DNA of 64,000 nucleotides. Origin: Lachnospiraceae bacterium. GTDB lineage: Bacteria; Bacillota; Clostridia; Lachnospirales; Lachnospiraceae. Both the position numbers and the translations under genes were made by a program. Below the pieces are notes generated by a model, which was not told the DNA's origin, ran no database searches, and worked only from the letters and a program-made list of their open reading frames with translations. Each line of letters starts with the position of its first letter. Position 1 is the stretch's first letter. Location of the stretch: contig CABJBK010000002.1 in NCBI GenBank assembly GCA_902363825.1, positions 248,001 through 312,000 of the forward strand, read 5' to 3'. Below, piece by piece: positions 1 through 64,000 of this stretch.

Positions 1-40
1 CCTGCTGAATGGAAGTGAACTGATTTTCAATTTTATTCAT
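1..40 (-). CDS. Flagellar operon protein, 5' end only
   Basis: Only the first 13 codons are in the window (start MNKIENQF); the rest lies beyond the left edge. A good ribosome site (AAGGAGAG) sits before the ATG. The start and the place directly after flgD match the small conserved flagellar operon protein (TIGR02530-type) found between flgD and flgE in Firmicutes. This identity is inferred mainly from position. Confidence 0.55.
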   Translation of the reverse strand, partial: MNKIENQFTSIQQ

Positions 41-68
41 AGTATTCTCTCCTTTTCAGCCTTCTGTC

Positions 69-716
69 TTATTCTTTACTCTTGATCTCCTTGATCCTTG
101 CTTCCGCAGCTTCCAGTTTCTTTACATCTTCCGAGCTCACATAGCCCTTCTGTGTAGTTGTCATGCCGTCATAAAGGGTTCTTGCTTCTTTTACCGCCTC
201 TTCATCCGTAAGTGCCAGATCTTCTGTCTCCGGAAGAGCGCTGATCATCTGACTGAACTGTGAAACGACCACAACCGCTTCCTGATACTCTTTTGTTGTT
301 ACCGTATCCAGATCATCCAATGAATACAAACCTCCGTTGACCGACAGATACGTCTTGCCGTTTTCGTAGGTCACATAATCCACATATCCGGCAATGACAT
401 TTGTGTTTCCGGTCGCCTTTGAAGTAACATTCAAAAGAACATATTTTCCAATCAGGTTATTTCCCTGCATATTCTCAACGGTTCCCTGCATCTCCTCAAT
501 ATCCTGTACCTGGGTAAAGGTTGCGAGCTGTGCGATATAATCGGTATTTGACTGTGGTTCCAACGGATCCTGATACTGCATCTCCGCTACCAGAAGTTCC
601 AGGAAATCCTGCTGACCTAACGTGTTGCCATTTTTGGCCTTTGACGTTGACTCTGATGTTGCGGATGCTGTGGTATCTACCAGCTGACCGTCTTTTACTG
701 CCTGTACATATGCCAT
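69..716 (-). CDS. flgD: Flagellar hook assembly (cap) protein FlgD
   Basis: FlgD forms the scaffold cap on which hook subunits polymerise. The N-terminal half (about residues 30-80) carries the family signature: a QQDFLELLVAEMQYQDPLEP core followed by a glutamine-rich TQVQDIEEM stretch. The protein is 215 aa. The last ~45 residues (about 170-215) do not look like the usual FlgD C-terminal domain; they resemble the small three-helix modules (pattern YD-x-MTTTQKGYV...LEAAEARI) seen in Gram-positive surface proteins. It follows fliK by 23 nt and has a strong AAGGAG site. Confidence 0.9.
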   Translation of the reverse strand: MAYVQAVKDGQLVDTTASATSESTSKAKNGNTLGQQDFLELLVAEMQYQDPLEPQSNTDYIAQLATFTQVQDIEEMQGTVENMQGNNLIGKYVLLNVTSKATGNTNVIAGYVDYVTYENGKTYLSVNGGLYSLDDLDTVTTKEYQEAVVVVSQFSQMISALPETEDLALTDEEAVKEARTLYDGMTTTQKGYVSSEDVKKLEAAEARIKEIKSKE

Positions 717-739
717 GTTTTTTCTCCTTTCTCTTGTTT

Positions 740-2206
740 TTACGCTGTTATATCCATCTGATTGCCATTTTCCTGCATGATCTTTGCAGACAGGCTTTCT
801 TCTTCTGTCATTGTTCCATCCAGGCTGCCCGGATCTGCCAGATTGATATTTCTTCTGTTTCCGGCACTTCTCTGCTCTTCTTCCTGCTCGGCCCTCTTTT
901 GTTCCCTGCCGGCATTCTGCTCCAGGTTCTGCTCAAATTCGTGATTTTCGATCGTGACTTCTACCGCATCTACCTTAATGCCCTGCTGGTTTAAATTTGT
1001 CTTTAAGTCTGCCACCTGTGCCTGAAGCGCTTCTCTGACATTTTCATTTGTCGCAGCGATCTGCGCAGTGATCGTTCCCGCCTTCTCCGTTACATGGATA
1101 TAAATCTTTCCAAGATTTTCCGGATTCAGCTGCATCTCAAGAACATTGGTGTCACCTGCTGACATAACTCTCGTATATGTGGAGATCTGCTCCATGATAT
1201 CCTGTACATCCACATAAGCCTGTACCGGTGTCCGGTTTGCGGTCTCAGGTGCATCCGCTCTGGCCGGCTGCTGTATATGCTGTTCTGTCACATGCGTCTG
1301 GCTGTTCATATACGCGTCCGCATCACTGTTTTCTGTCTCATCCGAGAAATCCAGATCTGTGGTTTCCTGCCCGTCACTGTCTGCAGTCTTACCTGTGGCA
1401 GTTTCTGCCTCCGGTTCTTCCACCGGCTGTTTTGTCTGCGTCGTTTCTTCCTGCTTTGGTGCCGCTTTTTCTGTTACGGCCGTCTCTGTCAATGTCTTTT
1501 GCGCCACTTCCGTCCGGTCTGTCTCCGGTTCGGTCTTGGCTGTCACATCTGCCGCTTTTTCTGTTGCCACTTCAGTCTCTGCTGCCGGCGGTTCTGCGCT
1601 CACATCTTCCGATACCGGTTCTGTGTTCTGCGCCAGGATCTCATCACATGCCGCCAGGAACTCTTCCTTACTCATTCCAAGTTCATCTAACAATGCACTG
1701 CTGATCTCTTCCATGCTGCCCATGATCTCCTGAAAACCTTCTGTCATAAGAAGCTGCATCGGATTGTCGCATCCGGTAAGTTCTGTTACCAGTGCCACAA
1801 GATTTTTCGAATCCATAAGATCCGTAACCTGCATTCCGAGCACTGCCATCGCATCCTTGATCTGTTCGTCTGTAACACCCAGTTCTTCTTTTAGGACATT
1901 TTTTACATCTTCCGCAAATGTTCCGAGTTTGTCTTTCACTTCGGAAATTTTTTCAGCGGAAACACCGTTGTGGCTGGCACACTTGATCGCCGCGCCGGCT
2001 TTGTACTGGTATCTGTCATAAGTTGCCCCTGCTGTTGCCGCATTTGCGTCTGTCTTGTAATTCTGCGCCACATTCTGTCCAAAAGACCCTGTATTTAAAA
2101 AGGTAGAAAAGTCATTTTGAACTTTTGTGTTCTTATCCGCAGGAATCACTGACGCTGTGCTGTCCACACAAAAAAGCCCCGCGATATTTGATATTTCTGA
2201 TGCCAT
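740..2206 (-). CDS. fliK: Flagellar hook-length control protein FliK
   Basis: FliK measures hook length and switches export specificity from hook to filament substrates. The 488-aa protein has a long, low-complexity acidic middle (about 190-320, rich in E, T, A and P) typical of the ruler region. A compact C-terminal Flg_hook domain (about 340-425) has the family pattern MQLNPENLGKIYIHV and a following ADLKTNLNQQGI. The C-terminus is charged and coiled. The ATG is preceded by AGGAGG. It lies between the MotE-like gene and flgD, as in Bacillus. Confidence 0.88.
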   Translation of the reverse strand: MASEISNIAGLFCVDSTASVIPADKNTKVQNDFSTFLNTGSFGQNVAQNYKTDANAATAGATYDRYQYKAGAAIKCASHNGVSAEKISEVKDKLGTFAEDVKNVLKEELGVTDEQIKDAMAVLGMQVTDLMDSKNLVALVTELTGCDNPMQLLMTEGFQEIMGSMEEISSALLDELGMSKEEFLAACDEILAQNTEPVSEDVSAEPPAAETEVATEKAADVTAKTEPETDRTEVAQKTLTETAVTEKAAPKQEETTQTKQPVEEPEAETATGKTADSDGQETTDLDFSDETENSDADAYMNSQTHVTEQHIQQPARADAPETANRTPVQAYVDVQDIMEQISTYTRVMSAGDTNVLEMQLNPENLGKIYIHVTEKAGTITAQIAATNENVREALQAQVADLKTNLNQQGIKVDAVEVTIENHEFEQNLEQNAGREQKRAEQEEEQRSAGNRRNINLADPGSLDGTMTEEESLSAKIMQENGNQMDITA

Positions 2207-2257
2207 GCTCCATTCCTCCTTTCTCTGTTATTTTCCCGGAATCAAAAACTCCGGTAT

Positions 2258-3106
2258 CTATTCTACAGGCTCCATGAGTTCCGACACCTTTGCGGCTGTC
2301 TGGGAATCCATTTTACCGAGAATATTCGCTGCGGACTGTCTGTCCATCTGGTTTAAGATTTTTGCGACCAGCTCAAGGTTGTCTGTCATCGTGTCAAAAA
2401 TTGCTGCCGCTTCTTTTGGTTTCATCTGTGAATAGGTGCTCACATAGTCAGTAAGTTCCTGACTGGTCTGCTCCTGCTGCACAACTTCTTTATACAATTC
2501 CTCTGCATTCGCAGGGTCGATACTTTCATAATATTTCTGATACTCACTGATATCCGGAGCCTTATCATTAAATACTACTTCTTCATAAAACTGTGCTTTC
2601 TCATTCTCAAAATCAGCTTCATTCTGCTCATACTGCTGAAGCTTGGCAACCTCTGATTCAAGCTGTGCCACATACGCGCTGTTTTCCGAGCTGCCTTCCT
2701 GCGCTGTCTGAAGTTCCAGCTCAAGCTCCTTGATGTACGCAACCGCCTCATCCAGTGTCTGATACGGATATTCGGTATCTTCGGTGCCAAGCTCACTTTC
2801 ATCTGTCGCCGGCAGGATCTTATTGATATAAGGAACATCCTTTAATACCGGAGCCAGTACCGTTGAGCCAAATCCGCCCACATCCATCTTTACTAACAGA
2901 GCCAGAATTGCGAGCCAGATGATGATGATGATCAGTGTAACAAATACCAGCGCCACTTTACTGCCGCCACTGCTTTCTTCTGTATCGTCCTCAAGTTCCT
3001 GCTGTTTTGCCAGTTTCTTCTCTTCTTTTTTACGCTGCTTTTCAGCTTTTTTTTCTGCTTTTCGTGCTGCCTTTGCGTCCAGAATTTCTTCTTTTTCGTC
3101 TGCCAT
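2258..3106 (-). CDS. MotE/FlbB-like flagellar membrane protein
   Basis: 282-aa membrane protein in the slot between fliJ and fliK (the ylxF position of Bacillus). It has a highly charged Lys/Glu-rich N-terminus (about 5-45), one hydrophobic transmembrane segment (about 50-73), a Glu/Gln-rich coiled coil (about 110-170), and a C-terminal MgtE-N-like helical domain (about 200-282, with PKEAAAIFDTM and LGKMDSQTAAKV). This is the layout of MotE/FlbB, which stabilises stator or motor assembly in other bacteria. ATG at 3106 was chosen because AGGTGG precedes it by about 8 nt; upstream GTG codons overlap that site. Confidence 0.75.
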   Translation of the reverse strand: MADEKEEILDAKAARKAEKKAEKQRKKEEKKLAKQQELEDDTEESSGGSKVALVFVTLIIIIIWLAILALLVKMDVGGFGSTVLAPVLKDVPYINKILPATDESELGTEDTEYPYQTLDEAVAYIKELELELQTAQEGSSENSAYVAQLESEVAKLQQYEQNEADFENEKAQFYEEVVFNDKAPDISEYQKYYESIDPANAEELYKEVVQQEQTSQELTDYVSTYSQMKPKEAAAIFDTMTDNLELVAKILNQMDRQSAANILGKMDSQTAAKVSELMEPVE

Positions 3107-3124
3107 TTTTTTCACCACCTGTAA

Positions 3125-3571
3125 TTATTCTTCTGCCTTATGATATGTGTAACTTACGAGTTCATCGACTGCCTTGTTCTCTTCATACGCCACTTCCTGC
3201 TTGAATGCTTCAAATGCGTGTTCCCGCAGCTTTTCGTGCGTTTTCCGGTCGATCATGACCTCTTTCAAACGTTGTCTTGCCTGCTCTAAGTTTGCCTCTG
3301 CGGCATGTACCTGGATCATCTGGGAACGGATCAGTGTTTTCATGGTGTCGATCGCGTGCTTGGTCATTCTTATCCGCGCAAGATCGATCGTCCCACTCAC
3401 AAGCCCCGTCAGTTCTTTCTCATAACCGGCTCTTTGCAACAGGAGCTTTCGTAATTTCTTTTTTTCATCCTCAAGTTTCGCATTTGCGATCCCGTAGTTG
3501 ATCTTCTCCTGTTCTTCCAGTTTTCTTTTTACATCCAGTATATTCTGCATTCGGTATTTGAATTTTGCCAT
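3125..3571 (-). CDS. fliJ: Flagellar export chaperone FliJ
   Basis: FliJ is a small coiled-coil protein that links the FliI ATPase to the export gate and escorts chaperones. The 148-aa protein is almost entirely predicted helix, with long runs of charged heptads and the family start MAKFKYRMQNILDVK. It sits 14 nt after fliI, as usual for this gene pair. Sequence conservation is always low in FliJ, so the call rests on length, N-terminus, coiled coil and position. Confidence 0.85.
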   Translation of the reverse strand: MAKFKYRMQNILDVKRKLEEQEKINYGIANAKLEDEKKKLRKLLLQRAGYEKELTGLVSGTIDLARIRMTKHAIDTMKTLIRSQMIQVHAAEANLEQARQRLKEVMIDRKTHEKLREHAFEAFKQEVAYEENKAVDELVSYTYHKAEE

Positions 3572-3585
3572 TTACCATCACCCGC

Positions 3586-4896
3586 TTACTGTTCAAACAA
3601 AGCCGCCAGCATTTCTTCTTCTTCCTCGAAATCGAATTTTTCCATGGTATCCTGAACCAGGAATTCATTCACTGCATCGATCTTATCGATCGCATAATCG
3701 ATATTTTTATTCGATCCGCGCTTATACGCCCCGATATTGATAAGATCTTCCGCTTCCTGGTAAGTCGCCAGCACGGTTTTTAATTTGCCCGCGTTCGCTT
3801 TATGTTCTTTTCCAACGATTGCGCTCATAACACGGGAAATACTCTGCAGCACATCGATCGCCGGATAATGGTTTTTATGCCCGAGTTTTCGGTCTAACAT
3901 GATATGTCCGTCCAGAATGCTTCGCGCCGTATCCGTGATCGGCTCATTGAAGTCATCACCATCGACTAAGACTGTATACAGACCGGTGATCGAACCCTTC
4001 TCAGATGTTCCGGCTCTCTCTAAGAGTTTCGGCATCTCCGCATACACACTCGGCGGATATCCTCTTGTAACCGGCGGTTCCCCGGATGCCAGCCCGATCT
4101 CCCGCTGTGCCATGGAAAAACGGGTCAGTGAATCCATCATAAGAAGCACATCTTTTCCCTGATCCCTAAAATACTCCGCGATCGCCGTTGCCGTCTTTGC
4201 CGCTTTATTTCGGATCAGTGCCGGCTTGTCCGAGGTCGCGACCACGACAACCGAACGTCTCATGCCTTCTTCACCAAGGTCTCGCTCGATAAATTCGCGC
4301 ACCTCCCTGCCTCGTTCTCCGATCAGTGCGATCACATTAATGTCTGCTTTGGTGTTTCGCGCAAACATACCAAGCAGTGTGCTCTTTCCAACACCCGATC
4401 CGGCAAAGATCCCGATACGCTGTCCCTTGCCGACTGTGATAAGACCGTCAACCGCCTTTACCCCAAGCGGTAACACTTCACTTATGATCTTTCTCTTCAT
4501 CGGATCCGGCGGCGCCGCGTCTATCGGATACTCTGACTTTAATTCCAGCGTTTCAACGTCGGTCGGTCTGCCGATCCCGTCTAATGTATGCCCCAGTATA
4601 TTATCATCCACAGAAACAGATAATGGATGTCCCGTATTCTCTACGATACATCCAACTCCCAGTCCTTCCATGCTGTCAAATGGCATCAGGAGCAGTCTTT
4701 TTTCACGAAAGCCAACCACTTCCGCCATGACATATTGATTTTCTTCTCTGTTGATATAAATGCGGCACAGATCATTTAATTTCGCATCCGGACCAACGGA
4801 TTCCACCGTAAGTCCGACGATCTTAACTACCTTCCCCAGACGGTCAAAAAATGTATGCTCTTTCAGTTCTTCATATTTGCTTAAATCAACTGCCAC
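3586..4896 (-). CDS. fliI: Flagellum-specific export ATPase FliI
   Basis: FliI is the hexameric ATPase that energises flagellar type III export, related to the F1 beta subunit. Its 436 aa match the family. Walker A is at about 165-173 (AGSGVGKST), Walker B at about 250-255 (VLLMMDS), and the conserved LASGEPPVTRGYPPS loop follows. The start is a GTG with GAGGGTGA eight bases upstream. It is 10 nt downstream of fliH, its negative regulator. Confidence 0.96.
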   Translation of the reverse strand: MAVDLSKYEELKEHTFFDRLGKVVKIVGLTVESVGPDAKLNDLCRIYINREENQYVMAEVVGFREKRLLLMPFDSMEGLGVGCIVENTGHPLSVSVDDNILGHTLDGIGRPTDVETLELKSEYPIDAAPPDPMKRKIISEVLPLGVKAVDGLITVGKGQRIGIFAGSGVGKSTLLGMFARNTKADINVIALIGERGREVREFIERDLGEEGMRRSVVVVATSDKPALIRNKAAKTATAIAEYFRDQGKDVLLMMDSLTRFSMAQREIGLASGEPPVTRGYPPSVYAEMPKLLERAGTSEKGSITGLYTVLVDGDDFNEPITDTARSILDGHIMLDRKLGHKNHYPAIDVLQSISRVMSAIVGKEHKANAGKLKTVLATYQEAEDLINIGAYKRGSNKNIDYAIDKIDAVNEFLVQDTMEKFDFEEEEEMLAALFEQ

Positions 4897-4906
4897 TTTT
4901 TCACCC

Positions 4907-5716
4907 TCATAAGCTCAAAGTTTTTATTTCTTTTATCAGATTCTTCATCTCAACATCAACGCTGCAGTCAAACACTCCGGCTTCCGTCTCGATCATGCAC
5001 TGTTCTTCTGTAAGTGCCGCGTCTTCAATGACGTCTATCCGTAAGTCTTCTCCCACGCGCTGCTGTAATTCTGCTTTGTGTTCACTGACATACGCATAGC
5101 TGTTCTCACCCAGATGAACCCGGAATTCCCGACATCCATCCGCATTCTGGATCGCGTTCTGTACCAGGTACAGCAGCACATTTTTCTGATCCGCGAACTG
5201 AATCTGGAACACTTTTTCCACCACACCGGTGATCACATCTACCAGCTTTGGTTCAAGCTCTGCACACTTTGCCTCGTAATCTCTTCTTAAATCTTCCTGT
5301 AATCCGCGCAGGCGGTTCTGTTCTGTCTCTATTTCCTGCATCGCCTGTTCCTGGCCGGAGCGATATCCTTCTTTCTGTCCTTCTTCTATTGCCTGCTCCC
5401 GCATATGCTCTGCCTGCATTTTTGCATCTTCGAGGATCTGATCCGCTTCCGCTTTTGCCGCTTCCAGAATATCCTGTGCCTGTTCTTCTTCGTTCACATT
5501 TTCTTCCGCATGCGGTTCTTCCAGTTCCTGCGCATCTTCTACTACTTCCACACTCTCCGCATCGAGTCCTTCAATGAATTCCCCGTCTGCAAGTGCTTCT
5601 TCCCGTTTCAGGCGAATGTAATCTTCCATTCGTTCCGTGGCTTTTTCATTCGAATCAATGATACGCTTGCCGGTATTGTTGTTGATAACAAAACGGCTTT
5701 TATAAAGATTAGACAA
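4907..5716 (-). CDS. fliH: Flagellar assembly protein FliH
   Basis: FliH binds FliI, holds it inactive and ties it to the C-ring. The protein has an acidic N-terminal half, an alanine/glutamate-rich coiled coil (about 80-150) and the conserved C-terminal FliI-binding region. The open frame extends further upstream, but the likely start is the TTG at 5716: it lies 8 bases after a perfect GGAGGTGA inside the end of fliG, giving 269 aa and an 8-base overlap with fliG. This suggests translational coupling. Confidence 0.87.
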   Translation of the reverse strand: MSNLYKSRFVINNNTGKRIIDSNEKATERMEDYIRLKREEALADGEFIEGLDAESVEVVEDAQELEEPHAEENVNEEEQAQDILEAAKAEADQILEDAKMQAEHMREQAIEEGQKEGYRSGQEQAMQEIETEQNRLRGLQEDLRRDYEAKCAELEPKLVDVITGVVEKVFQIQFADQKNVLLYLVQNAIQNADGCREFRVHLGENSYAYVSEHKAELQQRVGEDLRIDVIEDAALTEEQCMIETEAGVFDCSVDVEMKNLIKEIKTLSL

Positions 5717-6719
5717 TAATCTCGTCACCTCCGCCTCTGGAAATAACAATTTCTGCCGAATCCTCAAGCTTACGGATGATACTTACAATCTTCTGCTGTG
5801 CCTCTTCTACATCCTTCATTCGTACAGGACCCATGTATTCCATATCTTCCTTGATCATCGCTGCCAGACGTTTGGACAGGTTCTTAAAGATAACGCCCTG
5901 TACCTCTTCATTCGCACCCTTCAGCGCAACCGCAAGGTCATTATTGTCTACATCGCGGAGTACACGCTGGATCGCACGGTCATCCAGAAGAAGGATATCC
6001 TCAAATACAAACATCTTCTTGCGGATCTCATCAGCAAGTTCCGGCTCTTCAATTTCAAGAGACTCCATAATATGTTTTTCTGTTCCGCGGTCTACGGTAT
6101 TCAAAATACCAACGATCGCATCCACACCTCCGACGATCGTGTAGTCCTGATTCATCAGAGAAGACAGTTTTCTTTCCAATACGCGTTCTACTTCCTTTAT
6201 TACATCCGGGGATGTACGATCCATCATCGCGATACGTTTTGCTACGTCCGCCTGTTTTTCCGGTGTCAGCGCTCCAAGGATCATCGCCGCCTGTCCGGAT
6301 GATAAATAGGACAGGATCATCGCGATTGTCTGCGGATGTTCATCCTGGATAAAGTTAAGAACCTGACTCGGATCTGTCTTACGCACAAACTCGAAAGGTC
6401 TGACCTGTAAGGACGCTGTAAGTTTGGAAATAACTTCCTGTGCCTTTTCGTTTCCAAGTGCCTTTTCAAGAAGATCCTTCGCATATCCGATACCGCCCTC
6501 TGCAATGTACTGCTGAGCCAGACATACCTGATAAAACTCATTCAAGATATCTTCCTTCGTCTGCGGTGACACACTTCGCGTATTCGCAATTTCAAGTGTC
6601 AGTTCTTCTATTTCATCTTCCTTCAGGTGTTTGAAAATTGCTGCTGACTTTTCCGGTCCAAGTGCGATCAGAAGGATCGCCGCTTTCTGGACGCCATTAT
6701 ACTCTTCCGTACTTCCCAT
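5709..6719 (-). CDS. fliG: Flagellar motor switch protein FliG
   Basis: FliG is the C-ring rotor protein that contacts the stators and sets torque. Its 336 aa match the family. The N-terminal domain has QKAAILLIALGPEKSA (about 10-25), the middle domain has the HPQTIAMILSYL motif (about 128-139), and the C-terminal domain has the charged helix FEDILLLDDRAIQRVLR that interacts with MotA. The extreme C-terminus carries a GGGDE stretch whose codons form the ribosome site for fliH. Confidence 0.96.
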   Translation of the reverse strand: MGSTEEYNGVQKAAILLIALGPEKSAAIFKHLKEDEIEELTLEIANTRSVSPQTKEDILNEFYQVCLAQQYIAEGGIGYAKDLLEKALGNEKAQEVISKLTASLQVRPFEFVRKTDPSQVLNFIQDEHPQTIAMILSYLSSGQAAMILGALTPEKQADVAKRIAMMDRTSPDVIKEVERVLERKLSSLMNQDYTIVGGVDAIVGILNTVDRGTEKHIMESLEIEEPELADEIRKKMFVFEDILLLDDRAIQRVLRDVDNNDLAVALKGANEEVQGVIFKNLSKRLAAMIKEDMEYMGPVRMKDVEEAQQKIVSIIRKLEDSAEIVISRGGGDEIIV

Positions 6720-6722
6720 AAA

Positions 6723-8327
6723 TTAATTCCACTCCTCATTCAGCCAGTTACGCAGTAATGATGCAACTGCTTCCGGATTTTCATCGACAAATTTTTCTAT
6801 CATAAGTCTTGTCTCAGACTTCTCATTGAATCCGATATCTTCAAGCTGTTCGGACTCCGCCTCTTTCGTTGTTTCCAGTAAGGATTCTACCGACAATTCC
6901 GGTTCCACCTCCACTGCTTCTTCTTTTCTTGTACTGCGGAATACCACATAACCAAGCATTGCAAGGATCAGTACCGCAAGCGCGATCTGCAGATAATCCG
7001 TCAGCGTTCTTCCGTTATTTTCTGAATACTGAAAAAACGGCACATCATAGGCAACGATTGAAATATTATTTTCAGATATTCCGGTCGCCCGTGATACCAT
7101 TGTATAAAAGTCCGGATCGACATCCGTTTTTACGCGGTCACTGTTCGCTGCCACATATTCATCAAATGTCATTCCGTCCAATGTTCCATCTGCTTTCAGT
7201 GCATCTTCGTTATATACCACATATCTGGTAAGTGCAACGGTGATCGATGACTGGTCATAGTCAATATTCCCAACAGATCCCGTTGTTGTTGTGATCCGCT
7301 CATTCGGGAGATAATCTTTGCTGTAATCCGATACTGTCGTATGTGTTGTATTGTTATCCTGGATCACATAAGTTGTATCATCATTGGAGTCCGTACCCGG
7401 TGTTGCCGCTGCGCCCCCGTCGGATTCTGATTCATATGAGCTTTCGCTGTCCAGATAGCCCTGTGTCTGTCCATCCGCCACATAGTATTCGTGGTCTGTC
7501 ACATCCGTCTTGTCAAAATCAAGCACCAGATTCAGGCCAACCTCTGCATTGTCATACACATCCGTGCCAAGGACAACATCCTTCACTTTGCTTTTTACCG
7601 CATTTTCCGTCTTGCTTGTAAGTGCCAGCTGGCTGTTGGCATTTCCGGTCTGTGAATTGGAATCCCCGCCGGAGAAAAGGACATTTCCATCCGAATCCAG
7701 AATCAAAATGCTGTCTGTATCATCATTGCCGACTTCCGTCGCTATGTACTGCGCAATTCCCGCCGCCTGGTCATCCGTCATTTCTCCGTTCAGTTTCAGG
7801 ATCACGCTGGCATAAGTGTCCTGCCCCTGTGAAATGATCGTTCCGTCATCTTCCGGAATGGACAGTGTAACCGTCGCGGTTTCTATGTTTGAAATCGTCT
7901 CCAGTTTATCCGCAAATGCGCTTTCCAGATAAAGCTGGTATTTCTTAGTCTTATCCGCTTCCGTAGTACTGAAGCTTCCGTCGATCGCATCATCAATACT
8001 GTACCCTTCGGACGGGATACTGTTTGATCCAAGCAGGATCGAAGCATTTGCTTCATCCTTCTTATTTACTGTAAACGTCAGTCCATCCTGCGACAGTTCG
8101 TAAGGGATTGACTCCCCGTCCAGTAAATCTTTTACCTGCGAAGCCTGCGTAGCTGAATCGCATGTGATAAGTGTCACCATGGTCGGTCTTGAAACAACCA
8201 TTCCCAAAATGATCAAAGCCACAACTACGACCGCGGCAATGCTTACGATCAGTGTCTTCTGTTTTGTGGAAAATCTTTTCCACCAGTCTCCTATTTTATC
8301 AATTATCTGTTTCAGTCTTTCCGGCAT
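6723..8327 (-). CDS. fliF: Flagellar MS-ring protein FliF
   Basis: FliF builds the membrane MS-ring on which the motor assembles. The 534-aa protein has a first transmembrane segment at about 25-46 and a second at about 445-465, flanking the YscJ/FliF periplasmic ring domains (for example LDGESIPYELS and LVLDFDKTDVTDHEYY). A low-complexity Ser/Asp/Gly-rich loop lies around 285-325. The acidic C-terminal tail, which binds FliG, ends in ASLLRNWLNEEWN. It lies 3 nt upstream of fliG. Confidence 0.95.
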   Translation of the reverse strand: MPERLKQIIDKIGDWWKRFSTKQKTLIVSIAAVVVVALIILGMVVSRPTMVTLITCDSATQASQVKDLLDGESIPYELSQDGLTFTVNKKDEANASILLGSNSIPSEGYSIDDAIDGSFSTTEADKTKKYQLYLESAFADKLETISNIETATVTLSIPEDDGTIISQGQDTYASVILKLNGEMTDDQAAGIAQYIATEVGNDDTDSILILDSDGNVLFSGGDSNSQTGNANSQLALTSKTENAVKSKVKDVVLGTDVYDNAEVGLNLVLDFDKTDVTDHEYYVADGQTQGYLDSESSYESESDGGAAATPGTDSNDDTTYVIQDNNTTHTTVSDYSKDYLPNERITTTTGSVGNIDYDQSSITVALTRYVVYNEDALKADGTLDGMTFDEYVAANSDRVKTDVDPDFYTMVSRATGISENNISIVAYDVPFFQYSENNGRTLTDYLQIALAVLILAMLGYVVFRSTRKEEAVEVEPELSVESLLETTKEAESEQLEDIGFNEKSETRLMIEKFVDENPEAVASLLRNWLNEEWN

Positions 8328-8343
8328 CTCTTTTCCCTACCCA

Positions 8344-8652
8344 TTAAATCTGCATATTCATGATCTCTTTATAGGCATCCAGCAGCTTGTCACGCACCGC
8401 AACTGTAAACTGCAATGCTGAATTTGCTTTATACTGTGCCACCTGAAGATCATGTGTGTTTTCGGCTTCACCAAGTGCGAAACGAATCTCTTCGGACTCT
8501 GCCTTATTGATATAGCTGTTCGTCTCATTTACCATTCCCATCGCAGAGCCAAGCGCATTCGCGAACGTGTCTGCTCCGGTCGGTGTTTTTGCCTTTTCAG
8601 CCGCGATTTTAATGTCATCAGCAGAGACATTTGTAAGTGCTGAAATATCCAT
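8344..8652 (-). CDS. fliE: Flagellar hook-basal body complex protein FliE
   Basis: FliE joins the MS-ring to the rod. The protein has 102 aa, as is standard, with the conserved C-terminal half (LQVAQYKANSALQFTVAVRDKL and following, ending YKEIMNMQI). It has a strong GGGGGAGG ribosome site. It lies between flgC and fliF, as in other Firmicutes. Confidence 0.92.
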   Translation of the reverse strand: MDISALTNVSADDIKIAAEKAKTPTGADTFANALGSAMGMVNETNSYINKAESEEIRFALGEAENTHDLQVAQYKANSALQFTVAVRDKLLDAYKEIMNMQI

Positions 8653-8668
8653 CTCTCTTTACCTCCCC

Positions 8669-9109
8669 CTATTTACCGATCTGAAGTCCTGCCTGTGCCA
8701 TAGACTTTGTCGCATCAAAAGCAGTTGTATTTGCCTCATACGCACGGCTTGCATCGATCAGGTTTGTCATTTCCGTGACAATATTTACATTCGGATATGA
8801 CACATATCCATTTTCATCCGCATCCGGATGTGACGGATCATATTTCATGATATAGTCGGATTCATAATCCTCTGTCAGTTTGGAAACCTTTACGCCGTTC
8901 CCCACGAATGCATTCCGCGTATTAGACAGTACGTCTGAAAACGGTGTGATCTGTTTCTCCTGGAATGTAACAATCTTTCTCCGGTACGGCGTTCCATCCC
9001 CGGTGTTCGTCGTATTGATATTCGCCACATTCTCCGCTATCACGTCCGTACGGAAACGCTCAGCCGTCATTCCGGACGCGCTGATATCAAAAGCCTGAAA
9101 TAAAGCCAT
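8669..9109 (-). CDS. flgC: Flagellar basal-body rod protein FlgC
   Basis: FlgC is a proximal rod subunit. The 146-aa protein has the rod-protein N-terminal motif (ISASGMTAERFRTDV, with ANINT about residue 30) and the family C-terminal helix (NLIDASRAYEANTTAFDA). The ATG at 9109 (start MALFQAFDIS) fits family alignments and lies 7 nt after GGAGG; another ATG two codons upstream is too close to that site. Confidence 0.93.
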   Translation of the reverse strand: MALFQAFDISASGMTAERFRTDVIAENVANINTTNTGDGTPYRRKIVTFQEKQITPFSDVLSNTRNAFVGNGVKVSKLTEDYESDYIMKYDPSHPDADENGYVSYPNVNIVTEMTNLIDASRAYEANTTAFDATKSMAQAGLQIGK

Positions 9110-9124
9110 TGTCATTACCTCCTC

Positions 9125-9146
9125 TTAACTCCTTAACTCCTTAACT
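9125..9146. repeat. Three-copy 8-bp tandem repeat between flgB and flgC
   Basis: TTAACTCC occurs twice plus a partial third copy on the plus strand. It starts within the flgB stop codon and ends just upstream of the flgC ribosome site. Copy-number slippage here would change the flgB-flgC spacing by 8 bp. Confidence 0.8.
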
Positions 9147-9530
9147 CATCGCTGTTTTCAATCTGGAAAATTCCTGCGAAATGCTGTCCGTCAACGTCTG
9201 ATACTTGATTGTCTCGGAAGCGCGTTCTACTTCCTCCGTGTCAATATCCACGTTGTTACGGTCTTCCCTGTATGAATAGTTCGCATAATCTGTATAGACA
9301 GACGCATTCAGGTGATTCAGATTTAAATTTCTCACCTTCTGATCCAAAGATACGTATTTGTAATGTCCAAGTTCCTCCGCAAGGACACTGGAAAAATCAA
9401 TGTCCTGCCGTTTGTAGCCCGGTGTATCCACGTTCGCGAGATTGTTATTGATACATTCGCTTCGTGTCCAGCTGGCATCCGCCGCCTTGTCCAGAATATT
9501 GATATAACTGAACGCATCTGTATTTATCAT
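9141..9530 (-). CDS. flgB: Flagellar basal-body rod protein FlgB
   Basis: FlgB is the first rod subunit and opens the flagellar operon. The protein is 129 aa from the ATG at 9530 (MINTDAFSYI), with the rod motif NNLANVDTPGYKRQDIDFS at about 29-47 and a C-terminal amphipathic helix. The frame continues upstream, but the ATG has GGAGGT eight bases before it and the extension is not FlgB-like. A clear sigma-A promoter lies about 50 bp upstream. Confidence 0.94.
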   Translation of the reverse strand: MINTDAFSYINILDKAADASWTRSECINNNLANVDTPGYKRQDIDFSSVLAEELGHYKYVSLDQKVRNLNLNHLNASVYTDYANYSYREDRNNVDIDTEEVERASETIKYQTLTDSISQEFSRLKTAMS

Positions 9531-9573
9531 ATGTGTACCTCCAACTCCACTTGGTTTCTGCTTACCACTACTT

Positions 9574-9602
9574 ATTATAGAAGTTAATGCCAAAAAAGAC
9601 AA
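9574..9602 (-). promoter_or_regulatory. Sigma-A-type promoter of the flagellar operon
   Basis: The -35 TTGTCT (9597-9602) and -10 TATAAT (9574-9579) are separated by 17 bp. They lie between the codY terminator and flgB, oriented into flgB. Confidence 0.7.
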
Positions 9603-9672
9603 GTAGTTTTTGTCTATTTTTATACAATTCTGCATACTTTTGTCATATCGTGTACAATCTTCCGCTTCCACC

Positions 9673-9710
9673 AAAAAAGAGATTTATAGATCATTCTTTC
9701 TACAAATCTC
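9673..9710 (-). terminator. Rho-independent terminator after codY
   Basis: An 11-bp stem (GAGATTTGTAG with CTATAAATCTC, one mismatch) is followed by six T on the minus strand. It lies 20 bp after the codY stop and separates codY from the flagellar promoter. Confidence 0.8.
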
Positions 9711-9729
9711 CTTTTTCGCTCTGGCACTG

Positions 9730-10506
9730 TTATCTCTTTTCTTTTTTTATTTTTTCAAGTTCGTCAAAAACAACATCATTTATAACCTTGATATAGGTTC
9801 CTTTCATACCGGAAGACCGCGACTCGATCACCCCGGCACTCTCAAATTTACGCAATGCGTTGACAATGACCGAACGTGTGATCCCCACACGGTCAGCAAT
9901 CTTGCTGGCAACCAGGATTCCCTCGTTTCCGTTCAGTTCATCAAAAATATATGTGATTGCTTCGAGTTCGGAAAAAGATAAAGTTCCGATCGCAGAACGC
10001 ACGATCTGTACTTTTCTTGTCTCCTCCGCTTTTTCCTCGTTGACAGAGCGCATCATCTCAAGACCTACCACGGTGGTTCCATATTCACTCACAATGATAT
10101 CATCGATTCCAAAATCCTGCTCGCCCCGGTAGATAAAGAGCGTTCCAAGACGTTCTCCGGCAATGTCGATCGGTGTGATGATCGCGCGGTACGCTTTTGT
10201 ATTTTCGACAAAACCAAGCGTTTCCAGATTCACATTTTCCTTTGTGGAAAGGATCCCGAGCAGCCGGTCATTCAACGCGCCATCGATAAATCCCCCGACC
10301 TCATCCGTGATCAGTTCCGATATCTTCGGGATACTGGTGTCCGTGCTCATGCCGAGCACCTTTCCCTTTTTACTGATAACCATGACATCCGCATCCAGAA
10401 TATCCGTCATAACCCTGCATATATCATTGAATACCACTTTGGAAGAATGATTATTATGCAAAAGTTTATTGATCTTTCTTGTTTTATCCAATAATTGTAC
10501 GCTCAT
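9730..10506 (-). CDS. codY: GTP/branched-chain amino acid-sensing repressor CodY
   Basis: CodY represses amino-acid uptake, biosynthesis and often motility genes when GTP and branched-chain amino acids are abundant. The protein has 258 aa, with an N-terminal GAF sensor (start MSVQLLDKTRKINKLL) and a C-terminal winged helix (about 205-240: ASKIADRVGITRSVIVNAL, then SAGVIESRSSGMKGTY). ATG 10506 was chosen because AGGAGG lies just before it; the longer frame adds a non-family extension. It lies immediately upstream of the flagellar operon, as in Bacillus. Confidence 0.96.
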   Translation of the reverse strand: MSVQLLDKTRKINKLLHNNHSSKVVFNDICRVMTDILDADVMVISKKGKVLGMSTDTSIPKISELITDEVGGFIDGALNDRLLGILSTKENVNLETLGFVENTKAYRAIITPIDIAGERLGTLFIYRGEQDFGIDDIIVSEYGTTVVGLEMMRSVNEEKAEETRKVQIVRSAIGTLSFSELEAITYIFDELNGNEGILVASKIADRVGITRSVIVNALRKFESAGVIESRSSGMKGTYIKVINDVVFDELEKIKKEKR

Positions 10507-10584
10507 CTTCGTCCTCCTGTCCAGTCGGCAGTTCCGCTGTCTCACAGTTTAGCACGTTTGCTCTCAATATTCAATATATAGCAG

Positions 10585-10599
10585 ATTATTCTGTCAATT
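10585..10599 (-). promoter_or_regulatory. CodY-box-like 15-mer overlapping a codY -35
   Basis: AATTGACAGAATAAT matches 11 of 15 positions of the CodY box AATTTTCWGAAAATT and contains a TTGACA that could be a -35. No convincing -10 lies at the usual spacing. Autoregulation of codY is an inference. Confidence 0.35.
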
Positions 10600-12686
10600 T
10601 ATTTCTCTTTTTCGTCGGTTTTCTTTTTTTCTTCGACATAGCCGCACTGTTCATCCGCGCAGACCAGCTTGCTTCCCTTTTCTACCATATAGCCGCCGCA
10701 CTTCGGGCATTTCTTTACGGAAGGACGCTGCCATGACATGAATCCGCATTCCGGATTGTTCTCGCAGCCATAGTATTTTCTGCCTTTTTTGGTCTTCTTT
10801 AACACGACTTCTTTGCCGCAGAGCGGGCACGGTACTCCGATCTTCTCAAGATACGGCTTGGTGTTACGGCACTCCGGGAAGCCCGGGCACGCAAGGAATT
10901 TTCCATGCGGTCCGTATTTTACCACCATATTGCGGCCGCACTCCTCACAGATCACATCGGTCACTTCATCCGCGATCTGCACTTTTTCCAGATTTTTCTC
11001 CGCGATCGCAACCGCTTCCGCAAGATCCGGGTAGAAGTTGCTCACCACTGTCTTCCAGCTTACCTTTCCTTCCTCCACCATATCGAGCAGGGATTCCAGA
11101 TTTGCCGTAAAATGCTCATCCACAATGCTCGGGAACGAATCCTTCATAATGTTGTTTACCGCCTCACCGAGCTCTGTCACATACAGATTTTTATTTTCTT
11201 TTACAATATAACGTCTCGCAAGGATCGTGGTGATCGTCGGTGAGTAGGTACTCGGACGTCCGATCCCAAGTTCTTCCAGTGCTTTTACCAGTGATGCCTC
11301 TGTATAATGCGCCGGCGGCTGGGTAAAGTGCTGTTTTTCGTCAAATTCCTGGAAGGTAAGCTTTGTATCCTTGTCGATCGATTTTAAGAGCACATTGCTC
11401 TCCGCTTTTTCATCCTCATCATTGGTGTATACCGACATAAAACCATCGAATGCGATCTTGGACGCGGATACCGAAAAACGGTACTCCCCTGCCCCGATCT
11501 TTACGGAAGTCGTCTCATACACAGCCTCTTTCATGCGGCTCGCGGTAAAGCGGTTCCAGATCAGCTGATACAGACGGAACTGATCTCTGGAGAGCGATTC
11601 CTTCATTGCCTGCGGCGTTCTCGTAATGTCAGAAGGACGTATCGCCTCATGCGCGTCCTGGATCTTTGCGTTGCTCTTTTTTGCCGCAACCGTCTTTGCC
11701 ACATATTCTGCTCCGTATGTAGTTCCAATATAATCTCTTGCTGCCGCGTCCGCTTCTTCTGAGATACGGGTCGAGTCTGTTCTCAGGTAAGTGATAAGAC
11801 CGACGGTACCGGCTCCTTTTAAGTCAATTCCTTCGTAAAGCTGCTGCGCAAGGCGCATGGTCTTCTGCGTGGAAAAATTAAGTACCTTGGACGCTTCCTG
11901 CTGCAGGGTACTTGTGATAAACGGAAGCGGTGCTTTCTTCACACGCTCTCCCTTTTTCACCTCAAGCACCTGGTACTTCTCCTGCTTTAACTGATCCATG
12001 ACCGCATCCATCTGTTCTCTGGAGGAGATCGTCATCTTGCCTTTTGCGTTACCGGTAAATTTCGCCACAAGCGGCTTTTTCTCCCCTTTGATGCCGAGCA
12101 TGACATCCAGGCTCCAGTACTCTTCCGGTATGAACGCGCTGATCTCATCTTCCCTGTCACAGATGATACGAAGCGCAACGGACTGTACTCTTCCTGCGCT
12201 GAGTCCACGTTTTACCTTTGCCCATAGCAGCGGGCTGATACGGTAGCCCACCATACGGTCCAGCATTCTGCGCGCCTGCTGCGCATCCACAAGATCCATA
12301 TCGATCTCCCGCGCCTGTTTTAAGGATGCCTTCACCGCGCTCTGCGTGATCTCGTTAAAACTGATACGGTACATCTTTTTGTCTTCCAGCTTCAGCGCCT
12401 TGGACAGATGCCAGGATATCGCCTCTCCCTCGCGGTCGGGATCGGTTGCGAGGTATACTTTATCTGCTTTTTTTGCTTCCTTTCTCAGTTTTGCGAGAAT
12501 TTCGCCCTTTCCCCGGATCGTGATATATTTTGGTTCATAATCGTGTTCCACATCTATACCGAGCTGACTCTTCGGCAGATCACGAACATGTCCGTTGGAA
12601 GCCATTACTTCATAATTTTTTCCCAGAAATTTTTTTATCGTCTTTACTTTCGCAGGTGATTCCACAATCACAAGATACTTTGCCAT
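10599..12686 (-). CDS. topA: DNA topoisomerase I
   Basis: This type IA topoisomerase relaxes negative supercoils. The 695-aa protein has an N-terminal Toprim domain (YLVIVESPAKVKTIKKF, then ATDPDREGEAISWHL), the active-site tyrosine region at about 300 (GLITYLRTDSTRIS) and three C-terminal zinc ribbons (CEECGRNM..., CPLCGKEV..., CPKCGGYM...CADEQCG). The length and domains are standard. It lies 25 nt downstream of dprA and 92 nt upstream of codY. Confidence 0.97.
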   Translation of the reverse strand: MAKYLVIVESPAKVKTIKKFLGKNYEVMASNGHVRDLPKSQLGIDVEHDYEPKYITIRGKGEILAKLRKEAKKADKVYLATDPDREGEAISWHLSKALKLEDKKMYRISFNEITQSAVKASLKQAREIDMDLVDAQQARRMLDRMVGYRISPLLWAKVKRGLSAGRVQSVALRIICDREDEISAFIPEEYWSLDVMLGIKGEKKPLVAKFTGNAKGKMTISSREQMDAVMDQLKQEKYQVLEVKKGERVKKAPLPFITSTLQQEASKVLNFSTQKTMRLAQQLYEGIDLKGAGTVGLITYLRTDSTRISEEADAAARDYIGTTYGAEYVAKTVAAKKSNAKIQDAHEAIRPSDITRTPQAMKESLSRDQFRLYQLIWNRFTASRMKEAVYETTSVKIGAGEYRFSVSASKIAFDGFMSVYTNDEDEKAESNVLLKSIDKDTKLTFQEFDEKQHFTQPPAHYTEASLVKALEELGIGRPSTYSPTITTILARRYIVKENKNLYVTELGEAVNNIMKDSFPSIVDEHFTANLESLLDMVEEGKVSWKTVVSNFYPDLAEAVAIAEKNLEKVQIADEVTDVICEECGRNMVVKYGPHGKFLACPGFPECRNTKPYLEKIGVPCPLCGKEVVLKKTKKGRKYYGCENNPECGFMSWQRPSVKKCPKCGGYMVEKGSKLVCADEQCGYVEEKKKTDEKEK

Positions 12687-12711
12687 TTTTTTACTCCTTC
12701 ACAGCTCTTTT

Positions 12712-13797
12712 TCAAGAACGGACATAATAATTTTTAAAAACTTCCTTTATTTTCCCTTTCTGCTGCAGCCCGATCAAAGCCCCGCTGACCTCAGAAAGCA
12801 TCATCCCTGTTCTTTTCATAATCTCATCCAAACTCCTCGGTTCGAAATCTAGACCACTATACACCACCATCTCCGGTTTTTCAAGTAAATTTTTCTTAAA
12901 GTTTTCGACTTTTCTCCTGCTTTTCGCTTCGATCTGAAGATCTTTTAAGAAATCTTCCACCGACAAAACAAGCCCTGCACCCTGCTTGATCAGACGGTTG
13001 CATCCGCCCGAAAGACGGTCTGTCACTCTGCCCGGAAGCGCGTAAACATCCTTGCCCTGTTCCATTGCAAAATCCGCCGTGATCAAGGAGCCGCTCCGCT
13101 CCCTTGCCTCGATCACAACCACAATGTCACTCATTCCGCTGAGGATCCGGTTCCTTGCGGGAAAAAACGCGCCAAACGGCGGCGTTCCCGGCGCATATTC
13201 CGAGATGAGCCCGCCCGCATTTTGTATCTCTTCATACAGCCCTGCGTTTTCCGGCGGATAGCACACATCCACACCGCAGCCAAGTACCGCATAAGTCTCT
13301 CCGCCTGTGCGCAGTGCGCCCGCATGTCCCGCAGAATCCACGCCTCTTGCCATTCCGCTTAAAATGATAACGCCCTCTGCCGCCAGAGCCTCCGCGATCT
13401 CACCCGCAAATGCCCTGCCGTATTCCGAACAGCATCTCGCCCCTACAATCGCCACAGAAAGCACATTTTCCACCGGGAGCCGCCCTTTTACATAGAGAGC
13501 GTCCGGCGCGCCCTCGATATTTCCAAGGCGTGCCGGAAATATTTTTTCTTCCTTTGTAATAAAGTCCACCCCTGCGCTTTTTAATTTCTCATAAGAAAGC
13601 TTCAGATCATAAGTATTTCGATCCGCTGCGATCCGCTTTACATCCTGTTTCATCAGAAACGGGATCTCAAGCAGTTCCTCTTCTCTCATTTCAAAAATGT
13701 CTTTGGCGCTCCTTCCGTCCGCAAGCAGTATGCTCCGTTTCTGCACTCCGATGCCCGGAAGCCGGTTCAGCCAGTAATCGTACCTTTTATCCGTCAT
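12712..13797 (-). CDS. dprA: DNA-processing protein DprA
   Basis: DprA protects incoming single-stranded DNA and loads RecA during transformation. The 361-aa protein has an N-terminal SAM-like helical region, the Rossmann-like core at about 110-290 (VAIVGARCCSEYGR, GMARGVDSAGHAGAL, FPARNRILSGMS, EARERSGSLITADFA), and a C-terminal winged-helix DML1-like domain. It sits between comM and topA, matching the smf-topA order of Bacillus. Confidence 0.95.
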   Translation of the reverse strand: MTDKRYDYWLNRLPGIGVQKRSILLADGRSAKDIFEMREEELLEIPFLMKQDVKRIAADRNTYDLKLSYEKLKSAGVDFITKEEKIFPARLGNIEGAPDALYVKGRLPVENVLSVAIVGARCCSEYGRAFAGEIAEALAAEGVIILSGMARGVDSAGHAGALRTGGETYAVLGCGVDVCYPPENAGLYEEIQNAGGLISEYAPGTPPFGAFFPARNRILSGMSDIVVVIEARERSGSLITADFAMEQGKDVYALPGRVTDRLSGGCNRLIKQGAGLVLSVEDFLKDLQIEAKSRRKVENFKKNLLEKPEMVVYSGLDFEPRSLDEIMKRTGMMLSEVSGALIGLQQKGKIKEVFKNYYVRS

Positions 13798-13811
13798 TTT
13801 ATTTCCCCCTT

Positions 13812-15350
13812 TTATGCCTGCTCCCAGAATTTCGGCTCCGGATTCCGATAGCAGACCGCTTCATTCAGATGCCGCAGCTCAACTTCCTTACTTTCCTCCA
13901 GATCCGCTATGGTGCGTGCCACTTTTAGCAGCTTATGATATGCCCTTGCGCTCAGATCCAGGCTCGTATAGATCTGCTTTAAGTACTGCTTCTTTTTCCT
14001 ATCCAGCATGCAGTACGCTTCCAGCTGCCCCGCCGGTATCTCACTGTTATGCAAAAATCCGCCTTCCCGGTAACGTTCTCTTTGTATCTGCCATGCCGCT
14101 TCCACACGTTTTCGTATATTTTCGGAGCACTCCTCTTTTTTCCCTGCTCCGGTCACTTCCTCATAGGATAATCTCGTTACCCAGACGCACAGATCCATAC
14201 GGTCGATCAGCGGTTTGCTGACACGTCCGAGATAGCGTGCAATCTCCCGCCGGCTGCAGGAACACTTCTGCCTGTCCGGATAATTTCCACAGGCGCACGG
14301 ATTCATCGCGGCAACCAGCATAAAATCCGCCGGATACCGATAGTTTCCTCCCGTCCGTACGAGCTGCACCTGTCTTTCTTCCATTGGCTGGCGCAGCGCT
14401 TCTAATGCCTCTTTTCGAAATTCGGTCAGTTCGTCCAAAAACAGCACCCCATGATGCGCAAGACTGATCTCTCCCGGCTTCGGGATGCGCCCGCCACCGG
14501 AAAGTCCCTGTGGCGTCACCGTATGGTGCGGCGCGCGAAACGGGCGTATATCCAAAAGATCTCCCCGCTCCTCAAACAGCCCGCAGACACTGTATATTTT
14601 TGACAGCTCGATCTGCTCCTTCCTGCTCATCGGCGGCAGGATCGACGGGATCCGCTTTGCCGCCATGGTTTTTCCGGTTCCCGGAGGCCCGACCATCAGA
14701 AGATTATGCATGCCCGCCACTGCCACCTCACAGGCCCGCTTTAGCATTCCCTGTCCATGGAGCTCCGCAAAATCCGGCTGTTCCGCTTTGAACGCGCATT
14801 TCCCGCTTTCCTCCGTTTTCTTTTCGGCATCTTCCGTTTTCTTTGTTTTAAAATAGGAAATAACAGAAAAAAGACTGCTCACCGGTATGATCTCAATTCC
14901 CGGTACCACACACGCCTCCCTGTAATTTCCCGCCGGAACCATGCATTTTAAAAATCCGCGTTCCGCCGCGCCGAATATTGCGGGCAGGATCCCCCGCACC
15001 GGCTGTACCTGTCCGTTTAAACCAATTTCCCCGACCACAAGGATGTCCGCCATATTCTCTTTTGGAACGATCTCAAGCGCCGCCATCAGCGCTACTGTGA
15101 TCGGAAGATCAAAGGCTGATCCGGATTTCCGGACGCCCGCCGGCGAAAGATTTACCGTGATACGCTTTGCCGGCAGTAGATATCCGGCATTTCGCAGTGC
15201 CGTGCGCACACGCTCCTTGGCCTCCTTGACTTCCGCGCCAAGAAAACCAACCATTTCAAAATAAGGCATCCCGTTACTCACGTCCGCCTCAACCTGCACC
15301 GGGATACTGTCGATCCCATGCACGATCGCTGTAGATACAATACTGTACAA
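13812..15350 (-). CDS. comM: YifB/ComM-family Mg-chelatase-like AAA+ ATPase
   Basis: This family includes ComM, a hexameric helicase that promotes branch migration in natural transformation. The 512-aa protein has an N-terminal Lon-protease-like domain (MPYFEMVGFLGAEVKEAKERV), Walker A at about 218-225 (GPPGTGKT), Walker B (GVLFLDELTEF), the GxPFRAPHHT-type motif (FRAPHHTVTPQGLSGGG), a four-Cys stretch (NPCACGNYPDRQKCSC) and the C-terminal Mg_chelatase_C domain. The start is a TTG with AGGAGGAG just before it; no better ATG exists. It lies 14 nt upstream of dprA. Confidence 0.93.
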   Translation of the reverse strand: MYSIVSTAIVHGIDSIPVQVEADVSNGMPYFEMVGFLGAEVKEAKERVRTALRNAGYLLPAKRITVNLSPAGVRKSGSAFDLPITVALMAALEIVPKENMADILVVGEIGLNGQVQPVRGILPAIFGAAERGFLKCMVPAGNYREACVVPGIEIIPVSSLFSVISYFKTKKTEDAEKKTEESGKCAFKAEQPDFAELHGQGMLKRACEVAVAGMHNLLMVGPPGTGKTMAAKRIPSILPPMSRKEQIELSKIYSVCGLFEERGDLLDIRPFRAPHHTVTPQGLSGGGRIPKPGEISLAHHGVLFLDELTEFRKEALEALRQPMEERQVQLVRTGGNYRYPADFMLVAAMNPCACGNYPDRQKCSCSRREIARYLGRVSKPLIDRMDLCVWVTRLSYEEVTGAGKKEECSENIRKRVEAAWQIQRERYREGGFLHNSEIPAGQLEAYCMLDRKKKQYLKQIYTSLDLSARAYHKLLKVARTIADLEESKEVELRHLNEAVCYRNPEPKFWEQA

Positions 15351-15445
15351 TCTACTCCTCCTTTTTGATTTTGTTTTTTGTTTGAATTCTGCTGCCGATC
15401 CGGCTTCTGACTCTGATCAGATGACAGTCTCTCTGTCATAAAGAT

Positions 15446-15485
15446 AAAAAAGATGGAATCATCATAACATGATTTCCATCTTTTT
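15446..15485 (-). terminator. Terminator downstream of sigK
   Basis: A 16-bp stem (AAAAAGATGGAAATCAT with ATGATTCCATCTTTTT, one bulge) with a 6-base loop ends in a T run on the minus strand, 10 bp after the sigK stop. It isolates sigK from comM. Confidence 0.8.
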
Positions 15486-15494
15486 CAAATAGTT

Positions 15495-16121
15495 TTATTC
15501 CTCATTTAAGCTTTTTTTTAGTTTTTCCAGCGCATGCTTCTCGATCCGGCTGACATAGGATCTGGAAATGCCGATCCGGTTTGCGATCTCACGCTGCGTC
15601 TGCACCTTTTTGTTATACAGTCCATAACGCAGGATAATGATCTCTTTTTCCCGTTCGTTCAGTACCTCCGGCAGTTTCCGGTAAATCTTTTCCACATTCT
15701 TATGCAGTTCGATCTTTTCAAGGATATCCGGCTCATCACTCTCGACAATATCCAAAAGCGAGATCTGATTTCCCTCTTTATCCGTTCCGATCGGCTCATA
15801 GAGTGAGATTTCGCGCGACACCTTTCGTTTCGCGCGAAGATACATTAACAGTTCATTGTCGATACAGCGCGCCGCATAGGTTGCAAGACGGCTCCCTCTT
15901 TCCGCGTCAAACGTGGTCACCGCCTTGATCAGCCCGATCGTCCCGATGGATATAAGGTCCTCCGGATCTTCTCCGGTATTCTGATACTTTTTCGACACAT
16001 GAGCGACCAGCCGCATATTCCGTTCGATCAGCGTATTTTTCGCCTCAAGGCTGCCTTCTTTCATTTTGCTCAGACATTCCGCTTCTTCTTTCGCATTCAA
16101 TGGAGATAAAAAAGTTTTCAA
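15495..16121 (-). CDS. sigK: Sporulation sigma factor SigK, uninterrupted and without pro-sequence
   Basis: Sigma-K drives late mother-cell genes for coat, cortex and lysis. The protein is about 208 aa. Region 2 holds ARCIDNELLMYLRA and the family marker ENTGEDPEDLISIGTIGLIK-like stretch; region 4 holds EREKEIIILRYGL and TQREIANRIGISRSYVSRIEK. The chosen start is the TTG at 16121, seven bases after GAGGTG; a GTG at 16130 is possible. An in-frame stop five codons above that GTG shows that the inhibitory pro-sequence of Bacillus pro-sigma-K is absent. No skin-type element interrupts the gene. Confidence 0.93.
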   Translation of the reverse strand: MKTFLSPLNAKEEAECLSKMKEGSLEAKNTLIERNMRLVAHVSKKYQNTGEDPEDLISIGTIGLIKAVTTFDAERGSRLATYAARCIDNELLMYLRAKRKVSREISLYEPIGTDKEGNQISLLDIVESDEPDILEKIELHKNVEKIYRKLPEVLNEREKEIIILRYGLYNKKVQTQREIANRIGISRSYVSRIEKHALEKLKKSLNEE

Positions 16122-16149
16122 AAAAAGCACCTCAAAGCTGATTTACTAC

Positions 16150-16177
16150 ATTTTATGAAATTGAAACGATAAAGTGC
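16150..16177 (-). promoter_or_regulatory. Sigma-E-like promoter of sigK
   Basis: The -10 CATAAAAT (16150-16157) matches 7 of 8 positions of the sigma-E consensus CATACANT. GCACTTT (16171-16177) lies 13 bp upstream and matches 5 of 7 of GCATATT. Sigma-E control of sigK is the known arrangement in spore formers; the assignment here is an inference from motif matches. Confidence 0.5.
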
Positions 16178-16245
16178 CTTTCCCTATTTTATTTTGCCCG
16201 TCCGCAGGTTATAATAACAGCAATAACACCACCAGGAGGCATTGG

Positions 16246-17151
16246 ATGAACCGGACACTTTCCTATCAGATCACGGCAGAGGATAACAACAAAACAGTCG
16301 CCACGTTTCTAAAAGAACAGGGGTTTTCGCGTCATATCCTGATCGATCTGAAAAAAACGAAAAACAGTATCCTGCGCGACGGGATCTGGCTTTATTTTCA
16401 GGACATCTTACATACCGGGGACACCATTTTGGTATCTTTAACTGAAAATACCGGCTCCGACGGCATTCTCCCCGTGGATCTTCCGCTTACAATCCTCTAC
16501 GAGGACGAAGATATCCTTGTCGTAAACAAGCCCTCCGGCATGCCGACGCATCCGTCTATGGACAATTATGACAACACACTCGCAAACGCGGTTCTCATGT
16601 ATTACCAAAAACAGGGCATTCCTTTTACATTCCGCTGTCTCAACCGTCTCGACCGGGACACGACCGGGCTTACGGTCATTGCAAAAAACGCGCTCAGCAG
16701 TGCGCTTCTTTCTTCCGCGATCCGCACACGCCAGATCCACCGGAGTTATCTCGCCATTGTTTCCGGCATCACTCCGGAATCCGGCACGATCGACGCTCCG
16801 ATTGCGCGCAAAGACAGTTCCGTGATCGAAAGAGAAGTAAATTTTTCATCCGGGGAGCGTGCGGTCACGCATTTTCGGCGGCTTGCGGAAAGAAACGGGC
16901 TTTCCCTCGTTTTGCTTACGTTAGAGACCGGACGCACACATCAGATCCGTGTCCATATGAAATACATCGGGCATCCACTGATCGGAGATTTTCTCTATCA
17001 CCCTGATTTCCGCCAGATCGACCGTCAGGCACTGCATGCAGCCCGGCTTTCTTTCCTTCATCCAATCAAAAAGGAGCCGCTTGTTTTTACGGCTCCTCTT
17101 CCCCCTGATATGCAGGCACTCTTTCCTGGTGTAAAATTTCCAGCGGACTAA
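16246..17151 (+). CDS. RluA-family 23S rRNA pseudouridine synthase
   Basis: This enzyme converts uridine to pseudouridine in structured RNA, most likely 23S rRNA. The 301-aa protein has an N-terminal S4-like segment, the entry motif LVVNKPSGMPTHPS, the catalytic loop RLDRDTTGL (Asp nucleophile; Asn replaces the usual His before it) and the ETGRTHQIRVHM motif. The start at ATG 16246 has AGGAGG upstream. It is divergent from sigK and overlaps the end of trpS by 4 bp, tail to tail. The exact target (RluC/RluD-like) cannot be set from sequence alone. Confidence 0.9.
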   Translation: MNRTLSYQITAEDNNKTVATFLKEQGFSRHILIDLKKTKNSILRDGIWLYFQDILHTGDTILVSLTENTGSDGILPVDLPLTILYEDEDILVVNKPSGMPTHPSMDNYDNTLANAVLMYYQKQGIPFTFRCLNRLDRDTTGLTVIAKNALSSALLSSAIRTRQIHRSYLAIVSGITPESGTIDAPIARKDSSVIEREVNFSSGERAVTHFRRLAERNGLSLVLLTLETGRTHQIRVHMKYIGHPLIGDFLYHPDFRQIDRQALHAARLSFLHPIKKEPLVFTAPLPPDMQALFPGVKFPAD

Positions 17152-18152
17152 CGGATCCTTTCTGTCAGTCCGATCTTTTTTTGTACCTTGCGCAGTGTCT
17201 TATTCGCGAAATAACTTGCCTTCTCGTCGTTTTCCTTAATGCAGGACTCGATATAAGCCTTATCCGCGATCAGCTGTTTATAACGCTCCTGAAGCGGTCT
17301 TAACTCATCCGCAACGGCCTCTCCTACTGCAAGTTTGAAATCTCCATATCCTTTTCCGTCAAATTCTCTTTCGATCTCTTCCATGGTCTTTCCGGTCACA
17401 CAGCCATAGATGCTCATCAGATTGCTGACGCCCGGTTTTTCTTCCGAATAACGGACTTCACTGCCGGAATCTGTCACCGCGCGCTTGAATTTGCGGATGA
17501 TCGTATCGGTATCATCGAGAAGCCGGATGGTCGCATTGACATTTTCATCTGATTTGGACATTTTCTTTTCCGGCTCCTGAAGGCTCATGATCTTTGCGCC
17601 GGCCTTCGGGATATATGCCTCCGGTATGGTAAATACTTCTCCGTAGATATTGTTGAAACGTTCCGCAATATCCCTGCAGATCTCAAGATGCTGCTTCTGA
17701 TCCACGCCAACCGGAACCAGGTCTGTCTGATACAGCAAAATATCCGCTGCCATAAGAACCGGATATGTGTAGAGTCCCGCATTGATATTATCCGCGTGTT
17801 TTGCGGCTTTATCCTTAAACTGGGTCATGCGGTTCAGCTCACCCATATAGGTAAAGCAGTCCAGGATCCAGCCGAGTTCCGCGTGTGCGGAGACATGTGA
17901 CTGGTAATAGAGGCAGTTCTTTTTCGGATCCAGCCCCGCCGCTACATAAAGCGCATACAGATTTCTCGCATTTTTCCGAAACTCCGCCGGTTCCTGACGT
18001 ACGGTCAGGGAATGCAGATCCATAACGCCGTAAAAGCACTCATATTCCTGATCCCAGTTCAGCCAGTTCTTTAAAGCCCCCAGATAATTTCCAAGTGTCA
18101 GTGTTCCTGTCGCCTGCATACCGCTGTACAGGATCTTTTTGTCTTTTACCAT
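17148..18152 (-). CDS. trpS: Tryptophanyl-tRNA synthetase
   Basis: This class I synthetase charges tRNA-Trp. The 334-aa protein has the HIGH-equivalent TGTLTLGNYLGAL at about 14-26, the Trp-binding PVGVDQKQHLEICRDIA segment, and the KMSKSDEN signature at about 197-204. It has standard length. The gene converges with the pseudouridine synthase gene (4-bp overlap). No T-box leader is seen in the short upstream gap. Confidence 0.96.
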   Translation of the reverse strand: MVKDKKILYSGMQATGTLTLGNYLGALKNWLNWDQEYECFYGVMDLHSLTVRQEPAEFRKNARNLYALYVAAGLDPKKNCLYYQSHVSAHAELGWILDCFTYMGELNRMTQFKDKAAKHADNINAGLYTYPVLMAADILLYQTDLVPVGVDQKQHLEICRDIAERFNNIYGEVFTIPEAYIPKAGAKIMSLQEPEKKMSKSDENVNATIRLLDDTDTIIRKFKRAVTDSGSEVRYSEEKPGVSNLMSIYGCVTGKTMEEIEREFDGKGYGDFKLAVGEAVADELRPLQERYKQLIADKAYIESCIKENDEKASYFANKTLRKVQKKIGLTERIR

Positions 18153-18207
18153 ATCTCGTTCCTTCTTTCTGTCTTTCCTTTATTTATAGTTTTTATTCTG
18201 ATTTCTG

Positions 18208-18774
18208 TCAATAGGATATTTTCCCTTTTAAGACTTCGTTTTTGATAAACGCGAATGTCTTATCCTCGCCCTCTTCTGCCAACATATGAAGCAGCAGTTC
18301 CAAAAGCCTCTGCGTGTCAGGATGCAGAATGTGGCATTTTTTGCCCTGTTCATAGTATTCCAGGGCACTGCGGTCTATATATTTCTCTTTCTGATAATTT
18401 TTGGACGCCGCAACTCGGTCGATAAACATCTCCACCACATAATTGATCGGCATCTTCATCCCCTCAAGCCCTTTATTTTCGCCTTTATGCGGTCCCTCTT
18501 TATCCGGCACCCCATAGTCGATCCAGTACTCCATATGGTGCTTGTTTCTTCCCTTGTGGTGAAGCCACGCCGAGGAATAGCCCTTCACCTCGCGTTCCGC
18601 GTTATTCGGGCTCCGGTTTCCCTGATAGTATCTGCAGCCGACCAGAAATTCCGTCGGCGAGTATTTGGAAAGATCATGCAAAAGCCCCTGCCGGTACAAC
18701 CCGACACGAAAACATCCTTTCATGACCAGATATTTATGATGTGTAATCGTACAAAAATGTTTCCACGCTTTCAT
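18208..18774 (-). CDS. DUF5662 family protein
   Basis: 188-aa soluble protein matching, from memory, the DUF5662 family found widely in Firmicutes; its function is unknown. Visible motifs are HHKYLVMKGCF near the N-terminus, an HD-like LLHDLSKYSPTEF at about 31-43, and a His-rich WLHHKGRNKHHMEYW at about 70-84, suggesting metal binding. It lies 3 nt downstream of the GH13-like gene and is probably co-transcribed with it. Confidence 0.8.
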   Translation of the reverse strand: MKAWKHFCTITHHKYLVMKGCFRVGLYRQGLLHDLSKYSPTEFLVGCRYYQGNRSPNNAEREVKGYSSAWLHHKGRNKHHMEYWIDYGVPDKEGPHKGENKGLEGMKMPINYVVEMFIDRVAASKNYQKEKYIDRSALEYYEQGKKCHILHPDTQRLLELLLHMLAEEGEDKTFAFIKNEVLKGKISY

Positions 18775-18777
18775 TCC

Positions 18778-20625
18778 CTACCTCTTTCCAACAAAGACCG
18801 CAACAGACTGCGGCGCGATCACAGCCTGTTTCTGCTCTATTTCCACGCCGTTATTCAAAACCGCGTCCTTTTCTCTTGCGGTATCGATCACGCGATACCA
18901 GCCCTTCATCTTCTCCGTCTTCGGGAGCGCCAGTTTTTTCTCCGTCACATGGAAATTAAACGCGATATAGATATCGTCATCCTCCGTGGCATCGTCCCGC
19001 AGCGCGTAGCCACCGCCGTAGAGCAGGCCTACCACCTGTCTGCCCGGATCAAAGCCCGCCATCCATGCTTCTTCGCCGTGATAGGAAAGATCCGGCAGTC
19101 CGATCCCCTTATAATCGCACATCTGCATCGGTTCCGGGCTCCTAAACACCGGATGCTCCTTCCGGAAACGGATCACCGCTCTGGTAAACTCCAAAAGCTC
19201 CCTGTTTCTTCCTTTTTCTTTCCAGTTGATCCACCCGATCGCATTATCCTGACAGTACGCGTTATTGTTGCCTTCCTGTGAATTTCCAAATTCATCCCCG
19301 GAAAACAGAAGCGGGATTCCCTGCGCAAGAAAGACAGCCGCTATGGCGTTCTTTGCCAGCCGTTTGCGCTGGTTTTTAATGTATTTCCGGTTCGTCTCCC
19401 CTTCCGCGCCGCAATTACAGCTGTAATTCCAGCTGCTTCCGTCCGTGTTTTTCTCTCCGTTTTTCTCATTGTGCTTTTCACTGTATGAAAAAAGATCTGC
19501 CAGCGTAAATCCATTATTGTCACAGATATAATTCACATACGAAGCGCGCTCCTGCTGTTTGCGCATCTGATTGACAAACTCATACAGGCTGGCATCCCTG
19601 CCGCAGAGCATGCGGCGGATCGGATATTCAAATTCATCATTGTAAAAGTACAAATGGCTGTCCGCGTCCTCTTTTGCGACAACCGCCTCTTCAAACCACA
19701 CATAAAAGATCTTGGTCGCATGAAGCAGCAGATCCTCCGCGATCACCTGTACCGGCAGATTTTCTCCCTGCAAATGAAATCCGTCCACATGGTACTCAAG
19801 TACCCAGTAATGCAATGCGTCGATGATCTCAGCCGCCGGAACTCCCGCCGGGAAAAACATCTCAAGAATGCACTCCATCCCCTGGTTATGAAGCGCCTGG
19901 ATCAGTCTTTTCAACTCCACAGCCGCATGATCCGAAGCCGCAAACGATGCTTTGGGCGCAAAATAGTTTCCTCTGGTATAGCCCCAGAAATTCACCCGCG
20001 TTTCCGCCTTCTTTTCTTTTGCTTTTTTCTTCCATGTCACATAATCCGGCAGCTTGTCCTTCGTTTTCTGCTCGATCTCCTCAAATTCATAGACCGGCAT
20101 CAGTTCGACCGATGTCACTCCCAGATCACGCAGGTACGGGATCTTCTTTTGCAGTGCCGCAAAGGTTCCCCGGTTTGCCGCCGACGTGTCCATCGTAAAT
20201 CCACGCACATGCAGCTTATAGAGGAACATGTCCTCTTTTTTGACCTTTGGCCGCTGTTCCTTCCAATGAAAGACGGAAAAATCAAATCCTCCACGCAGCA
20301 CATTTTTCCCCTGCCGCGCCTTGTCGCACCAGTGCTCCCTGCCCACGATCCTTCTGGCATAGGGATCTGTCACGACTTCCCCATCGATCTCATAATTGTA
20401 ATCAAATTTGCGGTAATCTATATTCCGTATGCAGACAGAACGAAGGAAACCTGCCTGAAACTCCACGGGCAGCTCGATCCTAAACTGTTTTTTGCCGCTC
20501 TCCCTGTCATAAAGCAGCACAGCACATGTCTGATTTTGTTTCGCGGCAAACGTAAATACCAGATCTCTTCCCTGTCTGGTCACTCCCATTGCCGCATAAT
20601 TTCCTTCCTTTATCTCATACTTCAT
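18778..20625 (-). CDS. GH13 glycogen-debranching-like protein with degenerate active site
   Basis: The 615-aa protein has the GlgX/isoamylase layout: an N-terminal CBM48-like domain, a (beta/alpha)8 barrel from about 130, and a C-terminal beta domain. It aligns with the true GlgX at 47010-49115 (shared KLHVRGFT..., LMPVYEFEE, FSYSEKHNEKNG, NNAYCQDN). All catalytic regions are altered: region I DVVFNH is EMFFPA, the nucleophile site GFRFD is GFHLQ, the acid/base IAEAWD is FYVWFE, and region IV NCHDG is CDNNG. It is probably not a hydrolase; a glycogen-binding or regulatory role is possible. ATG 20625 was preferred: the upstream ATG overlaps a TATAAT and has no ribosome site. Confidence 0.82.
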   Translation of the reverse strand: MKYEIKEGNYAAMGVTRQGRDLVFTFAAKQNQTCAVLLYDRESGKKQFRIELPVEFQAGFLRSVCIRNIDYRKFDYNYEIDGEVVTDPYARRIVGREHWCDKARQGKNVLRGGFDFSVFHWKEQRPKVKKEDMFLYKLHVRGFTMDTSAANRGTFAALQKKIPYLRDLGVTSVELMPVYEFEEIEQKTKDKLPDYVTWKKKAKEKKAETRVNFWGYTRGNYFAPKASFAASDHAAVELKRLIQALHNQGMECILEMFFPAGVPAAEIIDALHYWVLEYHVDGFHLQGENLPVQVIAEDLLLHATKIFYVWFEEAVVAKEDADSHLYFYNDEFEYPIRRMLCGRDASLYEFVNQMRKQQERASYVNYICDNNGFTLADLFSYSEKHNEKNGEKNTDGSSWNYSCNCGAEGETNRKYIKNQRKRLAKNAIAAVFLAQGIPLLFSGDEFGNSQEGNNNAYCQDNAIGWINWKEKGRNRELLEFTRAVIRFRKEHPVFRSPEPMQMCDYKGIGLPDLSYHGEEAWMAGFDPGRQVVGLLYGGGYALRDDATEDDDIYIAFNFHVTEKKLALPKTEKMKGWYRVIDTAREKDAVLNNGVEIEQKQAVIAPQSVAVFVGKR

Positions 20626-20715
20626 CTGTTTTTTCCTCTGTTGCACATTTGTATTTTATTATACCTGTTTTTATTTTATTTGTATAGAAAAATTCTGATA
20701 TTTTTCCGGTGCCGG

Positions 20716-20744
20716 TTGCGAAGCGGGCACAGAACTGATAGAAT
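20716..20744 (+). promoter_or_regulatory. Sigma-A-type promoter of the DUF1292 gene
   Basis: TTGCGA (20716-20721) and TAGAAT (20739-20744) have 17-bp spacing and lie 42 bp before the DUF1292 start. A TATAAT for the divergent GH13-like gene lies about 50 bp to the left. Confidence 0.5.
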
Positions 20745-20785
20745 GATACTGCATCAGCAATTTATCACAGAAAAGAGGTACTGAT

Positions 20786-21094
20786 ATGGGAAAACAGGAA
20801 AATTCCAATGATGATGAAGATATGTTCGTAACACTTAGCCTGGATGACGATTCCGAAGTCGAATGCCGCATTCTCACGATCTTTGAAGCAGCTGACCAGG
20901 ATTATATCGCACTGCTTCCGCTCGATGAAAACGGTGCGGACAATGCCGAGGGAAAGGTCTACATCTACCGCTATTTTGAAGATGAAGACGGCAATCCTTC
21001 CCTGGACAATATCACCGATGATGAAGAATACGAGATCGTCGCTGACCGTTTTGATGAACTTTTAGATGAAGAGGAATTTGACGAGATGGATTAA
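20786..21094 (+). CDS. DUF1292 domain protein
   Basis: 102-aa very acidic protein of the DUF1292 (YrzB-like) family, whose function is unknown. The family signature is visible: a DD-rich start, VTLSLDDDSEVECRILTIF, IALLPLDENG, and YIYRYFEDEDGNPSLDNI. It has an AGAGG ribosome site. Its end overlaps the convergent helicase gene by 4 bp. Confidence 0.88.
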   Translation: MGKQENSNDDEDMFVTLSLDDDSEVECRILTIFEAADQDYIALLPLDENGADNAEGKVYIYRYFEDEDGNPSLDNITDDEEYEIVADRFDELLDEEEFDEMD

Positions 21095-22923
21095 TCCTCC
21101 GTTTCGTTCATTTCCCGGATAAATCTGGAGATCTCTGTCTCGTGATTGTTTAACTTTTTCACGGAACAGAGCTTCAGCTTTTCTCTGGCGCGTGTGATAC
21201 CAACGTAGAACATGCGCCTTTCTTCTTCGATATCCGCTTCTAACACGGCCTTTTTGTATGGCATGACTCCCTCATTGACATCCACGATATAAACCTTTTG
21301 AAACTCAAGGCCCTTGGCGCTGTGCAGTGTCGCAAGCAGCACCCCGTTTTTATTTTTACGCTGTTTCTCACTCTGACGCTTTAATTCTTCGGTATATTCC
21401 TCAATATGGGTAAACCATTCATCAAAGTCACGGTAGCCCTTGGCACCCTCCTGCAGTTCATCTAACTTTTCAAGCAGTTCTTCCTCGCTGATCCTGCGAT
21501 AATCCGCGTATTCCCTGCAAAAGTCATCATAGCCGACGCTCTGCCGTATGTAATTGATCGCCGCAAACGGTGTGATCCGCCCGATCACTTTTAGGTCATA
21601 CTCCATTTTTTCGATCCGCTCGGCGATCCATGGCTTATCGCGGTAGATATCGAGTAACACCTCGAACGCAATCTCCTCCTCATCCACATTTTCCCTGCTG
21701 ATATAACGCTTTGGCCGGTTCATGATCTGCAAAAAGTTCTTTCTGGTGCGGCTTCCCTGCGCCATGTAAATGTAGGCAAAGATATCCTTCGCGATCCAGT
21801 GCTCATAGAGATTGGGGATATTGTCCCTTGTGACAAACGGAATATCATAATCCATCAGCTGTTCCATCAAAAGTCTCGGCTGCGTATTGGTGCGGAACAG
21901 TATCGCGATATCCGAATACATTCCACTGCCTTCCACATGGTCCCTGATCTCTTCTATGATCTTTCTGTTTTCCGCTCTCTGGTCTTCAAATACCGCAAAT
22001 TCCACCGCCGCGTCGCTGCTTCCCGCCGCGTGGATCTCCTTTTGGAAGCGCTCTGTATTATGTCCGATCAGGCGCAGGGACGCATCCACGATATTCGCTG
22101 TGGAACGGTAATTTTCTTTCAGTACGATTTTTTTCGCGTTCGGATAATCTTTGTCAAAATGCAGCATGATCTCCGGTCTCGCCCCGCGGAAACGATAGAT
22201 CGACTGATCGTCATCCCCGACCACAAAGAGATTGTTTTCGGGAAGCGCAAGCATTTTCATGATGTCAAACTGAAGCTTGTTGATGTCCTGGAATTCATCG
22301 ATCAGAATATAACGGTACTTTTTCTGCCAGGCCGAAAGGATGTCCTTGCGCTCTGAGAAGAGCTCGTAAGTGTAGACTAACATATCATCAAAATCGAGCA
22401 GCCGGTTGCGTCTTAATTTTTCATCATATGCACGGTAAATCTTGCGGAACACATGCTCGGGAAGATTGGAAGAATAATAATTTTCAAGTGCCACTCCGGC
22501 ATTTTTCACCATACTGATCTCACCGAACAAAGACGATAAAAACTCCGCCTCGTCATTGTACTCCAATCCCATATGTGCAACGATCTCCCGCATATACTGG
22601 TATTTAACATCTTCTTTTATGATATTTCCCGCATGAAAATGATAGGCGTATTTGAGGACCGTAAAAAATACCGCATGAAACGTTCCAAACGTCACCGGAT
22701 ATTTTTTCCCCATCCGCCGGACGAACCGCTCTTCCATTTCTCTTGCGGCTGCCCGCGTAAATGTAATGACCAGTATCCGGGACGGATCCACGCCATGTTC
22801 GGTGATCAACCGGCTGGTACGCTCGGTGATCACCGCTGTCTTTCCGCTTCCCGGCCCCGCCAGTATGAGTGCCGGTCCATCCTTATGTTCGATTGCCTCT
22901 GTCTGTGATCTGCTGAACTCCAC
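21091..22923 (-). CDS. UvrD/PcrA-type superfamily 1A DNA helicase
   Basis: This is an ATP-dependent 3'-5' helicase of the UvrD/Rep type. The 610-aa protein has the Q-motif region, Walker A at about 23-30 (GPGSGKTA), motif Ia (ITFTRAAAREM), motif II (LIDEFQDINKLQ), motif III (VGDDDQSIYRFRGA), and motifs V/VI (LATLHSAKGLEFQ, FYVGITRAREKL). It is shorter than PcrA (about 740 aa) and lacks the usual C-terminal extension. The start is a GTG with GGGAG six bases upstream. Confidence 0.9.
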   Translation of the reverse strand: MEFSRSQTEAIEHKDGPALILAGPGSGKTAVITERTSRLITEHGVDPSRILVITFTRAAAREMEERFVRRMGKKYPVTFGTFHAVFFTVLKYAYHFHAGNIIKEDVKYQYMREIVAHMGLEYNDEAEFLSSLFGEISMVKNAGVALENYYSSNLPEHVFRKIYRAYDEKLRRNRLLDFDDMLVYTYELFSERKDILSAWQKKYRYILIDEFQDINKLQFDIMKMLALPENNLFVVGDDDQSIYRFRGARPEIMLHFDKDYPNAKKIVLKENYRSTANIVDASLRLIGHNTERFQKEIHAAGSSDAAVEFAVFEDQRAENRKIIEEIRDHVEGSGMYSDIAILFRTNTQPRLLMEQLMDYDIPFVTRDNIPNLYEHWIAKDIFAYIYMAQGSRTRKNFLQIMNRPKRYISRENVDEEEIAFEVLLDIYRDKPWIAERIEKMEYDLKVIGRITPFAAINYIRQSVGYDDFCREYADYRRISEEELLEKLDELQEGAKGYRDFDEWFTHIEEYTEELKRQSEKQRKNKNGVLLATLHSAKGLEFQKVYIVDVNEGVMPYKKAVLEADIEEERRMFYVGITRAREKLKLCSVKKLNNHETEISRFIREMNETED

Positions 22924-22938
22924 TTCTTACTCCCTGTC

Positions 22939-22971
22939 AAAAAAAGAGTGAAAATATAATATCTTCACTCT
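22939..22971 (-). terminator. Terminator after gltX
   Basis: An 8-bp AT-containing stem (AGAGTGAA with TTCACTCT) is followed by seven T on the minus strand, between gltX and the helicase gene. Confidence 0.75.
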
Positions 22972-22985
22972 CTTTCTTTATGCTC

Positions 22986-24437
22986 TTATTTGCTTAATAA
23001 TTCAATTCCTTTTCTGATACGGGCAAGGGATTCCTCTTTTCCGAGGATCTCCATGATCTCTGTCGCGCCACCCGGTGTCATCTGTTTTCCGGATACCGCT
23101 GTACGGATCGGCCACATCACATATCCGTTCTTGCAGCCCTTTTCTGCCACATAATCACACAACATCGCATAGAGCGCATCGTTACTGTAATCTTCCTGTG
23201 CCTCGAGTCTCGGAAGGATCTCTCTAAGCACTTCTAAGGATGTCTCCGCATTGGTCTTCATCTTCTTATGCGTATACATCGCGATATCATATTCCGGTAA
23301 CTGCTCAAAGAAATCAATGTGGTCTTTGATGTCCGGGAAAATCTCGATCCTGGTCTTTACAAGGGTCGCGATCTTCTTTAAGTCATAATCTTTGGTCACC
23401 ACTTCTTTGATATACGGCTCTGCCATCTGGTAAAAACGGTCAAAATCCATCGCTTTGATGTATTCTCCGTTCATCCATTTAAGCTTTGTGTAATCAAAAA
23501 CTGCCGGTGATTTGTTGATATGATGATAATCAAACGCTTCTACCAGTTCAGACAGTGACATGATCTCACGGTTGTCTGACGGGCTCCAGCCAAGCAGCGC
23601 AACAAAGTTTACTACGGCTTCCGTCAGAAATCCCTGATCGATCAGATCTTCGTATGACGCATGACCACAGCGCTTGCTTAACTTCTGGTGCTCTTCATTG
23701 GTAATCAACGGGCAGTGGATATATTCCGGTACTTCCCAGCCAAACGCCTCATAGAGACGGTTGTATTTCGGTGAAGAGGAAAGGTACTCGTTTCCGCGCA
23801 CTACATGGGTGATCCCCATCAGGTGATCGTCCACAACATTCGCGAAGTTGTAAGTCGGATATCCGTCTGATTTGATCAGGATCATATCGTCGAGTTCCGA
23901 GTTATCTACCGTGATATCTCCATAGATGTCATCGTGGAATGTTGTTGTTCCGGTTCTCGGATTATTCTGGCGGATGACATACGGTTTGCCAGCTGCAAGA
24001 TTTGCCTCTACCTCTTCTTTGCTTAATGACAGACAGTGTTTGTCGTACACGGAGATCTCTTTTCCCGCAACGGTCTGTTTTAAGCCTTCCAGACGCTCTT
24101 TATCGCAAAAGCAGTAATATGCTTCTCCTTTTTCAATCAGCTTTTTGGCATATTCCAGATAAATCCCTTTTGCCTGACGTTCGCTCTGGACATACGGTCC
24201 CACGCCTCCGTCTTTATCCGGTCCCTCATCATGCACAAGACCGGTCTTTTCCAGGGTGCGGTAAATGATCTCAACCGCGCCTTCCACATAACGTTCCTGA
24301 TCGGTATCTTCGATTCTTAAAATAAAATCTCCGCCTTCATGCTTCGCGATCAGATACGCATACAAAGCTGTTCTTAAATTTCCAACGTGCATCCGTCCCG
24401 TAGGGCTTGGTGCAAATCTTGTTCTGACTTTACTCAT
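22986..24437 (-). CDS. gltX: Glutamyl-tRNA synthetase
   Basis: This class I synthetase charges tRNA-Glu. The 483-aa protein has the HIGH region [19 protein letters not shown] at about 6-24, the [10 protein letters not shown] (KMSKS) loop at about 253, and an all-helical anticodon-binding C-terminal half. No zinc-binding Cys set is obvious. It lies 30 nt downstream of the hydrogenase gene. Confidence 0.96.
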
Positions 24438-24467
24438 TTTACAGTTCCTCTTTCTTTTTATCCCGCT

Positions 24468-25973
24468 TTAGAGCAGTTCGATATCTGCCAGTTCCTTCGG
24501 TGGGATTTTCTGTTCTGATCCTTCCTGGATCTTCTTTACTTCCTGCTGTGCCTTATTGAGTGCAAGGATGGTTCCCGCTCCTGCAATACAGCCGCCCGGG
24601 CATCCCATTCCTTCGATCATACAGCCATCTTTCTTTCCTGCTTTTGCAAGCATGAGCGCTTTCTTACATTCCGCAAGTCCGTCCGCATGTTCGATCTTGA
24701 CCTCAACACCCGGATAATACTCATGGATACACTGCTCGATCGCTCCAGCGACACCGCCTGCGCAGGCATATCCACGTCCGGCTGCTGTCGCGTCATGAAG
24801 TCCTTCTGTTCCTTCCACTGTGTTCGGGTCGATACCCTTTGCGGCGAACATCGCGTCAAGCTCTTCAAACGTGATGACAAAATCAACGTCGCTGCGCACG
24901 GAAGAACGGCTGGCTTCCAGCTTCTTAGCCGCACAAGGTCCGATAAATACGACTTTCACATCCGGATTTTCTTTCTTGATACTTCGCGCGGTTGCGACCA
25001 TCGGGGTCAGCTCCTGGGATACGGAACCGATCAGATCCGGGAACTGTTTTTTCGCCAGCATGGACCATGCCGGACAACAGGAGGTAAGTAAAAACGGCAG
25101 TTCACCGGTCGCTACATGCTCAGCATAATGCTTTGCCTCTGCAACAGCTCCGATATCCGCGCCATATGCAACTTCACGCACATCGGTAAATCCAAGTTCC
25201 AGTAATGCTTCCTTCACATTTTCCGGAGACGCGTTCGGTCCGAACTGTCCGACATACGCCGGCGCGATTTCCGCAACTACTTTTCCGCCTTCTTTCATGC
25301 AGCGGAGCAGCTGGAAGATCTGTGATTTATCTCCGATCGCGCCAAACGGGCAGCTTACCATACACTGGCCACATGCCACGCATTTGTTCGGATCGATCTT
25401 CGCGCGTCCGAGCTCATCGGTAGAGATCGCGCCAACACCACATGCCACGGAACACGGTCTTACTTTCTTTGCGATCGCGTCATACGGACAGGCTGCCTTA
25501 CATTTTCCGCATTTGATACACTTGGACTGATCGATATAGGATTTACCATTCACCCGTGTGATTGCACCCTTCGGACAGACTTCGGTACACGGATGCGCGA
25601 TACATCCCTGGCACATGTTGGATACTTCGTATTTTTTCTCTTCACACATATTACATGCGGACGGAATGACCTGCATAAGCGGCGGCTCGTAATATTTCTC
25701 GGAAATATTGCTTTCTTCCAGTCCGCTGGTGACATGCACCGGACGGTCTGCCGGTCTTAATGACATACCCATTGCCAGTCTTACTTTTTCTGCCGCGATC
25801 GTACGCTCACGGTAAATGCTTTCACGGTAGCGCGGAACATCTCCCGGACATACGGTATATGGAATTGCTTCCACCGCGTCATTGAGATTTGCCTCATCGT
25901 TGCATGCAACTTTTGCAACTTCGGTAAAAATCTGTTTTCTTAAATCGGATACGGCTGTTCGTATTCCTCTCAT
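24468..25973 (-). CDS. Monomeric [FeFe] hydrogenase, group B-like
   Basis: This enzyme interconverts protons and H2 with ferredoxin electrons. The 501-aa protein has an N-terminal helical region, then Cys-rich FeS clusters (about 108-225: CNMCEEK, CQGCIAHPCTEVCP, CIKCGKCKAACP, CVACGQCMVSCP), then the H-cluster domain with L1 TSCCPAW, L2 FIGPCAAKKLEA and L3 EGMGCPGGCIAGAGT. L2 and L3 fit the group B form rather than classic HydA1. No maturation genes or diaphorase subunits are nearby. An inverted repeat like a Rex operator lies 30 bp upstream. Confidence 0.92.
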   Translation of the reverse strand: MRGIRTAVSDLRKQIFTEVAKVACNDEANLNDAVEAIPYTVCPGDVPRYRESIYRERTIAAEKVRLAMGMSLRPADRPVHVTSGLEESNISEKYYEPPLMQVIPSACNMCEEKKYEVSNMCQGCIAHPCTEVCPKGAITRVNGKSYIDQSKCIKCGKCKAACPYDAIAKKVRPCSVACGVGAISTDELGRAKIDPNKCVACGQCMVSCPFGAIGDKSQIFQLLRCMKEGGKVVAEIAPAYVGQFGPNASPENVKEALLELGFTDVREVAYGADIGAVAEAKHYAEHVATGELPFLLTSCCPAWSMLAKKQFPDLIGSVSQELTPMVATARSIKKENPDVKVVFIGPCAAKKLEASRSSVRSDVDFVITFEELDAMFAAKGIDPNTVEGTEGLHDATAAGRGYACAGGVAGAIEQCIHEYYPGVEVKIEHADGLAECKKALMLAKAGKKDGCMIEGMGCPGGCIAGAGTILALNKAQQEVKKIQEGSEQKIPPKELADIELL

Positions 25974-26002
25974 GATATGTACTCCTCCTGTTTTTTCGGT
26001 TA

Positions 26003-26020
26003 TCGTTAATATTTTAACGT
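26003..26020. promoter_or_regulatory. Rex-like operator upstream of the [FeFe] hydrogenase
   Basis: TCGTTAATATTTTAACGT contains a perfect CGTTAA-N4-TTAACG inverted repeat. It matches 11 of the 14 fixed positions of the Rex site TTGTTAANNNNTTAACAA. Position in the hydrogenase leader, where an NADH/NAD+ sensor would act, supports it. No rex gene is in the window. Confidence 0.5.
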
Positions 26021-26095
26021 TATTATCTGAATTTACTCTAACATAGAAGTTCCTCTAATACAAGAACATTCCCATATGTTTTCAAAAAAATACCT

Positions 26096-26230
26096 TTATC
26101 GCCCGCAGGATCCGCAGTTTCCACTGCATCCGGCACACTTTCCGCTTCTTTTTTTCTTCCAGGAAGCGCGCGCTGCCAATATTCCCCAGAGGAAAAGAAA
26201 AAGCAGCACAAGTCCATCGATCAGATTCAT
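26096..26230 (-). CDS. FeoB-associated Cys-rich membrane protein
   Basis: 44-aa peptide with one transmembrane segment (about 3-20: IDGLVLLFLFLWGILAA), a basic stretch (WKKKRSGK) and a Cys-rich tail (CAGCSGNCGSC). This is the layout of the small FeoB-associated proteins encoded after feoB. The ATG overlaps the feoB stop as ATGA, and a GGAGGG site lies inside the end of feoB, so translation is coupled. It probably supports ferrous iron transport. Confidence 0.85.
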   Translation of the reverse strand: MNLIDGLVLLFLFLWGILAARASWKKKRSGKCAGCSGNCGSCGR

Positions 26231-28233
26231 AAAAAGATCCCTCCTGCCCGATATACGATAAATGCCACGATCCAGGCTGCCACACACTGCATGACCACAA
26301 CTCCGACACTCTGAAGCCTAGAATCCATCTCCCGGCGGATCGCCGCGATCGCCGCCACACACGGCGTGTATAACAGCGTAAATACCAGAAAGCTCACTGC
26401 CGTAAGCGGAGTGAACATGCCGCCCAGCGCCGCACCGAGATTTGCCATGCTCGTTCCGGTCAGCACGCTCATTGTGCTCACGACCGCCTCTTTTGCCGTA
26501 AATCCGCAGATTAACGACGTGGAAACCCGCCAGTCATCAAATCCAAGCGGAGCAAACACCGGAGCGATCCATTTTCCCACCAGCGCAAGCAGGCTGTCAC
26601 TGCTGTCTGCCACCACATTGAGCCTGGTATCGAATGTCTGCAAAAACCAGATGATGATCGTTGCAAAAAAGATGACCGTAAATGCTCTCTGAATGAAATC
26701 TTTTGCCTTGTCCCACATCAGAAGCAGCACGCTTTTTGCGGACGGGAAACGGTAATTGGGAAGTTCCATCACAAACGGAACCGGATTTCCCTTAAACAGC
26801 GTGTGATTAAATAATAACGCCACAAGGATACCGACTACGATACCGCCGACATATAATCCCATCATGACAAGCGCCTGATATTTTTCAAAAAACGCCGCCG
26901 CAAACACGGCATAGATCGGTATTTTAGCCGAACAGCTGATATACGGTGTCAGCATGATCGTCATCTTCCGGTCGCGCTCCGAAGAAAGCGTCCGGCTTGA
27001 CATGACCGCAGGAACCGTACATCCAAATCCGATCAGCATCGGCACAAAGCTGCGCCCGGAAAGTCCGATCTTGCGTAACAGCTTATCCATCACAAACGCG
27101 ACTCTTGCCATGTATCCCGAATCTTCTAAGATCGACAGGAAAAAGAACAACACCACGATGATCGGCAGGAAACTGAGTACGCTTCCGACCCCGGCGAACA
27201 CACCGTCGATGACCAGACTGTGTACGACCGGATTCATTCCGTAAACTGTGAGTGCATGATCCGCAAGCGCCGTCACACGGTCGATCCCAATACTGAGCAG
27301 ATCACTGAGCCCCTGTCCGATCAGTCCGAAGGTCAGCCAGAAGATGAGCAGCATGATCCCGAGAAACATCGGGATCGCCAGATATTTGTCCGTCAGCACG
27401 CGGTCGATCTTCACACTGCGCTTATGTTCTCTGCTCTCCTGACACTTTGTTACCGTTTTCGCGCATACTTTTTCAATAAAAGTATAGCGCATATCCGCAA
27501 GTGCCGCATTCCGGTCCATATGATGGTCTGTCTCCATCTCCTCGATGCTGTGCTCCATCATGTCCAGCTCGTTTTGACTGAGTTCCAGACGTTTTATGAT
27601 ATCGGTATCGTTCTCTATGATCTTGACTGCCGCAAAACGCGGTGACATGCCATTATTCTGCGCATGATCCTCCACCTGGTGACAGACCGCGTGAATACAG
27701 CGGTGTACATCACCTTTTTCACAGAAATCCGTCACGCGCGGCATCTCCTTTTTCTTTGCCACACGGTAAACGGTATCAATGAGATCTTCCACACCTTCAT
27801 CTTTTACCGCGCTGATCGGCACGACCGGTATCCCCAGTTCCACCGCCATCTGTTCTACATCCACAGAACCGCCGTTTCCACGCACCTCGTCCATCATGTT
27901 GAGCGCAAGCACCATCGGGATATGCATCTCAAGAAGCTGCAGCGTCAGATAGAGATTTCGCTCGATATTCGTCGCGTCCACAATGTTGATGATCCCATCC
28001 GGCTTTTCATTTAAGATAAAGTCTCTGGTCACGATCTCCTCATTTGTATAGGGACGCAGGGAATAAATGCCCGGCAGATCCACGACCTGGCATCCCTTTT
28101 TGGAGCGGACTTCTCCCATTTTCTGATCGACGGTAACTCCCGGGAAATTTCCCACATGCTGGTTGGAACCGGTCAGCTGGTTAAAAAGCGTGGTCTTTCC
28201 ACAGTTCTGATTTCCTACTAATGCTAAGATCAT
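26227..28233 (-). CDS. feoB: Ferrous iron transporter FeoB
   Basis: FeoB imports Fe2+ across the membrane. The 668-aa protein has an N-terminal G domain (G1 GNQNCGKTTLFNQLTG at 7-22, G2 FPGVTVDQK, G3 DLPGIYSL, G4 NMMD), a helical spacer (about 165-265), then FeoB_N/Gate transmembrane segments (for example FVPMLIGFGCTVPAVM, with a Gate-type Cys). It starts at an ATGA overlap with feoA and ends in an ATGA overlap with the small Cys-rich peptide gene. Confidence 0.96.
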   Translation of the reverse strand: MILALVGNQNCGKTTLFNQLTGSNQHVGNFPGVTVDQKMGEVRSKKGCQVVDLPGIYSLRPYTNEEIVTRDFILNEKPDGIINIVDATNIERNLYLTLQLLEMHIPMVLALNMMDEVRGNGGSVDVEQMAVELGIPVVPISAVKDEGVEDLIDTVYRVAKKKEMPRVTDFCEKGDVHRCIHAVCHQVEDHAQNNGMSPRFAAVKIIENDTDIIKRLELSQNELDMMEHSIEEMETDHHMDRNAALADMRYTFIEKVCAKTVTKCQESREHKRSVKIDRVLTDKYLAIPMFLGIMLLIFWLTFGLIGQGLSDLLSIGIDRVTALADHALTVYGMNPVVHSLVIDGVFAGVGSVLSFLPIIVVLFFFLSILEDSGYMARVAFVMDKLLRKIGLSGRSFVPMLIGFGCTVPAVMSSRTLSSERDRKMTIMLTPYISCSAKIPIYAVFAAAFFEKYQALVMMGLYVGGIVVGILVALLFNHTLFKGNPVPFVMELPNYRFPSAKSVLLLMWDKAKDFIQRAFTVIFFATIIIWFLQTFDTRLNVVADSSDSLLALVGKWIAPVFAPLGFDDWRVSTSLICGFTAKEAVVSTMSVLTGTSMANLGAALGGMFTPLTAVSFLVFTLLYTPCVAAIAAIRREMDSRLQSVGVVVMQCVAAWIVAFIVYRAGGIFL

Positions 28234-28466
28234 GCTTCCTTCTCCTCCGGCTCTACTTCTATTTTTCCGGCATCCTCTTTCCGTATCGTCAGTTCATATC
28301 CACGGATATGCAGTTCGATCGGATCTCCCATCGGTGCCACTTTCTGTACCACTACTTTTGTCTTCGGGATCAGTCCCATATCCAAGAACCGGCAGCGCAG
28401 CGCGCCCTCTCCGCTCACTTTTGTGATCACCGCTTCTTTTCCAATTGGTAATTCATCCAATGTCAT
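28230..28466 (-). CDS. feoA: Ferrous iron transport protein FeoA
   Basis: 78-aa SH3-like cytoplasmic protein of the FeoA family (LGxxAVITKVSGEG-like core, RFLDMGLIPKTKVVV, ELHIRGYELTIRKEDA). FeoA assists FeoB. It is first in the feoA-feoB operon and is preceded by a good promoter with an overlapping inverted repeat. Confidence 0.93.
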   Translation of the reverse strand: MTLDELPIGKEAVITKVSGEGALRCRFLDMGLIPKTKVVVQKVAPMGDPIELHIRGYELTIRKEDAGKIEVEPEEKEA

Positions 28467-28494
28467 ATCTTTTCCTCTTTTCCATCGCTTCTCG

Positions 28495-28518
28495 TTAGTA
28501 AATTCTAATCTTAATTAG
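28495..28518. promoter_or_regulatory. Candidate metal-responsive operator of feoAB
   Basis: Two overlapping inverted repeats, TTAG-N6-CTAA (28495-28508) and CTAA-N6-TTAG (28505-28518), lie at the downstream edge of the -10. The TTAG/CTAA half-sites resemble DtxR/IdeR-type boxes more than a Fur box. The regulator is not in the window; this is an inference from symmetry and position. Confidence 0.4.
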
Positions 28519-28545
28519 TGTAATTGCACTTTTCCCTCTTGTCAA
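28517..28545 (-). promoter_or_regulatory. feoAB promoter
   Basis: TTGACA (28540-28545) and TACACT (28517-28522) have exact 17-bp spacing, about 50 bp upstream of feoA. Confidence 0.7.
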
Positions 28546-28570
28546 TTGAAAAATTTTATCAAAAAGGCTC

Positions 28571-28604
28571 AAAAAGGCTGCATCTCCTTTCGAAATGCAG
28601 CCTT
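28571..28604 (-). terminator. Terminator after mgsA
   Basis: The stem AAGGCTGCAT/ATGCAGCCTT has an 11-base loop and is followed by TTTTT on the minus strand, 20 bp after the mgsA stop. Confidence 0.85.
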
Positions 28605-28623
28605 CTCGTCATCGTTTCGTTGA

Positions 28624-29094
28624 TTAAAGCGTCTTAGAACGATCCTGTATATTCTTTTTAAAATTGATGACCTTTCTCTCATAACATTCATCCATCAAAG
28701 AAGAAAGGATCATAAAATCCGCGGAAGAACGGTTATTTGCGATCGGTATGTCATATACCTGCGCAATACGCAGCAGCGCCTTCACATCCGGGTCATGCGG
28801 CTGTGCTGTCAGCGGGTCGGAAAAGAATATGACAAAATCTACCTTTCCCTCCACGATCTTTGCTCCGATCTGCTGGTCTCCGCCGAGCGGGCCGCTGTTG
28901 TAGCCCTTGACCGGCAGTCCGGTCTGATCCGTGATCATGCGCGCGGTCGTTCCGGTACCGCATAAGAAATGTTTTTTCAAAATCTCTTTGTGTTCGTTGC
29001 ACCAGTCGATCAGTTCCGCTTTTTTATTATCATGCGCGATCAGTGCGATATTCTTTTGTTTTTCGATGGTCAGTGTGATAAATTCCTCGCTCAT
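28624..29094 (-). CDS. mgsA: Methylglyoxal synthase
   Basis: MgsA converts dihydroxyacetone phosphate to methylglyoxal and phosphate, a bypass of lower glycolysis. The 156-aa protein has the family core NIALIAHDNKKAEL, the phosphate-binding FLCGTGTTARMI, PLGGDQQIGAKI with the catalytic Asp, and FFSDPLTAQPHDPDVKALLR. It has an AGGAGGAG ribosome site and lies downstream of the cotJC 3' part. Confidence 0.95.
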   Translation of the reverse strand: MSEEFITLTIEKQKNIALIAHDNKKAELIDWCNEHKEILKKHFLCGTGTTARMITDQTGLPVKGYNSGPLGGDQQIGAKIVEGKVDFVIFFSDPLTAQPHDPDVKALLRIAQVYDIPIANNRSSADFMILSSLMDECYERKVINFKKNIQDRSKTL

Positions 29095-29152
29095 CTTCTC
29101 CTCCTCGTATTTTCGCAGTTTATGCTTTTATTTTACCCCAGTTTTTTCTCTT

Positions 29153-29577
29153 TCACAACGTATTTTTATCAAATGCCGGGTTAAACGCGTAATAATTTTT
29201 GCTGTCGAGATGTTCTCTCACCATATTTAAGCCCTCACCGAAGCGCTGGAAGTGTACGATCTCCCTTGCTCTTAAAAAGCGGATCGGATCGCAGACCTCC
29301 GGATCTTTCACCAGACGTAAAATATTGTCATACGTCTTTCTCGCTTTCTGCTCCGCCGCCATATCTTCAAACAGATCCGTGATCGGATCGCCGCTCGACT
29401 GGAACTGGTTTGCGTTAAACGGCACTCCTCCCGCCGACTGCGGCCAGATCCCTACCGTGTGATCGGTATAGTACGGCGCAAACCCGGATGCCTTGATCTC
29501 ATCCATCGTAAGATTTCTTGTAAGCTGATGCACGATCGCAGCGACGATCTCAAGATGCGCCAGTTCTTCGGTACCTA
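29153..29577 (-). pseudogene. cotJC: cotJC, 3' part (split manganese-catalase-type coat gene)
   Basis: This is the C-terminal two thirds of CotJC, in frame from the repeat core: GTEELAHLEIVAAI, then VHQLTRNLT, then AAEQKARKTYDNILRL and REIVHFQRFGEGL. These hold the ExxH, Glu and ExxxH-type ligands expected for the dimanganese site. The part has no start codon of its own that fits the family; a GTG at 29533 is only a shadow start. The N-terminal 63 codons lie at 32665-32855. Joining at the shared repeat gives a complete protein of about 201 aa. It is therefore probably a segment of a reversibly split gene rather than decay: no stop or frameshift is present. Confidence 0.9.
29568..29577 (-). 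repeat. Left attachment core (recombinase end)
   Basis: TAGGTACCGA on the minus strand, identical to the copy at 32665-32674. Its TAG is also the stop codon of the recombinase. The cotJC frame continues from it as GGT ACC GAA GAA CTG. Confidence 0.88.
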
Positions 29578-30780
29578 CCTTTGCAGTGCAGTACGCCAGA
29601 CCCTCCCGTCCCAGAACATGTAGAGCAGATCATTTTCCCCGATGATGATACTTTTTAACCCCGCAGCATCTTTCCTGCCATCCAGACGCGCACCGCTTTT
29701 TTCTTCCGCCTCGAGAAAGCCCTGATACAGCACCGGATCCGCCACGCGCTTTCCGGCACAGCCCGATCTTTTTCTTCCGTATTCTGCCACATTCGCGCAG
29801 AGCCAGCTCTGGGAGATACTTCCGTCCCGCCGTCTGCGCACCCTGCTCACGCAGGTACTGCCACAGCATCCGCACCTCACCTTTCCACTGCACCAGTAAC
29901 GGTTCCGGTATTTTTCCATCTCCTCCGGCGCTCTTTTCTTTTCGGATAACCGCGCCTGCGCTTCCAAAAAAAGCTGTCTTGAAATGATCGCGGGATGATG
30001 GTCTTTTTGTATGACAAATTCCTCCGCCCCGTCATTCTTTCTTTTTGCATGCGTCAGATAATCCGCGGTATACGTCTTTTTCTGCACCAGATCTCCCACA
30101 TATTTTTCATTTTTTAGGATCCGGCTCACCGCAAGATCCGTCCATGGATTTTTTCGTGCGGTCAGATATCCCTCGGCGTTTAATTCCCGGGCGATCTCTC
30201 CGGTCTTCTTTTTTTCTTTTACATAGTTCCGGTAGATCCTTTGCACCACCTCTGCTTCCGCCTCACAAACACTTAATACCCCGTGATCCAGCTCATACCC
30301 GAACAGCCTTCTGCCGAAAACGATTCCTCGCTCCATCTGGCGTTTCTGCCCCCATTTCACCCGCTGCGATATTTTTCGGCTCTCCTCCTGTGCCATGGAT
30401 GCCATAAGCGTCAGCCGGATCTCTCCGTCATTTTCTCTTGTATCGATGTGATCCAGAATAAAAAATACACCCACGCCAAATGTGCGCAGTGTGCGCACGG
30501 CAATGAGTGTATCTACGGTATTTCGCGCAAAACGGCTGACCTCTTTCGTTAAGATCAGATCTATCTTTCCCGTTTTCGCGTCTTCCATCATCTGCTGAAA
30601 AGCTTCTCTTTTTTTTACGCTGGTTCCGGAAATGCCCTCGTCTGCGTAGATCCCGGCAAATTTCCAGTTTTCTTCTTCTTTTTTTTGAATAAAGGACGCA
30701 AAATATTCCTGCTGGTTTTTTAGGGAATTCTGCTGATCGTCCAGCTCGGTAGAAACTCTGCAATATGCGGCAACTTTCAT
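29575..30780 (-). CDS. Large-type serine site-specific recombinase of the cotJC element
   Basis: 401-aa recombinase likely to cut and rejoin the repeat cores at the element ends. The resolvase catalytic domain is at about 1-145 (YCRVS with catalytic Ser10, SRFARN with the active-site Arg, ASMAQEESRKIS). Then come a recombinase DNA-binding domain (about 155-270) and a zinc ribbon (CSGKVRCGCCGSTC ... C ... C, about 297-341). The coiled-coil and C-terminus are short, making it smaller than typical phage integrases. ATG 30780 lies after CAGGTG; the GTG three codons upstream overlaps that site. The stop codon is part of the attachment core. A sigma-E-type -10 lies 22 bp upstream. Confidence 0.93.
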   Translation of the reverse strand: MKVAAYCRVSTELDDQQNSLKNQQEYFASFIQKKEEENWKFAGIYADEGISGTSVKKREAFQQMMEDAKTGKIDLILTKEVSRFARNTVDTLIAVRTLRTFGVGVFFILDHIDTRENDGEIRLTLMASMAQEESRKISQRVKWGQKRQMERGIVFGRRLFGYELDHGVLSVCEAEAEVVQRIYRNYVKEKKKTGEIARELNAEGYLTARKNPWTDLAVSRILKNEKYVGDLVQKKTYTADYLTHAKRKNDGAEEFVIQKDHHPAIISRQLFLEAQARLSEKKRAPEEMEKYRNRYWCSGKVRCGCCGSTCVSRVRRRRDGSISQSWLCANVAEYGRKRSGCAGKRVADPVLYQGFLEAEEKSGARLDGRKDAAGLKSIIIGENDLLYMFWDGRVWRTALQR

Positions 30781-30801
30781 GGTTCTCACCTGTTTTTTAT
30801 C

Positions 30802-30829
30802 AGTGTATGCCGCATTTTTTTCTTCATTC
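30802..30829 (-). promoter_or_regulatory. Sigma-E-like promoter of the recombinase gene
   Basis: CATACACT (30802-30809) is a full match to the sigma-E -10 consensus CATACAHT. GAATGAA (30823-30829), 13 bp upstream, is a weaker -35 (4 of 7). In Bacillus the skin recombinase gene spoIVCA is sigma-E-dependent; the parallel is an inference. Confidence 0.55.
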
Positions 30830-30844
30830 CCCGTTTTCTTTTTT

Positions 30845-31498
30845 CTAACGCTCTAAGAAAGCAAGGATATCTTTGGGTGTGTCCGCAAAATACTTTGCCC
30901 CGTGTGCTTCCAGAAATGCCCGGTCACGGAATCCCCAGGTCACGCTGATACAGGAAAGTCCCGCGTTTTTTGCGGTTTCAATGTCCACATCCGAGTCTCC
31001 GACATAGACACTGTGCGCGCTGTCGCTTCCGAGTCTTTTCATCGCCTCAAACGCCGTATCCGGTGCCGGTTTCCGGCGGATCCCGGTCTTTTCACCGATC
31101 GCCACCCCGATCTTTCCTTTAAAATACAGATCCCGCAGCTGCTGCACCGCGAAATCTCCTTTATTGGATACAATGGCAAGCTTCATGCCCTGCGCGTTTA
31201 ACTGATCGAGCAGCTCCGGTATCCCCGCATAAGGACACGTCTTCTTCGCGCAGTTTTCTCCGTAATGTGCGCAGAAATCTGTAAACACCGCCTGAAACTG
31301 CTCGTCTGTCACGTCAGACGGCAATGCACGCTCCATCAGCTTTTTCAATCCGTTTCCGACAAAACGGCGCACTTCATCGATCGTGTGCGTGTGAAACCCA
31401 TACTTGTCCATCGCATAATTTACACTGTCTGTCAGATCTTCCAGGGTATTAAGCAATGTTCCGTCCAGATCAAAAATTACGGTATCATAGTTTTTCAT
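30845..31498 (-). CDS. HAD-superfamily phosphatase, Gph/PGP-like
   Basis: 217-aa HAD hydrolase with the nucleophile motif VIFDLDGTLLNTLEDL at about 6-21, a helical cap (about 25-85), motif II VSNKGD and motif IV VGDSDVDIETAKNAG. It resembles phosphoglycolate phosphatase and pyrophosphatase PpaX; the substrate cannot be set. ATG 31498 has AAGGAG nearby. It is 18 nt downstream of lrgB and inside the cotJC element, so it is cargo rather than part of the coat operon. Confidence 0.9.
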   Translation of the reverse strand: MKNYDTVIFDLDGTLLNTLEDLTDSVNYAMDKYGFHTHTIDEVRRFVGNGLKKLMERALPSDVTDEQFQAVFTDFCAHYGENCAKKTCPYAGIPELLDQLNAQGMKLAIVSNKGDFAVQQLRDLYFKGKIGVAIGEKTGIRRKPAPDTAFEAMKRLGSDSAHSVYVGDSDVDIETAKNAGLSCISVTWGFRDRAFLEAHGAKYFADTPKDILAFLER

Positions 31499-31516
31499 AG
31501 TCTTCTCCTTATCCAA

Positions 31517-32209
31517 TTAATACAGATTCGCAAAAACAGACGCGCCGATTACCGTGATAAGACCCGCAACCGCAATGGCAAGACTGCTCATGGCTCCTTC
31601 TACTTCTCCAAGTTCCATCGCCCGGGCGGTTCCGATCGCATGCGCCGAAGTTCCGAGTGCCACACCCTTTGCAACCGCTTCCTTGATATGGAAAATCTTA
31701 AACACTGCCTCTCCGATGATATTTCCAAATACACCGGTAATGATGATCACTGCTACGGTAACCGTGACAAGGCCGCCAAGCTCTTCCGACACGCCCATCC
31801 CGATCGCAGTTGTGATCGACTTCGGGAGCAGTGTCACATACATCTGATGGTCAAACCCGCATATCACGCAGAGCCCGAGCACCGACAAAATACTGGTGAG
31901 CACGCCCGCAACGATCCCGCCGCAGATTGCTTTATAGTTACTTTTTAACATGGAAAGCTGCTGATAAAGCGGTACCGCAAGGCATACCGTAGCCGGTGTG
32001 AGCAGGTAGCTCAAATATTTTGCGCCCTCGTTATAACTTTCATAATCCACACCGGTTCCCGCAAGGATCACCATCACGACCACGATCGCAATCAGCAGTG
32101 GATTGAAAAGCGCCAGGTTGAATTTTCTCTTTAATAAAAGTCCGATCTCATATCCGGCAATGCTTACAAACACGCCGAAGAATACAGAGGTACTAAGCAT
32201 CTTGTCCAT
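31517..32209 (-). CDS. lrgB: LrgB/CidB-family membrane protein
   Basis: 230-aa protein with several hydrophobic segments and the LrgB signatures (FNPLLIAIVVVMVIL, LLTPATVCLAVPLYQQ, LPKSITTAIGMGVSEELGG, GTSAHAIGTARAMELGE). With LrgA it forms a membrane pair linked to pyruvate transport and to control of murein hydrolase activity in other bacteria. It overlaps the end of lrgA by 17 bp and is part of the element cargo. Confidence 0.93.
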   Translation of the reverse strand: MDKMLSTSVFFGVFVSIAGYEIGLLLKRKFNLALFNPLLIAIVVVMVILAGTGVDYESYNEGAKYLSYLLTPATVCLAVPLYQQLSMLKSNYKAICGGIVAGVLTSILSVLGLCVICGFDHQMYVTLLPKSITTAIGMGVSEELGGLVTVTVAVIIITGVFGNIIGEAVFKIFHIKEAVAKGVALGTSAHAIGTARAMELGEVEGAMSSLAIAVAGLITVIGASVFANLY

Positions 32210-32564
32210 CGTCCGCCTTGCCTCCCTTTCGTATGATAAACTGTGTCACAAGTCCTGTTACCGCCATGACAACGACTGTTGTGATCAACGTGACCGCTAT
32301 AAGCGGTACGCAGATCCCTTTGATCTGTGCCCAGGAATCCATCAGCCCTACGGCCGCCGGAATAAACATCATCGGCATGATCTCGATCAGAAATGTCGCT
32401 GCCTCCTTCACCTGATCCAGTTTTAAAATGCCGGTGCAAAGCGCAAGCAGCATCAGAACCAGACCGTAAATGCTTGCCGGGATCGGAAGCGGAATGACAT
32501 ACTTTAACGCCTCTCCGAGGAACGTGACTGCCAAAATAATTCCAAATTGTTTCATGAATTTCAT
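32193..32564 (-). CDS. lrgA: LrgA/CidA-family holin-like membrane protein
   Basis: 123-aa protein with four hydrophobic segments and the LrgA pattern (FLGEALKYVIPLPIPASIYG, IMPMMFIPAAVGLMD). LrgA-type proteins are the holin-like partner of LrgB. It is the first gene inside the right end of the cotJC element, read toward the recombinase, with its own promoter 38 bp upstream. Confidence 0.92.
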   Translation of the reverse strand: MKFMKQFGIILAVTFLGEALKYVIPLPIPASIYGLVLMLLALCTGILKLDQVKEAATFLIEIMPMMFIPAAVGLMDSWAQIKGICVPLIAVTLITTVVVMAVTGLVTQFIIRKGGKADDGQDA

Positions 32565-32601
32565 AATCGCATCTCTTTTCTTTTTCTTCTGTCAATGTGA
32601 T

Positions 32602-32630
32602 ATTGTATAACTCAGCATTCGATTCGTCAA
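32602..32630 (-). promoter_or_regulatory. Sigma-A-type promoter of lrgA inside the element
   Basis: TTGACG (32625-32630) and TACAAT (32602-32607) have 17-bp spacing. Both boxes lie between the right repeat core and lrgA, so the cargo has its own vegetative-type promoter. Confidence 0.65.
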
Positions 32631-32664
32631 CCATTCTTTTTCCCGATTTTTTTGTACTGCTGCA

Positions 32665-32674
32665 TCGGTACCTA
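32665..32674 (-). repeat. Right attachment core
   Basis: TAGGTACCGA on the minus strand, second copy. On its outer side the cotJC frame reads LLTDIGT; on its inner side the sequence reads GATGCAGCAGTAC, which with the other inner flank gives ACTGC/GCAGT arms around the core of the predicted circle. Confidence 0.88.
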
Positions 32675-32855
32675 TATCGGTCAGCAGACCGGAAACTTTG
32701 CGGTACGGCATGGAATATCTCTGGGAGAGGTAACGCATGGACGCGCCCATTTCGCCGTCTGGGCCTCCATACTGACTCAAGATACACTGTGCGATCTTCG
32801 GGTTTGGATTTGTGATCTTTACCGGATACTGCAATCTCTTTTCATAATTCCACAT
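32665..32855 (-). pseudogene. cotJC: cotJC, 5' part (split manganese-catalase-type coat gene)
   Basis: The first 63 codons of CotJC (start MWNYEKRLQYPVKI, then QYGGPDGEMGASMRYLSQRY and LLTDIGT) end at the repeat core. Read on into the element, the frame diverges from the family (DAAVQKNREKEW...) and stops at 32592. GGAAGGAGG precedes the ATG, which overlaps the cotJB stop as TAATG. CotJC is an inner spore-coat protein of the manganese-catalase family. The split falls just before the ExxH ligand motif, so the truncated product cannot form the metal site. Confidence 0.92.
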
Positions 32856-33157
32856 TAGCAAGCTCCTCCTTCCCATGGCAGCGGCATGGATGCCCAGTCA
32901 AAGGTACACTCCGGCGTGGCGAGATCCACCGTGAGCGGTCCGTACAATCTCGCGTATTCGCGCAGCGCCTCTTCCCTCAGTTTTTTATAATGATTGAAAT
33001 AACTGATCGCGTCCGTATCCTCCGGATGTGTATCCAGATACAGTGTGATATCATTTACCGCAAAGCTGATCTTTGTAATGTACGCGTACAGCTGCTGTCT
33101 TTTCATCTGTGCCGCATTCCCTGCTCTGTTCGGATTCCGGTTCATGGTCTGGTTCAT
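32855..33157 (-). CDS. cotJB: Spore coat protein CotJB
   Basis: 100-aa CotJB-family protein, an inner spore-coat component that works with CotJC. The family features are visible: KRQQLYAYITKISFAVNDI, LYLDTHPEDTDAISYFNHY, and the end TFDWASMPLPWEGGAC. It overlaps cotJA by 4 bp (ATGA) and cotJC by 1 bp. The N-terminal Asn/Arg-rich stretch is longer than in Bacillus (about 87 aa). Confidence 0.93.
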   Translation of the reverse strand: MNQTMNRNPNRAGNAAQMKRQQLYAYITKISFAVNDITLYLDTHPEDTDAISYFNHYKKLREEALREYARLYGPLTVDLATPECTFDWASMPLPWEGGAC

Positions 33158-33312
33158 TTTCTTTCCATCCTCCTTCCGAGAAACGGCTTATTCAGTTCCG
33201 GAAAAATCGTTCCGATCATCAGTGCTTTTTCCGGCTCATACACCTTATAGAAATTCTGCCACGGCACATATGCCATCGCGACAACCTGGTCTTTGCAACT
33301 ATCGTTTTCCAT
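33154..33312 (-). CDS. cotJA: Spore coat-associated protein CotJA
   Basis: 52-aa CotJA-type protein (AMAYVPWQNFYKVYEPEKAL, GTIFPELNKPFLGR). It opens the cotJA-cotJB-cotJC operon made in the mother cell. ATG 33312 is chosen because the upstream in-frame ATG would translate the AAGGAGGG ribosome site itself. Confidence 0.9.
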   Translation of the reverse strand: MENDSCKDQVVAMAYVPWQNFYKVYEPEKALMIGTIFPELNKPFLGRRMERK

Positions 33313-33342
33313 ACAAAAAGATCCCTCCTTTTTCATTCTTTA

Positions 33343-33369
33343 TACCATATGAAAAAGAAGGGATTTTGT
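33343..33369 (-). promoter_or_regulatory. Sigma-K-like promoter of the cotJ operon
   Basis: CATATGGTA (33343-33351) fits the sigma-K -10 CATANNNTA, with AC 16 bp upstream (33368-33369), the reported sigma-K spacing. The same -10 matches sigma-E (CATACANT) at 5 of 8. In Bacillus cotJ is mainly sigma-E-dependent, so either factor may act. Confidence 0.5.
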
Positions 33370-33374
33370 GCATC

Positions 33375-34526
33375 CTAGAGGCCGCCGAGCCGGTCGATGG
33401 AATTTAAGATTTCCCGGATATCCGCCGTATCTCCCGGATAATCCACCAGCATACGCTCTGTATTTTTGCGCTTATCCTTTAAGGATCTTGTATCATTTTC
33501 TATTTTTGCACGAAGTTTCTGCCTGCGTTCGATCAGATCATGCTTGATCTCCACCATCTCTCTCGGATCTACGAGCGCCTTTGCCTGATCCAGCCAGACT
33601 TTTGTATCATAAAGCCGATAGCTGCGCAGTGCCCGCAGTAATTTCGCGTTGTAAAAATCCAGTTCTTCATTCAGCTGCTGGAATTTTTCCCTCTCTTCCA
33701 CCGCCTCTTTGTATTCTTCCCAGATCTGGTTAAATTCATAAGAATTTTTCACATGATATTTCTCGCAGGCATAGTCCACCGCATTGGTCGCATTGACATA
33801 TTTGATCTTCATCTTGTTTAACAGCGTGATCGCGTGATTTCTGTTTCTGTCAGACTGTCTGATCTCTTCCGCGTTATTCTGTTCCCGGTGATAGATCAAA
33901 AACGCGCAGACACCCGCCGCGAATAAAAAGAGCATCCAGATCCACTGGGTATTCACCGCAAAGATCGACTGCAGTACCAAAAGTACCGCAAACACGATAA
34001 CCGCCACCGAAAACAGGATAATGGAAAGTTTTCGCAGGAAATTCTGCTCGTCGCGCAACGCTTCCGCATTGTACACCCATTTCGTTTTTTCCGATTCCAG
34101 ATACCGCATATCCCGTGTTACGGCTGCCTGATATGCTTCGCTGGATTCCAGGCGTCTGATCGCATCCGGTATCTCGTCTTCTTCCCGCTGCATCTGCCGG
34201 AACTGTGCATCGTTGATCTTTTTTTCCGTCTTCATGTATTCGGTTCTGGTATTTCCGAGTGCCACTACATTTTCCGCCGCCTGCCGGATCTCCGCCATCT
34301 CTTCCTCCGACATATCCTCAAGCAGCTGTATGTCATTCAGATAGGAAGTGACCACTTTGTACTCCGACTTAGTATCCTCCAATGCCTTTGCCGCCTCGAT
34401 CATCTGCTCACATTCATCCAGCATCCGGTTTCCCGGCTGATCCCCGCCTTCCGGCATTTCTTCTGCTATCACATTTTCCCTGATCTCTACGTTTTCTGCT
34501 TTTTTTCTCTTTCGAAATAGTTTCAT
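33375..34526 (-). CDS. Uncharacterised coiled-coil protein with two central transmembrane segments
   Basis: 383-aa protein of unknown function. A basic N-terminus (MKLFRKRKKAEN) is followed by an acidic, Glu-rich helical half (about 35-155). Two adjacent hydrophobic segments follow (about 168-192 IILFSVAVIVFAVLLVLQSIF and about 197-215), then a long coiled coil (about 220-383) rich in E, K, R and Q. Both long arms are therefore on the same side, probably cytoplasmic. ATG overlaps the preceding gene's stop (ATGA). It is the last gene of the four-gene operon with the actin-like and giant helical-repeat proteins, so it may anchor that complex to the membrane. Confidence 0.8.
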   Translation of the reverse strand: MKLFRKRKKAENVEIRENVIAEEMPEGGDQPGNRMLDECEQMIEAAKALEDTKSEYKVVTSYLNDIQLLEDMSEEEMAEIRQAAENVVALGNTRTEYMKTEKKINDAQFRQMQREEDEIPDAIRRLESSEAYQAAVTRDMRYLESEKTKWVYNAEALRDEQNFLRKLSIILFSVAVIVFAVLLVLQSIFAVNTQWIWMLFLFAAGVCAFLIYHREQNNAEEIRQSDRNRNHAITLLNKMKIKYVNATNAVDYACEKYHVKNSYEFNQIWEEYKEAVEEREKFQQLNEELDFYNAKLLRALRSYRLYDTKVWLDQAKALVDPREMVEIKHDLIERRQKLRAKIENDTRSLKDKRKNTERMLVDYPGDTADIREILNSIDRLGGL

Positions 34527-35287
34527 CTGTCTTCTGCCGCCTTCCTGTACTCCTGTTTCCACTGTTCCATCATCCCAAACAACAGAACTTCATAGCCTCT
34601 GACATCCCCGTTTTTCTTTGTTTCCTGTATTTTCTGCCATTGTTCTAAAAACTTTTTATCCTGCGGTTCTTTCTTAAAGTCTTCCTCCAGACATACGCGT
34701 GAGAGCAGCGCCGCTTCTGCGGATTCCTGCTCCTCATTTTTTGCATATGCTTTCTCATAACATTCCCCGGCGCGCGCGAACATGAAAAGCCTTGCGTATG
34801 CCGTTCCCATGTTATGCCATACTCTGCCAAGCAGCACTTCTTCTCTCCGGTTCTCCGGCACATGCTCCGTGAGCGGCTCATATGCCCGGATGCTGCTTTT
34901 ATATTTTCCGCTCATAAGAAACCTGTCTGCTTTTAAAATTTCCTGCTCAAACAGGCTTTTGTCTTCATATGCTTTTATCCTGGCTAAGACACGTCTTCTC
35001 TGTTCCTCATCCAGATACGACACCATTTTTAAAACCGTATCCGTAAACTCTGCCATATCCTTTTTCCCGGCAAGCAGATCAAAGAGCGTCTGTCCCTCAT
35101 CTGCCAGCCCCAGTTCCTCTTTTACCCAGCCGGCAAAGGATTCTTTATAAATGTCTATCCCTGTCAGTTCCGCGTGCTGATCCATGCACCACGCCAGTTC
35201 CTCCAGCGAATATATGTTTACCGCTATACTTTCCAAAAAATACGGCACAGCCGCCAGCGTTCCGCGGCATAAGATCAATTCTCCCAT
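34523..35287 (-). CDS. Uncharacterised helical-repeat (TPR-like) protein
   Basis: 254-aa soluble, helical protein of unknown function. About residues 120-185 show a TPR-like pattern (LMSGKYKSSIRAYEPL, WHNMGTAYARLFMFARAGECYEKAYAKN). The N-terminal part (SLEELAWCMDQHAEL, EELGLADEGQTLFDLL) is unassigned. It starts 10 nt after the actin-like gene and ends in an ATGA overlap with the membrane coiled-coil gene. It probably acts as an adaptor in the same complex. Confidence 0.78.
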   Translation of the reverse strand: MGELILCRGTLAAVPYFLESIAVNIYSLEELAWCMDQHAELTGIDIYKESFAGWVKEELGLADEGQTLFDLLAGKKDMAEFTDTVLKMVSYLDEEQRRRVLARIKAYEDKSLFEQEILKADRFLMSGKYKSSIRAYEPLTEHVPENRREEVLLGRVWHNMGTAYARLFMFARAGECYEKAYAKNEEQESAEAALLSRVCLEEDFKKEPQDKKFLEQWQKIQETKKNGDVRGYEVLLFGMMEQWKQEYRKAAEDR

Positions 35288-35297
35288 CCTGTTTTCC

Positions 35298-36533
35298 TCA
35301 CATCTTCAGGGTATACAAAAAAACCTTGTCCGAGCTTTTCCGGATCTCTCCAAATCCGAGATCTTTGATACTCACCTGTATTTTCTGATCCGAAAGTGGC
35401 TTTAACGTGATCCGCAAACGCGTGGTCTTTGCCGGACACTCCGGCAGATCCGTCAGTTCCAGTGTCTCCACCTTCGCCTCTCCACTCTCTGGATACTGCA
35501 GCCAGAAATCAACCCGTGGCGCGTCATCCAGGATCACTTCACATTCTTTTTCCGCCTCAAAACAGCTTTCTCCGGCTGAAAGCAGCGAATAAAATGAGAT
35601 CCCCTCTCCGGTTCGAACCTTTATGCTCACATTATACTTTAATTCATGCTCTCCGATATACACAAACGGCCAGTGGAAATATCCATCCCGCACACCGGCG
35701 GCATAGCACACGCCCTTTGTATACAGATTTTTACCGAAAAACGCCCGTCTCCCACTGCACAGCATGCGTACAGACTGTTTCATCCAGTCTCCCTCGAAAC
35801 CATCTCCGACCAGATAACTGCAGGATATGATCCTTCCCTGAAACACTTCTTTGATATATTCCGAAAATTCAAGGTCACGATCCCCGCTTAATCTCCCATA
35901 CTCTTTTTTGAGCAGTGTGACGATCTGTGGCGTCGTGTTTTCATTTCTGGAAAGCACACAGCTCCACAGCCTGTCATTTTCACCGGAAAACAGAACCACA
36001 TCATGCAGCCAGAGTTCTTTTTTCTGACTGAGTGCGTAATAGTAAAAGCTCTCGCTGTGATCCATCATAAAAAACTGTTCCTTCTGGATCCCCAGTTTTT
36101 TCATGATCTCTTTCAGCATCTTTACTTTTTCCGCGTCCAGGTCTTCCACGGTAAGTCCCAGCAGATGAATCTTCATCTGCCCCTTATATCTTCTCGGAAG
36201 CATGAGCACTTTCCGGAAAAATACCGCCAACAGATCCATCGCCCGGTAATCCACGTCTTCGATCCGTATCACGCTGCCCGCCTTCGTCTGTTCCCAGAGA
36301 TCCTGTATGAGCGTCCCGCCGCCTGCGTCCGCATTCTGGCGTTCGAATGCCTCCCTGCCAAAATACCACTGTCCGATCCCTCTTTTTTTGTAAAGCGCCA
36401 TCGGGATCTGGTACTGCTCACTGCCCGCGATCGTACTTAAGGTTTCCGGCTCTCCGTTTCCTTCGGTAAAACAACTTACCAGCACATGGTTTTTCCCGAT
36501 GTCCATGCCGATATAGAGTTTTTCTTCCGTCAT
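35298..36533 (-). CDS. Actin/Hsp70-fold-like protein, DUF5716-type
   Basis: 411-aa protein with an N-terminal phosphate-1 motif of the actin/Hsp70 (ASKHA) fold (YIGMDIGKNHVLVSC), a MMDHSESFYYYALSQ segment and a C-terminal beta-rich domain. From memory it resembles the family named DUF5716; the function is unknown. The start overlaps the end of the 1,188-aa gene (ATGA). A nucleotide-driven scaffold or chaperone role with its neighbours is inference. Catalytic competence is not certain, as only the first phosphate motif is clear. Confidence 0.72.
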   Translation of the reverse strand: MTEEKLYIGMDIGKNHVLVSCFTEGNGEPETLSTIAGSEQYQIPMALYKKRGIGQWYFGREAFERQNADAGGGTLIQDLWEQTKAGSVIRIEDVDYRAMDLLAVFFRKVLMLPRRYKGQMKIHLLGLTVEDLDAEKVKMLKEIMKKLGIQKEQFFMMDHSESFYYYALSQKKELWLHDVVLFSGENDRLWSCVLSRNENTTPQIVTLLKKEYGRLSGDRDLEFSEYIKEVFQGRIISCSYLVGDGFEGDWMKQSVRMLCSGRRAFFGKNLYTKGVCYAAGVRDGYFHWPFVYIGEHELKYNVSIKVRTGEGISFYSLLSAGESCFEAEKECEVILDDAPRVDFWLQYPESGEAKVETLELTDLPECPAKTTRLRITLKPLSDQKIQVSIKDLGFGEIRKSSDKVFLYTLKM

Positions 36534-39500
36534 CTGCCCTCACCTCTCTGCCCGGTGATCACCCGGAAATTCTTTTCTGTAAATTCTTTCTTCTTCTCAT
36601 ACGCAAGCGCCAGCCGCTCTAACTCCTCGTAGTTTTGCAGGGTCAGGTTCATAAGCATCGCGTTTAAAAATTCATAACTGTCTTTTTCCTGCTCTCCGTA
36701 TACGTCCTGTCTGGTAATCTGCGCGCTCTCCGTAATCCTTGTCTGCTCTCCGTTTCGCTCTTCGATATAGTACTGCAGGGAATCCCCGAAAAACAGCATA
36801 AAGCGGCTTGCATAGATCCCGGCATACACTTCTTTCATTTCCTCTTCTTTAAACTCTTCCTCGCCTACCGCGTAATGCAGGATCACTTCTGCCTGCGCGT
36901 CCGTATGATATTCGAGAAAGGTCTGCCCCTGGAAGAAATATTTCTGCTGCAGCTTCCGGTCAAAACGTTCGTAAAACGAAAAATACATATCCCTTGCCGT
37001 ATACTCTCCCAACAGCGCATCGACCAGTTTTTCTTCCTGTTCCTGCAGGTTCCGCTCGAACGCAAGATGTTTTAAAACCGCAAGTCTGCATGCGTCGGTC
37101 AGAGGTTCTTTTTCCAGAAGTTTTTCCTGTAATTCCAGAAAGATCTCCGGATCGATCACCATGTCATCCACAAAGTAATGCTGCGCGAAGTAATTAAAAT
37201 ATGCAAGCAGCACCGTGCGGTCTCCTCCGTTTTTCGCATACTGCCGGAAGAGATCCGATGCGTGTTCCACAAACTCTGTCGAATAAAGCATCTGCACCAG
37301 GATCCACTCCTCTAACTCCGGATCCTCGATCTCATACTTCTTTGCTGTCTCCCACAGCTCATACATCTGTCTGGTCGGTCCGTGATAATAACGGCAAAGA
37401 TAACGAAGGAGAACATCGTTGTATTTGCCGGCACGCAGTGCTTCCATGCCAAGTCCGACTAAAACTTCATCCTCCTCATGATCCCCGGTCTCTATCATGT
37501 GACTGCACAGTACGACCAGTTTCGAAGGATCGGCGAGCTCACTGCCACAGGAGATCAAAAGATCGTATGCCTCTTCAAAGAGCTTGCGTTCCATCAGCAG
37601 GGAGAAGACATATTTCCGGGCATTTTTATCCAGCCACGAAACATCTGTTTTTTTCAGATACCGCTCAAGTTCCTCTTCCATGTCATGGATCACATAGTAC
37701 TCCAACACTCTTGGCATGAGTTTCGCTTTATATCTTTTATCCACCGCGTCCGAATCCATAAGCACTGAAAAAAGCGCACCGTCTTCCCCGTCAACGGCAT
37801 AGAAATTTTCTTTTCCCGCAAGGTATCCGAGCGCATACTCGATCCGGTCCGGCGCATAGCGCATACACTTCCGCAGATAGCGTCCCGGCCGCATAAGCTT
37901 TTCAAGCTGGTAGGAAAGCGAGGTATAACGCCGTCCATTTCTGTCTTCTAATAAGATTGCGTATTCTCCCGAAAACAACGGAACATATGCACTGTTTCCC
38001 TGAAATGCCACACGGATCTTCTGCCTTAACTGCGGCTCGATCACCAGCGCACCCGTGATATCCGGTGAAAAGCACACCAGTTTGTTCATGTAAAGAATGC
38101 GGGCGAGCGACTCGGATAATTCCTTTGTGAGCATTCCCTCGTCCAGCATTTCCTCATAGATCACCGACAGATTGTCATTGATCCTGCCTTTTTTTATCTG
38201 CTGCATGGCAAATCGTTCCATCTGCCTGCGGTAATTCTCATACAGTCCCGGCTCTTTTTCCCGGTTGGCGATGATATTTACATATAAAACCGCCTTCTGC
38301 TCATCTGAAATACTGCTGTCATACTGAAAATACAGCAGCACCTGACGCGGAATACGGACAATACTCCGCTTATCCAGTGACATCATGTATGCTTCGTTCA
38401 GATTCGTAATATGTAATTCTTCCCGGATCGCCCGCGCATACCACGCCACATAATCCGGAGCAAAGCACTGCCCCTTGATCAGATACGAACAGATAACAGA
38501 AAGCATCTCTTTTCCGTCAAAATAACGGTATGCCTCACTTAAAAGTTCATATATCTTTTTATCAAAAACCCGCTTGTTCGCCGCGAAGTTCATGATCGTA
38601 ACTGCCAGTTCCCTGTTTAATGCCTTTTTTGCTGCCGCCCATCGCAGGATCTTAAGCTCGGTACCTTCGAGTGATGTGACAAGTCCCGGATCGTGCTGAT
38701 ACAAATACAGCGCTTCCAGATAAAGATACGGGCTTGCCGTTCCCTGCCCGATCCTCTCTTTTATCACTGCGAGTTTTTTCGCCGGATCATCCAGATATTC
38801 TTCTTTTAAAAACAAAAGTACCCAGAACAGGATGTCGTTGTCCGGATTTTCGCGAAAGATCTCCTGGATACGCTGCGTGTTTTTCCTGACATAGGAAGGC
38901 TCCCGCTCCGCCAGTGTACACAGATACAGATAGTAGCCATACTGCGGGCTCTCCGTGTCCTCCGCCTCTTTTTTGTAAGCCTCAAGGATCCAGAGTGCCT
39001 CCTGTTTCTGTCTGTTGATCAAAAGCGCCTGTGCCCGCATAAGTGAAAACCACGCATAATCCGGTTCTAATGCCTGCATATGCTGCAATAAACGCACCGA
39101 CTCCGATGCCCACACTCCGGTCACGATCCGCTTTAGGCGATAATCGGTATAAAGCTCCGCCAGTTTCACACGCGAAGACGCCAGTTCCATCCGCTCCCGT
39201 GAAATATGTTTTTCCCGCTCCCCGGAAGAAACGCAAAACTCCACGCACTGTACCTGACTGGTATTTTTTAAGGTAACGCGCGCAAAATTTCTGCCCGCAT
39301 GCAATTTATCCGCACGGATACGGTAATACACCTGACATCTGCTGCCGATAAAGTCCGCTGTTGTGACTTTTCTTTTCTCCGGGATCAGAAAATCCGCATC
39401 GCTGTCTACATCCAGCTCCACATAGCCCCATTGGTCTTTCTTTAACTCGATCTTTCCTCTGATGTCTTCCGTGATTCCGTAGTATTCCTGATATTTCGTG

Positions 39501-40096
39501 TCAAGCGAAATCAGAACACTGCTCTTTTTCCCGGTTCCGACCAGAAATTCTTCCACATTCTGCGGCAGAAACGGCGGCTCTGCAAATCCCTCATAAAGAA
39601 GGCGTTCCCTTACCTGCTCTTTCTTCAAGACGTTGCGAAAACTTTTAGACGAAAAAACCTTGCAGGCTTCCGTAAAATTTTCTTTCGCAAGACGTGTAAA
39701 ATCCGCAAGGCTCTTTATCTTTCCGATCGACGAATCCGCATAAAGTTTTGTCACATCCGCCTCATAGGCAAGATGATGCTCTCCGCCCTCCGCAACGACA
39801 TAAAATTCTCCACAGACCACATCGCCTTCGGTCAGCCCTGCTCCGTGGAACTGGTAACGGATCGTCACTTCCGTCCCTTCAAACTGCGGCGTCAGACATT
39901 CCATACGCGTATCCGAGGTATATACCACACCGCGCATCGGGATATGATTTAAACTTTTTATGGTAAATGTACCGGATACCTCCTGTCCTTCCAGGATCTC
40001 CAGCTCTATTTTATCTGCCGAAAATTCCGGCACCGGACGTCCCTGTCCAAACTTCCCCCTTGCGAGTTCCTCTATTTGTTTCCGCACCTCTGCCAC
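36530..40096 (-). CDS. Giant helical-repeat protein, DUF5717-type
   Basis: 1,188-aa soluble protein of unknown function, recalling the family named DUF5717. The N-terminal ~125 residues are beta-rich and Ig-like (SADKIELEILEGQEVSGTF, GVVYTSDTRMECLTPQF); a second beta domain is at about 185-290 with a basic linker. From about 310 to 1,188 it is continuous helical repeats with TPR-like pairs. No signal peptide or transmembrane segment is seen. The start is a GTG at 40096 with a weak ribosome site; a GTG three codons later is an alternative. It is first in an operon of four coupled genes, with a good promoter just upstream. Confidence 0.78.
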   Translation of the reverse strand: MAEVRKQIEELARGKFGQGRPVPEFSADKIELEILEGQEVSGTFTIKSLNHIPMRGVVYTSDTRMECLTPQFEGTEVTIRYQFHGAGLTEGDVVCGEFYVVAEGGEHHLAYEADVTKLYADSSIGKIKSLADFTRLAKENFTEACKVFSSKSFRNVLKKEQVRERLLYEGFAEPPFLPQNVEEFLVGTGKKSSVLISLDTKYQEYYGITEDIRGKIELKKDQWGYVELDVDSDADFLIPEKRKVTTADFIGSRCQVYYRIRADKLHAGRNFARVTLKNTSQVQCVEFCVSSGEREKHISRERMELASSRVKLAELYTDYRLKRIVTGVWASESVRLLQHMQALEPDYAWFSLMRAQALLINRQKQEALWILEAYKKEAEDTESPQYGYYLYLCTLAEREPSYVRKNTQRIQEIFRENPDNDILFWVLLFLKEEYLDDPAKKLAVIKERIGQGTASPYLYLEALYLYQHDPGLVTSLEGTELKILRWAAAKKALNRELAVTIMNFAANKRVFDKKIYELLSEAYRYFDGKEMLSVICSYLIKGQCFAPDYVAWYARAIREELHITNLNEAYMMSLDKRSIVRIPRQVLLYFQYDSSISDEQKAVLYVNIIANREKEPGLYENYRRQMERFAMQQIKKGRINDNLSVIYEEMLDEGMLTKELSESLARILYMNKLVCFSPDITGALVIEPQLRQKIRVAFQGNSAYVPLFSGEYAILLEDRNGRRYTSLSYQLEKLMRPGRYLRKCMRYAPDRIEYALGYLAGKENFYAVDGEDGALFSVLMDSDAVDKRYKAKLMPRVLEYYVIHDMEEELERYLKKTDVSWLDKNARKYVFSLLMERKLFEEAYDLLISCGSELADPSKLVVLCSHMIETGDHEEDEVLVGLGMEALRAGKYNDVLLRYLCRYYHGPTRQMYELWETAKKYEIEDPELEEWILVQMLYSTEFVEHASDLFRQYAKNGGDRTVLLAYFNYFAQHYFVDDMVIDPEIFLELQEKLLEKEPLTDACRLAVLKHLAFERNLQEQEEKLVDALLGEYTARDMYFSFYERFDRKLQQKYFFQGQTFLEYHTDAQAEVILHYAVGEEEFKEEEMKEVYAGIYASRFMLFFGDSLQYYIEERNGEQTRITESAQITRQDVYGEQEKDSYEFLNAMLMNLTLQNYEELERLALAYEKKKEFTEKNFRVITGQRGEGR

Positions 40097-40110
40097 CCGC
40101 TTTTTCTTTC

Positions 40111-40138
40111 TTGCTTTTTCGTTTCATACAGTTATAAT
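40111..40138 (+). promoter_or_regulatory. Promoter of the aminotransferase gene
   Basis: TTGCTT (40111-40116) and TATAAT (40133-40138) have 16-bp spacing and face the aminotransferase at 40186. They overlap the divergent promoter of the giant-protein operon. Confidence 0.5.
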
Positions 40139-40159
40139 AGATTATAAACTATTTGACAA
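40131..40159 (-). promoter_or_regulatory. Promoter of the 36530-40096 operon
   Basis: TTGTCA (40154-40159) and TATAAC (40131-40136) have 17-bp spacing and face the 1,188-aa gene. The -10 regions of the two divergent promoters share six bases. Confidence 0.6.
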
Positions 40160-40185
40160 ATTCATGCAACATCTGGAGGTAAACT

Positions 40186-41298
40186 ATGATACAGCACAAA
40201 GAGCACTTTCACGGCAGTGATCTTGAGAAGATCGAGCAGATCTATGGCATAAAGAAGGAAGAGATTACCAGCTTTTCCGCCAACGTAAATCCGCTCGGCA
40301 TCTCACCGTTACTGAGAAAAACACTGGCAGATCACATCGATGCCATAAGCACTTACCCGGATCGGGAATACACCTCGCTGCGCCGCTGTCTGTCCGCCTA
40401 TACCGGTGCCAGCCCGGATCACATCATTGTCGGGAACGGCTCCACCGAGCTGATCTCTTTATTCATTCAGATCACGCATCCAAAAAAAGCCCTGATCCTT
40501 GGCCCAACCTACTCCGAGTATGAGCGGGAGATTTCCTTATGCGGCGGTACGACCGTATACTATCCGCTCAGAGAGGAAGCGGATTTTGCTCTCGATGTAC
40601 ACGATTTTACCGAACGTCTTGACCAGACGCTCGATCTTGTTGTCATCTGCAATCCCAACAACCCGACTTCCTCCTGTATCCGTGCTTCCGAGATGGCACA
40701 GATCCTCGCCGCCTGCAGACAATACGGGATCTATGTCATGGTGGATGAGACCTATGTGGAATTTGCGGAGCATGTGGATGAGGTCACGAGCATCCCGCTT
40801 GCGGCATCCTACGATAATCTGATCGTTTTGCGCGGCACCTCCAAATTTTTCGCCGCTCCCGGTCTCCGTCTCGGCTATGCCGTCACCGGAAACGGGGAAC
40901 TGCTCACCGAGATCCGCACAAAGAAAAATCCCTGGACGATCAATTCCCTGGCCGCGATCGCGGGGGAGATCATGTTTCGGGACACCGACTACATCAACGA
41001 GACCAGAGCGCTGATCTCCCGGGAACGGAAACGGATGGCTGATGCCCTCTCCTCCATTCCTGGCGCACCGGCTTACAAGCCTTATCCCGCCCACGCCAAT
41101 TTCGTCCTTGTCCGGATCTTAAAAGAGGATCTGACCTCCGGATTTTTGTTTGACACCGCGATCCGCGAAAAAATGATGATCCGTGACTGTTCCACTTTCC
41201 CATATCTAAGTGAGAAATACATCCGCTTTTGTGTGATGTCCCCCGAAATGAACGATAAACTGCTCGACTGTCTGATCGCGGCAGCAAAAAAGCGCTGA
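40186..41298 (+). CDS. PLP-dependent aminotransferase, HisC/CobD-like
   Basis: 370-aa fold-type I class I/II aminotransferase. The motifs include FSANVNPLGIS, YPDREYTSLRRCLS, IVGNGSTELISLF, ICNPNNPTSS, MVDETYVEF and the PLP-lysine site LRGTSKFFAAPGLRLGY. The N-terminus (HGSDLEKIEQIYG) is typical of threonine-phosphate decarboxylase CobD and of HisC-like aminotransferases. Neither histidine nor cobalamin genes are nearby, so the substrate is unresolved. Its stop codon lies in the stem of the downstream terminator. Confidence 0.85.
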   Translation: MIQHKEHFHGSDLEKIEQIYGIKKEEITSFSANVNPLGISPLLRKTLADHIDAISTYPDREYTSLRRCLSAYTGASPDHIIVGNGSTELISLFIQITHPKKALILGPTYSEYEREISLCGGTTVYYPLREEADFALDVHDFTERLDQTLDLVVICNPNNPTSSCIRASEMAQILAACRQYGIYVMVDETYVEFAEHVDEVTSIPLAASYDNLIVLRGTSKFFAAPGLRLGYAVTGNGELLTEIRTKKNPWTINSLAAIAGEIMFRDTDYINETRALISRERKRMADALSSIPGAPAYKPYPAHANFVLVRILKEDLTSGFLFDTAIREKMMIRDCSTFPYLSEKYIRFCVMSPEMNDKLLDCLIAAAKKR

Positions 41299-41323
41299 TC
41301 CAAAACGGATCAGCACTTTTTTT
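41294..41323. terminator. Bidirectional terminator between aminotransferase and nfnB
   Basis: The stem GCTGATCC/GGATCAGC has a five-base AAAAC loop and is flanked by T runs on both strands. It serves the convergent genes on either side. Confidence 0.85.
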
Positions 41324-41363
41324 ATTTATTCTGCAGCAAGTTTTCCAGCATCAGAAATGCTTT

Positions 41364-42749
41364 CTATTTTCCCTGTAAATACTCATCGATCGCCTTTGCC
41401 GCATGCTTTCCTGCACCCATTGCAAGAATAACCGTAGCCGCGCCTGTCACGGCATCTCCACCGGCATATACTGCCTCTTTGGATGTCTTTCCGGTTTCTT
41501 CCTCCGCAACGATACATTTTCTGCGGTTGGTCTCAAGACCTTTGGTTGTGGAAGAGATCAGCGGATTCGGAGATGTTCCGAGAGACATGATAACTGTATC
41601 TGCCTCCATCTCATACTCAGAACCAGGGATCTCTACCGGGCTTCTTCTGCCGGACGCATCCGGTTCCCCAAGTTCCATGCGGATGATCTTAATTCCTTTT
41701 ACCCAGCCGTTTTCATCTACCATGATCTCTGTCGGATTCTGCAAAAGATCAAAGATGATGCCCTCTTCTTTTGCGTGATGTACTTCCTCTGCTCTCGCCG
41801 GAAGCTCTGCCTCACTTCTGCGGTATACGATATGTACTTCCGCTCCGAGACGAAGCGCTGTTCTCGCCGCATCCATCGCAACGTTTCCGCCGCCTACGAC
41901 TACAACTTTCGCGCCTTCACGGATCGGGGTATCATACTCGCTCCTAAATGCCTTCATCAGGTTATTTCTGGTCAGGAACTCATTCGCGGAGAACACGCCG
42001 TTTGCCTGCTCACCCGGAATACCCATGAAACGCGGAAGTCCTGCACCGGAACCGATAAATACCGCCTCGAAACCTTCCTCTTCCATCAGCTCGTCGATCG
42101 TCACAGATTTTCCGATCACAACGTTTGTCTCGATCTTAACGCCAAGTGATTTTACGTTTTCAATTTCCTTCGCAACTACTTTCTGCTTCGGAAGACGGAA
42201 TTCCGGAATACCGTAGCAGAGTACGCCGCCTGCCTCATGCAGTGCCTCAAAAATCGTCACATCATAACCGAGTTTTGCAAGATCTCCTGCACAGGTAAGA
42301 CCGGAAGGGCCGGAACCGATCACTGCGACCTTATGTCCGTTCTTCTTTTCTGCCGGAGCAGGCTTGATTCCGTTCTCTCTTGCCCAGTCAGCCACAAAAC
42401 GTTCCAGTTTTCCGATGGAGACCGCTTCACCTTTGATGCCACGGATACATTTTCCCTCACACTGGCTTTCCTGCGGGCACACACGTCCACAAACTGCCGG
42501 AAGCGCGCTGGACTGTGAAATGATCTGATATGCCGCTTCAAAGTTTCCCTCTTTTACCTCCGCGATAAAAGCCGGAATATTGATAGAAACCGGGCATCCC
42601 TTTACGCACTGCGCATTCTTACAGTTCAGGCATCTGGATGCCTCTGCCATTGCTTCTTCCTTGGTATATCCCAAACAGACCTCCTCAAAGTTCGTTGCGC
42701 GAACTTTTGGTTCCTGTTCTGTTACCGGTACTTTCTTCATTACGTCCAT
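41364..42749 (-). CDS. nfnB: NfnB-like large subunit (GltA-type NADPH oxidoreductase)
   Basis: NfnAB is a cytoplasmic, electron-bifurcating enzyme: reduced ferredoxin and NADH reduce two NADP+. The 461-aa protein has an N-terminal Cys-rich FeS domain (CLNCKNAQCVKGCP, CGRVCPQESQCEGKC), an FAD-binding GSGPSGLTCAGDLA, and an NADPH-binding VVGGGNVAMDAARTALRLG. Alone it would be called the small subunit of glutamate synthase, but no glutamate synthase large subunit is present and the partner next door fits NfnA. The two genes overlap by 1 bp (TAATG). Confidence 0.88.
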   Translation of the reverse strand: MDVMKKVPVTEQEPKVRATNFEEVCLGYTKEEAMAEASRCLNCKNAQCVKGCPVSINIPAFIAEVKEGNFEAAYQIISQSSALPAVCGRVCPQESQCEGKCIRGIKGEAVSIGKLERFVADWARENGIKPAPAEKKNGHKVAVIGSGPSGLTCAGDLAKLGYDVTIFEALHEAGGVLCYGIPEFRLPKQKVVAKEIENVKSLGVKIETNVVIGKSVTIDELMEEEGFEAVFIGSGAGLPRFMGIPGEQANGVFSANEFLTRNNLMKAFRSEYDTPIREGAKVVVVGGGNVAMDAARTALRLGAEVHIVYRRSEAELPARAEEVHHAKEEGIIFDLLQNPTEIMVDENGWVKGIKIIRMELGEPDASGRRSPVEIPGSEYEMEADTVIMSLGTSPNPLISSTTKGLETNRRKCIVAEEETGKTSKEAVYAGGDAVTGAATVILAMGAGKHAAKAIDEYLQGK

Positions 42750-43639
42750 TATTTGTCACCTCCACAGTGTCCGCATCCGCCATGATGGGTATCACCCTCC
42801 TGCAGTTTTAACATGGCTCTGCCTTCTTCCGTCTTGTACTGCTGCTGCCGTTTCATTGCCTGGTCGAAATCCACGAGATGACCGTCAAATTCCGGTCCGT
42901 CTACGCAGGCAAATTTCACTTCATCGCCTACCACCAGACGACAGGCACCACACATACCGGTTCCGTCCACCATGATCGGATTCATGGATACCACGGTAGG
43001 AATGTTCAGTTTCTTTGTTAAAATGCAGACAAATTTCATCATGATCATCGGTCCGATCGCAACACAATGGTCATAATGGTTTCCGCCATTTACCAGTTCT
43101 TCCAACTGCGCGGTTCCAACTCCGTGGAATCCGAAAGATCCGTCATCGGTCGTCACATAAAGATTTCCTGCAACCGCTTTCATCTCATCTACATAAAACA
43201 GAAGATCCTTGGTACGGGAGCCCATAATGACATCAACATCCACACCGTGCTCTTTTAACCATTTTACCTGCGGATATACCGGAGCTGTTCCGACTCCACC
43301 CGCGATAAACACGATCTTCTTCTTTTTGGTTTCCTCTAAATTTTCTTCTTCGCAAAGCTCAGATGGGCAGCCGAGCGGTCCTACGAAATCCATAAAAGAA
43401 TCGCCCTCTTTATATTCCGCCATACGCGTTGTGGAATATCCGACAGTCTGGAATACGATCGTAACCGTTCCCTTCTCTCTGTCATAATCACAGATGGTGA
43501 GCGGGATACGCTCTCCCTCTTCGTCCATCTTTACAATAATGAACTGTCCAGGCAGACAGGACTTCGCCACACGCGGAGCCATGACATCCATCAGATAAAT
43601 CTTATCTGCCAGCTTTTCTTTTCGTACGATTGGATACAT
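42749..43639 (-). CDS. nfnA: NfnA-like FAD/NAD-binding subunit
   Basis: 296-aa ferredoxin-NADP reductase-like subunit that binds FAD, NAD(H) and a [2Fe-2S] cluster in the Nfn complex. It has FAD-binding LTICDYDREKG, an NAD-binding FIAGGVGTAPVYPQV at about 110-124, and the Cys set GMCGACRLV...FACVDGPEF near residues 224-250. A His/Gly/Cys tail (THHGGCGHCGG) follows. Together with nfnB it suits NADPH supply in fermentation. Confidence 0.88.
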   Translation of the reverse strand: MYPIVRKEKLADKIYLMDVMAPRVAKSCLPGQFIIVKMDEEGERIPLTICDYDREKGTVTIVFQTVGYSTTRMAEYKEGDSFMDFVGPLGCPSELCEEENLEETKKKKIVFIAGGVGTAPVYPQVKWLKEHGVDVDVIMGSRTKDLLFYVDEMKAVAGNLYVTTDDGSFGFHGVGTAQLEELVNGGNHYDHCVAIGPMIMMKFVCILTKKLNIPTVVSMNPIMVDGTGMCGACRLVVGDEVKFACVDGPEFDGHLVDFDQAMKRQQQYKTEEGRAMLKLQEGDTHHGGCGHCGGDK

Positions 43640-43767
43640 AACCTACCTCCATAATTTTTCCCTTGCAGTATACGTCAACAGAAAACCCGTTTCCATTTTA
43701 CATACTTATTTCCATGATAATCGAATTAGCCCGAAATAGCAACGATAACTTCCATCTATGGCTTGTA

Positions 43768-44757
43768 TTACTGCAGTGTATCGCTGTAAACACCGATCTC
43801 ATATCCCTGCGCGCGTACCTGGTCGATAAAGCTGCCAAGGATATCCGCGTTGGTCTGTGATTCCGCATGCAGCAGATAAATTGCGCCCGGATGCAGCTTC
43901 TCCATCAGAAGGTTTAACGATTCTGTCTCGTCCGGCTGATTGTTCACATCCCAGTCTTTGTAAGCAAAACTCCAGAATACGCTCCGGTAATTGCAGTTGT
44001 TTACGACCGCAAGTGACTGCTCGCTGAACTGTCCGGTCGGATAGCGGAACAGATACATGGAATAACCGAAGTTTTCTTTGATATAAGCATCCGTTTCCAT
44101 GATCTCAGCCGTCTGATCCGCGATGCTGAGTGACGGCATTCCAGCAGACGGATGATGTACGGTATGGTTTCCGACGATATGTCCCTCATCGATCATGCGC
44201 TGTACCAGATCCGGATCCGCCTCCGCATAAGGCTTGGTCACGAAAAAGACTGCCTTTGCGTTCTTTTCCTTTAACGTATCGAGGATCTGCGGCGTCATGC
44301 CATACTCATATCCCTCATCAAAGGTCAGATAGACCACTTTTTCTTCTGTATTCTTGATAAAATCCACGCTGTACGGCGCAAATTTTTCCTCGTAATTCAA
44401 TGCGTCCACCGGACGGTTAAATTCATCCCTGGTAGGTCCCATACCCCAGCCCTGACTGGTGTTATCAAGCCCTTCCACGTTTTCGATCATGGCATTATGA
44501 AGTGTTACCACGCCGGACTGCGCGACCTCTGTTTCCGTTTCCGTCTCGGTTTCCGTCTCTGTCTCCAGAACCGCCTCTGTCGCGTCATCCGCCCTTCCAT
44601 CCATAGATTCTGTCACGGTTTCCGTTGAATCTTTTTTATCCGGCTGCTTTTTCTCCAGCACATGCTGTAACGCCACAAGCACCAGCAGCACGATCAGCAA
44701 AAGCACAAGGCAAAAGCCCGCCCGGATCAGTTTTTTCATGTTTTTGTCCCTCATCAT
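43768..44757 (-). CDS. Membrane-anchored polysaccharide deacetylase, PdaA-like
   Basis: 329-aa protein with an N-terminal basic/transmembrane signal anchor (about 7-32), a Thr/Glu repeat linker (about 62-75, alternating ET), and a C-terminal NodB-type deacetylase domain. The NodB motifs are VYLTFDEGYEYG (motif 1 with DE instead of DD), HIVGNHTVHHPS (metal His residues), and FRYPTGQFSE. This set is closest to PdaA-type enzymes, which act on muramic acid in spore cortex formation. A general cell-wall deacetylase remains possible. Confidence 0.85.
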   Translation of the reverse strand: MMRDKNMKKLIRAGFCLVLLLIVLLVLVALQHVLEKKQPDKKDSTETVTESMDGRADDATEAVLETETETETETETEVAQSGVVTLHNAMIENVEGLDNTSQGWGMGPTRDEFNRPVDALNYEEKFAPYSVDFIKNTEEKVVYLTFDEGYEYGMTPQILDTLKEKNAKAVFFVTKPYAEADPDLVQRMIDEGHIVGNHTVHHPSAGMPSLSIADQTAEIMETDAYIKENFGYSMYLFRYPTGQFSEQSLAVVNNCNYRSVFWSFAYKDWDVNNQPDETESLNLLMEKLHPGAIYLLHAESQTNADILGSFIDQVRAQGYEIGVYSDTLQ

Positions 44758-44870
44758 TACTTACCACCTTTTCACATACTGCTACCATTGTAACATAGGA
44801 ATGCCGTTTTGTAAGAATAATTTTTATCCAAAACTGTAAATCATTTCTTAATTTTATCTGAAGTTCCAAT

Positions 44871-44913
44871 AAAAAGACGCCATGAAATGTATCTTTTTGC
44901 ATTCCATGACGCC
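44871..44913 (-). terminator. Terminator after the radical SAM gene
   Basis: A 14-bp stem (GACGCCATGAAATG region paired with CATTCCATGACGCC, three G-U pairs) has a 10-base loop and TTTTT on the minus strand. Confidence 0.75.
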
Positions 44914-44921
44914 AAATCCTT

Positions 44922-46316
44922 CTATATTATGTGATTTATGCTTTTTTCTTCTTTTGCCCTGCGGTTTTCCTTCCAGAGTTCATCCGCCTTTTTCTCCCAG
45001 CGCTCTGCGTAAGGCGTTGTCTTGTTGCACAGATCATCCACCGGCTCCGGTGAAGTCATATCCGTAGACTTTGCCCCGCTCTCGTGAACCATCTTGCGCA
45101 GACGTTCCGGATTTTCAAGCATTGGACAGGGACGAAGCATGTTGTCATTAAACGGCATATTGTTGTGGTACTGCATAAAGAGCGGCTGTTGTAAACATTC
45201 CAACAAACTCTTTTCCTTGATATTTGCGCCGGAATAATGGATAAATACACACGGTTCCACATCCCCGTTCGGGTTGATATGCAGATAGTTCTTTCCGCCT
45301 GCGATACAGCCGCCTACGAACTCCGCATCGTTCTGGAAATCCATTGCGAAGATCTGCTTTCCAGTCTTCATGCCACGAATCTCACGCACTCTGTGATACA
45401 TATATTCTCTCTGCTCATTGCTCGGCAACAGATCGAGCGCGGCGTCATTTCCAACCGGCATATAGTGGAAATACCAGGCAAGACGACATCCCTTTTCGAT
45501 CAGCATGTCAAGGAATTCATCCGAAGTGACCACTTCTATATTCTTGCTGGTATAGCAGATGGATACTCCGTATAAGAGGCCGTTCGCCTTCATGATGTCC
45601 ATGGCATGCATAACCTTTTGAAAGACTCCTTCGCCGCGTCTTCCGTCGTTGGTCTCCTCATAGCCTTCCACACTCAGTGCAAACGAGATATTTCCGACTT
45701 TTTTTACTTTCCTGCAGAACTCCTCATCGATCAGTGTTCCGTTGGTAAAGATATGGAACGCGCAGTCATTATGCTTTTCCGCCAGTTTTACAATGTCATC
45801 CTTACGCACCAGCGGCTCTCCGCCTGTCATAACATAGAAATGAATGCCAAGTTCTTTTCCCTGTGTGATGATATCGTCCAGCTGGTCAAAGGTCAGCGAC
45901 ATCTGATGTCCGTATTCTGCCGCCCAGCATCCGGTGCAGTGCAGATTACAGGCACTGGTCGGATCCATGAGAATCGCCCACGGTACATTGCACTGATATT
46001 TTTCCCGCATCTCCTTGACACGTTTCATTCCCGCAAGTCCGGCTTCATAGCCGAGATTCAGCACATGCATCTTTACGATGTTCGGATCCAGCTCGTCCAG
46101 TGATTTATACATGAACTGCATCCACTTCTCTTCCGGATGTGAAAACAGTTCCCTCGCATTGTCAAATACATAATCCGGGTAGGAACCGCCCATGATCTTC
46201 TGTGCCATATCCACCAGTTTTAACAGGTTCGTCTCGCGGTCCTTGTTAATATATTTCATTGCTCCATCAATCGTTACTTCAAATGTTTTTCTGGTAATCG
46301 CATGTTTGATACCCAT
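44922..46316 (-). CDS. Radical SAM protein with C-terminal Cys cluster
   Basis: 464-aa radical SAM enzyme of unknown substrate. The CxxxCxxC cluster is CNLHCTGC at 123-130, followed by VMTGGEPLVR. A C-terminal auxiliary-type set (GGCIAGGKNYLHINPNGDVEPC, then CPML) resembles a SPASM-like domain. The first 110 residues are helical. No small peptide substrate gene is obvious beside it. It lies upstream of no pathway gene that would name it, and is transcribed after the acylphosphatase gene (26 nt). Confidence 0.85.
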   Translation of the reverse strand: MGIKHAITRKTFEVTIDGAMKYINKDRETNLLKLVDMAQKIMGGSYPDYVFDNARELFSHPEEKWMQFMYKSLDELDPNIVKMHVLNLGYEAGLAGMKRVKEMREKYQCNVPWAILMDPTSACNLHCTGCWAAEYGHQMSLTFDQLDDIITQGKELGIHFYVMTGGEPLVRKDDIVKLAEKHNDCAFHIFTNGTLIDEEFCRKVKKVGNISFALSVEGYEETNDGRRGEGVFQKVMHAMDIMKANGLLYGVSICYTSKNIEVVTSDEFLDMLIEKGCRLAWYFHYMPVGNDAALDLLPSNEQREYMYHRVREIRGMKTGKQIFAMDFQNDAEFVGGCIAGGKNYLHINPNGDVEPCVFIHYSGANIKEKSLLECLQQPLFMQYHNNMPFNDNMLRPCPMLENPERLRKMVHESGAKSTDMTSPEPVDDLCNKTTPYAERWEKKADELWKENRRAKEEKSINHII

Positions 46317-46342
46317 TTTCTCAATCCTCCAGCTGTTATTCT

Positions 46343-46618
46343 TTAGTAATAATCCAGGATCCGAAAATCCTGTTCTGATACCGGTTCCCTGTCACAGCGT
46401 TCTATTCTTGAGACAAAAATATACGAACTGTGGCAGAGTCTGTCAATATATTCCTCGATCAGTCTGTCATCTCCCTGCACTTCCAGTTCCACCGAACCGT
46501 CTTCCATATTCCGCACAGTCCCCGTAAGCTCCAGCGCGTCTGCCATGCGCTTCGCGCGATACCTGAAACCCACGCCCTGTACTCTGCCGTATACATTCAG
46601 ATGTTGCCGTATCTCCAT
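46343..46618 (-). CDS. acyP: Acylphosphatase
   Basis: 91-aa acylphosphatase, which hydrolyses carboxyl-phosphate bonds. The family signatures are present: VYGRVQGVGFRYR with the catalytic Arg, and LTGTVRNMEDGSVELEVQG with the catalytic Asn. It may be co-transcribed with the radical SAM gene. Confidence 0.93.
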   Translation of the reverse strand: MEIRQHLNVYGRVQGVGFRYRAKRMADALELTGTVRNMEDGSVELEVQGDDRLIEEYIDRLCHSSYIFVSRIERCDREPVSEQDFRILDYY

Positions 46619-46684
46619 AGCCTACCTTCCTTCGTCTGAAAATTTACATAATATACTATATCATCTTTTTTTTCGCTATCAAAT

Positions 46685-46725
46685 ATACAAAAGGATGGGA
46701 ATGTAGCTTTCTGCCATTCCCATCC
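46685..46725 (-). terminator. Terminator after the 84-aa gene
   Basis: An 11-bp GC-rich stem (GGATGGGAATG/CATTCCCATCC) is followed by TTTTG on the minus strand, 17 bp after the stop. Confidence 0.85.
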
Positions 46726-46741
46726 AGGTGCCTGTCTTTTC

Positions 46742-46996
46742 CTATAATAAATTGGTGAGTTTGCTCATTTCCTTCGCTTTTTCCATCAGTTCATCCGCGT
46801 GTTCCATCAGATAAACCTCGAGCTGTTCTACTTCCTCCTCGGAAAATCCCTGCTGATTTTCGATCGCGCAGTCCGGCAGGATGCCATCCGCGAAATCTCT
46901 GCCGTCCGCCCGCTCAAACCGGACGCTCACGACCTTTTTTCCTTTCCGGTTCAAAAGTCCAGAATAAGTAAAATTGAGTGTTTCTGAAGTTCCCAT
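46742..46996 (-). CDS. Hypothetical 84-aa protein
   Basis: Small soluble protein with no recognised family. The N-terminal half looks beta-rich (LNFTYSGLLNRKGKKVVSVRFER); the C-terminal half is a Glu-rich helix (SEEEVEQLEVYLMEHADELMEKA). It has a clear GGGAG ribosome site and its own terminator, and follows glgX by 13 nt, so it is a real gene, probably in the glgX transcript. Confidence 0.75.
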   Translation of the reverse strand: MGTSETLNFTYSGLLNRKGKKVVSVRFERADGRDFADGILPDCAIENQQGFSEEEVEQLEVYLMEHADELMEKAKEMSKLTNLL

Positions 46997-47009
46997 CTCT
47001 TTCTCCCTT

Positions 47010-49115
47010 CTAGCGCTTCTCCGCGACCAGGATCAACACGCTTCTCTGACTGATCACCGTCTTATACTCCTCTGTCATCTCTTTTAATTTCCAGGATTTC
47101 CATGCCGGGTCATATTCCGCCGCAGTGTCCACCTTGATCTTCCATACCAGACCGACCGGCAGTTCCGGAAGCGTCAGATTCAGATCTTCCCAGTAGGTAT
47201 TGACCGCCACATAGACGATATCGTCTTCCTCCTGATCTTTTTTTCGTCCCGCGTACATCAGGCTGATGCAGTGTGTATCATCGCGGCATTCCGTGTTCCA
47301 TGGCACATCATTGTGTACGCTGATATCCGGGAAGCCGCATCTGGATTCCTCTGTCGTCTTGCGCAGCACTGGATGTTCTTTTCGAAACCGGATCATCTCT
47401 TTCGCGAATTCGTACATCTCGCCGTACTTTTCCCTGCGGCTCCAGTCCAGCCAGGAAGTGATGTTATCCTGACAGTACGCATTATTATTTCCAAACTGCG
47501 TATTACAAAATTCATCTCCCGCCAGAAACATGACCGCACCATGGCTGCACATCAGTGCCGCAAACGCGTTTTTGCACATACGGAGCCGCAGCGCGTTTAC
47601 CGCCGGATCGTCTGTCTCGCCTTCCACGCCACAGTTCCAGCTGCGATTGTTGCTCTCTCCGTCCTCGTTGTTCCAGCCGTTTTTTTCATTGTGCTTTGTG
47701 TTATAGGAATACATATCATAGAGCGTAAATCCGTCATGGCAGTTTATGAAATTGACGGTAGCGTTTTCTCCACGGTATTTGGGGTCGTAGAGGTCTTTTG
47801 ACCCGCTCATGCGCGCGATCGCCGCACCTGCATATCCGTTATCGCCTTTTAAGAAGCTTCGCATATCATCGCGGTACCTTCCGTTCCATTCCGCCCAGCG
47901 GTTCCAGGACGGGAAGCTTCCCACCTGATACAGTCCGCCCGCATCCCATGCTTCCGCGATCAGTTTTACTTTTCCAAGGATCGGATCAAAAGCAAGGCTC
48001 TGTAACAATGGCGGATCACTCATCGGAGAGCCGTCTTCATTTCTTCCGAGGATGGATGCCAGATCAAACCGGAAGCCGTCCACCCGGTAATTGATCGTCC
48101 AGTAACGCAGACACTCCAGGATCATCTGCTGTACAATCGGCTGATTGCAGTTTAGTACATTGCCACAGCCGCTGAAATTGTAATAATGTCCATCCGGGGT
48201 CAGCATGTAGTAAATGTTGTTGTCGATCCCTTTAAACGAGAAAAACGGTCCCTTTTCGTTTCCCTCCGCCGTATGGTTAAATACGACATCCAGAATCACT
48301 TCGATCCCGTTCTGGTTCAGCTCACGGATCAGCTTTTTTAATTCCAGTCCCTCGCGGTTATGCGAATCCATCGAAGAGTAGGAAGTATTCGGGGCGAAAA
48401 AGCACACCGGGCTGTACCCCCAGTAATTATAAAGCTGTTTTCCATCCACCACGCGGGAATCTTCCATCTCGTCAAACTCAAACACCGGCATCAGTTCCAC
48501 CGCATTGACCCCAAGGCTCAACAGGTACGGTATCTTTTCCCGGATCCCGGCAAAAGTTCCCTTGTTTTTTACTCTGGACGATTTATCCTCGGTAAATCCG
48601 CGGACATGCGCCTCATAGATGATCAGATCGTCAAACGGTATCTGCGGCTGTTTTGTCTTGCCCCAGTCATACTCACTGCGCACTACTCTCGCTTTATAGA
48701 AAAATCCCTCATCCTGTTTTTCTCCCCAGAGCCGCTGTCCCGCAACTGCTCTCGCGTATGGATCCAGGATAAATTTTCGCTTGTCAAAGATCAGCCCTTT
48801 CTTCGGATCAAACGGTCCGTCGAACTGGTACGCATATTCAAGCTCCGAAATATTTAAGTCGTACACGATCATCGAATAGGTATTTCCGATGCGGTAGTCC
48901 TCCGGAAACGGGATAAGCGCATACGGTTCGTCCTCCCTGTTATGGAATAACACAAGTGTGCAGGCGGTCGCCTGGAAGGAATGTACGGTAAAATTCACCC
49001 CGACACCTCCCGGTATTTCAAACGCGCCGTTAAAATTATAGTATCCAGGTCTTACCTGAAATCCGTTTATCACATCCGTTGGATGCTGTAATAACTGTTT
49101 TCTGCTTTCGTCCAT
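47010..49115 (-). CDS. glgX: Glycogen debranching enzyme GlgX (GH13)
   Basis: 701-aa GH13 debranching enzyme that cleaves alpha-1,6 branches of glycogen. It has an N-terminal CBM48 domain (about 20-150), the barrel with intact regions I DVVFNHT, II VDGFRFDLA (nucleophile Asp), III LIAEAWD (acid/base Glu) and IV FINCHDGFTL (third Asp), and a C-terminal beta domain. It can be compared directly with the degenerate relative at 18778-20625. Confidence 0.93.
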   Translation of the reverse strand: MDESRKQLLQHPTDVINGFQVRPGYYNFNGAFEIPGGVGVNFTVHSFQATACTLVLFHNREDEPYALIPFPEDYRIGNTYSMIVYDLNISELEYAYQFDGPFDPKKGLIFDKRKFILDPYARAVAGQRLWGEKQDEGFFYKARVVRSEYDWGKTKQPQIPFDDLIIYEAHVRGFTEDKSSRVKNKGTFAGIREKIPYLLSLGVNAVELMPVFEFDEMEDSRVVDGKQLYNYWGYSPVCFFAPNTSYSSMDSHNREGLELKKLIRELNQNGIEVILDVVFNHTAEGNEKGPFFSFKGIDNNIYYMLTPDGHYYNFSGCGNVLNCNQPIVQQMILECLRYWTINYRVDGFRFDLASILGRNEDGSPMSDPPLLQSLAFDPILGKVKLIAEAWDAGGLYQVGSFPSWNRWAEWNGRYRDDMRSFLKGDNGYAGAAIARMSGSKDLYDPKYRGENATVNFINCHDGFTLYDMYSYNTKHNEKNGWNNEDGESNNRSWNCGVEGETDDPAVNALRLRMCKNAFAALMCSHGAVMFLAGDEFCNTQFGNNNAYCQDNITSWLDWSRREKYGEMYEFAKEMIRFRKEHPVLRKTTEESRCGFPDISVHNDVPWNTECRDDTHCISLMYAGRKKDQEEDDIVYVAVNTYWEDLNLTLPELPVGLVWKIKVDTAAEYDPAWKSWKLKEMTEEYKTVISQRSVLILVAEKR

Positions 49116-49160
49116 AGTCCCTCTCCCTTCCTTCTTTTCCCCTGCTTTGTTCCAAAAAGA

Positions 49161-49943
49161 TCATTTCCGCAGCCGGTACATATGATCCAGCGGGCCATTA
49201 CCATGGCCGAGATCAAGTCCCGCCGCGATCGCTCCGGTCAGATATTCCTTTGCGCGTCGAACCGCCTCCTTCAGCAAAAAGCCCTCCGCCAGTCCGCAGG
49301 CGATCGCTGAAGATAACGTACATCCGGTTCCATGTGTGTTTGTATTATCGAGCCGCGTCCCCGGAAACCAGACGCCCTCTTTTCCCGTAAAAAGGTAATC
49401 ATCCGCGCCGGTATCCGCGTGTCCGCCTTTGATCAGCACTGCGGTATGGTACTTTTTCGCAAGTGATGCTGCAGCCTGTTCCACTTCTTTTTTATCGCGG
49501 ATCTCCTCACCCAACAGCCGTGCCGCCTCCGGTATATTCGGAGTGATCAGCGCAGCCTCCGCAAACAATTCCAAAAAGAAATCCCCGCTCGCGTCCCCGG
49601 AAAGTTTCCTGCCGCTGGTCGCTGCCATAACCGGATCCACGACTACCTGCGTGATCTTTTGCTCCTTTAATGCTGCTGCGATCACAAGAAGCTGTTCCTT
49701 ATCCGGGATCATTCCGATCTTGACTGCATCCGGTCTGATGTCAGAAATGACACTATCCAGCTGTTCCTTCAAAAACGCGGCCGGCACCGGCATCACATCC
49801 GATACGCCAAGGGTATTCTGCGCCGTTAAGGCAGTGATCACACTCATCCCATACAATCCATGCGCGGCAATGGTCTTTAGATCCGCCTGTATTCCGGCTC
49901 CCCCGCTGCAGTCACTTCCCGCGATCGTAAGTACCGTTTTCAT
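49161..49943 (-). CDS. thiD: Hydroxymethylpyrimidine/phosphomethylpyrimidine kinase ThiD
   Basis: ThiD phosphorylates HMP and HMP-P in thiamine synthesis. The 260-aa ribokinase-fold protein has [19 protein letters not shown] at about 6-24, [10 protein letters not shown], and the active-site [20 protein letters not shown]. It overlaps thiE by 4 bp (ATGA). No thiC, thiG or thiM is nearby, so the pair may serve pyrimidine salvage. Confidence 0.95.
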
Positions 49944-50581
49944 GCCTCTTTTAACTCCTTTACGCGCCCTGCCAGTTCTTCTGCCGCTGATGCGATATTT
50001 TCTGCCGCGATCACTGCGGAAACGACCGCAACCCCGTCAATTCCGGTTTCTTTCAACTCTTCCACATTGTCAGCCTTGATCCCCCCGATCGCAACGATCG
50101 GGATCGCAACCGCCGCGCGGATCCTCTTTAATTCTTCCTTTGAAGTCACTTTTGCGTCCTGCTTGGTTCCGGTTACAAACATTGCTCCGACACCGAGATA
50201 ATCCGCACCATCCGCTTCTGCCTTTCTTGCCTGCTCTACAGTTCTTGCGGATACCCCGATGATCTTATCCGGTCCGAGCAGTCTTCTCGCCTCCGCCGCC
50301 GGAATATCACTCTGTCCTACATGGACACCGTCGGCATCCACCGCAAGCGCAATGTCCACACGGTCATTGATGATAAGCGGCACCCCCGCCTGATCGGTGA
50401 TTTTTTTTACTCTCTGCGCAGTCTCAAAAAATTCTTTTGCCGAGCAGTTCTTTTCGCGCAGCTGTACCATCGTCACCCCGCCAAGCAGTGCCTGGCGCAC
50501 CGCGTCTTCCACTGTATCTGCCCGCATCAGATCACGGTCTGTACAGAGATACAGCGTATAATCCACATCACTTTTTTTCAT
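49940..50581 (-). CDS. thiE: Thiamine-phosphate synthase ThiE
   Basis: ThiE joins HMP-PP and thiazole phosphate. The 213-aa TIM-barrel protein has [54 protein letters not shown] and IPIVAIGGI. It is the first gene of the thiE-thiD operon. The leader shows no TPP riboswitch. Confidence 0.95.
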
Positions 50582-50633
50582 CGTTCTCTCCTTTTGTCCT
50601 TCCCTGTTGCCGGTTTTCCCGTCGCCATTACAG

Positions 50634-50672
50634 AAGACGGCTTACGTCATGCATCCTAACGTAAGCCGTCTT
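50634..50672 (+). other. Long hairpin between thiE and the 88-aa gene
   Basis: A perfect 13-14-bp stem (AAGACGGCTTACGT/ACGTAAGCCGTCTT) has an 11-base loop. The T run is on the plus strand, yet both neighbouring genes are on the minus strand, where no T run follows. It may be an antisense terminator or an RNA processing/stability element. Confidence 0.7.
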
Positions 50673-50691
50673 TTTGTTTTCCAAAGAAATC

Positions 50692-50958
50692 TTACGAAAC
50701 CGATCCGTTCTTTTTGTTATGTTCACGCTTCTGTTCATTTAATCGCTGAATCAGTGATTCAAACATTTCGTCCTCGTCCGGTTTCTTTTTTTCTTCTTCT
50801 TCCTTTTCTGCCGCTATATGCGCCTCTTCGTTGATCTGTAATGTGTGTGTCGCCTGATGGTACTGAACCCTTCCATCATCCTCCACCTCATTGTCCTGTT
50901 CTGGTTTTATTGCCTTATTTAATTCCGCGATCAGCTGACTCTTTAATTCTTCCTTCAC
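50692..50958 (-). CDS. Hypothetical 88-aa charged protein
   Basis: Small, very charged protein (Glu/Lys-rich) of unknown function, with no transmembrane segment. It has a helical N-terminus (MKEELKSQLIAELNKAIK), a Glu/Lys run (AAEKEEEEKKKPDEDEM) and a helical end. The start is a GTG after AGGAGG. It follows the PfkB-family gene by 15 nt, probably in the same transcript. Confidence 0.7.
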   Translation of the reverse strand: MKEELKSQLIAELNKAIKPEQDNEVEDDGRVQYHQATHTLQINEEAHIAAEKEEEEKKKPDEDEMFESLIQRLNEQKREHNKKNGSVS

Positions 50959-50973
50959 ACCATTTCCTCCTTG

Positions 50974-51873
50974 TTATTTATACCGATTCCAGATCAGATC
51001 ATACCACAGTTTCATCTCGTCTTCCGTCATAAATCCTTTAGATGTACCAACATAACCGATCTTGTACGCCGCAAACATCAATGCATATTTGATTGCTTCG
51101 TGATAATTTCCGTTTTTATGATAATAATGTAAAAAGCAGGATAACAGCGCATTTCCTGCACCTACTGTATTTACCACTTCTTTGATATGGACCGCAGGAT
51201 ACGGTACCACCATATTGTCCGCTCTTGTATACATCAAAAGCCCGGCTTTTCCCATTCCGAGGATTCCGCACTCCATGCTGTACTCCTCACTCATGATGCG
51301 CATCGCCTCATACGGATCGGACTTGATCTCGTCATCGCTCATATATATAATATCCGCTGCGGTCAGGAACTTCTGATCCAGCTCATTTTCCCGATCGAGT
51401 CCGTTGAAATTAACGACCAGTTTCTTTCCGCTTTCCTTGACCGGCGCAAGAAACGGCTCACAGAATTTCGTATTAGATAAGATCACGAGATCCGCTTCCG
51501 CAAGCGCTTCCGCGAAACGCGCCATATCATACGGCACCTCTTCCATATCTTTAATATCCTCAAACGTCTGCAGTTTCCGCTCACTGTCATAAAAGATAAC
51601 TGCCGACGGTGTCTGCTCTAAGCTGGCAAACACATAACGCGGATCCAGATGTTTGGTCTGAAACAGATGGCTGTCCCGCTCTCCGATGTTAGATACCAGG
51701 GTTACATCATCCCCCAGCCATTTCAATGCATTGGCAACATTGTATGCGTCTCCGCCGATCCCGCCAAATATCGTATCATAGCAACGTGTCACACGACTGT
51801 ACTGAATCGGAAGCTGTGGCACTTTTACAATCGTCTCTCTTTGAATAATCCCTGCTGTTAGAAATTTTCCCAT
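50974..51873 (-). CDS. PfkB-family carbohydrate kinase-like protein with altered catalytic residue
   Basis: 299-aa ribokinase-fold protein. The first PfkB signature (GGIGGDAYNVANALKWLG, about 37-54) is intact. The second (normally NTTGAGDAF) reads NTVGAGNALLSCF, so the catalytic Asp base is Asn (codon AAT). A C-terminal DLIWNRYK closes the fold. Substrate and activity are unknown; loss of the base may mean a sensor or scaffold role. It has its own good promoter and a 70-nt leader. Confidence 0.82.
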   Translation of the reverse strand: MGKFLTAGIIQRETIVKVPQLPIQYSRVTRCYDTIFGGIGGDAYNVANALKWLGDDVTLVSNIGERDSHLFQTKHLDPRYVFASLEQTPSAVIFYDSERKLQTFEDIKDMEEVPYDMARFAEALAEADLVILSNTKFCEPFLAPVKESGKKLVVNFNGLDRENELDQKFLTAADIIYMSDDEIKSDPYEAMRIMSEEYSMECGILGMGKAGLLMYTRADNMVVPYPAVHIKEVVNTVGAGNALLSCFLHYYHKNGNYHEAIKYALMFAAYKIGYVGTSKGFMTEDEMKLWYDLIWNRYK

Positions 51874-51942
51874 AGCGCTACCTCTCTTTACTCTGTATGT
51901 AAATAAAAACCTCCGAAAAACCTATTACATTTATATATTACA

Positions 51943-51971
51943 ATTATACAATGTACGGTCTCATTTTTCAA
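51943..51971 (-). promoter_or_regulatory. Promoter of the PfkB-family gene
   Basis: TTGAAA (51966-51971) and TATAAT (51943-51948) have 17-bp spacing, about 70 bp upstream of the ATG. Confidence 0.75.
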
Positions 51972-52028
51972 TTTATTTTACAGTTTTGTACCACAACGGC
52001 GTCCATTTTTCTCGTCACTATTACGCAA

Positions 52029-52068
52029 AAGTGCCCTTCCGGAAACTTCTGTCTCCAAAAGGGCACTT
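52029..52068 (-). terminator. Terminator after the chemotaxis receptor gene
   Basis: The stem AAGTGCCCTT/AAGGGCACTT has a 20-base loop and ends in TTTTG on the minus strand, 20 bp after the stop. Confidence 0.7.
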
Positions 52069-52088
52069 GGTAAAGATCCTATAAATGT

Positions 52089-53813
52089 TTATGCTTTTTT
52101 CAGCTTGAACTGCTGTACCAGATCACTTAAGGAATCGGATTCCGCAGAAAGCTCTTCACTTGTTGCGGATGATTCTTCCGCGATCGCTGCATTGCTCTGC
52201 ACAACTTCAGAAATCTGGTTTACACCGCCTTCTGCCTGTTTCATCTGCCCTGCCTGCGTCTCAGATAACTGCTCCAGCTGGTTGGACTTTTCTGCCACTT
52301 CGTTGATACCGCTTACCAGTTCCGCGATCGTTGCGGATGTCTTCTCTACTGCGCGGTTTCCATTTTCAATCTCTTCGATGGATTTCATGATCAGCTCTCT
52401 GGTATTAACCGCGGACTGTGCGCTTTCGTCTGCCAGCTTACCGATCTGAGTAGCAACAACCGCGAAGCCTTTTCCTGCTTCTCCGGCTCTCGCTGCTTCG
52501 ATCGACGCGTTAAGCGCAAGCAGGTTGGTCTGCTCTGCGATCTTTTCGATCTCGCCGATGATGCTCTCGATCTGCTGTGACATTTCGCTCATCTGCTGCA
52601 TGGAATTGGTAACATTGTGCATTTCCTGCTGTGTCCGGTCTGCTTCCTTCGCGTATTTTACGGAAAGCTCGTAAGATTCCTTCGCGCTTTCATGCGTATG
52701 ATTTACACCTTCTGTGATCGTTGCGATGGATGCTAACAGTTCTTCTACCGCACCTGCCTGATCGGTGGATCCTTCTGCAAGGTTCTGGGAACCTTCCGCA
52801 AGGTTTGCCGCTCCTGCGGATACCTGGGAAGCTGCCTCCTCGATACGGCGCATGGTCTGGTTCATATCCTCATTCATAACATGGATTGCTTCATTCATGG
52901 AAGCAAAATCGCCAAGGTATTTTTCCGGGATTTCGGAAACACCGGTATAGTCGTTTCTCGCCATCAGTTCCATACGACGGTTTACATCCTTGATGATCAG
53001 AGCCAGGTTTGCTGCCATCTCTTTTGCGACATCTACCATATCAGAAACTTCATCTTTGTTATCCATTTCCGGGAACTCTCCGGCAAGATCACCTTCCGCA
53101 AACGTCTTTAAACGTGCGCTCAGACGATCCAACGGAGTTACGATATTGACTGCAAGGGTATCTCCCATTTTTTTCGCAATGTTAAACGCAAATACAATAA
53201 TCGCGATAACAATGACCAGTAAAACGATCATCACAATATTTAATGTCTTCTCTAACCGGTCACCCGCTTCGGTATTGGCGTTCATCAGATCAACCATATC
53301 CTGATAAAGTGACTCATACTTCGGTGCCAGATCATCCTGTGCCATCTGCTGCGCGTCTGCTCTCGAATCCTTGTCAGACACGTCTTTTCCCATATCAACG
53401 ATCTGGTCAGCAACCGTAAAATATGCATCCAGGTCATTTACGATCTGGTCGTAAACGGTCTGTTCTGCCTTTGTAGATACCGTTTTCTTTACTGTATCCA
53501 CATATTCCTGGCACGCCTGCTTTTTCGTGCTATATGCGTCATAACAACTGTCCACCAGATCCTGATCATCATATCCGATGACCGCACGCAGGTTACTTCT
53601 CGTATCCGCGAATGTGATCATCATCTTTCCGATGTCACCCTGTGAAAATCCATAATTATTCAACGCATAATCATAGCGGTTTCCCACTACGAGCATCGCA
53701 ACTGCTCCGATAACACCGGAGATACTGACAATCAGGGCGATTGAAAGTATAGCCGATGAGATTCTTTCCCGCAGCTGCTTTTTGTTCAGTTTTTCCATTA
53801 TCTTTTGCAGCAT
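52089..53813 (-). CDS. Methyl-accepting chemotaxis protein
   Basis: 574-aa chemoreceptor with one N-terminal transmembrane segment (about 20-45), a four-helix-bundle-type extracellular domain (about 46-190), a second transmembrane segment (about 192-212), HAMP (about 215-270), and a cytoplasmic signalling hairpin. The hairpin tip is [28 protein letters not shown]. It pairs with the flagellar system. No CheW, CheA or CheR gene lies beside it, so the ligand is unknown. A sigma-A promoter precedes it; no sigma-D site is convincing. Confidence 0.94.
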
Positions 53814-53847
53814 ATTATTTCCTCCTCATGCAAAATTTTCTACTCAA

Positions 53848-53876
53848 ATTTTATCACCTGAGCGCTGTTTTTTCAA
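53848..53876 (-). promoter_or_regulatory. Promoter of the chemotaxis receptor gene
   Basis: TTGAAA (53871-53876) and TAAAAT (53848-53853) have 17-bp spacing, about 35 bp upstream of the start. Confidence 0.65.
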
Positions 53877-53992
53877 GTATCTTCTCATTTTTTACGGTAT
53901 CAAAATGTCTGTGTATGGGAAAGAGAACACCCCGGAAAATTTATTCAAAATTTTTGCATAATTTACATGCGACCACCTCTCCCGCCGTCCTT

Positions 53993-54029
53993 ACAAAAAT
54001 AAGGGCATGCAAAATATCTGCATACCCTT
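53993..54029 (-). terminator. Terminator after rubrerythrin
   Basis: An 11-bp stem (AAGGGTATGCA/TGCATGCCCTT, one mismatch) has a 7-base loop followed by ATTTTTG on the minus strand. Confidence 0.8.
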
Positions 54030-54065
54030 GAAATTCTGTATTTTTTTATTTTTCTGTACTTCTTC

Positions 54066-54608
54066 TTATCCGAAGTATCTCTTTAACAGGCCTTCGAAAG
54101 CTTTTCCGTGTCGAGCTTCATCGCGTGCCATCTCATGAACGGTATCATGGATCGCGTCAAGGTTTGCCGCTTTCGCGCGTTTTGCGAGGTCTACCTTTCC
54201 TGCTGTCGCGCCGTTTTCAGCGTCTACACGCATCTGCAGGTTCTTCTTGGTGGAATCTGTTACCACTTCACCGAGCAGTTCCGCGAATTTTGCAGCATGC
54301 TCTGCTTCTTCATAAGCAGCTTTTTCATAGTAGGAACCAACTTCCGGATAGCCTTCTCTGTACGCTACTCTCGCCATTGCAAGATACATGCCGACTTCCG
54401 AGCACTCGCCTTCAAAGTTTGCTCTGAGATCTGCAAGAATATCTTCGCTCACACCCTTCGCAACACCTACCACATGTTCTGCAGCCCATGTTCTGTCACC
54501 TGTCTGCTCCGCAAACTTCTCTGCCGGTGCATGACAAACCGGACATTCCGCCGGTGCGCTTTCACCTTCATAAACATAACCACATACCTGACATACAAAT
54601 TTCTTCAT
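54066..54608 (-). CDS. Rubrerythrin, reverse type (N-terminal rubredoxin)
   Basis: 180-aa peroxide reductase of anaerobes. The N-terminal rubredoxin domain has [10 protein letters not shown]...CPVCHAP; the C-terminal ferritin-like domain has [32 protein letters not shown], and [15 protein letters not shown], which supply the di-iron ligands. The rubredoxin-first order is that of reverse rubrerythrin, an NADH-linked peroxidase. It follows the PerR/Fur-family gene by 1 nt, so peroxide defence and its sensor are co-transcribed. Confidence 0.93.
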
Positions 54609-54609
54609 T

Positions 54610-55008
54610 TTAATTGTCCTCCATTCTTTCTTTACATTCCCGGCAAATGCCGTTAAATTCTATCATGTGACAGCTGATTGTCTCACCATCTTCCTTTCGG
54701 GAAAGCTCATCGATATAATCCTGATAGGGAATCTTGCTGTCATACACCCCATTGCACTTGCGGCACCGGATATGATAATGCGGCTTCGTATTTCCATCGT
54801 AACGCACATCACTGTCGGTGATCGCCAGCTTCAAGATGATCCCGTCCTCTGCCGCCTCGGAAAGATTCCGGTAAACCGTTGACTTGCTGATATGGGATCC
54901 CATCTCCTGCAATCTCTCATATACCATGTTCGCAGTCGGATGATTCTTCATTTCACAGAGGGTATCCAAAATCATTCTTTTTTGATGTGTGTTTCTTTTC
55001 TCAGCCAT
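54610..55008 (-). CDS. perR: Fur-family peroxide regulator, PerR-like
   Basis: 132-aa Fur-family repressor. The N-terminal winged helix ([22 protein letters not shown]) is followed by HYHIRCRKC and a second CRECKERM, giving the two CxxC structural zinc pairs. Linkage to rubrerythrin favours PerR over Fur. ATG 55008 was chosen because AAGGAGAG precedes it; the longer frame adds an unrelated N-terminus. Confidence 0.88.
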
Positions 55009-55022
55009 AACTGCTCTCCTTA

Positions 55023-55037
55023 TTAGGAATGGTTCTT
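55023..55037 (-). promoter_or_regulatory. PerR-box-like site in the perR leader
   Basis: AAGAACCATTCCTAA lies just upstream of the start codon. A related 15-mer, AAGAATGATTCCAAA (12 of 15 identical), lies at 55107-55121 on the plus strand. The pair flanks the promoter; they match the Bacillus Per box only loosely. Confidence 0.35.
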
Positions 55038-55043
55038 GATTAT

Positions 55044-55071
55044 AGTATATCGTATTTTTCCAAATTGTCAA
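55044..55071 (-). promoter_or_regulatory. Promoter of the perR-rubrerythrin operon
   Basis: TTGACA (55066-55071) and TATACT (55044-55049) have 16-bp spacing. Confidence 0.6.
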
Positions 55072-55175
55072 TAGTTTTTTTGTATTTTTTCTTTTTGTCT
55101 GCTATTAAGAATGATTCCAAAAAGGAGCAGGCTACAAACTGTTGTCCAGATATAGCCTGCTCCACATATTGTTTT

Positions 55176-57065
55176 TTATGCGTTTACAATTTTTCCGGTA
55201 TAAAGCTGGTAATACTTGCCGCCCTCCGCGATCAGCTGATCATGCGTACCTTTTTCTATAATATGTCCCTGCTCAAGTACCATAATGCAGTCACTGTTGC
55301 GCACAGTGGAAAGGCGATGCGCGATCACAAAGGTCGTGCGTCCTTCCATCAGGCGGTCCATCCCCTGCTGTACCAGTTTTTCCGTTCTCGTATCAATGGA
55401 ACTGGTCGCCTCATCGAGGATCAGTACCGGCGGATCCGCCACGGCCGCGCGTGCGATCGCAAGCAGCTGCCGCTGTCCCTGGCTTAAATTCTTTCCATCC
55501 CCGGTCAGCATCGTATCATAGCCATCCGGCAGTCTTTTGATAAAACCGTCCGCGTTTGCGAGCTTCGCTGCCGCCATAACTTCCTCATCGGTTGCATCCA
55601 GTTTTCCGTAACGGATGTTTTCCATTACGGTTCCGGTAAACAGATGGGTATCCTGCAAAACGATCCCGAGCGATCTGCGCAGATCTGCTTTTTTGATCTT
55701 GTTGATATTGATCCCGTCATAACGGATCTTTCCGTCCTGGATATCATAAAAACGGTTGATCAGATTGGTGATCGTTGTCTTACCGGCTCCGGTCGCGCCG
55801 ACAAACGCGATCTTCTGTCCCGGTTTCGCGTAAAGCTCAATGTCATGCAGCACGATCTTTTCATCATTATAACCGAAATCCACATGATCAAAGACCACAT
55901 CGCCCTCCATCTTGCGGTAGGTCGTCGTTCCCTCCGCCTTATGGAAATGTTTCCACGCCCAGATTCCGGTACGCTTCTCACTCTCTTTTACTTCTCCGTC
56001 CGGTCCGATCGTCGCATTGGCAAGTTCCACATAGCCCTCATCGGTCTCCGGCTTTTCATCGAGAAGCGCAAAGATACGTTCCGCACCCGCAAGCGCCATG
56101 ACCACACTGTTTAACTGCTGGCTGACCTGGTTGATTGGCATATTGAACGACTTGTTAAAGGTGAGGAAACTTGCAAGCGCGCCGAGCGTAAATCCGCCAT
56201 AGCCGTTGATCGCAAGCACACCGCCCAGGATCGCGCAGATCACATAGCTGATATTTCCGATCTGTGCGTTGATCGGCATCAGGATGTTCGCGAATTTGTT
56301 CGCGTTATCCGAGCTGTGGAAGAGTTCATCGTTTAATTTGTTAAACTGCTCAATACTTTCTTTCTCATGGCAGAATACTTTTACCACCTTCTGCCCGTTC
56401 ATCATTTCCTCGATGTGAGCGTTGACGATACCGATATTCTTCTGTTGTTCTATAAAATATTTTCCGCTGAGTCCTGCCAGCTTCTTTGTGATAAGCAGCA
56501 TAAGTGCCACCATGACAAGCGTTGCGAACGTGAGCGGGATATTTAAACGAATCATGCACACCAGTACACTTACGATCGTGATCACACTCGAGATCAGCTG
56601 TGGAATACTCTGGCTGATCATCTGCCGTAACGTATCGATGTCGTTGGTATAGCAGGACATGATATCTCCGTGCGCATGTGTATCAAAATACCGGATCGGA
56701 AGTGTTTCCATCGTCAAAAACATATCATCACGGAAATTTTTTAATGTGCCCTGTGTGACATTTACCATGATCCGGGTATAAGCGTATGCCGCCACTACAC
56801 CACAGAGGTAAAATGCTGCCACGCGGAGGATCGCATGGATCAGCCCGCTAAAATCGGGGTTCGCGCTTTTGGTAAGCGGAATGATATAATCATCGATCAG
56901 TGTCTGCATGAACATGGTTCCCTGCACACTGGACAGCGCCGTGATAAAAATACAGATCACAACGACCACACACGCAAGCCCGTAATTCTTAAATATGTAA
57001 GACATCAGACGCATAAACAGTTTTCCCGGTTCTTTGGTCTTTTTTGGTTTCATCGGTCCCGGCAT
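55176..57065 (-). CDS. ABC exporter half-transporter, catalytic-site-competent partner
   Basis: 629-aa fused membrane and ATPase protein of the multidrug/peptide exporter type. Six transmembrane helices (about 30-330) are followed by Walker A GATGAGKTT, signature LSQGQRQLLA, Walker B VLILDEATSSID with the catalytic Glu, and H-loop IAHRLST. Start ATG 57065 has AGGAGAGGAG before it and lies 1 nt after the partner gene's stop. It forms a heterodimer with the 57067-58815 product. Confidence 0.9.
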   Translation of the reverse strand: MPGPMKPKKTKEPGKLFMRLMSYIFKNYGLACVVVVICIFITALSSVQGTMFMQTLIDDYIIPLTKSANPDFSGLIHAILRVAAFYLCGVVAAYAYTRIMVNVTQGTLKNFRDDMFLTMETLPIRYFDTHAHGDIMSCYTNDIDTLRQMISQSIPQLISSVITIVSVLVCMIRLNIPLTFATLVMVALMLLITKKLAGLSGKYFIEQQKNIGIVNAHIEEMMNGQKVVKVFCHEKESIEQFNKLNDELFHSSDNANKFANILMPINAQIGNISYVICAILGGVLAINGYGGFTLGALASFLTFNKSFNMPINQVSQQLNSVVMALAGAERIFALLDEKPETDEGYVELANATIGPDGEVKESEKRTGIWAWKHFHKAEGTTTYRKMEGDVVFDHVDFGYNDEKIVLHDIELYAKPGQKIAFVGATGAGKTTITNLINRFYDIQDGKIRYDGININKIKKADLRRSLGIVLQDTHLFTGTVMENIRYGKLDATDEEVMAAAKLANADGFIKRLPDGYDTMLTGDGKNLSQGQRQLLAIARAAVADPPVLILDEATSSIDTRTEKLVQQGMDRLMEGRTTFVIAHRLSTVRNSDCIMVLEQGHIIEKGTHDQLIAEGGKYYQLYTGKIVNA

Positions 57066-57066
57066 C

Positions 57067-58815
57067 TTACTCCTCTCCTTTCTCATCGAAATCTCCGCTG
57101 CCTGCCGTCTGGGATTCGTAAACATCCCGGTAGATCGCGTTATTCGCAAGCAGTTCTTCGTGTGTGCCTACTCCGCTCATACATCCGTCATCCATCACAA
57201 TGATGCGGTCTGCATTCATAAGGCTTGATACACGCTGCGCAATGATAAACTTGGTCGTATCCGGAATCTCTTCCGCAAATGCCTTTCTTATCTTTGCGTC
57301 GGTCGCGGTATCTACCGCGCTGGTCGAATCATCCAGGATCAGGATCTTCGGCTTTTTTAACAGTGCTCTCGCGATACAGAGCCGCTGCTTTTGTCCGCCG
57401 GATACATTATTTCCGCCCTGTTCGATATGCGTATGGTATTTATCCGGCATCCGCTCTATAAATTCATCCGCACACGCAAGTTCACACGCACGCTTACATT
57501 CCTGCTCACTGGCATTCTTATCGCCCCAGCGCAGATTATCGAGAATACTTCCGGAAAACAGCACGTTATTCTGGAGTACCACGGACACCTCATTGCGCAA
57601 AGTATCCAGATCATAGTCTCGCACATCCACACCGCCTACCAGAACTTTTCCGGTGGACACATCATAAAGACGCGTGATCAGATTGACCAGACTGGATTTT
57701 GCGCTACCGGTTCCACCGAGGATACCGATCGTCTCCCCGGAATGGATATCCAGGTTGATATCCTTTAACACATAGCTCTTTGCGTCTTTCTTATAACTGA
57801 AGTTCACATGGTCAAATACAACGCTTCCGTCTTTTACTTCCATGACCGGCTGCTCTGGATTTCTGATATCCGCTTCCTCATTTAACACTTCTGTGATACG
57901 TCTCGCGCTCGCCATACTCATTGTGATCATAACGAACACCATGGAGAGCATCATGAGACTCATCAGAATGTTCATACAATAGGTAAGAAGGCTCATCAGT
58001 TCCCCGGTTGTCAGGGTATCCGCAACGATCATTTTCGCGCCGAGCCAGCTGATCCCCAAGATACACGCATATACGGTAAACTGCATCAGCGGCGTATTCC
58101 ATGCGATCAGGCTCTCTGCCTTTACAAACATGTGGTAGACATTCTCACTTGCCTTTTTAAATTTCTTCTTTTCGTGATCCTCTCTCACATATGCTTTTAC
58201 CACACGGATCGCGGATACGTTCTCCTGCACGCTGGCATTCAAGTCATCGTATTTTTCAAATACCTGGTTAAAATATTTTGTTGCCTGACGGATGATGAGC
58301 GCAAGGCATCCGCCAAGAAAGATCACCGCTACCAGATAGACTGATGCCAGTTTCGCGTTGATCGCAAATGCCATCACCATCGCGCAGATCATACTGAACG
58401 GTGCGCGCACACACATACGCAGGATCATCTGATAGGCATTCTGGATATTGGTTACATCTGTGGTAAGTCTGGTGACTAACCCCGCCGTCGAATATTTGTC
58501 AATGTTGGAAAAGCTGAATGTCTGAATATTTTCATACATCGCCTTTCTTAAGTTCCGCGCGAAACCGGAAGACGCTCTTGCACCGTATTTTCCGCCCAGG
58601 ACACCGAACAGAAGTCCGAGTGCCGCGATCAGTACCATTGCGGCTCCCACCATGTAAATATGGTGGATATCTCCTTTCTCTACACCGTCATCGATAATAG
58701 AGGCCATCAGAAGCGGAATGACTGTTTCCATGATGACTTCCAAAATCATAAAGACCGGTGTTAAAAGGGAATCTTTTTTAAATTCCCTGATCTGTGATCC
58801 TAATGTCTTTAACAT
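57067..58815 (-). CDS. ABC exporter half-transporter with degenerate ATP site
   Basis: 582-aa fused transporter with six transmembrane helices and one ATPase domain. Walker A is GGTGSAKSS and the signature is VSGGQKQRLC. The Walker B Glu is Asp (ILDDSTSAVD) and the H-loop His is Gln (IAQRVSSL), so one of the two sites in the heterodimer should be non-hydrolytic, as in TM287/288 and BmrCD. It follows marR by 24 nt and is first in the exporter pair. Confidence 0.9.
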   Translation of the reverse strand: MLKTLGSQIREFKKDSLLTPVFMILEVIMETVIPLLMASIIDDGVEKGDIHHIYMVGAAMVLIAALGLLFGVLGGKYGARASSGFARNLRKAMYENIQTFSFSNIDKYSTAGLVTRLTTDVTNIQNAYQMILRMCVRAPFSMICAMVMAFAINAKLASVYLVAVIFLGGCLALIIRQATKYFNQVFEKYDDLNASVQENVSAIRVVKAYVREDHEKKKFKKASENVYHMFVKAESLIAWNTPLMQFTVYACILGISWLGAKMIVADTLTTGELMSLLTYCMNILMSLMMLSMVFVMITMSMASARRITEVLNEEADIRNPEQPVMEVKDGSVVFDHVNFSYKKDAKSYVLKDINLDIHSGETIGILGGTGSAKSSLVNLITRLYDVSTGKVLVGGVDVRDYDLDTLRNEVSVVLQNNVLFSGSILDNLRWGDKNASEQECKRACELACADEFIERMPDKYHTHIEQGGNNVSGGQKQRLCIARALLKKPKILILDDSTSAVDTATDAKIRKAFAEEIPDTTKFIIAQRVSSLMNADRIIVMDDGCMSGVGTHEELLANNAIYRDVYESQTAGSGDFDEKGEE

Positions 58816-58839
58816 TCTTTCCCTCCTTATATCGTCCCG

Positions 58840-59274
58840 TTACTGCATCATATTCTCATACATTCTGTCAATATACCCACGCAGTTTTTCTGTTTCTTCC
58901 TCTGAGAAGCCTTTCATCAGCTTCCGCTCCAGATTGGTGTGATCCACTTCCATCTTGTGGAAAATATCCCACGCTTCCGGCGTCAGGGTAAGTTTGCGCA
59001 ACCGGGCATCCTCCGCCACACACTCCCTGCGGATCAGTCCCTTCTGCTCCATCCGGTTGATCACTTTCGACGCGGTGGAACGCGTGATCCCGAATTCCTT
59101 TTCAAGATCCTTCTGATAGATCACTCTGTCATCATGGTCCGCAAGATAACCGATGATCCACCCGTTGGTTCCGGTCACCTGATCCAGACTCTTTTTGATC
59201 GGGGAGTTATCAAAGTAGCGCATGATCAGATTGGACAGGGAATGCAGTTTTCTGGAAACATACTCTTTTGTCAT
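58840..59274 (-). CDS. MarR-family transcriptional regulator
   Basis: 144-aa winged-helix regulator with the MarR pattern (KDLEKEFGITRSTASKVINRMEQKGLIRR, then AEDARLRKLTLTPEAW). It is first in the marR-ABC-ABC operon and should repress it. A perfect 7-bp inverted repeat next to its -10 is the obvious operator. Drug or bile efflux is a possible role, but the inducer is unknown. Confidence 0.92.
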   Translation of the reverse strand: MTKEYVSRKLHSLSNLIMRYFDNSPIKKSLDQVTGTNGWIIGYLADHDDRVIYQKDLEKEFGITRSTASKVINRMEQKGLIRRECVAEDARLRKLTLTPEAWDIFHKMEVDHTNLERKLMKGFSEEETEKLRGYIDRMYENMMQ

Positions 59275-59294
59275 AATTCATCTCTTTTCTTATT

Positions 59295-59310
59295 TGTTTG
59301 ACATCAAACA
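59295..59310. promoter_or_regulatory. MarR operator of the exporter operon
   Basis: TGTTTGACATCAAACA has two perfect 7-bp arms around a CA centre and abuts the -10 of the marR promoter, so bound repressor would block transcription. Confidence 0.65.
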
Positions 59311-59338
59311 TTATAGGGACAAAAAAACCACTTTTCAA
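59310..59338 (-). promoter_or_regulatory. Promoter of the marR-ABC operon
   Basis: TTGAAA (59333-59338) and TATAAT (59310-59315) have 17-bp spacing. The -35 lies in the terminator hairpin of the upstream gene. Confidence 0.7.
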
Positions 59339-59349
59339 GTGGTTTTTTT
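59321..59349. terminator. Terminator after the REC-GGDEF-EAL gene
   Basis: The stem CCACTT/AAGTGG with a 3-base loop is flanked by A7 and T7, so it works on either strand. It ends the REC-GGDEF-EAL transcript. Confidence 0.75.
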
Positions 59350-59354
59350 GCTTT

Positions 59355-61919
59355 TCACACTTTTTTCATATTTTCCTTTGCCGCGTGAACATACTTCTCT
59401 AAATTTCGTTTGGATTCCAGCACATTACGGGTTCTTTTGTGCAGCGTCTCCCCTACAAACGGCTTTACGATGTAATCGCTCGCCCCGAGTGTGATCGCCT
59501 GTATCTGCTTCTGTGAAGTGTCATCCGATGTAATGACAATGACCGGTATCTCCTCCATGCCCTCATCCTTTTTCTTCTCTTCCAGGAAACGGATCCCGTC
59601 CATGACCGGCATGGCAAGGTCAAGAAAGATCACATCGATCTCATAATTGTTTTCCTTTAACAGCCCGATCGCCGCTTCTCCGTTTTCCGCCTCCAGGACT
59701 TCATATTCGTCCTCAAAAACAGCGCGTATCCGGTCGCGGTTCCGCTTTTCATCATCCACCACAAGGATCTTTCCGTACTCTGTCTTATGATTTAGGATCG
59801 CTGTCCGGTAACGGCTCAATTCCATCTCCACTTCCCGCTGTTCCGTAATGTCCGTAAGGGAACCGACCAGAATGCTCTTATTGCCGACATGACTGATATA
59901 CTTTAGCTTGATCTGCACCCAGATCAACCGCCCGTCACTGAGCAGCCGTCCGTACTCGCACTCCGCCCTTCCCTTGGTTCTTGCTGCCCGTCCGATCGTT
60001 TCCATAAACAACTGTCTGTCCTCCGGCCGCACCACTTCCATGAGATTATCACTGTGCAGCGCCCGGTCTTCCCATCCGAACAGTTCATAAAACGCATTGT
60101 TTACCTCGATCAGTTCGAGTCCGTCCTCAGAATATTCATAGATGCCGATCGCCTGCATGACGTTGGAGAACATCTTTTCCAAACGGGAATCAAATCCCGC
60201 CATCATCCTTTTTCCCTCTTCCTCGGTCTCTCTGTCCTCAAACACACCGTTTTCTCTTGCAATGCGCTCATACTCCTCTACCGGCATCGGCTTCGCAAAA
60301 TAATAGCCCTGCACAAATTCACAGCCGATCCCCCGCAGGAAATCCACCTGTTCCTTTTCCTCTACGCCCTCCGCGATGGTCGGCATATGCAGCCATTTTG
60401 CCATGCGCACGACAGATGCCGTGATATTCTCTCCTCTCCCCCGGATCTCTGATTTTTCAAAAAACTTCATGTCAATCTTTAAAATATCCACCTGGATATC
60501 CTTTAAGGTATTTAAGGAAGAATATCCGCTTCCAAAGTCATCCATCAACACCGTAAAACCTTTTTCGTGCAGCTGGCTCATCGCTTCTTTTATAATCTGC
60601 GGATTGTCTGTATAGGCACTCTCCGTCAATTCGAGCTGGAGCAGATTTCTCGGCAGTCTGTATTTTTCGGTCAGTGTACAGAGCATCTCTACAAACTTCG
60701 GGTTATACAGATTGACACGCGAAACATTGACCGAGATCGGACGCGGCATAATCCCCTCGTCCATCCATTTGCGCAGCAGCATGCAGACCTGTTCCCAGAT
60801 ATAATAATCGAGTCTGGTAATGAACCCGTTTCGCTCAAACACCGGAATAAAAGTTCCCGGAGAGATCATCCCCTCTTTTGGATGTTTCCAGCGCACCAGC
60901 GCTTCCGCCCCGGACAGCCGGTTATTTCTGATATTGTATTTCGGCTGCAGATAAACGATGAACTGCCCTTCCTTTAACGCATCGTTCATTTCGTTTGTGA
61001 TCTTCTGCTCCGTTTCCAGTTTCTTTGTCAGTTCCTCGGTATAAAACGCGTAACTGTTTATGTATTTTCCCTTTGCCTGTCTCGCCGCCAGCCTCGAACG
61101 GTCATAGATCGTTCCCACCGGCATGCTGTTATCCTCGATCACATAGATGCCGTAAGTAATCACGATGTCAAAATTCAGATCATAATCCCTGATCTTTTGA
61201 TCTAATTCTTTAATCTCCTCCTCGACCTTTTCGACTTCTTTGAACGGAATGCAAAAAACAAAGATATCCGCGTCTATTCTGCCGTATGTACTTCCGTCAT
61301 GCCGCTTTTCCATCTCCTGCCTTAACGTCCGCGCAACATGCTTTAGCATGCGGTCTCCTTCTTTTGTTCCGTAAAAGGAATTGATCAGCTGAAAGCGGTT
61401 GATGTCAAAGCTGATACAGCAATATTTCTGATCCGGATTTGCATGGAGCAGCTCTTTCGTCTGGCGGAAAAACTTTTCTTTATTATAAATATCCGTCAGC
61501 ACATCATATTCCGCAATATAGGTCAGCTGCCGGAATGCGGAAAGATTGCTCCGTGAGATCGCGTTTTTCAGGCGGAAATCCAGTATATCCTTATGGAACG
61601 GCTTTGTGATAAAGTCCCATGCGCCGCATTGAAACGCTTTTAATTCGGCTGCCTCGTCGCTGCTCGCGGTGAGGACCAGCGCAGGTATGCTGCGGTAATC
61701 TTCATCCTCCCGCATCGCCTCAAGCAGCGCAAATCCATCCATCTGCGGCATGGTAAGATCTAACAGCACTGCCACAATGCTCTTTTTATGCTGCGCCAGC
61801 ATCCCCAATGCTTCTTTTCCGTCTCCTGCCTCTATCACATCATATTCCCGATCCAGCATATCTTTCAGGATTCCGCGATCCAGCGGTTCATCATCTACCA
61901 CAAGAATCATTTTGTCCAT
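59355..61919 (-). CDS. REC-GGDEF*-EAL-PAS-REC cyclic-di-GMP phosphodiesterase
   Basis: 854-aa multidomain signalling protein. REC1 is at about 1-125 (VVDDE, LDLTMPQMDG, TKP), a GGDEF-type domain at about 140-300, EAL at about 315-560, PAS at about 590-700 and REC2 at about 725-845 (VVDDE, LDLAMPVMDG, VKP). The GGDEF signature is replaced by GRIDAD, so diguanylate cyclase activity should be lost. EAL is intact (GAEALVRW, NVSRVNL, ELTESAY, DDFGSGYSSL, KIDMKFF, AEGVEE, QGYYFAKP). It is thus probably a c-di-GMP phosphodiesterase controlled by phosphorylation, with a role in the swim/stick choice. Confidence 0.92.
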   Translation of the reverse strand: MDKMILVVDDEPLDRGILKDMLDREYDVIEAGDGKEALGMLAQHKKSIVAVLLDLTMPQMDGFALLEAMREDEDYRSIPALVLTASSDEAAELKAFQCGAWDFITKPFHKDILDFRLKNAISRSNLSAFRQLTYIAEYDVLTDIYNKEKFFRQTKELLHANPDQKYCCISFDINRFQLINSFYGTKEGDRMLKHVARTLRQEMEKRHDGSTYGRIDADIFVFCIPFKEVEKVEEEIKELDQKIRDYDLNFDIVITYGIYVIEDNSMPVGTIYDRSRLAARQAKGKYINSYAFYTEELTKKLETEQKITNEMNDALKEGQFIVYLQPKYNIRNNRLSGAEALVRWKHPKEGMISPGTFIPVFERNGFITRLDYYIWEQVCMLLRKWMDEGIMPRPISVNVSRVNLYNPKFVEMLCTLTEKYRLPRNLLQLELTESAYTDNPQIIKEAMSQLHEKGFTVLMDDFGSGYSSLNTLKDIQVDILKIDMKFFEKSEIRGRGENITASVVRMAKWLHMPTIAEGVEEKEQVDFLRGIGCEFVQGYYFAKPMPVEEYERIARENGVFEDRETEEEGKRMMAGFDSRLEKMFSNVMQAIGIYEYSEDGLELIEVNNAFYELFGWEDRALHSDNLMEVVRPEDRQLFMETIGRAARTKGRAECEYGRLLSDGRLIWVQIKLKYISHVGNKSILVGSLTDITEQREVEMELSRYRTAILNHKTEYGKILVVDDEKRNRDRIRAVFEDEYEVLEAENGEAAIGLLKENNYEIDVIFLDLAMPVMDGIRFLEEKKKDEGMEEIPVIVITSDDTSQKQIQAITLGASDYIVKPFVGETLHKRTRNVLESKRNLEKYVHAAKENMKKV

Positions 61920-61963
61920 ACAATCCGCCCCACTTTTTCCATTTTATGTTTCTATATAATAAC

Positions 61964-61992
61964 ATTTTATTAATTTTACAGAAAATTGTCAA
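61964..61992 (-). promoter_or_regulatory. Promoter of the REC-GGDEF-EAL gene
   Basis: TTGACA (61987-61992) and TAAAAT (61964-61969) have 17-bp spacing, about 45 bp upstream of the ATG. Confidence 0.75.
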
Positions 61993-62041
61993 CACAACAA
62001 TAACGGGATTCTCCCGTATATTCCGTCATGGAACAGCGGTC

Positions 62042-62080
62042 AAAAAAAGGATGTACTTCCGAAAAAGCACATCCCTTTTT
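62042..62080 (-). terminator. Terminator after the purine permease gene
   Basis: The stem GGATGT...ACATCC is flanked by A and T runs on both sides and followed by seven T on the minus strand, about 30 bp after the permease stop. Confidence 0.75.
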
Positions 62081-62110
62081 GAACTCTTTTTTGTTTTTTT
62101 ATCGTTTTCT

Positions 62111-63469
62111 TTATAAGAAGATATATTTGCAGACAAACAGTACCGCAAGTACATACATTAACGGTGTGATCTTCTTTCTCTTTCCGCAGATCAGGTTGAT
62201 CAGTACATAAGAGATAACTCCGATCGCGATTCCCTCAGAAATGCTGTATACCATAGGCATCGCAAGCAGACACAGATAAGCCGGTACCGCTTCGGTCAGA
62301 TCGGAAAAATCGATCTGCAGGATCGCGGAGATCATCAAAAATCCGACAAAGATCAGAGCCGGTGCTGTTGCGAATCCCGGGATCGCTGTAAAAATCGGTG
62401 CGAAGAAGATCGCAAGTAAAAACAAAAATCCGGTCACAACAGAAGAAAGTCCGGTACGTGCGCCTGCGCCCACACCTGCGGAGCTCTCTACGAATGTTGT
62501 GGTTGTGGAAGTTCCAAATACAGCGCCTGCCGTAGTTGCGATCGCATCTGCAAGCAGTGCCGGTTTGATCCTCGGCAGTTTTTCTTTCTCATCGAGCATA
62601 CCTGCCTTGGAAGATACTCCGATCAGTGTGCCGATCGTATCAAAAATATCAACGAACAGGAATGAGAATAAAACAACAATGAAATTGAATATGCCTACGC
62701 CATCAAAATCTGCGGCAAAGCACTGTCCAAATGTCTTTCCGATCGCAGTGAAATCTGTCATTCCAAGTGCCGGATACAGCGAATAGAATCCGCTTTCGGC
62801 ATCTACCTGATAGATTCCCGCTGCCTGACAGATCATGCCAAGCACCCATGTCGCAATGATTCCGATCAGGATTGATCCTTTGATCCCTTTAATATAGAGC
62901 ACTACGGTAATGAGCAGGCCGATCAGCGCAAGCAGTGCGCAGATTCCTTCGGTGTGCCAGTTTTCTGTGAAATTTACATAGGATACCAGTGTAGAGCTGT
63001 TTGCTACCACGATATGCGCACCCTGAAGTCCGATAAACGCGATAAACAGTCCGATTCCAGCGCTGACACCCTTCTTTAAGGTACTAGGAATTGCGTTAAA
63101 GATTGCTTCACGCACGTTGGTCAGTGACAGTACTACGAAAATGATTCCTTCGATGAAGACTGCCATTAAGGCAACTCTCCAGTCATAGCCCATATTGCCG
63201 CAGACCGTATACGCGAAATATGCGTTCAATCCCATACCCGGCGCAAGCGCAAACGGATAATTGGCGAGCAGTGCCATGGCAAGGGTTCCGACAAAAGCAG
63301 CCAGACAGGTAGCGATCAGTACCGCTGTCGCGTCCATACCCGCTGCGGAAAGCATCGTCGGATTTACCGCAAGGATATAAGCCATCGTCATGAAAGTGGT
63401 GATGCCTGCCAACACCTCCGTCTTTACATTCGTATGGTTCTCTTCTAATTTAAAAAGTTTATTAAGCAT
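62111..63469 (-). CDS. NCS2-family purine permease, AzgA/PbuG-like
   Basis: 452-aa membrane protein with about 12-14 hydrophobic segments. Family markers are ITTFMTMAYILAVNP at the N-terminus, ALAPGMGLNAYFAY, the FVDIFDTIGTLIG motif and STTTTFVESSAGVGAGARTGL. It is likely to import adenine, guanine or hypoxanthine. It lies 21 nt downstream of apt, so purine base uptake and salvage are co-transcribed. Confidence 0.93.
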   Translation of the reverse strand: MLNKLFKLEENHTNVKTEVLAGITTFMTMAYILAVNPTMLSAAGMDATAVLIATCLAAFVGTLAMALLANYPFALAPGMGLNAYFAYTVCGNMGYDWRVALMAVFIEGIIFVVLSLTNVREAIFNAIPSTLKKGVSAGIGLFIAFIGLQGAHIVVANSSTLVSYVNFTENWHTEGICALLALIGLLITVVLYIKGIKGSILIGIIATWVLGMICQAAGIYQVDAESGFYSLYPALGMTDFTAIGKTFGQCFAADFDGVGIFNFIVVLFSFLFVDIFDTIGTLIGVSSKAGMLDEKEKLPRIKPALLADAIATTAGAVFGTSTTTTFVESSAGVGAGARTGLSSVVTGFLFLLAIFFAPIFTAIPGFATAPALIFVGFLMISAILQIDFSDLTEAVPAYLCLLAMPMVYSISEGIAIGVISYVLINLICGKRKKITPLMYVLAVLFVCKYIFL

Positions 63470-63490
63470 TTCTTCTCTCCCATTTATTTT

Positions 63491-64000
63491 TTATTTTCCA
63501 TCGTAGGTGATAACCGAAGCCACATCATATTTCGCGAGCTTGTCCCGTCCCTTTAATCCGGCAAGTTCCATCAGAAAAATAATTTTTACGACTTCTCCGC
63601 CTAACTCTTCCACCAGCTTTGCAGCGGCTTCGATCGTTCCGCCTGTCGCGATTAGATCATCGACCAGCACCACCTTCTGTCCCGGTTTTACCGAGTCTTT
63701 GTGCATCTCGATCTCCGCGCTGCCGTATTCCAGGTCGTACTTTGCGGATACGGTCTCGCATGGCAGTTTTCCTTTTTTGCGGATCAGCACAAAGGATTTT
63801 CCCATCGCGTAAGCGATCGGCGCGCCAAAAATGAAGCCTCTTGACTCCGCTCCCGCAATAACGTCAAACTCCACACCATCAAGCAGTTTTATCATGGAAT
63901 CAATGGCAAGTTTCAATCCATCCGGGTCCTGCAGTACGCTTGTTACATCACGGAACATAATGCCCGGTTCCGGAAAATCCGGGATCGTTCTTACATAATC
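63491..64000 (-). CDS. apt: Adenine phosphoribosyltransferase, 5' end beyond the window
   Basis: Apt converts adenine and PRPP to AMP. The frame continues to the right edge: codons before MFRDVTS read DYVRTIPDFPEPGI, as in full-length Apt, so the true start lies outside and the internal ATG at 63958 is not the start. Visible motifs are AGAESRGFIFGAPIAYAMG and the PRPP loop VVLVDDLIATGGT. Only a few N-terminal residues are missing. Confidence 0.93.
   Translation of the reverse strand, partial: DYVRTIPDFPEPGIMFRDVTSVLQDPDGLKLAIDSMIKLLDGVEFDVIAGAESRGFIFGAPIAYAMGKSFVLIRKKGKLPCETVSAKYDLEYGSAEIEMHKDSVKPGQKVVLVDDLIATGGTIEAAAKLVEELGGEVVKIIFLMELAGLKGRDKLAKYDVASVITYDGK

Follow-up and report, generated by a model that had tools for sequence, protein, structure and literature searches.

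What becomes of a spore coat gene whose coding sequence is divided by an element carrying its own recombinase is the question raised by the cotJ locus of the Lachnospiraceae bacterium considered here, within a stretch of 64,000 nucleotides referred to as the window. On the minus strand, cotJA (60 aa, 33154..33336; Pfam PF11007, E 6e-20) and cotJB (100 aa, 32855..33157; Pfam PF12652, E 5.7e-27) are both complete, and cotJB overlaps cotJA as well as the ATG of cotJC; domains, open reading frames and overlaps agree with an earlier sequence-only reading, which had described these two genes as complete and coupled. On the same strand, cotJC is interrupted after codon 62 by an intervening element of 3,097 bp from core to core (29578..32674). 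According to the open reading frames and the join, codons 1-62 lie from 32855 to 32670 and codon 63 to the stop from 29572 to 29153, which places the remainder of the gene 3.1 kb away and in frame, as had been claimed. With cotJC split at codon 62 and cotJA and cotJB intact upstream of it, the insertion interrupts the coding sequence of a sporulation gene.

The 10-bp core TAGGTACCGA, expected at both ends of the element, occurs exactly twice in the window, both times on the minus strand and 3,097 bp apart; the right copy (32665..32674) is the attachment-site half at the 5′ junction and the left copy (29568..29577) the one at the 3′ junction. The predicted join at TAGGTACCGA reads TDIGTEELAHLE and gives an intact CotJC of 201 aa with zero codons gained or lost, in line with the exact join of about 201 aa foreseen by the earlier reading. 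Left unexcised, the 5′ piece would read into the element and end in a dead end of 87 aa, and the 3′ piece is without a start of its own at the junction. A phmmer comparison of the joined protein with 1jku pairs its residues E35, E65/H68, E136 and H169 with E35, E66/H69, E148 and H181, which we take to be the dimanganese ligands, and the joined CotJC is predicted to keep the dimanganese ligand motifs of the manganese catalase / CotJC family.

It is quite probable that the recombinase encoded by the element would cut and join the two TAGGTACCGA cores, releasing the element as a circle and restoring the full cotJC, likely in the sporulating mother cell; the crossover would presumably fall at the central GG of TAGGTA. 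This enzyme (401 aa, minus strand, 29575..30780), identified by Pfam, alignment and a structural model, is indeed a serine recombinase and terminates within the core, its stop codon TAG being the first three bases of the left TAGGTACCGA copy, and its 3′ end is found 3 bp from the junction reference point. From its matches to Resolvase (PF00239, 1e-33), Recombinase (PF07508, 2.7e-26) and Zn_ribbon_recom (PF13408, 5.6e-6), it appears to have the three domains of canonical large serine integrases. Unlike these, it seems to lack the coiled-coil stretch of its longer relatives. Past the alignment column that holds residue 345 of the window enzyme, 56 residues remain in that enzyme and 59 and 77 (read-through included) in those of two relatives, L141 and L001, versus 152-239 residues in 38 of the 41 other alignment rows and 99-129 in the remaining three (L160, L028 and L073). 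The missing stretch is presumably the coiled coil, judging from the domain order (zinc ribbon, coiled coil, C-terminal strands), and in the model the ribbon would lead into short helices and three strands. The top ten of the best 120 listed proteins are 380-452 aa long and share at least 61% identity; number eleven has 537 aa and 56% identity. The best full-length fold match is the SP-beta integrase YokA, also a sequence match, which we take to be SprA, the enzyme of the spsM rearrangement. An enzyme without the coiled coil may need no directionality factor; none was recognised in the element, which counts against excision: open reading frames and Pfam gave only lrgA, lrgB, a HAD gene and the recombinase, and no phage gene was recognised in its 3.1 kb.

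The cargo, all on the minus strand, comprises an lrgA/cidA-like membrane protein (32193..32564; PF03788, E 1.5e-32), an lrgB/cidB-like membrane protein (31517..32209; PF04172, E 1.3e-81) and a HAD-family phosphatase of the phosphoglycolate-phosphatase-like type (30845..31498; PF13419, E 6.9e-40). A candidate sigma-A-like promoter precedes lrgA at the element edge (minus strand, 32602..32630) and reads TTGACG-17-TACAAT in the window and in L001, and TTGACG-17-TAAAAT in L141; its support is this conservation and not the match as such, because a scan for such sites found 7 where 5.3 were expected. On the other side of the cargo, a sigma-E-like element (minus strand, 30802..30829; GAATGA-14-CATACACT), called with what we took as the sigma-E consensus, lies 5′ of the recombinase gene, and a CATA-type -10 stands 29-34 nt before the recombinase start codon in all three of the window, L001 and L141. 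Across 81 recombinase upstream regions, kept from 121 recombinases after dropping near-copies and leaving out 13 without a placeable start (those of site 4 included), the sigma-E/K motif appears in an excess over shuffled sequences whose modest size counts against this reading: 16 regions have it, where 100 shuffles gave 8.9 on average and 17 at most; divided by a loose ribosome-binding-site pattern, the two groups gave 15 of 69 (mean 7.1, max 13) and 1 of 12 (mean 1.3). A sigma-E-type promoter may confine excision to the mother cell, and the cargo, under its own sigma-A-like promoter, would serve the growing cell, with only the terminal mother cell losing it.

The same element, with the same four genes in the same order at the same cotJC codon, is found in L001 and L141. 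The break codon is shared with many loci (70 others for the 5′ half and 14 others for the 3′ half), which together with the cargo order common to the window and these two relatives makes the split far from a chance event. In these three carriers, dN/dS of the cotJC 3′ half is 0.023 (window/L141) and 0.037 (L141/L001), the window/L001 pair showing 7.5 nonsynonymous versus 72.5 synonymous differences with dS saturated; for the 5′ half, the values among the window, L141 and L001 pairs are 0.124, 0.038 and 0.061. Provided that the insertion is shared by descent, these figures point strongly to purifying selection acting on either half. For G001 and G154, the two closest relatives, the search for an intact cotJC returned pieces only (3 and 2 matches), and each has one lrgB match, located inside the element. 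An uninterrupted allele, which the earlier reading had proposed to look for in close relatives, is well represented: numerous CotJC matches from the sampled family are full-length. The proposed parallel to skin is supported by the anatomical and evolutionary tests made, namely the exact join, the abutting recombinase, the uninterrupted alleles, the apparent purifying selection and the sigma-E-like -10; excision and its timing we infer.

Beyond what the sequence-only reading had noted, the breaks are frequent, they fall across Clostridia at four recurrent sites, each near a metal-ligand motif, and the window recombinase is unusually short. Interruption of cotJC is common, not an isolated case: at least 54 of the 184 sampled genomes with a CotJC match (one Lachnospiraceae-type family) have a broken copy, 25 of the 79 re-searched genomes not being classed as broken by the rule used, and when 80 loci were retrieved by means of the recombinase, 75 proved to contain a cotJC piece. 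The literature searched gave no account of a cotJC gene interrupted in this way. Recombinase clades follow the cotJC break sites, with two clades for site 2. The tree behind this, of a quick kind and with a warning of long branches, comprises 89 recombinases that measure 380 aa or more and have their 3′ end no further than 260 bp from a junction; L064, one of the nine labelled site 1 in it, has its junction at site 2. At the joins of 49 distinct junction pairs, at least 4 identical bases stand in register in 40 and at least 6 in 28. As the join search was limited to in-frame, stop-free joins at equal codon position, the frame is partly a matter of construction and the shared bases are the independent evidence; the cores from this step cover every join of equal quality, so that some differ between their two sides. 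The nine pairs with fewer than 4 shared bases count against excision: G003 and G314 at site 3, L148, G020, G021, L012, L036 and L067 at site 2, and L168 at site 1, the last joining with a low score (42) and those of G003, G020 and G021 consisting of pieces from different contigs.

The reconstructed attP of the window matches at 10 of 22 dyad positions versus 5.1 in shuffled sequences (p 0.018, uncorrected), and a dyad of 12 or more is seen in 14 of 26 site-2 pairs. Counting against excision, the dyad is weak in L001 (9/22, p 0.043) and absent in L141 (5/22). The joined attP pattern of the commonest site-2 class, which is not that of the window, matched 0 viral contigs and one of 397 genomes (G224). 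There, the matching site is flanked by genes for an MFS transporter and a LytTR regulator; it was dropped as an excised form because its contig has no recombinase and a different contig carries an intact cotJC. The attP pattern thus revealed neither an excised circle nor a rejoined cotJC allele in these viral contigs and 397 genomes, which also counts against excision.

A different explanation, which we regard as rather unlikely, is that cotJC merely offers selfish mobile elements a landing site that is conserved and dispensable, their carriers being cotJC-negative and excision serving transfer rather than sporulation. In the recombinase tree, some site-2 enzymes are near-identical in different species (branch lengths near 0), so this class seems to move horizontally, as a selfish origin would have it. 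Relatives of the recombinase also turn up in 533 phage records, none of them reaching 60% identity; of 10 loci on viral contigs with such a recombinase, 3 include part of cotJC or cotJB, and the majority, as far as the examined stretch extends, lend no support to carriage by phages at cotJC. An intact cotJC beside the broken copy in 6 of the 54 genomes likewise speaks for dispensability and against excision. Such a dead gene is hard to reconcile, on the other hand, with the strong purifying selection suggested for both halves in the three carriers, which assumes insertion by descent. Moreover, of 40 distinct site-2 3′ pieces, 39 run without a stop between codon 66 and the point where the match ends (codon 176 at the latest), despite having no start; the sole stop, in L152, lies in the element past the next break of that copy. 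In G017, three elements divide one cotJC into four pieces spread across 27 kb, and these still combine into a complete protein, an arrangement that a dead gene would not favour.

It is very improbable that the halves are made as separate polypeptides that assemble as a split protein with no DNA excision. Together they amount to the intact coding sequence, and the 3′ half has an internal GTG start that would give 126 aa in the open reading frame list. This start lies 3′ of the ligand motif E65/H68, however, so that the motif would be absent from both split products; four break sites and up to four pieces make a general split assembly implausible, and the matching cores and recombinases would go unexplained. 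An assembly or binning artefact, for which the many loci from metagenome-assembled genomes and the pieces on different contigs could be adduced, has a next to negligible probability. In 33 genome-site pairs both pieces share a contig and a strand and follow each other in the right order, including contigs of 1.1, 2.9 and 3.2 Mb; the cores and recombinases recur; and the control gene mgsA, judged by reading the match table for 38 genomes with a broken cotJC, has a match in 37 and is broken in 0 (in 18 the match is a close orthologue, each time of almost full length, and in 19 no more than a distant homologue). Both readings were rejected on this evidence.

Excision that restores cotJC is the reading preferred here. 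In a broader form, to which we give even chances, cotJC would exist in fragmented form throughout Clostridia, its four metal-ligand motifs having been captured by no fewer than five recombinase lineages, and the mother cells of some species would have to excise one element after another, reuniting as many as four chromosomal pieces, before they could make the coat. The elements would be stable islands with ordinary metabolic operons (in two relatives of the window, the only lrgB found is the one in the element), and the recombinase of the window lineage would have lost the coiled coil to become excision-only and factor-free. Developmental gene rearrangement in spore formers has so far been a matter of scattered single cases; if the elements work as predicted, it would be routine in gut Clostridia and focused on one coat gene, in which several excisions may be required. 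CotJC could then be missed or truncated by annotation in a sizeable share of genomes, natural serine recombinases without a coiled coil would offer simple excision tools, and selfish integration at a conserved protein motif that became part of a developmental programme would have a testable case.

Programmed loss of DNA that rebuilds a gene in a terminally differentiated cell is familiar from the heterocyst elements of cyanobacteria (nifD and others), which belong to another lineage and have other target genes than the cotJC elements. SP-beta in spsM, acted on by SprA/YokA and SprB, is unlike the window element a whole active prophage with a directionality factor, and its integrase chain has 545 aa versus the 401 aa of the window recombinase. 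The parallel named in the sequence-only reading, skin in sigK of Bacillus subtilis and Clostridioides difficile, likewise sits in a mother-cell sporulation gene, with a serine recombinase and a gene restored by excision, here predicted (PMC5025042, PMC5595907, PMC10747680 and PMC3416734, in the parts considered). Unlike skin, the target here is not a sigma factor but a structural coat gene, a manganese-catalase homologue; the window element has 3.1 kb, no recognised phage gene and a recombinase apparently without the coiled-coil stretch, and several elements are possible within one cotJC gene. The gin element in gerE of Bacillus cereus ATCC10987 is also a non-phage intervening element inside a sporulation gene, excised in sporulation by the serine recombinase GirC (PMC5595907). 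It differs in its 28.6 kb, three recombinases and directionality factor GirX, and the part of that source considered here mentions no stacking in one gene, unlike the cotJC elements (PMC5595907). Finally, yin in yabG of Clostridium botulinum V73 is, like the present case, a clostridial intervening element, for which the intact gene and the circle were detected (PMC10747680); it is prophage-like and, according to the part of that report considered, unique to its authors' knowledge (PMC10747680), whereas the cotJC elements are widespread and occupy four sites.

In the window, cotJA and cotJB lie complete on the minus strand, followed by cotJC, a spore-coat gene encoding a manganese-catalase homologue, which starts at 32855 on the same strand. 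The CotJC sense is lost past codon 62 (TDIG) and is picked up again at codon 63 (TEELAHLE), at 29572. Both breaks carry the core TAGGTACCGA, which has no third occurrence within the window; the two cores are 3,097 bp apart, and joining them in silico yields a 201-aa CotJC with codons neither gained nor lost. The proposal of the sequence-only reading, that cotJC is split in a manner allowing exact restoration, is thus borne out. According to domain matches, the stretch between the cores encodes lrgA, lrgB, a HAD phosphatase and a serine recombinase, all on the minus strand like cotJC. The recombinase contains resolvase, recombinase and zinc ribbon domains and its stop codon falls within the core, as had also been claimed.

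A recombinase-query scan of genome contigs returned 80 loci, ordered by similarity to the query and hence biased towards kin of the window recombinase. A cotJC piece is present in 75 of them, while the locus stretches of L015, L020, L062, L074 and L080 lack one; L015 holds several related serine recombinase frames. For the 5' half, 70 loci share the break codon, and for the 3' half 14 do; the hosts, by title, include Lachnospiraceae, Oscillospiraceae, Monoglobaceae, Peptococcaceae and Caldicoprobacter. In a family census of 299 genomes, sampled evenly from the family of the Lachnospiraceae isolate G004, 184 gave a CotJC match. A second search covered G004 and 78 of these, selected because their best match was weak or partial. 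At least 54 of these 79 genomes have pieces flanking a break site on both sides (22, 26, 10 and 2 for sites 1 to 4), a lower bound because strong full-length matchers fell outside the second search and the rule overlooked visible cases, e.g., G061 and G275. For 33 genome-site pairs a single contig carries both pieces, ordered and on the same strand, at distances of 2.4-118 kb, the widest of which may contain more than one element. An intact cotJC accompanies the broken one in 6 of the 54 genomes. Among 40 distinct site-2 3' pieces, 39 are stop-free from codon 66 to the match end (codon 176 at most); the exception, L152, has its stop past its own site-3 break. The same type of search with the neighbouring gene mgsA, in 38 broken-cotJC genomes, matched 37 (18 with a close orthologue) and found no broken mgsA.

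Break positions fall into four clusters, codons 28-33, 59-68, 133-136 and 172-177 (sites 1 to 4, L168 left out; the window break is site 2). Alignment of the joined window CotJC to manganese catalase 1jku places E35, E65/H68, E136 and H169 opposite E35, E66/H69, E148 and H181, the metal ligands of 1jku, and every cluster lies at, or at most about eight codons from, one ligand-aligned motif. Of 49 distinct junction pairs (10, 26, 8 and 5 at sites 1 to 4), 40 agree in at least four in-register bases where the pieces meet, and 28 in at least six. Several sites can be occupied within one gene: genome G017 carries four cotJC pieces over 27 kb, with gaps of 6,923, 14,257 and 5,212 bp, which join into a complete CotJC, and the genome search gave no intact cotJC match there. 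Read by eye, its site-3 element (L142/L143, contig 10972-25229) holds an apparent sugar-catabolic operon with NanE-, NanK- and NanA-like proteins and an ABC sugar transporter. In G092 (C68:14660-18631) a cotJC 3' piece (codons 57-199) occurs twice on one strand, with about 3.5 kb between the copies.

In a tree of 89 recombinases, which does not include those of L176 and G196, the five site-3 sequences and the five site-4 sequences are each split from all others by a branch with support 100. Of the nine site-1-labelled recombinases, eight fall in a single clade (support 99), the ninth, L064, being actually a site-2 case. The site-2 recombinases comprise a main clade and a separate trio, L159, L161 and L175, whose cores, like those of L176 and G196, are shifted to codons 61-68; the position of the trio suggests that it reached the site-2 ligand motif independently of the main clade. 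Arranged by site, the tree indicates that at least five recombinase lineages came to cotJC. Near-identical recombinases occur in different species (L004 and L006; L044, L047 and L053), so their site-2 class, unlike that of the window, seems to be horizontally mobile now. In the common site-2 class (L145, L149, L051 and others), the recombinase frame crosses the junction, antisense into cotJC; its C-terminus is therefore predicted to change upon excision, which could constitute a switch.

Comparison with relatives recovered the split with the same four genes, at the same position, in two further loci, L001 and L141 of G154, the latter a third carrier found through the CotJC search. In G001, the genome of L001, cotJC codons 1-31 sit on a different contig, indicating that this copy is broken at site 1 too. 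The lrgB within the element is the sole one found in G001 and in G154. Across the three members, both cotJC halves are conserved at the protein level and diverged at silent sites. For the 3' half, dN/dS is 0.023 (window/L141) and 0.037 (L141/L001), and the window/L001 pair, with saturated dS, shows 7.5 nonsynonymous versus 72.5 synonymous differences. For the 5' half, dN/dS is 0.124 over codons 1-62 (window/L141), and comparisons over codons 29-62 give 0.038 and 0.061; the intact mgsA has 0.014-0.059. If the insertion is common by descent, this pattern would be unlike that of a gene dead since insertion. A sigma-A-like promoter precedes lrgA at the element edge, its 17-nt spacing kept in all three members, and a CATA-type -10 element lies 29-34 nt ahead of each recombinase start. 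More broadly, a sigma-E/K-like -10 was found in 16 of 81 recombinase upstream regions (mean 8.9, maximum 17 in 100 shuffles): 15 of 69 in a larger subset (shuffled mean 7.1, maximum 13) and 1 of 12 in a smaller one (shuffled mean 1.3). These promoter-like motifs suggest that the cargo, i.e., the genes other than the recombinase, would be expressed in growth and the recombinase in the mother cell.

Within the open-licence papers searched, we recognised no description of an interrupted cotJC. The cotJC elements would work like, and share anatomical features with, skin, SP-beta, gin, yin and vfbin, the last being the element of spoVFB. Sporulation genes with known intervening elements include sigK/skin (PMC5595907, PMC10747680, PMC3416734), gerE/gin (PMC5595907) and yabG/yin (PMC10747680), with spsM/SP-beta as a further case. 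In Clostridioides difficile R20291, prophage phi027 adjoins a CotJC-like manganese-catalase gene, CDR20291_1465 (PMC11222575). Compared with the known elements, the cotJC system differs in the number of sites, in their stacking in one gene and in its spread, and the window element differs in its non-phage cargo and short recombinase.
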